21,471 nt of DNA, from positions 1-21,471 of the forward strand of contig DEUU01000394.1 of NCBI GenBank assembly GCA_002362735.1, in the 5' to 3' direction. Below, piece by piece: positions 1 to 21,471 of the stretch (position 1 is its first letter; each line of letters begins with the position of its first letter). The stretch is from Dehalococcoidia bacterium UBA3254 (GTDB taxonomy: Bacteria > Chloroflexota > Dehalococcoidia > Dehalococcoidales > UBA3254). Position numbers and translations under genes: made by a program. The notes under the pieces are model-generated. The model saw nothing but the letters and a program-made list of their open reading frames with translations, made no database searches and was not told the DNA's origin.

Positions 1-439
1 CTGCGTGACCGTCCTGCTGGCAAAGCACCGCATAGGTCCCATATTGCTTCTGAATTCTTTTAAGCTCTTTAACAATGATGTCCAGAGCTTCGTCCCAGGA
101 AATTCTCTGGTATTTACTGACACCACGGTTCTCGACATGACGTTCTCCGTCCGGGTCCCAGTCTACCCGTTTCAGGGGATAAAGGACTCGGTTTGGAGAA
201 TAAACACGCTTTTTATAAGCCAGACTATAGGGTGGTATCAGTGTTTTCATGCCTGGTTCCAGAACATGCCCATGAGCCTCCATTTTCCAGGCGTTGAACT
301 GTTTTGGATCGTATTTCCAGTCGTAGTGCAGTGGTCTGACTCTAACAATTCTGCCGTTTTGCAGGTCTACAACTGATGAGTTAGCATTCGGTGAGAAACC
401 AAGAGTCATGAGATTGGATTTGCCTTTCTGCTCTTTCAT
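1..439 (-). CDS. Molybdopterin-dependent oxidoreductase, transhydroxylase-like large subunit (partial, N-terminal 146 residues)
   Basis: Reading the minus strand from an ATG at 437-439 gives an open frame that runs off the left edge of the window; a purine-rich AGGGGGATTT precedes the start. The fragment aligns almost residue for residue with the N-terminus of the protein encoded at 1983-4610: shared blocks are VLEP, IPPY, LAYKKRVYSPNR, YPLKR, DWDPxGER, NRGxSKY, RISWDEA and the His-containing QxDGH near the fragment's end. It is therefore a paralog in the Mo-bisPGD (DMSO reductase) superfamily, in the branch of pyrogallol transhydroxylase large subunits. The first 40 residues contain no cysteine, so no N-terminal [4Fe-4S] cluster can be bound. 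It lies 129 bp downstream of the binding-protein gene on the same strand, with a hairpin between. Substrate unknown; the catalytic pocket is outside the window. Confidence 0.85.
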   Translation of the reverse strand, partial: MKEQKGKSNLMTLGFSPNANSSVVDLQNGRIVRVRPLHYDWKYDPKQFNAWKMEAHGHVLEPGMKTLIPPYSLAYKKRVYSPNRVLYPLKRVDWDPDGERHVENRGVSKYQRISWDEALDIIVKELKRIQKQYGTYAVLCQQDGHA

Positions 440-462
440 AAATCCCCCTGTCTTTTGATTAA

Positions 463-511
463 AAGCCTACAATCGGGGAAGTTGTTCCTTCGCTTCTCCG
501 ATTGCAGGCTT
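463..511 (-). terminator. Hairpin between the binding-protein gene and the downstream Mo paralog
   Basis: Arms 463-480 and 494-511 are inverted repeats of 18 bases with two imperfect positions, separated by a 13-base loop. Read on the minus strand one imperfect position is a U-G wobble, so the RNA stem is long and GC-rich in its middle. It is followed by only a short, interrupted U stretch (TTTTAATC). It lies after the stop of the gene at 569-1906 and before the start at 439. It could be a partial terminator or an mRNA-stabilising/processing hairpin that sets unequal expression of the two genes; the weak U-tract leaves this open. Confidence 0.5.
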
Positions 512-568
512 GAATGGATAAAAAATTATCTTATATTCTCCCTGAAAAGGGGGAGAAACCAGGTAAAG

Positions 569-1906
569 TTAGGGCATGGGGCTAACATCAACCCAGGCAC
601 CAAACTTGATTTGTCCTTTGTCCAGCGTCCAGACCTGATCCTGATGACTGTAGGCTTGCTTAATTCCGTAAGTCTTGAGGCCGCCGAGTTTAGCTGCTCC
701 GTAAGGAGTTTGCATGGTATCCATAGAAGTCCATGTGTTGGCTACGGTGGTAGTATCCAGACTGTTGGCTTTTTCAATAGCCTGCTTGAACATATACAGA
801 ACGTTTACTGCCTGCATGTGGATTGATCTTTCTCCATACTTGGTATAAATCTTGTCCAGATAGGTCTGCATCAAGGCCGGAGTATTGGGAGCTCCTTTGT
901 AAAGGCCAGGTGCAAAGAATCCGGTTGAATTGGAAGCCTGGGCAATGGTTAAAATATCCGTGGGAGCATTATCAATGGCGGCAGCAAAAATCATATTAGA
1001 TCCCAATTGACGGACTGATTTTAGAATATTGCCAGCATGGAATCCGACTCCATTCATCATGAAGATAGCATCCGCTTTAGACTGTACCAATCTATAAGCA
1101 ATAGGGCTAAAATCGATAGTTTCGTTGGCGAAAAGGATCGGGTCACCAACCACTGTGATCCCTGCTGCATTGAGGTAACCGGTCACCTGATTAATCGTTG
1201 AAGGCTGGGCATCACCCGGCGTGACATAGACCACTTTCTTGACGTTTTGATAATTCTGCTTCAGGTAGTTGATGACCGTTAACGCGTGTTCGAACGCTGA
1301 GTTATGGCAGAGGAAGGTATAGGTCATACCGGCGCCAAACTCCTGAGGCGTACCCGAGTCGAAGGTCTCGCCGCGGATGACTTTGTTCGATTCGCAAATA
1401 TCGGTGCAGGCTCCGCTAAAGAAAGCGGAGGGAGCAATAATGAATTTGACTTTATCCTGGAAAATGAGTTGATTAGCTCCAGCCACAACACCGTCGGTGG
1501 TACTCTTAAAATCATAGCTGATGAGCTGAATATTGTATTGCTGTCCCTGTACTTTAACACCGCCTTCGGCGTTAATCATGTCGACGGCGATCTGGGCTTC
1601 CTGAGCCTGGACCTGATCAAAATCGGAGAAGAAACCGGTAAGACCGAAGAGACCGCCGATTTTCAAGGTCTGTGGTGCTGTGGAGGTCGTGGGTGCCGCA
1701 GTGGAGGTAGGAGGTGCAGTCGTGGGAGGAGCGGAGGTCGCAGGCGGAGCAGTGGTCGTCTTGGGGGGAGCGCTGGTAGTAGTGGGGGGTGCACTGGTAG
1801 TGGTTGGCGGCGTCGTGGTAGTGGGAGTAGCCGGGTTCGAGCAGCCGCTGAGAATTATTCCGACCATTAATAGAATCACCAGAGAAACCAGACATAATTT
1901 TTTCAT
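569..1906 (-). CDS. ABC transporter substrate-binding lipoprotein (LivK/Peripla_BP_6 type)
   Basis: The 445-residue product begins with a lipoprotein signal peptide: basic MKK, a hydrophobic core, then a lipobox ending LSGC with the lipidated Cys at 22. Residues about 24-79 form a Thr/Pro/Ser/Ala linker typical of surface lipoproteins in bacteria lacking a conventional outer membrane. From about residue 80 the protein has the type I periplasmic binding fold of branched-chain amino acid/amide receptors: LKIGGLFGLTG at the first strand, an AINMINAEGG-like helix (VDMINAEGG), a central KKVVYVTPGDA and QSKADAIFMMNG. A strong AGGAGG lies 6-7 bases before the ATG. No permease or ATPase genes are visible; they may lie outside the window. 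Its position between two Mo oxidoreductase paralogs, 76 bp after the upstream gene, suggests it captures their substrate or a related aromatic or acidic compound (inference). The ligand cannot be predicted. Confidence 0.9.
   Translation of the reverse strand: MKKLCLVSLVILLMVGIILSGCSNPATPTTTTPPTTTSAPPTTTSAPPKTTTAPPATSAPPTTAPPTSTAAPTTSTAPQTLKIGGLFGLTGFFSDFDQVQAQEAQIAVDMINAEGGVKVQGQQYNIQLISYDFKSTTDGVVAGANQLIFQDKVKFIIAPSAFFSGACTDICESNKVIRGETFDSGTPQEFGAGMTYTFLCHNSAFEHALTVINYLKQNYQNVKKVVYVTPGDAQPSTINQVTGYLNAAGITVVGDPILFANETIDFSPIAYRLVQSKADAIFMMNGVGFHAGNILKSVRQLGSNMIFAAAIDNAPTDILTIAQASNSTGFFAPGLYKGAPNTPALMQTYLDKIYTKYGERSIHMQAVNVLYMFKQAIEKANSLDTTTVANTWTSMDTMQTPYGAAKLGGLKTYGIKQAYSHQDQVWTLDKGQIKFGAWVDVSPMP
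1670..1837 (-). repeat. Low-complexity Thr/Pro/Ser/Ala linker-coding repeat
   Basis: Degenerate repeats of units such as TTTSAPP and TTAPP encode the flexible tether between the lipid anchor and the binding domain of the lipoprotein. The biased composition opens spurious long frames on the opposite strand. Confidence 0.85.
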
Positions 1907-1982
1907 CTTAAACCTCCTTGTCGTTTAAAATTTAGAAGTAGATCATCCAAATTCGTTCGGCATATTCAAAGCCGGTTTTCTT

Positions 1983-4610
1983 TCATTTGATCCAGGAATC
2001 AAAACGTAAACCTGCAGCGGCATCATAATCTCTGGCAAATGCATCTGGATATTTACGCCGCCAGGAACTCATCTCCTGCGGGCTGACTATATCTAAGTTT
2101 ACCAGGTAGCCGCTGGTGGCCATGCCCCAGCAATTCTGTGATGTTCCATTGGCTGGAGCGATCAGGTTGATGGCTCCTCCACGATCTATGTATTCCTCTG
2201 GTCCGGCAGTGATAATATCCGCCCTGGCGCCGTGGTCTTGATAAACGACCCCCGGCATTATCCTTTCAGTGATGTAAGCTCCACCCAGAACAATACCCCT
2301 TTCATTATAAAGTTTGACGATGTCTCCATTCCGGATACTTTTTTTAACAGCATCCGAAGGATGAATCCAGACTGGTTCGTACATATATCCATCATATCCT
2401 TTTACCTTGCAGGTCTGAATTTCACGAAGCCACGTAATATCATCGTCTTGAGCGTGGGTCCGCCATCGGGGATGGTTACTTACCATCAGAAAGGGATAAT
2501 CCTTTGCCCGGGGGCTCGAGAGTCTTTCATCATGACTGGGACCTTTTTCAATCCATTTGGGCAAGGGGGGTCTCTCTTCGTCATCCGGGAAGGCATCTGC
2601 CAGCCGTTTGGAATAGAACTCCAGCTTGCCACTCGGGGTCTCCAGCGGATATTTGGCCGGGTCATCATGAAAGAGTCTTAATCCTGCGGGAGTACTCTCC
2701 CAATTCGGCGCCGTCGGGACGACGTAGTAGCCTTTTTCTTTAAATTTATCCCAGCTAATCATCTGGTCTATTTCAGTTATCTCAAAGCCAAGTTTAATTT
2801 TCTGCTCGACGGTCATATAGTCGGTATACTCTTCATAGAGTCCCATTTTTTTTGCTACTTCTCCGACCGCCTCATAATCACTTAAAGACTCGCCAACGGG
2901 TTCGATAGCCTTCTTTTCAATAGCCAGGCCACGGAAGGGGGTGCCTCCAGCCATAAACATGGCAATATCTTCTTCTTCAAGCTTGGTATTGCTTGGCAGG
3001 ATGATATCTGCAAAGACAGTATCATTTTCCAGCCAGGGATGCTGAATGACGATAGTTTCAATTTTCGGGCTGCGGAAAGCGTCCAGGGTTTTGAAGGCAT
3101 CATTCCAGCAGGTTGTGCGGCAGGGATTATCCATCCAGATCATGTGGATTTCAGTGCCGCCCTTTTCTTTTGGGATGGGATAAGTATATTTTACAAATTG
3201 GTCTTTAGTTCGGGCGTGCAGGTTAGTACTGCCCCACGTGCTGACAGGGGGATTCAGAATAGCCTGATGGACCAGAGTTTTAGGAATTAACTGGGGAGGG
3301 TTGGTATACACCAGATGTCCTGACCAGATTTTAGTTTTGAAAAGTGCCTTTTCATTTTTTGCCCGGTCCAGCTCTTTAGAAATTTCGAGGAACGCTTCAG
3401 TATGAGGAAGATCGTTCACTACGCGCGGAATTCCTGCAAAACGGGCGTATTGGTGGACGCCCGGTTTACCTAATCCCTGCATACCCAGCAGACAGCATTC
3501 CAATCTGGCCGGCTCATGGGCATAAGGTCCTCTAATATAAGAGCCTCCATAGAAGTGGATGACGGAAGTGATCTTAGCTGCCCAATCCCGGGCGAGGGCT
3601 TTAATGGTCCATTCCTTAACCCCACATTTTTCGGAAGCCCAGGCGGGGGTCTTAGGTACGCCGTCTTCTTTACCAGTGACATAATTAGTAAACTGTTCAA
3701 ATCCTACTACATGGGTCTTGACATAATCTTTATCATAAGTGCCTTCTTTAATCCAGACATAGGCAATCGCGAGTTGTAAAGCTGCATCAGTATTAGGCAG
3801 AATGGGGATCCATTTGTCAGCATGGATAGCCGCGGCGTAGTTGACATCCGGACTGACAAAGACCTGTTTAATGCCGATGCTGGTCCAGTAGTAGCAGACT
3901 TGACTGGGGAACTGACAGGAGAAGCCCCAGGGGGTAGTTTCCAGGTCGGATCCGATGTGCACGAGGAGCTGGGTATTTTGGGTGATATCCAGGAGAACAT
4001 TGTTTATGGGCATCATCATTCCCTGGGCGGTTTCTCCTCCCCAGACGTGTTCCGCACCCCAGTACCAACCTTCCCAACTATCTGCATTTCTGACCGCTAG
4101 AGAATATCCCCCCGCTTTGTCCATCAGCAGCATCTGGCAGGAATGAGGACCATGAATGGTCTTGGTTTCCCCGTGACCGTCACCCTGGCAAAGGAGAGCG
4201 TAGGGTCCGTACTTTTGCTGTATCCGTTTTATTTCATTGACGATAAGAGTGGAAGCCTCATCCCACGAGATTCTGACATACTTACTCTTGCCCCGGTTTT
4301 GAGGATTCCTTTCTCCATTCGGATCCCAATCCATCCTTTTTAAAGGATATTTAATCCGGTTGGGAGAGTAAACTCTCTTTTTATAAGCCAGTTGATAAGG
4401 TGGAATTTGATGCTTCAGCAGGGGTTCCAGGACCTTGCCGTTTTTTTCGATCCTCCACGGGTTGATTTCTTCTCTCGTATATTGTTTATCGAGGTGAGTT
4501 GGCCGGATGCGGATGATTTTACCGTCTTTCACATCCACATCTGAAGGGCAGCTATTAGCTGTAAAAGAACATTGACCAAGGCATTTCAGCACTGTTTTTT
4601 CAGAACTCAT
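1983..4610 (-). CDS. Molybdopterin-dependent oxidoreductase, pyrogallol transhydroxylase-like large subunit
   Basis: This is a Mo-bis(pyranopterin guanine dinucleotide) enzyme of the DMSO reductase superfamily. I chose the ATG at 4608-4610 (875 residues) because a GGAGG sits 8 bases upstream; an in-frame ATG at 4625 has no comparable site. The length matches, from memory, the ~875-residue Pelobacter AthL. Similarity to AthL is extensive: VKDGKIIR, PNGERNPQ, RISWDEA, then ADSWEGW (Asp177-Ser178), the counterpart of the NPDSWEGW that supplies the Mo-ligand serine in AthL, followed by HADKW, AIAYxW, EPVGESxSDYE, KGYYVVP, TPSGKLEF and RGGAINL. His146 may correspond to AthL His144. N-terminal cysteines 10, 14 and 21 (CX3CX6C) lack the usual fourth partner, so a standard [4Fe-4S] cluster is unlikely. 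No twin-arginine signal is visible, implying a cytoplasmic enzyme. No small Fe-S subunit gene is adjacent. First gene of the minus-strand cluster; the substrate is probably a hydroxylated aromatic (inference), and other hydroxylase or reductase chemistry is possible. Confidence 0.88.
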   Translation of the reverse strand: MSSEKTVLKCLGQCSFTANSCPSDVDVKDGKIIRIRPTHLDKQYTREEINPWRIEKNGKVLEPLLKHQIPPYQLAYKKRVYSPNRIKYPLKRMDWDPNGERNPQNRGKSKYVRISWDEASTLIVNEIKRIQQKYGPYALLCQGDGHGETKTIHGPHSCQMLLMDKAGGYSLAVRNADSWEGWYWGAEHVWGGETAQGMMMPINNVLLDITQNTQLLVHIGSDLETTPWGFSCQFPSQVCYYWTSIGIKQVFVSPDVNYAAAIHADKWIPILPNTDAALQLAIAYVWIKEGTYDKDYVKTHVVGFEQFTNYVTGKEDGVPKTPAWASEKCGVKEWTIKALARDWAAKITSVIHFYGGSYIRGPYAHEPARLECCLLGMQGLGKPGVHQYARFAGIPRVVNDLPHTEAFLEISKELDRAKNEKALFKTKIWSGHLVYTNPPQLIPKTLVHQAILNPPVSTWGSTNLHARTKDQFVKYTYPIPKEKGGTEIHMIWMDNPCRTTCWNDAFKTLDAFRSPKIETIVIQHPWLENDTVFADIILPSNTKLEEEDIAMFMAGGTPFRGLAIEKKAIEPVGESLSDYEAVGEVAKKMGLYEEYTDYMTVEQKIKLGFEITEIDQMISWDKFKEKGYYVVPTAPNWESTPAGLRLFHDDPAKYPLETPSGKLEFYSKRLADAFPDDEERPPLPKWIEKGPSHDERLSSPRAKDYPFLMVSNHPRWRTHAQDDDITWLREIQTCKVKGYDGYMYEPVWIHPSDAVKKSIRNGDIVKLYNERGIVLGGAYITERIMPGVVYQDHGARADIITAGPEEYIDRGGAINLIAPANGTSQNCWGMATSGYLVNLDIVSPQEMSSWRRKYPDAFARDYDAAAGLRFDSWIK

Positions 4611-4734
4611 ATCGGCATCCTCCATAATGTAAATGCACCGTGAGAACCATTAGAATGGTTTTTGTGTTTAATACAAATTCGGATGAGTTTGTTCTGGTTT
4701 CTTAAAATGATTAAATAATGTTTAAATTACGAAA

Positions 4735-5079
4735 CTATGCTTTTTTAAACGGGAAGGACTTCTTATAACTATGGTAGCATTCGATAATAAAACTGTCTAT
4801 GATGATGGCAAATTTGGATGCATCTATTCCAGCTAATATTGGAGTATTGTTAAGCAAGTTGATAACATCTTTCCTGGAATATTTGGAATCTCTTATGATC
4901 TCAGAGGAGGACATGGATGTTATTTTTACATTTTCCCGGGAGTAATTTTTAGGATTTAGCTCGGTAACCATCCAGTCCCTGCCCCATTTTTGCCCCTTAA
5001 GTTTTCCTGAACGGAGTAAACGTCTGACCTGGCTGGTGTCCAGATTAAGTTTTTCGGCAGCTTGGTTGACAGTAAACAA
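4735..5079 (-). CDS. Excisionase-family (MerR/HTH_17-like) small DNA-binding protein
   Basis: A 114-residue protein. Residues 1-40 read FTVNQAAEKLNLDTSQVRR followed by LLRSGKLKGQKWGRDWMV, a typical winged helix-turn-helix of excisionase/HTH_17 proteins, with the RSGxLKG turn and the KxGRxW wing. The C-terminal ~70 residues (YSRKDVINLLNN, IIECYHSYKK) are not recognised. The start is uncertain: the in-frame TTG at 5077-5079 has only a weak GGAA/GGG upstream, and the frame stays open further upstream (residues reading LISEWDL) into the inverted-repeat element at 5107-5215. The original 5' end may therefore have been replaced by that element. It lies 124 bp upstream of the Mo oxidoreductase gene on the same strand and could regulate it, or be a remnant of a mobile element. 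Function inferred from the HTH only. Confidence 0.7.
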   Translation of the reverse strand: MFTVNQAAEKLNLDTSQVRRLLRSGKLKGQKWGRDWMVTELNPKNYSRENVKITSMSSSEIIRDSKYSRKDVINLLNNTPILAGIDASKFAIIIDSFIIECYHSYKKSFPFKKA

Positions 5080-5106
5080 ATCCCATTCCGAGATAAGTCC
5101 ATGACT

Positions 5107-5215
5107 CCTGCTAGTGTCCTGAATCAGAAATCTGTTATATAAATCTCTACGCTTGAAAGAGTTGTTATCTGTTTCAGATTTAATTAAGCCTTTATTAACT
5201 CAGGACACTAGCGGG
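5107..5215. mobile_element. MITE-like element bounded by inverted repeats
   Basis: A perfect 13-bp inverted repeat, GCTAGTGTCCTGA at 5110-5122 and its complement at 5200-5212, extends to 16 bp with one mismatch (5107-5122 / 5200-5215). It encloses about 77 bp of AT-rich DNA without an ORF. The ends read TA-GTGTCC...GGACAC-TA, compatible with a non-autonomous Tc1/IS630-type element flanked by TA dinucleotides. No second copy occurs in the window. It could instead be a structured regulatory or terminator sequence, but the arms are distant for a hairpin. Confidence 0.5.
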
Positions 5216-5277
5216 TATTATAGCATTTGTTATGCGCAGAATAAAAGATCTTTAACATGAAATGCCATAAAATTATT

Positions 5278-5330
5278 CACCTCCCTGCAAGGGGAGGTGA
5301 CACAAAGGGCGGATATCTTCCGCCCTTTGT
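5278..5330 (-). terminator. Tandem hairpins downstream of the alpha-2-macroglobulin gene
   Basis: Two adjacent stems follow the stop of the gene ending at 5355. An 11-bp perfect stem occupies 5302-5312/5320-5330 (loop 7), and an 8-bp perfect stem 5278-5285/5292-5299 (loop 6). On the minus strand the second stem is followed by AATAATTTTAT. Together they plausibly terminate the long transcript; neither has an ideal U-run directly at its base. Confidence 0.6.
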
Positions 5331-5354
5331 ATTTGAACAATAATAACGCAGTCA

Positions 5355-8300
5355 TTAATTGGTTACCGTGATATCGTGGCTCAGGGACTCAGCATTGATC
5401 TCAGGGTTGTAATAAGAATATGCGTCAGAAGCTACGGCTTTGGCTTTTACCGGATACATAGCCTTGACCAGGAAGTTGAATGAAATCTTATCGCCGGGAA
5501 GCATGTTATCGACATAGAAAATGACTTTTCTCCCTGAGATATCATAGCGTTTGATCTGTTTTTGCTGCGTCACCATTTTGTCGATTGACTCTTTAACGGC
5601 GGTAAATCCGGTGGGCACTGAAACATCTACCACTACCATTCCGGCTTCAACAGGTTCAGGAGGATTGAACGAAAGGTTGACGTCGACCTTAACTTCATCG
5701 TTAACGGCGACCTCATCGGCGTTATAATTAACATCTACTTTCAGCACATCATTTTTCTCCTGGATGGAATCTGGCAAATTAAATCTCTGAACGATTTGAC
5801 CAATGGCTTCGCCCTTGCCGGTAACACTTATTTTTACGGTGTCGTTGATAGGAATATCCACAATCTGCAGGATATCGAAATTTCGTGAATTAACTTTGAT
5901 TTGCTGGGGTTTTTCTTTAGATAAGATGTTAACGGTCAGGTCGACATCCGCTCTTGAATTGGTGGAATATTCAATTAACGCCTGTAAGGCCATGACGGTA
6001 TCCTGAGTGGAACCGAAACCGCCACTGGAGTTCCGCTTGGACACCAACCACCTCGCGGCTTTGGAAGCATTCAGGTTATCTCCATGCTGAATCAGCGAAA
6101 GCGCAGCATAAGCGGTGGCTTCAATGAATGAAGTCGATTCTAATGGTTGCACTGGCCGCATTTTTAATGCTGGAATTGGATTGTCTGCTATCGGCGGGAG
6201 TACTGTATTATTTCCCCAGAAGAGGCCGTTTTCATCCTCTTTCGCTAATTGCATCAGCTTGTCATAAGCGGCTGTAGCCCTGGAGCTTTTGGCCATTTCC
6301 AGAGCATCGGTGAGAAGGGCGACGGCATATGGATCATCGGTCTTATCGATCTGGTTTTCCAGATAAGAAATAGACTTAAAGGATCCGCTGTGTTCCCCGG
6401 CTTGCATCAGGGCAATAGCGATGTAGGCCGTCAGAGCAGTTTTTCCCTTGACTCCGCCGAGCATTTCCTGATGATGGACGAATCCTACTGCATCGAATGA
6501 TCCGTCGGAATTCTGATGGGAAAGAATCCAGGATTTGGCTTCATTTAAAATGCTGTCATCGATATATATCAAACCTTTTGCCTCGGAAAAACATTTCAGG
6601 ACGAAAGCGGTCAACCAGAGACTGCCCTCTTTATCACTTTCGCCAAAGGCGGAGAAACTTCCATCTTTATGCCGATATGTGAGTTCTCTCTGATAACCGG
6701 TAAGCATCAGCTTTTCAGCTTTAGCCATAATCTCCGGTTTAAGCTGTCCGCTTTCCTTTAAGTATTTGGTGATGTAAACGTCCGGGGCGAAGATGATCAT
6801 ATTTTGTTCTCCGCATCCGAAAGGCATTTGTATCAGAGAGTCCAATCCATCCAGAGTTTGGGTCAAATAGCTGGAAGTAACCGTAAAATAAGCCCTGGCA
6901 GAACCTTCTACCACAGAACTGGGAATAAGTGTCGAAATATCAGAACTTTTTCCGTTTGAAAGGGTTATGTTATTGACGGTCTCGCGGGCAACTCCTTCAG
7001 CTTCTACAATGATATTCTTGACTACGGCATCGGCAGATTGGGGACTTTGAGCGGTGATCTTGACTCCCCGGGTCCCGAGTTGTTTTGGTCGGATCATAAA
7101 TTGTGCACTGCCAATGTTATTGGCTCCGATGACGATGTTCTTCTGGGGGTTATCCAGCAAGTCAAACCAGGTGTCCTGCTGAATATTAACGACAACACTC
7201 TGAGGCTGATCCAGGTAGTTATAGATTGCGACTTTGACAGGGAACTCTTCACCGCGAATTGTAGAGTAAGGCAGGTCCACGGTTAAAAAGAAAGGTTGGA
7301 ACACGGTCAGTTGACTTTCAGCAATTCCTAATCCTTGAGTTTTGGATATTGCCACGGCTCTGAGCATCCAGTTAGTAATCGTATCCGGTACGGTAACGGA
7401 AAGAGATGCTTTACCACGGGAGTCTGTTTTTACGAGATCCCAGATCCAGGTCTCAGGAAAGAACTGGCGGATTCTCTGAACTTCGGCCAGATTTTCACCG
7501 GCTGATTGCTTTTGACTGGCATTAATCCCGGCCGTAGCCTGTGCAGGCATGGGTGCTACCATGGGAGGCATCACTCCTTCGGCCATGTCAAACCGAATTC
7601 CTCCTCCGAGCATACCTTTACTTACCGGAGACTGGTATTTTTTACCTTCAGGTACCTTGTTATTACTTAATACGATGACTCCAGCATTCTGGAAGACCTC
7701 TTTGGCGCCGCGGTTTTCAATTCCTTCATAGATTGAGACTTCGTGCAATTCTGCTTGAGGATTCATATATAGTTCTTCCAGCTTATCGAAAACTTGCTGG
7801 AGGTTCATACGGTTTTCGGCGAGTATAAAAACGGATTTATCTACTGCGGCGATGCCGACTTCGGACTGGCTCTGCGTCTGGATATTGATCTTGATATCTT
7901 CGCCGGGTTGGGCGTTTTCAACGCTGGTGCTAAGGGTAATATTCTGCGGGTATTGGGCCGTGACTTCAAATGGGAGGTAATCGGCTGCCACTTCGGCATT
8001 GGGTAAGATCTGGTAGACTAACAACCTCGCGGAAGGAGCCATAGCAGGAGTTGTCTTGAAAGTGATTTCACTTCCCTGGGTGTAATTGGAATAAACTACT
8101 GTTCCCCGGGAAATGATTTCATAATAGAAGTTGACGGCTTCTTTTGTGGAATAGACCCAGAATGTAATATTTCCGCCCGCATTCGGGGTCCCTTCACTGG
8201 TCTGTTCCAGGTGGATAAAGTTTCCGGAAGGCGAATAGGCCGCTTCGATGGTCTTAGTAACAGAGCTGTTTTTGGAGTTGCAGGTAATCGTTAAGACAAC

Positions 8301-9512
8301 CGCATTATCGGGAGGATTCAATTCGAATAAGGCTTTGCCTTTATTGGTGTTTAGATTTTGCTTTTCCTGTTTTATTTCCTTAAAATTCTGGTCCAGGTAA
8401 GAAACAGTAGCTGCAATCGTGGCATCCACCAACTGATTATCCGGAGTCTCTGAAATTGTCAGGAAGCTGTAAGGTAATCCGGGTTTAAATGTAGACCCGG
8501 AGGGAATGATTTTTAAATTTACGGAAGATTGAGCCACCGTGAGAAGGGTATCCGTCTTTTCTTGATAGCCGGTGGAGTCTTCATTAACAGTGAATTCAAG
8601 CTTGACGTTACCGTTGCCGCCAGCCTGCGGTACGCCAGCTACATAAGAAGCGGCCGGAACCGTAAATTCGGCCTCTCCGTCAATATTGAGATTGATGGAG
8701 GCATATTCCTGCCAGGTTCCTACATACTTTGTAGCTTTGATTATCAGTGTGCCTTTTACGGGTTTTCCAAAACTATAGGTAGCCGTGACTTTACCTTTAA
8801 TGGGTTCATTGACAAGGAACCAATCTTTAGGAATGTCTGCTTTCACTTCATATTTAGGTAGTACGTATTCTTCCACTTTAACATCGATCTGGGTTTTAGT
8901 CTTTGCGGTCGAAGCTGTGATTTTCCACGTTCCCAAATTCGGCTCGGTTGAAATCGGTAAATCTATCGTGGTTATTCCGTAGTCATCAGTTTGTTTTTCC
9001 TGACGGAATATTTTGATTCCCTTAGCGTCCAGAATCTCTACCGAGACAGTCTCGCTTACAGGATTCAATTCTGAATTTAAAGTCATCATTCTCATATGGA
9101 GCGTCTGTCCGGGCTTGTAGATCGGTTTATCCGTTTCCAGGAAGATCACGTAATTATTTTCTACTTTGACGACGGCTTCATCCTGGAAGTTATCCCCCTT
9201 GACTTGAAGGGTATAATCACCTTCATCGAGATCGGGGATATTCAATTGAATCTGCCCGTTGCCTTTGATATTGCCCTGGGCTTGGGAAAGCTGTTTGCCA
9301 TCTTTGAGTAAGGTCAAATTTACTTTTCCTGAAGCCGGAGAATCGCCAGTAAAAAGCGCGATGGAGACCGGCTGTTTGGTACCCGATTGAAGGATAGCCG
9401 GTACAAGAGCGGTATAGGCTGAAGCTGCTGGGGAAGGCTTACACGATGGAATGAGAGTAACCAGCAGAGCTATGGTCAGTATAGCTGCCAGTATTCTGAG
9501 TTGTTTCGACAT
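5355..9512 (-). CDS. Alpha-2-macroglobulin family thioester lipoprotein (C3/A2M/TEP-like)
   Basis: The ATG at 9510-9512 was chosen because a GAGG lies 6 bases upstream and a signal peptide follows at once; the longer frame to 9596 adds unlikely residues. The product has 1385 residues. A hydrophobic signal ends IPSC (Cys24), a probable lipoprotein cleavage site. TDKPIYKPGQT (127-137) marks the MG2-type domain. About residues 625-680 is a Gly/Met/Pro/Ala-rich stretch in the bait-region position, followed by RQFFPETWIW (~685). PFGCGEQNM carries the intact thioester Cys900-Gly-Glu-Gln903 at the start of the alpha-helical thioester domain. The end has a receptor-binding-type (MG8) domain with AYSYYNPE. 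Known family role: a protease entering the bait region triggers trapping and thioester attachment. A surface-anchored protease trap defending the cell is inferred. The ~1400-residue length and CGEQNM resemble animal TEP/A2M proteins more than the ~1650-residue E. coli YfhM. No pbpC partner is adjacent. Divergent from the ArsR gene. Confidence 0.95.
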   Translation of the reverse strand: MSKQLRILAAILTIALLVTLIPSCKPSPAASAYTALVPAILQSGTKQPVSIALFTGDSPASGKVNLTLLKDGKQLSQAQGNIKGNGQIQLNIPDLDEGDYTLQVKGDNFQDEAVVKVENNYVIFLETDKPIYKPGQTLHMRMMTLNSELNPVSETVSVEILDAKGIKIFRQEKQTDDYGITTIDLPISTEPNLGTWKITASTAKTKTQIDVKVEEYVLPKYEVKADIPKDWFLVNEPIKGKVTATYSFGKPVKGTLIIKATKYVGTWQEYASINLNIDGEAEFTVPAASYVAGVPQAGGNGNVKLEFTVNEDSTGYQEKTDTLLTVAQSSVNLKIIPSGSTFKPGLPYSFLTISETPDNQLVDATIAATVSYLDQNFKEIKQEKQNLNTNKGKALFELNPPDNAVVLTITCNSKNSSVTKTIEAAYSPSGNFIHLEQTSEGTPNAGGNITFWVYSTKEAVNFYYEIISRGTVVYSNYTQGSEITFKTTPAMAPSARLLVYQILPNAEVAADYLPFEVTAQYPQNITLSTSVENAQPGEDIKINIQTQSQSEVGIAAVDKSVFILAENRMNLQQVFDKLEELYMNPQAELHEVSIYEGIENRGAKEVFQNAGVIVLSNNKVPEGKKYQSPVSKGMLGGGIRFDMAEGVMPPMVAPMPAQATAGINASQKQSAGENLAEVQRIRQFFPETWIWDLVKTDSRGKASLSVTVPDTITNWMLRAVAISKTQGLGIAESQLTVFQPFFLTVDLPYSTIRGEEFPVKVAIYNYLDQPQSVVVNIQQDTWFDLLDNPQKNIVIGANNIGSAQFMIRPKQLGTRGVKITAQSPQSADAVVKNIIVEAEGVARETVNNITLSNGKSSDISTLIPSSVVEGSARAYFTVTSSYLTQTLDGLDSLIQMPFGCGEQNMIIFAPDVYITKYLKESGQLKPEIMAKAEKLMLTGYQRELTYRHKDGSFSAFGESDKEGSLWLTAFVLKCFSEAKGLIYIDDSILNEAKSWILSHQNSDGSFDAVGFVHHQEMLGGVKGKTALTAYIAIALMQAGEHSGSFKSISYLENQIDKTDDPYAVALLTDALEMAKSSRATAAYDKLMQLAKEDENGLFWGNNTVLPPIADNPIPALKMRPVQPLESTSFIEATAYAALSLIQHGDNLNASKAARWLVSKRNSSGGFGSTQDTVMALQALIEYSTNSRADVDLTVNILSKEKPQQIKVNSRNFDILQIVDIPINDTVKISVTGKGEAIGQIVQRFNLPDSIQEKNDVLKVDVNYNADEVAVNDEVKVDVNLSFNPPEPVEAGMVVVDVSVPTGFTAVKESIDKMVTQQKQIKRYDISGRKVIFYVDNMLPGDKISFNFLVKAMYPVKAKAVASDAYSYYNPEINAESLSHDITVTN

Positions 9513-9526
9513 CTTGATCCTCGCTA

Positions 9527-9556
9527 CCGGAAGGAGTATTTGAAAATATCTTCCGG
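9527..9556 (-). promoter_or_regulatory. Leader hairpin upstream of the alpha-2-macroglobulin gene
   Basis: CCGGAAG at 9527-9533 pairs with its complement at 9550-9556, and an inner AT-rich stem (TATTT/AAATA) extends it around a two-base loop at 9542-9543. It lies about 15-45 bases before the ATG, just outside the GAGG ribosome site, so it would form in the mRNA leader. It may stabilise the transcript or tune translation; the function is unproven. I could not identify a convincing promoter for this gene. Confidence 0.4.
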
Positions 9557-9615
9557 ACTTAACATATTCAAAAGATATAACGTAGATAATGGGCAAAAGT
9601 TATGCTTTGACGAAA

Positions 9616-9644
9616 TTGACATTTATCACAATTTGAGATAACAT
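9616..9644 (+). promoter_or_regulatory. Sigma70-type promoter for the ArsR/oxidoreductase operon
   Basis: TTGACA at 9616-9621, a 17-bp spacer and TAACAT at 9639-9644. Predicted transcription start near 9651, about 44 bases before the ArsR ATG. Confidence 0.7.
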
Positions 9645-9655
9645 TTAAATATATC

Positions 9656-9683
9656 AATATATATATATTCATATATCTATATG
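9656..9683. promoter_or_regulatory. Operator candidate: two adjacent AT-rich palindromes
   Basis: A 14-bp AT palindrome (AA, alternating TA, TT) at 9656-9669 abuts CATATA-TC-TATATG at 9670-9683. They lie directly after the predicted transcription start and before the GAGGAG ribosome site of the ArsR gene, where autorepression by an ArsR dimer would be expected. AT-rich DNA yields palindromes easily, so confidence is limited. Confidence 0.4.
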
Positions 9684-9694
9684 AGGAGCGAGAA

Positions 9695-10030
9695 ATGTCA
9701 TCCAAATATAATATGGAACTGTACAGATTGAAAGCGGACATCAGTAAGGCCTTTGCAGATCCGAAGCGGCTCATTATTATCACAGAGCTAAGGGATGCGG
9801 AAAAAACCGTGGGAGAACTGGTGAAAGCTATAGGGATCGGTCAGGCAGTGATATCCAGACAACTGGCAATTTTGAGGGCCAGCGGCGTGGTTATTTCTCG
9901 CAGGGCGGGCAATAACATTTTTTATCACTTATCTGACCACCGAATCTGCGAAGCCTGTGACATTGTACATGCAGTATTACTGGACCGCCTGGCGAAAAAT
10001 AAAGAGATGGCAGAGTCTCTACTGGGATAA
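9695..10030 (+). CDS. ArsR-family winged-helix transcriptional regulator
   Basis: A 111-residue winged helix-turn-helix protein. KAFADPKRLIIITEL is the classic ArsR opening helix; EKTVGELVKAIGIGQAVISRQLAILRASGVV is helix-turn-helix plus recognition helix, and RRAGNNIFYHL is the beta wing. The metal box ELCVCDL of arsenic/cadmium sensors is absent; the only cysteines are the ICEAC pair at the C-terminal helix, so metal sensing is not supported and a redox or metabolite signal is possible. GAGGAG lies 7-8 bases before the ATG. A promoter and palindromes precede it. It is followed after 55 bp by the FAD/Fe-S oxidoreductase on the same strand, which it most likely controls along with itself. Confidence 0.88.
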   Translation: MSSKYNMELYRLKADISKAFADPKRLIIITELRDAEKTVGELVKAIGIGQAVISRQLAILRASGVVISRRAGNNIFYHLSDHRICEACDIVHAVLLDRLAKNKEMAESLLG

Positions 10031-10085
10031 ATCTAAAGAATCAATGTCAAAGTTAAACCGATGAGCGATAGGAAAGGTGATAAAT

Positions 10086-13000
10086 ATGGTTAATATTAAT
10101 AATGAACAGCGTGCATATCTGGAACGAGAGTTTGGTAACAGGGTATCATTTCGTAAGACTGAAAGGAAGCTTTATGGGCATGATATTGCTGCTTTGCCCA
10201 GTATGATCCGGCCTCTGGTTGGAGATACTACTCCCGCGGCGATTGTCCAGCCGACTTCAGAAGCCGAGCTGGTTAAGTTAATACGATGGGCATCAGTTCA
10301 AAATATCCCACTTACCCCGAGAGGTAAAGCGACGAGCGGATACGGCGGCGTCTTGCCCGTGAAACAGGGTCTGGAGGTAGATTTTTACCGTATGAAAGAA
10401 ATCCTGAACATCGATAGCGAGCATCTGACGGTTACCGTCCAGCCTGGCATTGTATTTGAAAAACTGGACAAAGAGTTAGAAAAGAAGGGGATGACTTTGA
10501 GGTTGTATCCTTCCAGCTATCCGGCGGCGACAGTGGGTGGATGGTTGGCCCAGGGAGGTGCTGGGATAGGTTCTTTTGAGTCTGGATGGTTCAAAGATAA
10601 TATTATCAGTGTCCGCGCTGTGACCCCTGACGGTCAGACCAGGGTATTCCGGGGAAGAGATCTGGACCTGATCAGCGATGCTGAGGGAACGACCGGTTTT
10701 ATCAGCGAAATTACGTTGCGTGTTCAGCCCAGAGAGGAATTAGACATTGTCGCCGTCGGCAGCCCGGACGCAGCCAGTATGCAGAGTTTAATCCAGGATA
10801 TAAATGATGAAAAAATTCCCATCTGGTCTCTTCTCTTTATTAACCCGCTGATGGCTGAGTTAAAGAACGTAGTTCCGCTGAGAGAACATCTGGGGAACCC
10901 GGTAGAAGAGAGGGTGCTATTACCCAAATTATATATCACGACTCTGGCGTTTCGGTCTAAAGACCGGTCCAGAGTGATGGAAAAATTGCCAGCTTTTATC
11001 AAACGCAGCAATTCTCAGCAATTGCCGGATCCAGTAGCACAGCACGAATGGGAAAACAGGTTCAAGATTATGGTCGTCAAGCGTTTGGGGCCAAGCCTGG
11101 CACCGGCTGAGGTTGTGGTTCCGCTTAAAAATTTGGGGAAATTTATGGCTGAGATAGAGCAGAAAGTCAACCAGCCGATGGTAAAAGAAGGGATTGTTGT
11201 CAGAAACGGAATAAGCGGCCAGCCTGAAGCTATCGTGATGGCGCTGATACCCAGTGATCAGCGCCAGTTCAGATATAATTTCGTTTTCGCTTTAGCGTTG
11301 ACCATCATGAAGATAGCGAAGAAATACGGCGGCCGACCTTACACTACCGGACTCTATTATGCCAGCCAGGCCAGGGAGGTTTTGGGATCAGAAAGAGTTG
11401 AACGGCTGAAGGCTTTCAAGCAAGAAGTCGATCCTCAAGGGATACTTAACCCGGGTAAGGTTGTGGCGAAAGGTGCTCTGGGTACGGCGATGAATTTAGC
11501 CAATACATTTGAGCCCATCATCCGGCCGCTGGGTAACCGGGTGGTAACTAAAATCGGTGAAAAACCGGCGGGCACAATCCGGGGTATACCGGGAGATGTG
11601 GCCTGGTATGCCTATGCTTGCTCTCAATGCGGCTATTGCGTCGATGAATGCGATCAGTTCTACGGCAGGGGCTGGGAGAGTCAGACTCCGCGCGGAAAAT
11701 GGTTCTGGCTGCGGGAATATCTCGAGGGGCGTGAGAAATGGGACCAGTTCATGATTGACAGTATAGTGTCCTGTACGACTTGTGAATTATGCAATCATCG
11801 TTGTTCTGTATCTCTGCCTATTGAATCGTCATGGATGAAATTGCGCGGAGAACTGATTCAAGAAGAGAAAAAAATGACATTCCCACCGTTCGAAGTGATG
11901 GCGGCAGCATTAACCAAGGAGGGTGATATCTGGGCTGGATACCGGACAGACCGGACTGCCTGGTTCCCGGAAGATCTCAAGAAAAAGCACGGACCCGAAC
12001 ATAAAGCCAAAATGGTCTATTTTGCCGGATGTACTGCCAGCTACGTTGAGCGCGATATCGCTATGGCCAGTGTCAGACTGCTGGATGCTGCCGGATTGGA
12101 TTTCACATATCTCGGTAGCGAAGAAAACTGCTGCGGCACGCCGATGCTGGTTGCCGGGAAATGGGATGTCTTTGCGGAGACTATTAGGAAGAATATCGAG
12201 GCGGTCATGAAATCCGGAGCGGATACGGTGGTGACTTCCTGTCCAGCCTGCGACATGATGTGGAGACATACTTATCCGAAATGGGCGAGTAAGATGGGGA
12301 TTGAATTCAACATCAAGACTAAACACTACAGCGAGGTGATTGCTGGGAAAATAGCTTCGGGCGAATTCAAGTTTCCGCCTCATAACCAGGAGCCATGTAC
12401 GGTAGCCTGGCATGATTCCTGTCACATCGGACGTGTCTCCGGGGTCTATGAACCTCCGCGTGAAATGATCAAAGCTATTCCTAACGTGAAACTGGTAGAG
12501 ATGGAGCATAACCGCGAAGAAGCTCACTGCTGTGGAAGTGTTCTAACTTTAATCAAAGATCCGCCGGTAGCCGCGGATATCGGTCAGGTTAGACTTAACG
12601 AAGCACTGGATGCCGGGGCGAATAAAGTAGTCTCTCTTTGTCCCTGCTGCGAATTTCAACTGCGAGTTAGCGCGGATAAGAAAAAAGTGCCGATTGAAGT
12701 AGTCGACCTGGCGCGTTTTGCCGCATCAAGATTAGGTTATGAGTTTCCTGATCCTCATCCTGAAGTAAAACGTCAGTGGGCAGCTTTTGAAGCTATGATT
12801 GCATTGATGACGCCGGAAGGATTTGCATCTTTGATGGGGACCATGTGGCCAGAGTTGATTAGTGCAATGCCGATGGGAATGGGGCCAATGATGAGGGTGA
12901 TGGGAAAAATTCCCGGAGCGTTGAACTTAATAAAACCGATGTTCCCGATTTTGTTTCCCAGACTGTTACCCATGATGATGCCTAAAGTGATGCCGACCAT

Positions 13001-13214
13001 GTTAAAAAGAATTGGCGATCGTGTCCCAATGCCGGACTATATGTTTGAACAAATGCCGCAGTTGATGCCAAAAGTAATGGATAATCTTATGCCGCATATG
13101 ATTAAGGACGTGGTACCGCTGGTGACGCAGCCTATGATCGATTACTTAAAAGGTAAGACTGACACTCCGGATGATCCGGCCCAGGATTCCAATTCCGACA
13201 GCAAGACGGTTTGA
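10086..13214 (+). CDS. FAD-linked oxidase / 4Fe-4S / CCG-domain fusion oxidoreductase (GlcD-GlpC/HdrB type)
   Basis: 1042 residues starting at the ATG at 10086 (AAAGGTGA upstream); a GTG at 10077 is in frame but would place the ribosome site inside the gene. Domains in order: FAD_binding_4 (PCMH/VAO fold, ~40-220, with TPRGKATSGYGG), an FAD-oxidase C-terminal domain to ~470, a ferredoxin-type region with CSQCGYC at 512 and CTTCELCNHRC near 563 (two CX2CX2CX3C motifs), then two cysteine-rich CCG domains (GCTAS...NCCG...CPAC, ~645-720; SCHIG...HCCG...CPCC, ~778-856). The CCG repeats are those of HdrB/GlpC. A Met/Pro-rich tail fills about 917-1015. The family oxidises 2-hydroxyacids such as lactate or glycolate and passes electrons through Fe-S clusters to a quinone or partner; the exact substrate is not evident. 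Soluble or membrane-associated, no signal peptide. It shares an operon with the ArsR gene and its 3' end overlaps the convergent YkgJ gene by 83 bp. Confidence 0.92.
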   Translation: MVNINNEQRAYLEREFGNRVSFRKTERKLYGHDIAALPSMIRPLVGDTTPAAIVQPTSEAELVKLIRWASVQNIPLTPRGKATSGYGGVLPVKQGLEVDFYRMKEILNIDSEHLTVTVQPGIVFEKLDKELEKKGMTLRLYPSSYPAATVGGWLAQGGAGIGSFESGWFKDNIISVRAVTPDGQTRVFRGRDLDLISDAEGTTGFISEITLRVQPREELDIVAVGSPDAASMQSLIQDINDEKIPIWSLLFINPLMAELKNVVPLREHLGNPVEERVLLPKLYITTLAFRSKDRSRVMEKLPAFIKRSNSQQLPDPVAQHEWENRFKIMVVKRLGPSLAPAEVVVPLKNLGKFMAEIEQKVNQPMVKEGIVVRNGISGQPEAIVMALIPSDQRQFRYNFVFALALTIMKIAKKYGGRPYTTGLYYASQAREVLGSERVERLKAFKQEVDPQGILNPGKVVAKGALGTAMNLANTFEPIIRPLGNRVVTKIGEKPAGTIRGIPGDVAWYAYACSQCGYCVDECDQFYGRGWESQTPRGKWFWLREYLEGREKWDQFMIDSIVSCTTCELCNHRCSVSLPIESSWMKLRGELIQEEKKMTFPPFEVMAAALTKEGDIWAGYRTDRTAWFPEDLKKKHGPEHKAKMVYFAGCTASYVERDIAMASVRLLDAAGLDFTYLGSEENCCGTPMLVAGKWDVFAETIRKNIEAVMKSGADTVVTSCPACDMMWRHTYPKWASKMGIEFNIKTKHYSEVIAGKIASGEFKFPPHNQEPCTVAWHDSCHIGRVSGVYEPPREMIKAIPNVKLVEMEHNREEAHCCGSVLTLIKDPPVAADIGQVRLNEALDAGANKVVSLCPCCEFQLRVSADKKKVPIEVVDLARFAASRLGYEFPDPHPEVKRQWAAFEAMIALMTPEGFASLMGTMWPELISAMPMGMGPMMRVMGKIPGALNLIKPMFPILFPRLLPMMMPKVMPTMLKRIGDRVPMPDYMFEQMPQLMPKVMDNLMPHMIKDVVPLVTQPMIDYLKGKTDTPDDPAQDSNSDSKTV

Positions 13215-13509
13215 AATCATGGATTAGACAGAGACGTTGATTTTTCTCATTGGGAGCCTGTAAGAAAAGACAGGCTCCATTAACTTGGCGAATGAGGAAA
13301 CTGGAAGTCCCAGGCCATCGAGGGTCGGTGTACTCTGCACGGAATTTTTGCCAGCTGATGTCCAGTTTCTCGGTGATCGAACGTGCTTCAGTAACGGATA
13401 GTCTGGGTTGATATTTTGAACAACAGGTACCACAGCGAAGGCAGGGCAAATCGTATACGTCGATTTTAAAACTACTTATGATAGGCTTACCGATCTGAGG
13501 TTCCTCCAA
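13132..13509 (-). CDS. YkgJ-family (CxxCxxCC) cysteine-cluster protein
   Basis: Up to 125 residues. The N-terminal LPCLRCGTCC is the CX2CX2CC signature of the YkgJ/UPF0153 family (putative Zn- or Fe-chelating), and the later CLFL...CLIHDFKPSCCRNW...HPEC block is the conserved second half. The protein is therefore real although its last 27 codons overlap the 3' end of the plus-strand oxidoreductase. The start is uncertain: the TTG at 13507-13509 is the first usable codon but has no clear ribosome site, while GGAGG inside 13502-13506 has no ATG/GTG/TTG correctly spaced after it. It follows the zinc-ribbon gene after 30 bp and is probably cotranscribed from the promoter at 13798-13826. Role unknown; the family often accompanies metal or maturation functions. 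Confidence 0.85.
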   Translation of the reverse strand: MEEPQIGKPIISSFKIDVYDLPCLRCGTCCSKYQPRLSVTEARSITEKLDISWQKFRAEYTDPRWPGTSSFLIRQVNGACLFLQAPNEKNQRLCLIHDFKPSCCRNWNPGPDHPECQSYLLSNRS

Positions 13510-13539
13510 AGAACTAAAAAGGAGAAATTCCGGTCTGTT

Positions 13540-13707
13540 TTACGCTGGTACTGCTTTTTCGTTTACCTGCGATGCTTGCTTCTGATGATCCGCGGCATCC
13601 AGGTCGCAAGTGTAGCCGCACTGCAGACATTGTTCGTAACGTCCGTAATAATCTGCGCTTAGATAGATATTCCCGCCACACTTTGGACACTGCTTGTGAG
13701 TTAACAT
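13540..13707 (-). CDS. Small two-CxxC zinc-ribbon protein (55 residues)
   Basis: An ATG at 13705-13707, with AAGGAA about 8 bases upstream, opens a 55-codon frame ending in TAA at 13540-13542. The product starts MLTHKQCPKCGGNIYL, followed by DYYGRYEQCLQCGY: a zinc ribbon with CPKC and CLQC knuckles 17 residues apart. Small proteins of this pattern recur in Dehalococcoidia-like genomes as I remember them; their function is unknown, perhaps nucleic-acid or protein binding. First gene of a two-gene unit with the YkgJ-type gene. A strong promoter-like sequence lies ~90 bp upstream. Confidence 0.8.
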   Translation of the reverse strand: MLTHKQCPKCGGNIYLSADYYGRYEQCLQCGYTCDLDAADHQKQASQVNEKAVPA

Positions 13708-13797
13708 TGTTTTTTCCTTGTTCTCCTGAAACGAGTTTCTATTACCCGGTACTTTAGACTTTATAAAAACGTTTTAATTATCACGATACGAAGATAT

Positions 13798-13826
13798 ATC
13801 ATAATTAGACATAATTACTTTGTCAA
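13798..13826 (-). promoter_or_regulatory. Sigma70-type promoter for the zinc-ribbon/YkgJ unit
   Basis: On the minus strand: TTGACA (13826-13821), exactly 17 bp, TATGAT (13803-13798). A near-consensus promoter about 84 bases from the zinc-ribbon ATG. The remaining ~310 bp between the divergent genes (13708-14020) is AT-rich and shows no ORF; I saw no comparably good promoter for the plus-strand gene at 14021. Confidence 0.7.
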
Positions 13827-14020
13827 ATACATATGCGAATGACCATATCGAGATTAATTTTTGTTACCTTTGTAATTTCATTATGATTCTTATTCTTGTA
13901 AAATTCAGATTTCTAATTTATTCTTCTCATTCTAAGTCAGGTATATTAAGAAAATATTAAGAACAACGGGTATTTTTGATTTAATTTGCAGTAGTAGTAG
14001 AATTGAGGAAAGGGTGGGGG

Positions 14021-14713
14021 TTGAAATTGAAAATAGCGGGAATTATCGCCAGACTGATTTTTATCCTTTGCTTTCCGATTTTATTTTTATCTACCAGTCT
14101 TGCATGGGGTTTTAATAGTACCTGGATATTTAACTACGGTTTCCAAAAATACGATGTCAGTAATTCTACTGGTATTCCGAAGACCGAGTTGGATAAAATT
14201 GGAGGAAGCTGGCTTTATTATATTAATTCTGGAGATGAATACTGGCATATCTCCTTGACGCAAAACGGCCAAACGTTTGAGCTTTTTACTCAGGAGGAGC
14301 AGGTTCACTTCCGGGATGTAAAGCAGTTAATCTGGTTGGACTACCGCTTCTTAATTGTTTCTCTGGTTCTGGTTGTAGCATATATTGTTGCTGCAATTTT
14401 TTGGCGGCGCGGTAAATACTTGAAATCGATGGCTCGCAGTGTAATCTGGGGAAGCGGAATAACGGTCTTATTAATCATTATTCTGGGTGCAGCTTCTTTT
14501 CTAGACTTCGATCAACTCTTCTTGCAATTGCATAACTTAATCTTTACTAACCAGTTCTGGTCGGCTCAGGGTTATATGCTGATGCTGTTTCCCGGTGGAT
14601 TCTGGTTTGATGCCGCCCTGTTTTGCATTGGTTTTATGGCTGGATTAGCCTTGATTTTTGGTATGGCATCGTGGGTGTATCTGAAGATTCAGAGCCAGCG
14701 TAATAATGATTGA
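14021..14713 (+). CDS. TIGR01906/DUF1461 family integral membrane protein
   Basis: A 230-residue protein with four predicted membrane segments: IIARLIFILCFPILFLSTSL near the N-terminus, then FLIVSLVLVVAYIVAAIFW, ITVLLIIILGAASFL and ALFCIGFMAGLALIFGMASW. Between the first two lies an extracytoplasmic loop of about 80 residues with family-like features: FNSTWIFNYGF, STGIP, then a late FTQEEQVHFRDVKQLI (the E..H.xDVK motif of DUF1461). The start is one of several TTGs; 14021 follows the purine run GAGGAAAGGGTGGGGG, whereas the in-frame TTG at 14003 has none (that choice would add six residues). The family is of unknown function in Firmicutes and Chloroflexi. It precedes the CorA-like gene, which has its own promoter. 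Confidence 0.83.
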   Translation: MKLKIAGIIARLIFILCFPILFLSTSLAWGFNSTWIFNYGFQKYDVSNSTGIPKTELDKIGGSWLYYINSGDEYWHISLTQNGQTFELFTQEEQVHFRDVKQLIWLDYRFLIVSLVLVVAYIVAAIFWRRGKYLKSMARSVIWGSGITVLLIIILGAASFLDFDQLFLQLHNLIFTNQFWSAQGYMLMLFPGGFWFDAALFCIGFMAGLALIFGMASWVYLKIQSQRNND

Positions 14714-14738
14714 CAAGTCCATTTCAAGTACCTATGAT
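14710..14738 (+). promoter_or_regulatory. Sigma70-type promoter for the CorA-like gene
   Basis: TTGACA at 14710-14715, a 17-bp spacer, TATGAT at 14733-14738. The -35 box overlaps the stop codon of the preceding gene; the predicted start is near 14745, 36 bases before the ATG. Confidence 0.68.
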
Positions 14739-14780
14739 ATATATGCAAAAAATGAATAATCCAATTTAGAGGCTTACCAC

Positions 14781-15908
14781 ATGAAAGAAATTGAACAACC
14801 CAAGGCTACTTCTCAGATACCGCTTCATCTTCCAAATATAGGCCCGGGAGCTCCAGAGCTATATCAAAGGCGTTGGTTTTGCGTGGGGCTTTATCCTTCA
14901 GGTAAGACTTTCAAGCAGGATGCCGAATCCCCAATGCCTTTTCTGGAGATTATCAGTCGCTCCGTGGTAGCCTGGGTGGACTACATTACGGATGATCCTG
15001 TCAGGGACATACCCGTAGTTGCCGCTCAGATGGGATTCAGCGAAATGCTGATATCTTCGATTTCAGGAGATACACCGTTAAATTATCAGGATTTTGATAT
15101 GGAAATGTGGATGAGACTGCCCTCGATCCAGATTCGAGGTGTAGACGTTAAGGCCTATCCTCTCTTCTTGCTGATACGTAAAAACTTTGTTTTCACTATT
15201 CACGTTAGCCTGGTTGATAAAAGATTTATTAGATTAAGGAGATATTCTGACACTATTTTAAGAAAAATCCCGCTGGATGGTGCCCCTGAAGATAAGCTAA
15301 CAATTCTGGTGAGTCGCATTATCGATGCAAACGACGATAGTAATTTCAGGCATCTAAGGGTAATTGAGGAACGCGGAGATGATTTGAATCAGGATCTCAT
15401 GAATACTGAAACTAACAGGTCTTTACTGGCCCCAAAAATCTATGAAATGAAGCATGCTTTAATAACTTATATGAATGCACTCTGGGAAAGTGTAGATGTG
15501 CTTCATGCACTCCGTTATGGAGATGCTGAACTCATTACGAATGATGAAAAACTGTTGAATATGTTGAGTGTAATGACGGATGAGGTTAAAAGTCAAATTG
15601 GTCTTGCGGAGCATATGTCCGAAGTTCTGGCTTCTGGATTGGAAGTGATGCAGACCATTTATAATAATCAGCTCCAGATATTAAATAACCGTTTTTCAAT
15701 GGTGATAACTTATCTCACGGTAATCGGCACCGCGGTATTGGTTCCGAACACCCTTGCGACCATATTCGGTAATTCGGCTTTCGATATGGGTCCCGAGGAC
15801 ATATGGTGGTATGTTACTCTGCTGGTAGTTTCGACATTTATCTCTACCTACTTAATGTGGTGGTGGATGAGAAGAAGAGGATTTTGGCCCAAGAAACCCG
15901 AGTGCTAG
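14781..15908 (+). CDS. CorA-like divalent cation transporter lacking the GMN motif
   Basis: 375 residues, ATG with GAGG 8-9 bases upstream. The long N-terminal cytoplasmic part ends in an extended helix (QTIYNNQLQILNNRFSMVITYLTVIGTAVLVP), then the first membrane segment, a short loop and a second segment (IWWYVTLLVVSTFISTYLMWWW) before a basic tail: the 2-TM-GxN layout of CorA. The signature loop, normally YGMN after the first helix, reads IFGNS (Gly330-Asn331-Ser332), so the Asn of GMN appears shifted or Met is absent. Family role: pentameric Mg/Co/Ni or Zn channel. With an altered filter the ion preference cannot be assigned. Transcribed from its own promoter overlapping the preceding stop. 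Confidence 0.85.
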   Translation: MKEIEQPKATSQIPLHLPNIGPGAPELYQRRWFCVGLYPSGKTFKQDAESPMPFLEIISRSVVAWVDYITDDPVRDIPVVAAQMGFSEMLISSISGDTPLNYQDFDMEMWMRLPSIQIRGVDVKAYPLFLLIRKNFVFTIHVSLVDKRFIRLRRYSDTILRKIPLDGAPEDKLTILVSRIIDANDDSNFRHLRVIEERGDDLNQDLMNTETNRSLLAPKIYEMKHALITYMNALWESVDVLHALRYGDAELITNDEKLLNMLSVMTDEVKSQIGLAEHMSEVLASGLEVMQTIYNNQLQILNNRFSMVITYLTVIGTAVLVPNTLATIFGNSAFDMGPEDIWWYVTLLVVSTFISTYLMWWWMRRRGFWPKKPEC

Positions 15909-16057
15909 CAGAAATAGGTTACCCGGTTAATCTGCATAACGACGGCTTCTCTCTTTTCTATCTGGGTCAGTCCTGTTCTATTTCCTAATCTGGAGAGCAG
16001 TTCAATCGACTGATCACATGTCCGTCGGTCTGTTAGATATGGAACCCATTCCTGCCT
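15905..16057 (-). other. Possible remnant coding stretch in the CorA-FmdB intergenic region
   Basis: The 277 bases between the two convergent genes (15909-16185) hold no ORF with a credible start. A 50-codon minus-strand frame without an upstream ATG reads protein-like (YLTDRRTCDQSIELL, then TQIEKREAVVMQIN) and ends in a TAG overlapping the CorA-like stop. Neighbouring frames also have short open stretches. It may be the decayed 3' end of a gene formerly downstream of the FmdB-like gene, or chance. Confidence 0.2.
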
Positions 16058-16185
16058 CTATGGACATAACTATGATGTGCCAGATCTGGGCAATTGGGAG
16101 CTATAAAATATTCCAGTTTCGAAACCAGGATAAGCGCGAGTAGTTCTCATCCCTTCATCTGATATCACACAAATCGATTCCTTAA

Positions 16186-16419
16186 TTAATGACTGCAGCT
16201 GCTACAATTACCCGAACTGCAGGACGCGCAGGAGCCGCCTCCTCCAAGTTGCTGCGTGGAACCATATGAATCAGCAGTTTTTGAATAGCATACAGAGATA
16301 ATCCGCTCGGCTTTATTCTGACAGCGAGGACAATCAGCGCCTTCATTAGCTTTGCTAAAAGGGCGCATTTTCTCAAATTTATTTTTACAGCTACAGCATA
16401 CGTATTCGTATATGGGCAT
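16186..16419 (-). CDS. FmdB-family zinc-ribbon protein
   Basis: 77 residues beginning MPIYEYVC, the FmdB/CxxC_CxxC_SSSS hallmark. CCSC and CPRC form the zinc ribbon, and a Gly/Cys/Ser-rich tail ends SCASCSSGNCSSCSH, as in many members. ATG at 16417-16419 is preferred (GAGAGGTG immediately upstream); an in-frame GTG at 16425 would overlap that site. Founding members were linked to formamidase/amidase gene regulation, but the function is unproven in general. It diverges from the acetone-carboxylase-like operon, so a shared control region is possible. Confidence 0.9.
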   Translation of the reverse strand: MPIYEYVCCSCKNKFEKMRPFSKANEGADCPRCQNKAERIISVCYSKTADSYGSTQQLGGGGSCASCSSGNCSSCSH

Positions 16420-16437
16420 ATTCACCTCTCTATGCTC

Positions 16438-16467
16438 AGTTTAATTGGTTTTTACTAGTTTAGTCAA
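16438..16467 (-). promoter_or_regulatory. Weak promoter candidate for the FmdB-like gene
   Basis: On the minus strand, TTGACT (16467-16462), 18 bp, TAAACT (16443-16438). The transcription start would fall around 16430, barely upstream of the ribosome site, so the leader would be very short. Confidence 0.35.
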
Positions 16468-16481
16468 CGTTAATAGTTCTA

Positions 16482-16510
16482 TTGACATCAGGTTAAGCGA
16501 GTGCTATATT
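16482..16510 (+). promoter_or_regulatory. Sigma70-type promoter for the carboxylase operon
   Basis: TTGACA at 16482-16487, 17-bp spacer, TATATT at 16505-16510. The predicted start near 16517 coincides with the first arm of the palindrome at 16518-16546. A second perfect -10 (TATAAT, 16557-16562) lacks a recognisable -35 and could mark an activator-dependent start. Confidence 0.65.
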
Positions 16511-16517
16511 TTATCAA

Positions 16518-16546
16518 CATAGTACATAGACAATCTAGGTACTATG
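16518..16546. promoter_or_regulatory. Palindromic operator candidate upstream of the carboxylase operon
   Basis: CATAGTAC (16518-16525) and its exact complement GTACTATG (16539-16546) are separated by 13 bp, giving 21-bp centre-to-centre spacing, two helical turns. It covers the predicted transcription start. The heptamer CTAGGTA also occurs twice directly (16535-16541 and 16552-16558), the second copy abutting TATAAT. This is the architecture expected for a dimeric repressor or activator; no regulator gene adjoins the operon in the window. Confidence 0.5.
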
Positions 16547-16641
16547 ACATCCTAGGTATAATATAAGAAATAGCTGCGTTCGATCTCCTGAATTGGAAAA
16601 GACGGATATAATACATAACTCTTTATTTTAGGGATATTACC

Positions 16642-18816
16642 ATGTTAATAACAGGGGGGAAAATGGGCGAATCAAGAAAAGTTGTTTTGCTGGGGAGCGA
16701 TGCTGGCGGTACGATGACGGATATGATCCTGGTAGACAACGCTGGCGATTTCGTAGTAGGAAAAGCCTCCACGACTCATAATGATGAATCTATCGGTTTT
16801 GTTAATTCTGTTACGGATGCCTTTGAACGCTGGAATATCGACCGGAATAAGGATGCGAAAAACGTTTTTCCCGAGTTAATGGCAGCCGTCTATTCAGGTA
16901 CCACGATGCTAAATACTCTCTTAACTCGCACCGGTAAAAAAGTTGGAGTCATCATTACCAAAGGATTCGAGGATTCTCTTATACATGAACGCGGGGGAGG
17001 GGTGCATGCCGGGTATGGTTTTCAGGACAAGATGCATAAGGTAGCTCACATTCATAACGAACCCTTTGTGCCCAAAAAGCTGATCCGAGGAGTTACCGAA
17101 CGAATCAGCATGTTCGGCGAGCAGGTGATCCCGATATACGAACAGGAAGTCCAGCAGGCTGTGTCGGATCTTTTAGACCGGGATGTTGAAGGTATTGCCA
17201 TTATGTTTCTGTTTTCATATCTCAATCCGATACATGAGTTGACAGCCGCCGGTATCGCCAGGGGAATCATTAAGGCGAGGGGTAAGGAGACCCCATTATA
17301 TCTGTCTTGCGAATTAGTTCCAATTACGAGAGAAGGTCCGCGATTGAATGCATTGGTCTTGCAGGCTTATGGAGCTGAACCGGTCAGAAAACATATGCAA
17401 AAAATTGAAAAAGACCTTCAGGAAATGGGTTATAAATATCCGTTACAAATTATGCTCGCGGACGGTGGCATAGCCAATATTAAATATCCTCCATTGTTCA
17501 AGTCCTGTTTCTCCGGGCCTATCGGAGGAATTTTAGGAGGAAGGTATCTCGCCCAGACCCTGGATATCCCCAATCTTGTCTGCACGGACATGGGCGGTAC
17601 CAGTTTTGACGTGGGATTAATTATGGGTGGAGAACCTATCTTGCAGCGTGAAGTTGAGCTTGGAAGAACAGTTTTGAATATCCCGACTCTGGTAATTGAT
17701 TCCATTGGCGCTGGGGCTGGTCAATATCTAAATATCGATCCAGAATCAAAAAGAGTCGATATTGGTCCGGGCAGCGCCGGCTCTGAGCCCGGCCCGGTTT
17801 GCTACAACACTGGAAACGAAATTCCCACAGTATTAGACTGTGTAATTATCCTGGGGCTTCTCAATCCTGATTACTATCTTGGTGGAAAGCTGAAACTCCG
17901 CAAAGATCTGGCCTTCAAAGCCATTAAAGAAAAATGTGCGGATCCTCTTGGCGTAGACCCATTTCAATTTGCCGAGGGAGTTATAAATCTGATTAATAGC
18001 CGGATGCGGGACCACATTCTCACAGTTCTCTCTGTCAGAGGTTACTCTCCCACGGACTATGCTTTAATCGGTTACGGCGGTGCCGGTCCGATGTTCCTCT
18101 CCGGATACACCGCAGGCATACCTTTTAAAGGTGTTTTCACTGTTCCCTGGGCGGCGGCTTTCTCAGCTTTCGGCTGCACGGCGGCGGACTATATCCATCG
18201 CTATCAGAAATCAACTCTGGTGGCTATACCACCTCAATCTGATCCTATGTATAAAGGTTATATGGCAATGGTTATCAGCATGGGATGGGACCAGCTTGAA
18301 CAAACAGCAATTAAGGAAATGGAACAAGAAGGATTTAAGAAAGAAGAAATTGCCTTCAGACAGGTTGCTTATATCAGATACACTCAGCAGTTGGAAGACG
18401 TGGAGGTCTTTTCTCCTTTGGCGAGACTGCAAACTCCGCAAGATCTGGACCAGTTGATGGCGGCTTTTGAAGAAATCTACGCAAAGAAATATGCTCATGC
18501 TGCGAAGTTTCCCGAAGTGGGTTACCAAATATTTGAGCTCGGATTGATCGCGATGGTTCCCAAACTAAAACCGGTTCTAAGGCGTTCTCCGCATCAAGGT
18601 AAAACACCCGATCCAGGATCTTTAAAAGGGGAACGACCAATTTATGTTAGTGGTGGTTGGAAGACTGCAAAAATATACGAGATGGACTTGTTGAAAAATG
18701 GGAATGAAATTGAAGGACCGGCCATCATTGAAGCTCCGGCGACAACGATGCCGGTGCCTGAAGGCCAAAAAGTGGTTGTAGATGAATACAAGAGACTTTG
18801 GCTGAAGGAGGCCTGA
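16642..18816 (+). CDS. acxA: Acetone carboxylase-like beta subunit (hydantoinase A / HyuA family)
   Basis: 724 residues, near the ~717 of Xanthobacter AcxA. The N-terminal SDAGGTMTD (Asp20-Asp27) is the ATP-binding DxGGTxTD of the HyuA/ASKHA fold; GGTSFDVG (from 318) and GPGSAGSEPGPVCY (from 375) are the remaining nucleotide-domain signatures. In this family ATP is used to phosphorylate the ketone/enolate and bicarbonate. The start at 16642 has AGGG 8 bases upstream; an ATG at 16663 follows GGGGGG too closely. First gene of a three-gene operon; the alpha gene begins 4 bases after its stop. The gamma partner makes carboxylase much likelier than 5-oxoprolinase or hydantoinase. The real substrate may be acetone, another ketone or an aromatic ketone, so the symbol means family membership, not proven activity. 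Expected cytoplasmic. Confidence 0.85.
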   Translation: MLITGGKMGESRKVVLLGSDAGGTMTDMILVDNAGDFVVGKASTTHNDESIGFVNSVTDAFERWNIDRNKDAKNVFPELMAAVYSGTTMLNTLLTRTGKKVGVIITKGFEDSLIHERGGGVHAGYGFQDKMHKVAHIHNEPFVPKKLIRGVTERISMFGEQVIPIYEQEVQQAVSDLLDRDVEGIAIMFLFSYLNPIHELTAAGIARGIIKARGKETPLYLSCELVPITREGPRLNALVLQAYGAEPVRKHMQKIEKDLQEMGYKYPLQIMLADGGIANIKYPPLFKSCFSGPIGGILGGRYLAQTLDIPNLVCTDMGGTSFDVGLIMGGEPILQREVELGRTVLNIPTLVIDSIGAGAGQYLNIDPESKRVDIGPGSAGSEPGPVCYNTGNEIPTVLDCVIILGLLNPDYYLGGKLKLRKDLAFKAIKEKCADPLGVDPFQFAEGVINLINSRMRDHILTVLSVRGYSPTDYALIGYGGAGPMFLSGYTAGIPFKGVFTVPWAAAFSAFGCTAADYIHRYQKSTLVAIPPQSDPMYKGYMAMVISMGWDQLEQTAIKEMEQEGFKKEEIAFRQVAYIRYTQQLEDVEVFSPLARLQTPQDLDQLMAAFEEIYAKKYAHAAKFPEVGYQIFELGLIAMVPKLKPVLRRSPHQGKTPDPGSLKGERPIYVSGGWKTAKIYEMDLLKNGNEIEGPAIIEAPATTMPVPEGQKVVVDEYKRLWLKEA

Positions 18817-18820
18817 GAAC

Positions 18821-21052
18821 ATGGTTCAAATGCTTAACAAGGAAGGTATCGGTTGGGGAAGCAAGACCCTGTCTGAACTCCTGATAGAAAATAAAAAGCT
18901 ATATGAGAGCAGCGGTTACTATTACGGATTGAAGGATTTGCCGCTTTCCGTTTCAGACCCGATGAAAATGGAACTGCTGCATTTAAGATTGCTTTCTGCG
19001 GCTATCGCGGGAAGAGAGACCACCCGCATGGTGAGTGCTTCTCCTCAAGTCAGAGAGGTGGCTGAACTGGCGGTAGCCCTCTATACACCTGAAGGTGATT
19101 GTATTCTCCAATCTACCGGTATTATTATTCATATTCCGCTGATGGGAAGAGTCATTCAGTGGATGATCGACCAGAATTATGAATCTGAAGGTATCAAAGA
19201 TGGCGATTGCTATACCTCAAACGATTGTGCCATTGCTGGCATGCACTCAGCCGATATTTATGATATTCAGCCCATTTTTCATGCGGATAAACTGATCGGC
19301 TGGGTGGGATGCGTTATTATGGAGGCTGAGATCGGTGCTCTGTCACCGGGGTGCATGCCTTGCGGTGCCACCGAGCGGTTTGTCGACGGAATAAAGTTTA
19401 CGGCTGAAAAAAGCGCCGTAAACGACGTACATCTTAAGAGCTTTGAACGCCGTGTGCGTTATGGATTAAGAAATCCGGACCTGTTTATGCTGGACAGAAA
19501 AGGAGCACTGGCAGCGGATGTAAAAGTCAGGATGGAAATCTCCAGGTTAATAGCTGATTTTGGTATCGATTATTATATGCAGGCTATCCGGGAATTGATT
19601 GAGATGGAAAGACGTACTCAGATAGAGAGGGTCAAGCGGCGTACCGTTCCGGGAAAGTTCCATTCCCCTTCCACTATTGAAATCAATATGACCCGGACGA
19701 TTGCTCCAACTCACCATGCTATCGACAGGATTACTCTGGTTCCCTGGGATTTCCATATCAAGCCGGACGGGAGCTATTTCTTTGATTTTGATGGCGCTGG
19801 AGATTGGGGTTGGCATGTCCATAACAGCACGCCTTCCTCCCTCGAAGGAGCAGTATGTATGGTCCTGACTCAAACCATCTCTTATACCGGAAAATCAAAT
19901 CACGGAACTTTCCTGACGGTGGGTATGAATACACCTTACGATACATTCGTTAACCCGGCGTCTAAAAACATCTCTACCTGTAACTTATTCGCCTGGCCGG
20001 AAAATGGTGGACCGAAGGTTATGAGCCAGCAATCTCACGCTTTTTTCTGCCGTGGGTTTCTTGAAGAGGTCCGTTCGGGGAATACCATGTGTGGCGGTGG
20101 AGCAGGAACCCTGGCCGGAAAAGACCATTTCGGTAAAGATTATAGTTTTCTCTCTACTGAACCTGCAGGAGCAATGGGAGGCGGTGCTTTCGCCATCCGC
20201 GATGGTGTTATTGCAGATGCCGTCTTCATGCCGGATACGGATATGGGAAACGTCGAAATCTGGGAGCTCATGCTGCCTATGCTCTGGTTAGGCCGAAAGA
20301 TCGTCCCGGATTCATGCGGTTGGGGAAAATACCGCAGCGGTTTTTCCATGCTATCTACTTTCCTGATATATAAGACTCCCCAATTAGCGATCGAAAACGG
20401 TCCCGCAAACCAAAACGATAAGATCTATCCTTATCTTGGGATGTTCGGAGGTTATCCCGGCCCGAGCAGCTATTCTAAACTGGTATTGAATACCAACATG
20501 AAGAAGTTAATCCAGGAGAAGAGACCGCTTCCTCACGGGCGGGACAGACCGGACGATTGCGATCTTAGCAGTGTCACCGGCAAATCCATCTTCGAGTCCA
20601 GCGGCAATAGTTTCTACCGGGATACGGCCAAAGACGGGGACCTCTGGCGATGTTTCTATGCCGGTTCCGCGGCCGGTTTTGGCGATCCTATAAAACGAGA
20701 TCCGGCACTGATTAAAAAAGACCTTGATAACAACCTTCTCTCAATAGATTTTTGCCGGCGCATCTTTTGCGTTGAAGCTTCTTTTGACCCGGCAACAGAA
20801 GAGTGGACAATCAATCAATCCCGGACGGCGGAATTAAGGGCTCAACGCCGTCAGGAAAGAAAAAATAAAGGTGTTAGCACTCAAGAATGGTGGAATAAGC
20901 GGCGCCAGGACTTGATTGAGAACCGATTGCCGGTCATGATGAGAAAGATGTATAACGAATCCTTGACTAAAGGTAAAAGATGGTCTCTGGAATACAGAGA
21001 CTTCTGGGGTCTCGAAAAAGAATTTAGCTTTAAGGAGAATCCTGATGGCTGA
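18821..21052 (+). CDS. acxB: Acetone carboxylase-like alpha subunit (hydantoinase B / HyuB family)
   Basis: 743 residues (Xanthobacter AcxB ~776 by memory). ATG with AGGAGG 9 bases upstream, start 4 bases beyond the beta stop: translational coupling is likely. Motifs resemble acetone carboxylase alpha: RETTRM..ASP, ALYTPEGDCI, STGIIIH, WMI, the ND...MHSAD block with His142 and Asp145 at the position of the HPCD metal-binding motif in AcxB, PIFHADKLIGWVG, SPGCMPCG, RFVDGIKF and a Gly-rich GGGAGTLAG later on. In characterised enzymes this subunit carries the Mn site where the activated ketone is carboxylated. It forms an alpha2-beta2-gamma2 complex with the neighbours. Overlaps the gamma start by 8 bp. 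The divergence in several blocks leaves room for a substrate other than acetone. Confidence 0.85.
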   Translation: MVQMLNKEGIGWGSKTLSELLIENKKLYESSGYYYGLKDLPLSVSDPMKMELLHLRLLSAAIAGRETTRMVSASPQVREVAELAVALYTPEGDCILQSTGIIIHIPLMGRVIQWMIDQNYESEGIKDGDCYTSNDCAIAGMHSADIYDIQPIFHADKLIGWVGCVIMEAEIGALSPGCMPCGATERFVDGIKFTAEKSAVNDVHLKSFERRVRYGLRNPDLFMLDRKGALAADVKVRMEISRLIADFGIDYYMQAIRELIEMERRTQIERVKRRTVPGKFHSPSTIEINMTRTIAPTHHAIDRITLVPWDFHIKPDGSYFFDFDGAGDWGWHVHNSTPSSLEGAVCMVLTQTISYTGKSNHGTFLTVGMNTPYDTFVNPASKNISTCNLFAWPENGGPKVMSQQSHAFFCRGFLEEVRSGNTMCGGGAGTLAGKDHFGKDYSFLSTEPAGAMGGGAFAIRDGVIADAVFMPDTDMGNVEIWELMLPMLWLGRKIVPDSCGWGKYRSGFSMLSTFLIYKTPQLAIENGPANQNDKIYPYLGMFGGYPGPSSYSKLVLNTNMKKLIQEKRPLPHGRDRPDDCDLSSVTGKSIFESSGNSFYRDTAKDGDLWRCFYAGSAAGFGDPIKRDPALIKKDLDNNLLSIDFCRRIFCVEASFDPATEEWTINQSRTAELRAQRRQERKNKGVSTQEWWNKRRQDLIENRLPVMMRKMYNESLTKGKRWSLEYRDFWGLEKEFSFKENPDG

Positions 21053-21471
21053 AATATCTTATCCTAAAGAGATAATCAAAGATCTTATCGAAGGTAAGCT
21101 TCCCTGGGATCGAACCAAACAAATCGTCAGCGACTACAAAGATAATGACCGATTTGATAAGTATGTTGAGATCCTTCAGGAGAAGGTTACCTGGAAAGAG
21201 AAAATCCTTTTGCCATTAACCGATGAACTGTATATTGTGCAAAAGGGCAACGAAATGATCGTAAAATGTACCTGCGGACATGAATATGGAGACTACCGAA
21301 TTAACTGGAAGTTGAATGCTTTGATTCATGTAAGAGAGTCTCCCGAGGAGATAAAAGAAATTTATCCTTATCCGGGATCTCCGGACCCTGAATATTGCGA
21401 AATCAGAGAATACTATTGTCCGGAATGTGGTACTCAGCTACAGGTGGAGACTGTTCCTTTCGGTTACCCGA
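21045..21471 (+). CDS. acxC: Acetone carboxylase-like gamma subunit (partial, 142 residues visible)
   Basis: ATG at 21045 with AAGGAG 7 bases upstream, overlapping the alpha stop by 8 bp; open to the right edge of the window. The visible part has the AcxC pattern: IKDLIEGKLPW near the start, DRFDKYVEILQE, VQKGNE, KCTCGHEYGDYRINWKLNAL (Cys75, Cys77), IYPYPGSPDP, IREYYCPECGTQL (Cys125, Cys128) and VETVPFGYP. The four cysteines form the zinc-ribbon-like site of the family, whose full length is about 168 residues. Gamma is the subunit that separates acetone/acetophenone-type carboxylases from plain hydantoinases and oxoprolinases, so it fixes the identity of the operon. Confidence 0.88.
   Translation, partial: MAEISYPKEIIKDLIEGKLPWDRTKQIVSDYKDNDRFDKYVEILQEKVTWKEKILLPLTDELYIVQKGNEMIVKCTCGHEYGDYRINWKLNALIHVRESPEEIKEIYPYPGSPDPEYCEIREYYCPECGTQLQVETVPFGYP

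Follow-up and report, generated by a model that had tools for sequence, protein, structure and literature searches.

Two AthL-like molybdenum enzymes of a sister clade flanking an ABC-type receptor lipoprotein in a Dehalococcoidia genome

Introduction

Pyrogallol-phloroglucinol transhydroxylase turns over pyrogallol with 1,2,3,5-tetrahydroxybenzene as the co-substrate. In the Pelobacter enzyme, the large subunit AthL holds the Mo site, and the small subunit AthS carries three [4Fe-4S] motifs. A related system, the resorcinol hydroxylase RhL/RehLS of Azoarcus anaerobius, was reportedly described by Darley in 2007. RhL was grouped with PgtL as a Ser-coordinating, cytoplasmic and hydroxylating enzyme in PMC10100899, and AthL and rhL were given separate labels in the tree legend of PMC7327174. 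General background is found in PMC10470551 and PMC5264521. The gut catechol dehydroxylases (Dadh, Hcdh, and Cadh) are also Mo-bisPGD enzymes with phenolic-ring substrates; however, they cluster apart from pyrogallol hydroxytransferase, nearest to acetylene hydratase, according to PMC7028382.

Several AthL-like "pyrogallol hydroxytransferases" per genome were described for the sediment Chloroflexota RBG-2, RBG-1351, and DEH-C11 (PMC3971608, PMC4959651). They were interpreted as pyrogallol degradation in the former, and as transhydroxylation or hydroxylation of aromatics in the latter. The available portions of both accounts make no mention of the clade split, the pocket changes, or the receptor neighbour described below. 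The gene family is numerous, and if many of these sediment genes belong to the clade described here, in which the pocket tyrosines of the characterised transhydroxylase are lacking, the pyrogallol or aromatic reading may not apply to a large share of them. The window analysed here, a stretch of 21,471 nucleotides from Dehalococcoidia bacterium UBA3254 (contig DEUU01000394.1), offers a concrete test case, as the ligand of its receptor would indicate what the neighbouring enzyme acts on.

Results and Discussion

Gene layout

Three genes lie on the minus strand at the left end of the window. AthL1 (1983..4610), identified from the ORF list, Pfam, and a PDB search, is a complete AthL-like Mo-bisPGD catalytic protein; its ORF spans 4625-1983 (880 aa), and the ATG at 4610, with GGAGG immediately 5' of it, gives 875 aa. 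A substrate-binding lipoprotein of the ABC type (HAAT or Leu-Ile-Val family; 445 aa, 569..1906; ORF list, Pfam, and Foldseek) follows after 76 bp (1907-1982). After another 129 bp (440-568) comes AthL2 (2..439; ORF list and Pfam), which is AthL-like and is cut by the window edge after its first 146 residues. The arrangement first noted, two AthL-like Mo-bisPGD proteins on the same strand with one receptor and these gaps between them, was confirmed by the ORFs and Pfam, and is not a chance reading. Upstream of AthL1, Pfam identified a small helix-turn-helix protein of the HTH_17 family (4735..5079, minus strand), possibly a regulator; its match to the excisionase model stays under the cut-off of that model.

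The gap between the receptor and AthL2 folds strongly. The whole 129 nt reaches -44.7 kcal/mol (z -4.56, and none of 200 shuffles as low), with a strong hairpin of 18 pairs at 463..511 (read from 511 to 463 on the minus strand). Its 3' arm enters TTTTAATC, and two of the four T lie in the stem. The hairpin is absent from the list of a terminator scan (loop of 3-8, five T in eight) because it satisfies neither the loop nor the T limit, and no Rfam match at the gathering threshold was found anywhere in the window. With its short T run, the element might serve as a terminator, an attenuator, or a stabiliser of the transcript. The initial annotation treated the three genes as a single unit; this is not established, since the hairpin lies between the receptor and AthL2, which may or may not be co-transcribed.

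Family membership and active site

Pfam analysis showed that both Mo proteins match PF00384 above the curated cut-offs, and also PF21423 (AhtL-like_1st), with 32.7 bits for AthL1 and 32.2 bits for AthL2 against a cut-off of 27. The best PDB match of AthL1 is Pelobacter AthL (4v4c_A, 430.8 bits). The proposed kinship with AthL thus holds, with PF21423 found on both proteins and 4v4c_A ranked first for AthL1. Identity with the DMSO/TMAO reductases (TorA, DorA, and BisC) was rejected, as the next match, DMSO reductase, scored 228 bits. Kinship with acetylene hydratase or the catechol dehydroxylases was also rejected, based on the AthL1 score for acetylene hydratase (only 55.5 bits) and the placement in PMC7028382. 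The NCBIfam models matching AthL1 all stay under their own cut-offs. Judged from sequence, AthL1 and AthL2 belong to the AthL/PgtL-RhL family in the wide sense; they are thus part of a large group of enzymes and do not represent a novel type of system.

AthL1 resembles AthLS of Pelobacter acidigallici (PgtL, PDB 4v4c) in family, in retained residues, and in having no N-terminal Fe-S motif; nor was an export signal seen by eye. The alignment showed that it keeps the equivalents of His144, Asp174, and Ser175, which we take to be the active-site His, the Asp preceding the Mo ligand, and the Mo-ligand Ser, the last within a DSWEGW stretch. In AthL2, only the His of these three falls inside the window. 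However, AthL1 differs from the Pelobacter enzyme in clade, in the small subunit gene, which does not adjoin it, and in the residues presumably forming the substrate pocket. Trp147, Tyr152, Tyr404, Cys557, and Tyr560 are all missing from AthL1, although the 404 region aligns poorly; the presumed pocket tyrosines 152, 404, and 560 are replaced by Gly, by Lys (alignment unsure), and by a gap, respectively. AlphaFold gave a low-confidence model for AthL1 (pLDDT 48.2), which was left unused.

A sister clade of the Pelobacter enzyme

Phylogenetic trees were constructed with TorA as the outgroup and Pelobacter AthL as the reference; RehL of Azoarcus anaerobius was left out. Clade II forms a separate branch, with Pelobacter AthL outside it. 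It holds 140 of the 163 tree rows, a share uninformative on abundance because the rows were mostly collected with AthL1 as the seed. Joining AthL1 to the three clade I rows of a 72-row tree was rejected (AU p 0.00314). Both window enzymes appear to fall outside the Pelobacter transhydroxylase clade, in the sister clade II. The clade II records come from Chloroflexota, Desulfobacterota, Actinomycetota, and Clostridia.

The same positions were compared across the clade. Among the clade II rows other than those of the window, His144 is present in 138/138, Asp174 in 136/138, and Ser175 in 138/138; Tyr152 occurs in 0/138, and positions 557 and 560 are empty in all 138. The clade I rows other than Pelobacter keep Tyr152 (20/20), Tyr560 (20/20), and Tyr404 (19/20), and Cys557 is variable within clade I as well. 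A search of open-licence PMC text, seen in part, found neither experimental work nor substrate evidence for clade II. The suggestion of an uncharacterised clade is borne out insofar as the trees place both proteins, and the AU test places AthL1, beyond the clade of the characterised AthL.

The two Mo proteins are paralogues, as first annotated, with 59% identity over 143 aa. AthL2 sits in a different subclade from AthL1, although its position is unsure because only 16% of its columns are filled; its best protein match among those listed is P0260 (76%). A local tandem duplication was rejected on account of this identity and the separate subclades.

Proposed function

The best explanation, with about an even chance of being right, is that clade II enzymes of the AthL/RhL branch work with an uptake receptor and perform hydroxyl-group chemistry on a probably hydroxylated aromatic compound. 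AthL1 and AthL2 would be members, probably cytoplasmic, of this branch of the DMSO reductase superfamily, in the sister clade of pyrogallol-phloroglucinol transhydroxylase. Acting on a phenol or on a hydroxylated aromatic (or similar cyclic) acid, they may shift a hydroxyl group, introduce one, or take one away. The substrate would differ from pyrogallol, and perhaps also between AthL1 and AthL2. The lipoprotein may catch the same or a related compound for an ABC importer encoded elsewhere. The gene for a small Fe-S subunit, if one is used, would lie past AthL2 or at another genomic site, and the subunit might be shared, as in relatives with several AthL around fewer AthS. It seems quite unlikely that clade II is a Mo enzyme class with chemistry other than pyrogallol transhydroxylation in which some members, perhaps including AthL1 and AthL2, do without the small Fe-S subunit and are supplied by a lipoprotein receptor of their own.

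The receptor and its neighbourhood

The receptor matches Peripla_BP_6 with 126.4 bits (Pfam), and its N-terminus reads as an LSGC lipobox followed by a Thr/Pro/Ser-rich linker. These features identify it, at the level of sequence, as a predicted branched-chain/HAAT ABC receptor with a lipoprotein signal. Its AF2 model (pLDDT 86.9) matches LivJ (4gnr) best in Foldseek. The fold and the HAAT family are shared with LivJ, UrtA (7s6f), and the 4-hydroxybenzoate receptors (4ey3 and 4evs); however, the 50 listed chains of solved structure are 14-20% identical to it. Aromatic-binding receptors (4ey3) appear at rank 10 or lower in the Foldseek list. The initial annotation had the receptor carrying the substrate of the enzyme, which is not established, as the solved structures closest to the receptor bear the names of branched-chain amino acid or urea receptors. 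The window's ORFs of 100 aa or longer include no evident permease or ATPase gene.

The Leu/Ile/Val-urea type of the receptor favours a different reading, which appears possible but somewhat improbable. An ordinary two-subunit AthLS might be encoded here, with an AthS just past base 1 that is common to both AthL; the receptor would be an insertion or a chance neighbour for general amino-acid-like uptake. The same reading is favoured by the absence of a receptor relative from all 79 genome loci inspected, where the flanks reach at most 10 kb and often less, and the AthL is at most 61% identical to AthL1. In the order of genome G006, the best relatives of the receptor (33-38% identity) lie on contigs other than those with the listed AthL places of the same genomes. 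With AthL proteins this distant, the 79 loci do not amount to a triad conserved in no relative, which the initial annotation had named as a refutation.

The apparent repetition of the AthL1-receptor pair on another contig speaks against a chance neighbour. The closest relatives of AthL1 and the receptor, P0001 (86%) and P0121 (97%), respectively, each trace to just one contig, from JGI and 8,214 bp long. The pair probably recurs on one such contig, judging only from the equal size and source. Among the 120 matches listed for a profile of the L123 AthL and the 146 residues of AthL2, there was no AthL2-like protein from an 8,214-bp contig; therefore, the full triad is not shown there. Searches of 156, 393, and 84 partly overlapping genomes found no AthL1 relative above 63% identity, and none was found on viral contigs. 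A second candidate pair, the receptor P0130 and the AthL P0280 (both from 7,441 bp, ENA), was set aside as a possible coincidence because P0280 comes 106th of 240 in the AthL2 ranking and 174th in the AthL1 ranking.

The small subunit

No AthS gene lies beside AthL1 on either side within the window, which also speaks against the two-subunit reading. The earlier claim that the small subunit is missing stands in this respect, from the ORF list, but not for AthL2, which is visible for only 146 residues. In relatives, AthS immediately follows the 3' end of AthL in 93 of the 115 distinct AthL rows (91/104 when at least 900 bp downstream is required), and tandem AthL-AthL-AthS clusters occur, with three AthL and one AthS in L184, and four AthL and three AthS in L187. 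Both observations favour an ordinary AthLS; on the other side, AthS is absent in four of the ten testable rows of the AthL2 tree group.

AthL-like genes without an adjoining AthS do exist among relatives. In eleven of the 115 rows, AthS does not occur within 400 bp even though at least 900 bp are readable downstream; in three of them (L002, L024, and L079) the upstream sequence is readable for about 300 bp or less. The entire 7.4-kb contig of L178 has no AthS, and genome G003 has at least six clade II AthL places and three AthS-like places, one of which adjoins a listed AthL. Together with the Mo site being in the large subunit of Pelobacter AthL, these cases are consistent with true single-subunit enzymes, in which the Fe-S subunit was lost and hydroxyl exchange would need no outside electrons or would use a soluble donor. 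Such a loss is very doubtful: the assemblies are fragmented, AthS could work in trans, the AthL counts are lower bounds because at most six candidates per genome were scored, and each of the 20 genomes checked contains one or more AthS-like matches at E 1e-30.

Redox partners and aromatic catabolism genes in relatives

It is also conceivable, though unlikely, that net redox chemistry (reductive dehydroxylation or quinone-pool-linked hydroxylation) takes the place of redox-neutral transhydroxylation. A gene for a PsrA-like Mo protein (600-800 aa) precedes the clade II AthL by 41-292 bp on the same strand in 7 of the 79 loci, with titles of Desulforhopalus, Desulfobacterales, Desulfobacteraceae, deltaproteobacteria, Proteobacteria, and SAR324. 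At a distance of no more than 8 kb, six of the seven (all except L008) also carry a protein assigned to an NrfD-family cluster (Pfam on one member), and L012 has a Fer4 protein as well. However, these loci belong to subclades other than those of AthL1 and AthL2, and the window has no PsrA-like or NrfD-family genes. As to the preferred hydroxyl-group chemistry on an aromatic compound, two AthS-less relatives of AthL2 (L178 and L181) adjoin UbiX, that is, two of the four close relatives with downstream sequence; L180 and L182 do not. Near L181 are also genes for UbiD, an HpaB-family protein, an Fe-alcohol dehydrogenase, and a CoA-transferase, and these neighbours fit the anaerobic breakdown of aromatic acids.

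Gene arrangement and phylogeny of the AthL-like proteins

The window contains a receptor and two AthL-family proteins, the latter from a clade sister to that of the known transhydroxylase. The three genes lie on the minus strand. In transcription order, AthL1 (4610-1983; the frame opens at 4625, and the ATG at 4610 is preceded by GGAGG) is followed by the receptor lipoprotein (1906-569) and by the initial 146 residues of AthL2 (439-2), which reaches the window edge. Pfam analysis identified PF21423 and PF00384 in both AthL1 and AthL2, and Peripla_BP_6 in the receptor, all above the cut-off. The initial annotation had described two transhydroxylase-like Mo enzymes flanking a binding lipoprotein, with gaps of 76 bp and 129 bp; the same values were obtained by reading-frame analysis, and the observation as a whole is real and correctly described (frames, gaps, and Pfam domains).

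Among the solved structures, AthL1 was most similar to the large subunit of the Pelobacter transhydroxylase (430.8 bits), followed by DMSO reductase (228 bits). Of the 120 AthL1 matches listed, those with a named origin came from MAGs of Dehalococcoidales or Chloroflexi, apart from one unassigned metagenome entry. A FastTree phylogeny of 163 rows divided the AthL family into two clades. Clade I (21 rows) includes the Pelobacter AthL, the genome locus L132, Actinomycetota rows, and Proteobacteria (Salipiger, Ensifer, Cupriavidus); clade II includes AthL1 and AthL2 among its 140 rows, a share that is no measure of abundance, as the sampling was seeded mostly by AthL1. In a 72-row IQ-TREE, the three clade I rows included separated again; forcing AthL1 together with them was 121 log units worse (AU p 0.00314). 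Both trees were reconstructed under non-mixture models. The proposed kinship with AthL and the placement in a clade apart from the Pelobacter AthL both held, and acetylene hydratase reached only 55.5 bits.

AthL1 falls within a 36-row group of metagenome and MAG database proteins, including P0001 (86% identity) and P0002 (79%). AthL2 falls in a different group, whose rows of named origin are Chloroflexota (FastTree); it occupies 16% of the alignment columns, and its exact placement is unsure. AthL1 and AthL2 share 59% identity across 143 residues and are old paralogues. Local duplication as the source of the pair was ruled out by the different tree groups and this identity.

Clade I AthL proteins were also found at four loci (L132, L144, L145, and L151) in genomes sharing an order or a class with Dehalococcoidia records. 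L132, whose genome shares its order with one titled Dehalococcoidales, has 61% identity to the Pelobacter AthL and has AthS downstream. These four are better candidates for a true pyrogallol transhydroxylase in the Dehalococcoidia group. The AthL of L057, in a record titled ANME-2 archaeon, is near-identical to Desulfobulbaceae copies (end branch 0.02, FastTree), possibly owing to a binning error. The AthL copy L002/L110 (G002:C94) carries an in-frame TAA, which may reflect a broken gene, an assembly error or a frame artefact.

Active site residues

The AthL residue numbers, which we take to be those of the 2004 structure paper, match the numbering of the Pelobacter AthL chain as printed. Residues were counted in clade II without the two window proteins (n=138) and in clade I without Pelobacter (n=20). 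In the clade II alignment, His144 (138/138), Asp174 (136/138), and Ser175 (138/138) are conserved. AthL1 retains all three equivalents; the visible stretch of AthL2 stops right after that of His144. Tyr152 (20/20), Tyr560 (20/20), and Tyr404 (19/20) are conserved in clade I. Tyr152 is found in 0/138 clade II rows, positions 557 and 560 are gapped in 138/138, and the region around 404 gave no confident alignment. Since the Mo-site residues are retained and the pocket tyrosines 152 and 560 are absent, the clade II enzymes have a Mo site as in AthL and a substrate pocket of another kind. Judged from these residues, their substrate might be different from that of AthL.

Distribution of the small subunit

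AthS was called at >100 bits to one reference, and counted as downstream within 400 bp, for 115 distinct AthL rows from the fetched loci. It lies downstream in 93 rows and upstream only in 4, with 7 rows at a contig end. The remaining 11 have AthS on neither side, each with at least 900 bp readable downstream; in three of these (L002, L024, and L079), about 300 bp or less was readable upstream. The counts (downstream, upstream only, none, edge) were 75, 3, 3, and 4 in the clade II main group; 13, 0, 3, and 1 in clade I; and 5, 1, 4, and 2 in the AthL2-like group. L032, on its own, has none. The clade II AthS of L112, the sole one run on Pfam, has Fe-S domains and a C-terminal CarboxypepD_reg domain.

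The claimed absence of a small subunit was upheld for AthL1, which has no AthS on either side within the window; the downstream side of AthL2 lies beyond the window edge. Each of the 20 genomes searched gave one or more AthS-like matches at E 1e-30. Because clusters with more AthL than AthS occur (3 vs 1 at L184, 4 vs 3 at L187), it is plausible that AthS is shared between AthL proteins or acts in trans.

The receptor and the intergenic hairpin

The AF2 model of the receptor (pLDDT 86.9) was most similar to LivJ, LivK, and the leucine and urea receptors; a p-hydroxybenzoate receptor ranked 10, with further aromatic-acid receptors below. Membership of this family does not by itself point to a ligand. 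The receptor's best match of named origin, at 68%, comes from a Syntrophorhabdales MAG. No receptor relative was identified at E 1e-5 among the ORFs of the 79 genome loci, with flanks up to 10 kb and often shorter. In the order of genome G006, relatives at E 1e-30 were found in 4/156 genomes (best 38% identity), on contigs other than those of the AthL places listed there. At least 14/79 loci carry genes of TRAP or MFS transporter clusters no more than 8 kb away from AthL (raw count). At L184, a more distant Peripla_BP_6 protein is located about 4.9 kb from the AthL cluster.

The top AthL1 relative (P0001, 86%) and the top receptor relative (P0121, 97%) each come from a JGI contig of 8,214 bp. 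They are probably on the same contig, and the AthL1-receptor pair therefore probably recurs. The combination of AthL-family proteins with a receptor is unusual; its occurrences are the window and this one probable second contig. Relative to the apparent same-contig counterparts, the receptor (569-1906) is 97% identical and AthL1 (1983-4610) 86%, with the differences spread along AthL1; the opposite was expected, with the enzyme rather than the receptor as the more conserved of the pair.

The 129-nt gap between the receptor and AthL2 folds at -44.7 kcal/mol (z -4.56; 0/200 shuffles as low), with an 18-pair stem at 511-463 on the minus strand. The 3' arm continues into TTTTAATC. The T run is short for an intrinsic terminator, because two of its four T belong to the stem; the hairpin was not listed in the terminator pattern scan, whose requirements are five T in eight and a loop of 3-8. 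Possible functions of the hairpin are transcription termination, attenuation, or stabilisation of the receptor transcript. AthL2 might thus be expressed together with the receptor, more weakly, or separately.

Functional context in relatives

Two reports describe several AthL-like copies in sediment Chloroflexota, interpreted as pyrogallol or hydroxylated aromatic metabolism (PMC3971608, PMC4959651). Two others place PgtL and the resorcinol hydroxylase RhL together as Ser-ligated hydroxylating enzymes (PMC10100899), and set the catechol dehydroxylases apart from the PgtL/RhL group (PMC7028382). Neither experimental work on clade II nor a clade II substrate was found in the portions of the literature examined.

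In two close AthL2 relatives without AthS (L178 and L181), the gene immediately downstream encodes the flavin prenyltransferase UbiX, and the vicinity of L181 additionally encodes UbiD, an HpaB-family protein, an Fe-alcohol dehydrogenase, and a CoA-transferase. UbiX is absent directly downstream in L180 and L182 of the same subclade; the L185 contig stops inside AthL. A PsrA-like Mo protein gene is located 41-292 bp upstream of the clade II AthL in 7/79 loci (L008, L012, L013, L015, L016, L018, and L036), with an NrfD-cluster gene nearby in 6/7, which suggests quinone-pool-linked redox chemistry in these organisms. The UbiX/UbiD and PsrA/NrfD contexts speak for hydroxyl chemistry with aromatic acids or phenols as substrates.

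Other genes of the window

A bacterial alpha-2-macroglobulin of 1413 aa (5355-9596, minus strand) has a thioester domain with GCGEQ in the translation. On the plus strand (9695-13214), domain matches identified an ArsR-type regulator and then a 1045-aa fusion protein with FAD-linked oxidase, 4Fe-4S, and CCG domains and a long C-terminal extension; separate FAD-oxidase and CCG genes are found near AthL at L181. A Lit-like lipoprotein transacylase and a CorA-like transporter follow (14003-15908, plus strand). An acetone carboxylase-like three-gene operon (16642-21471, plus strand) encodes beta-type (601 bits to 5m45_B) and alpha-type (362 bits to 5m45_A) subunits; of its gamma-type subunit (Acetone_carb_G), the beginning is present before the window edge breaks it off.
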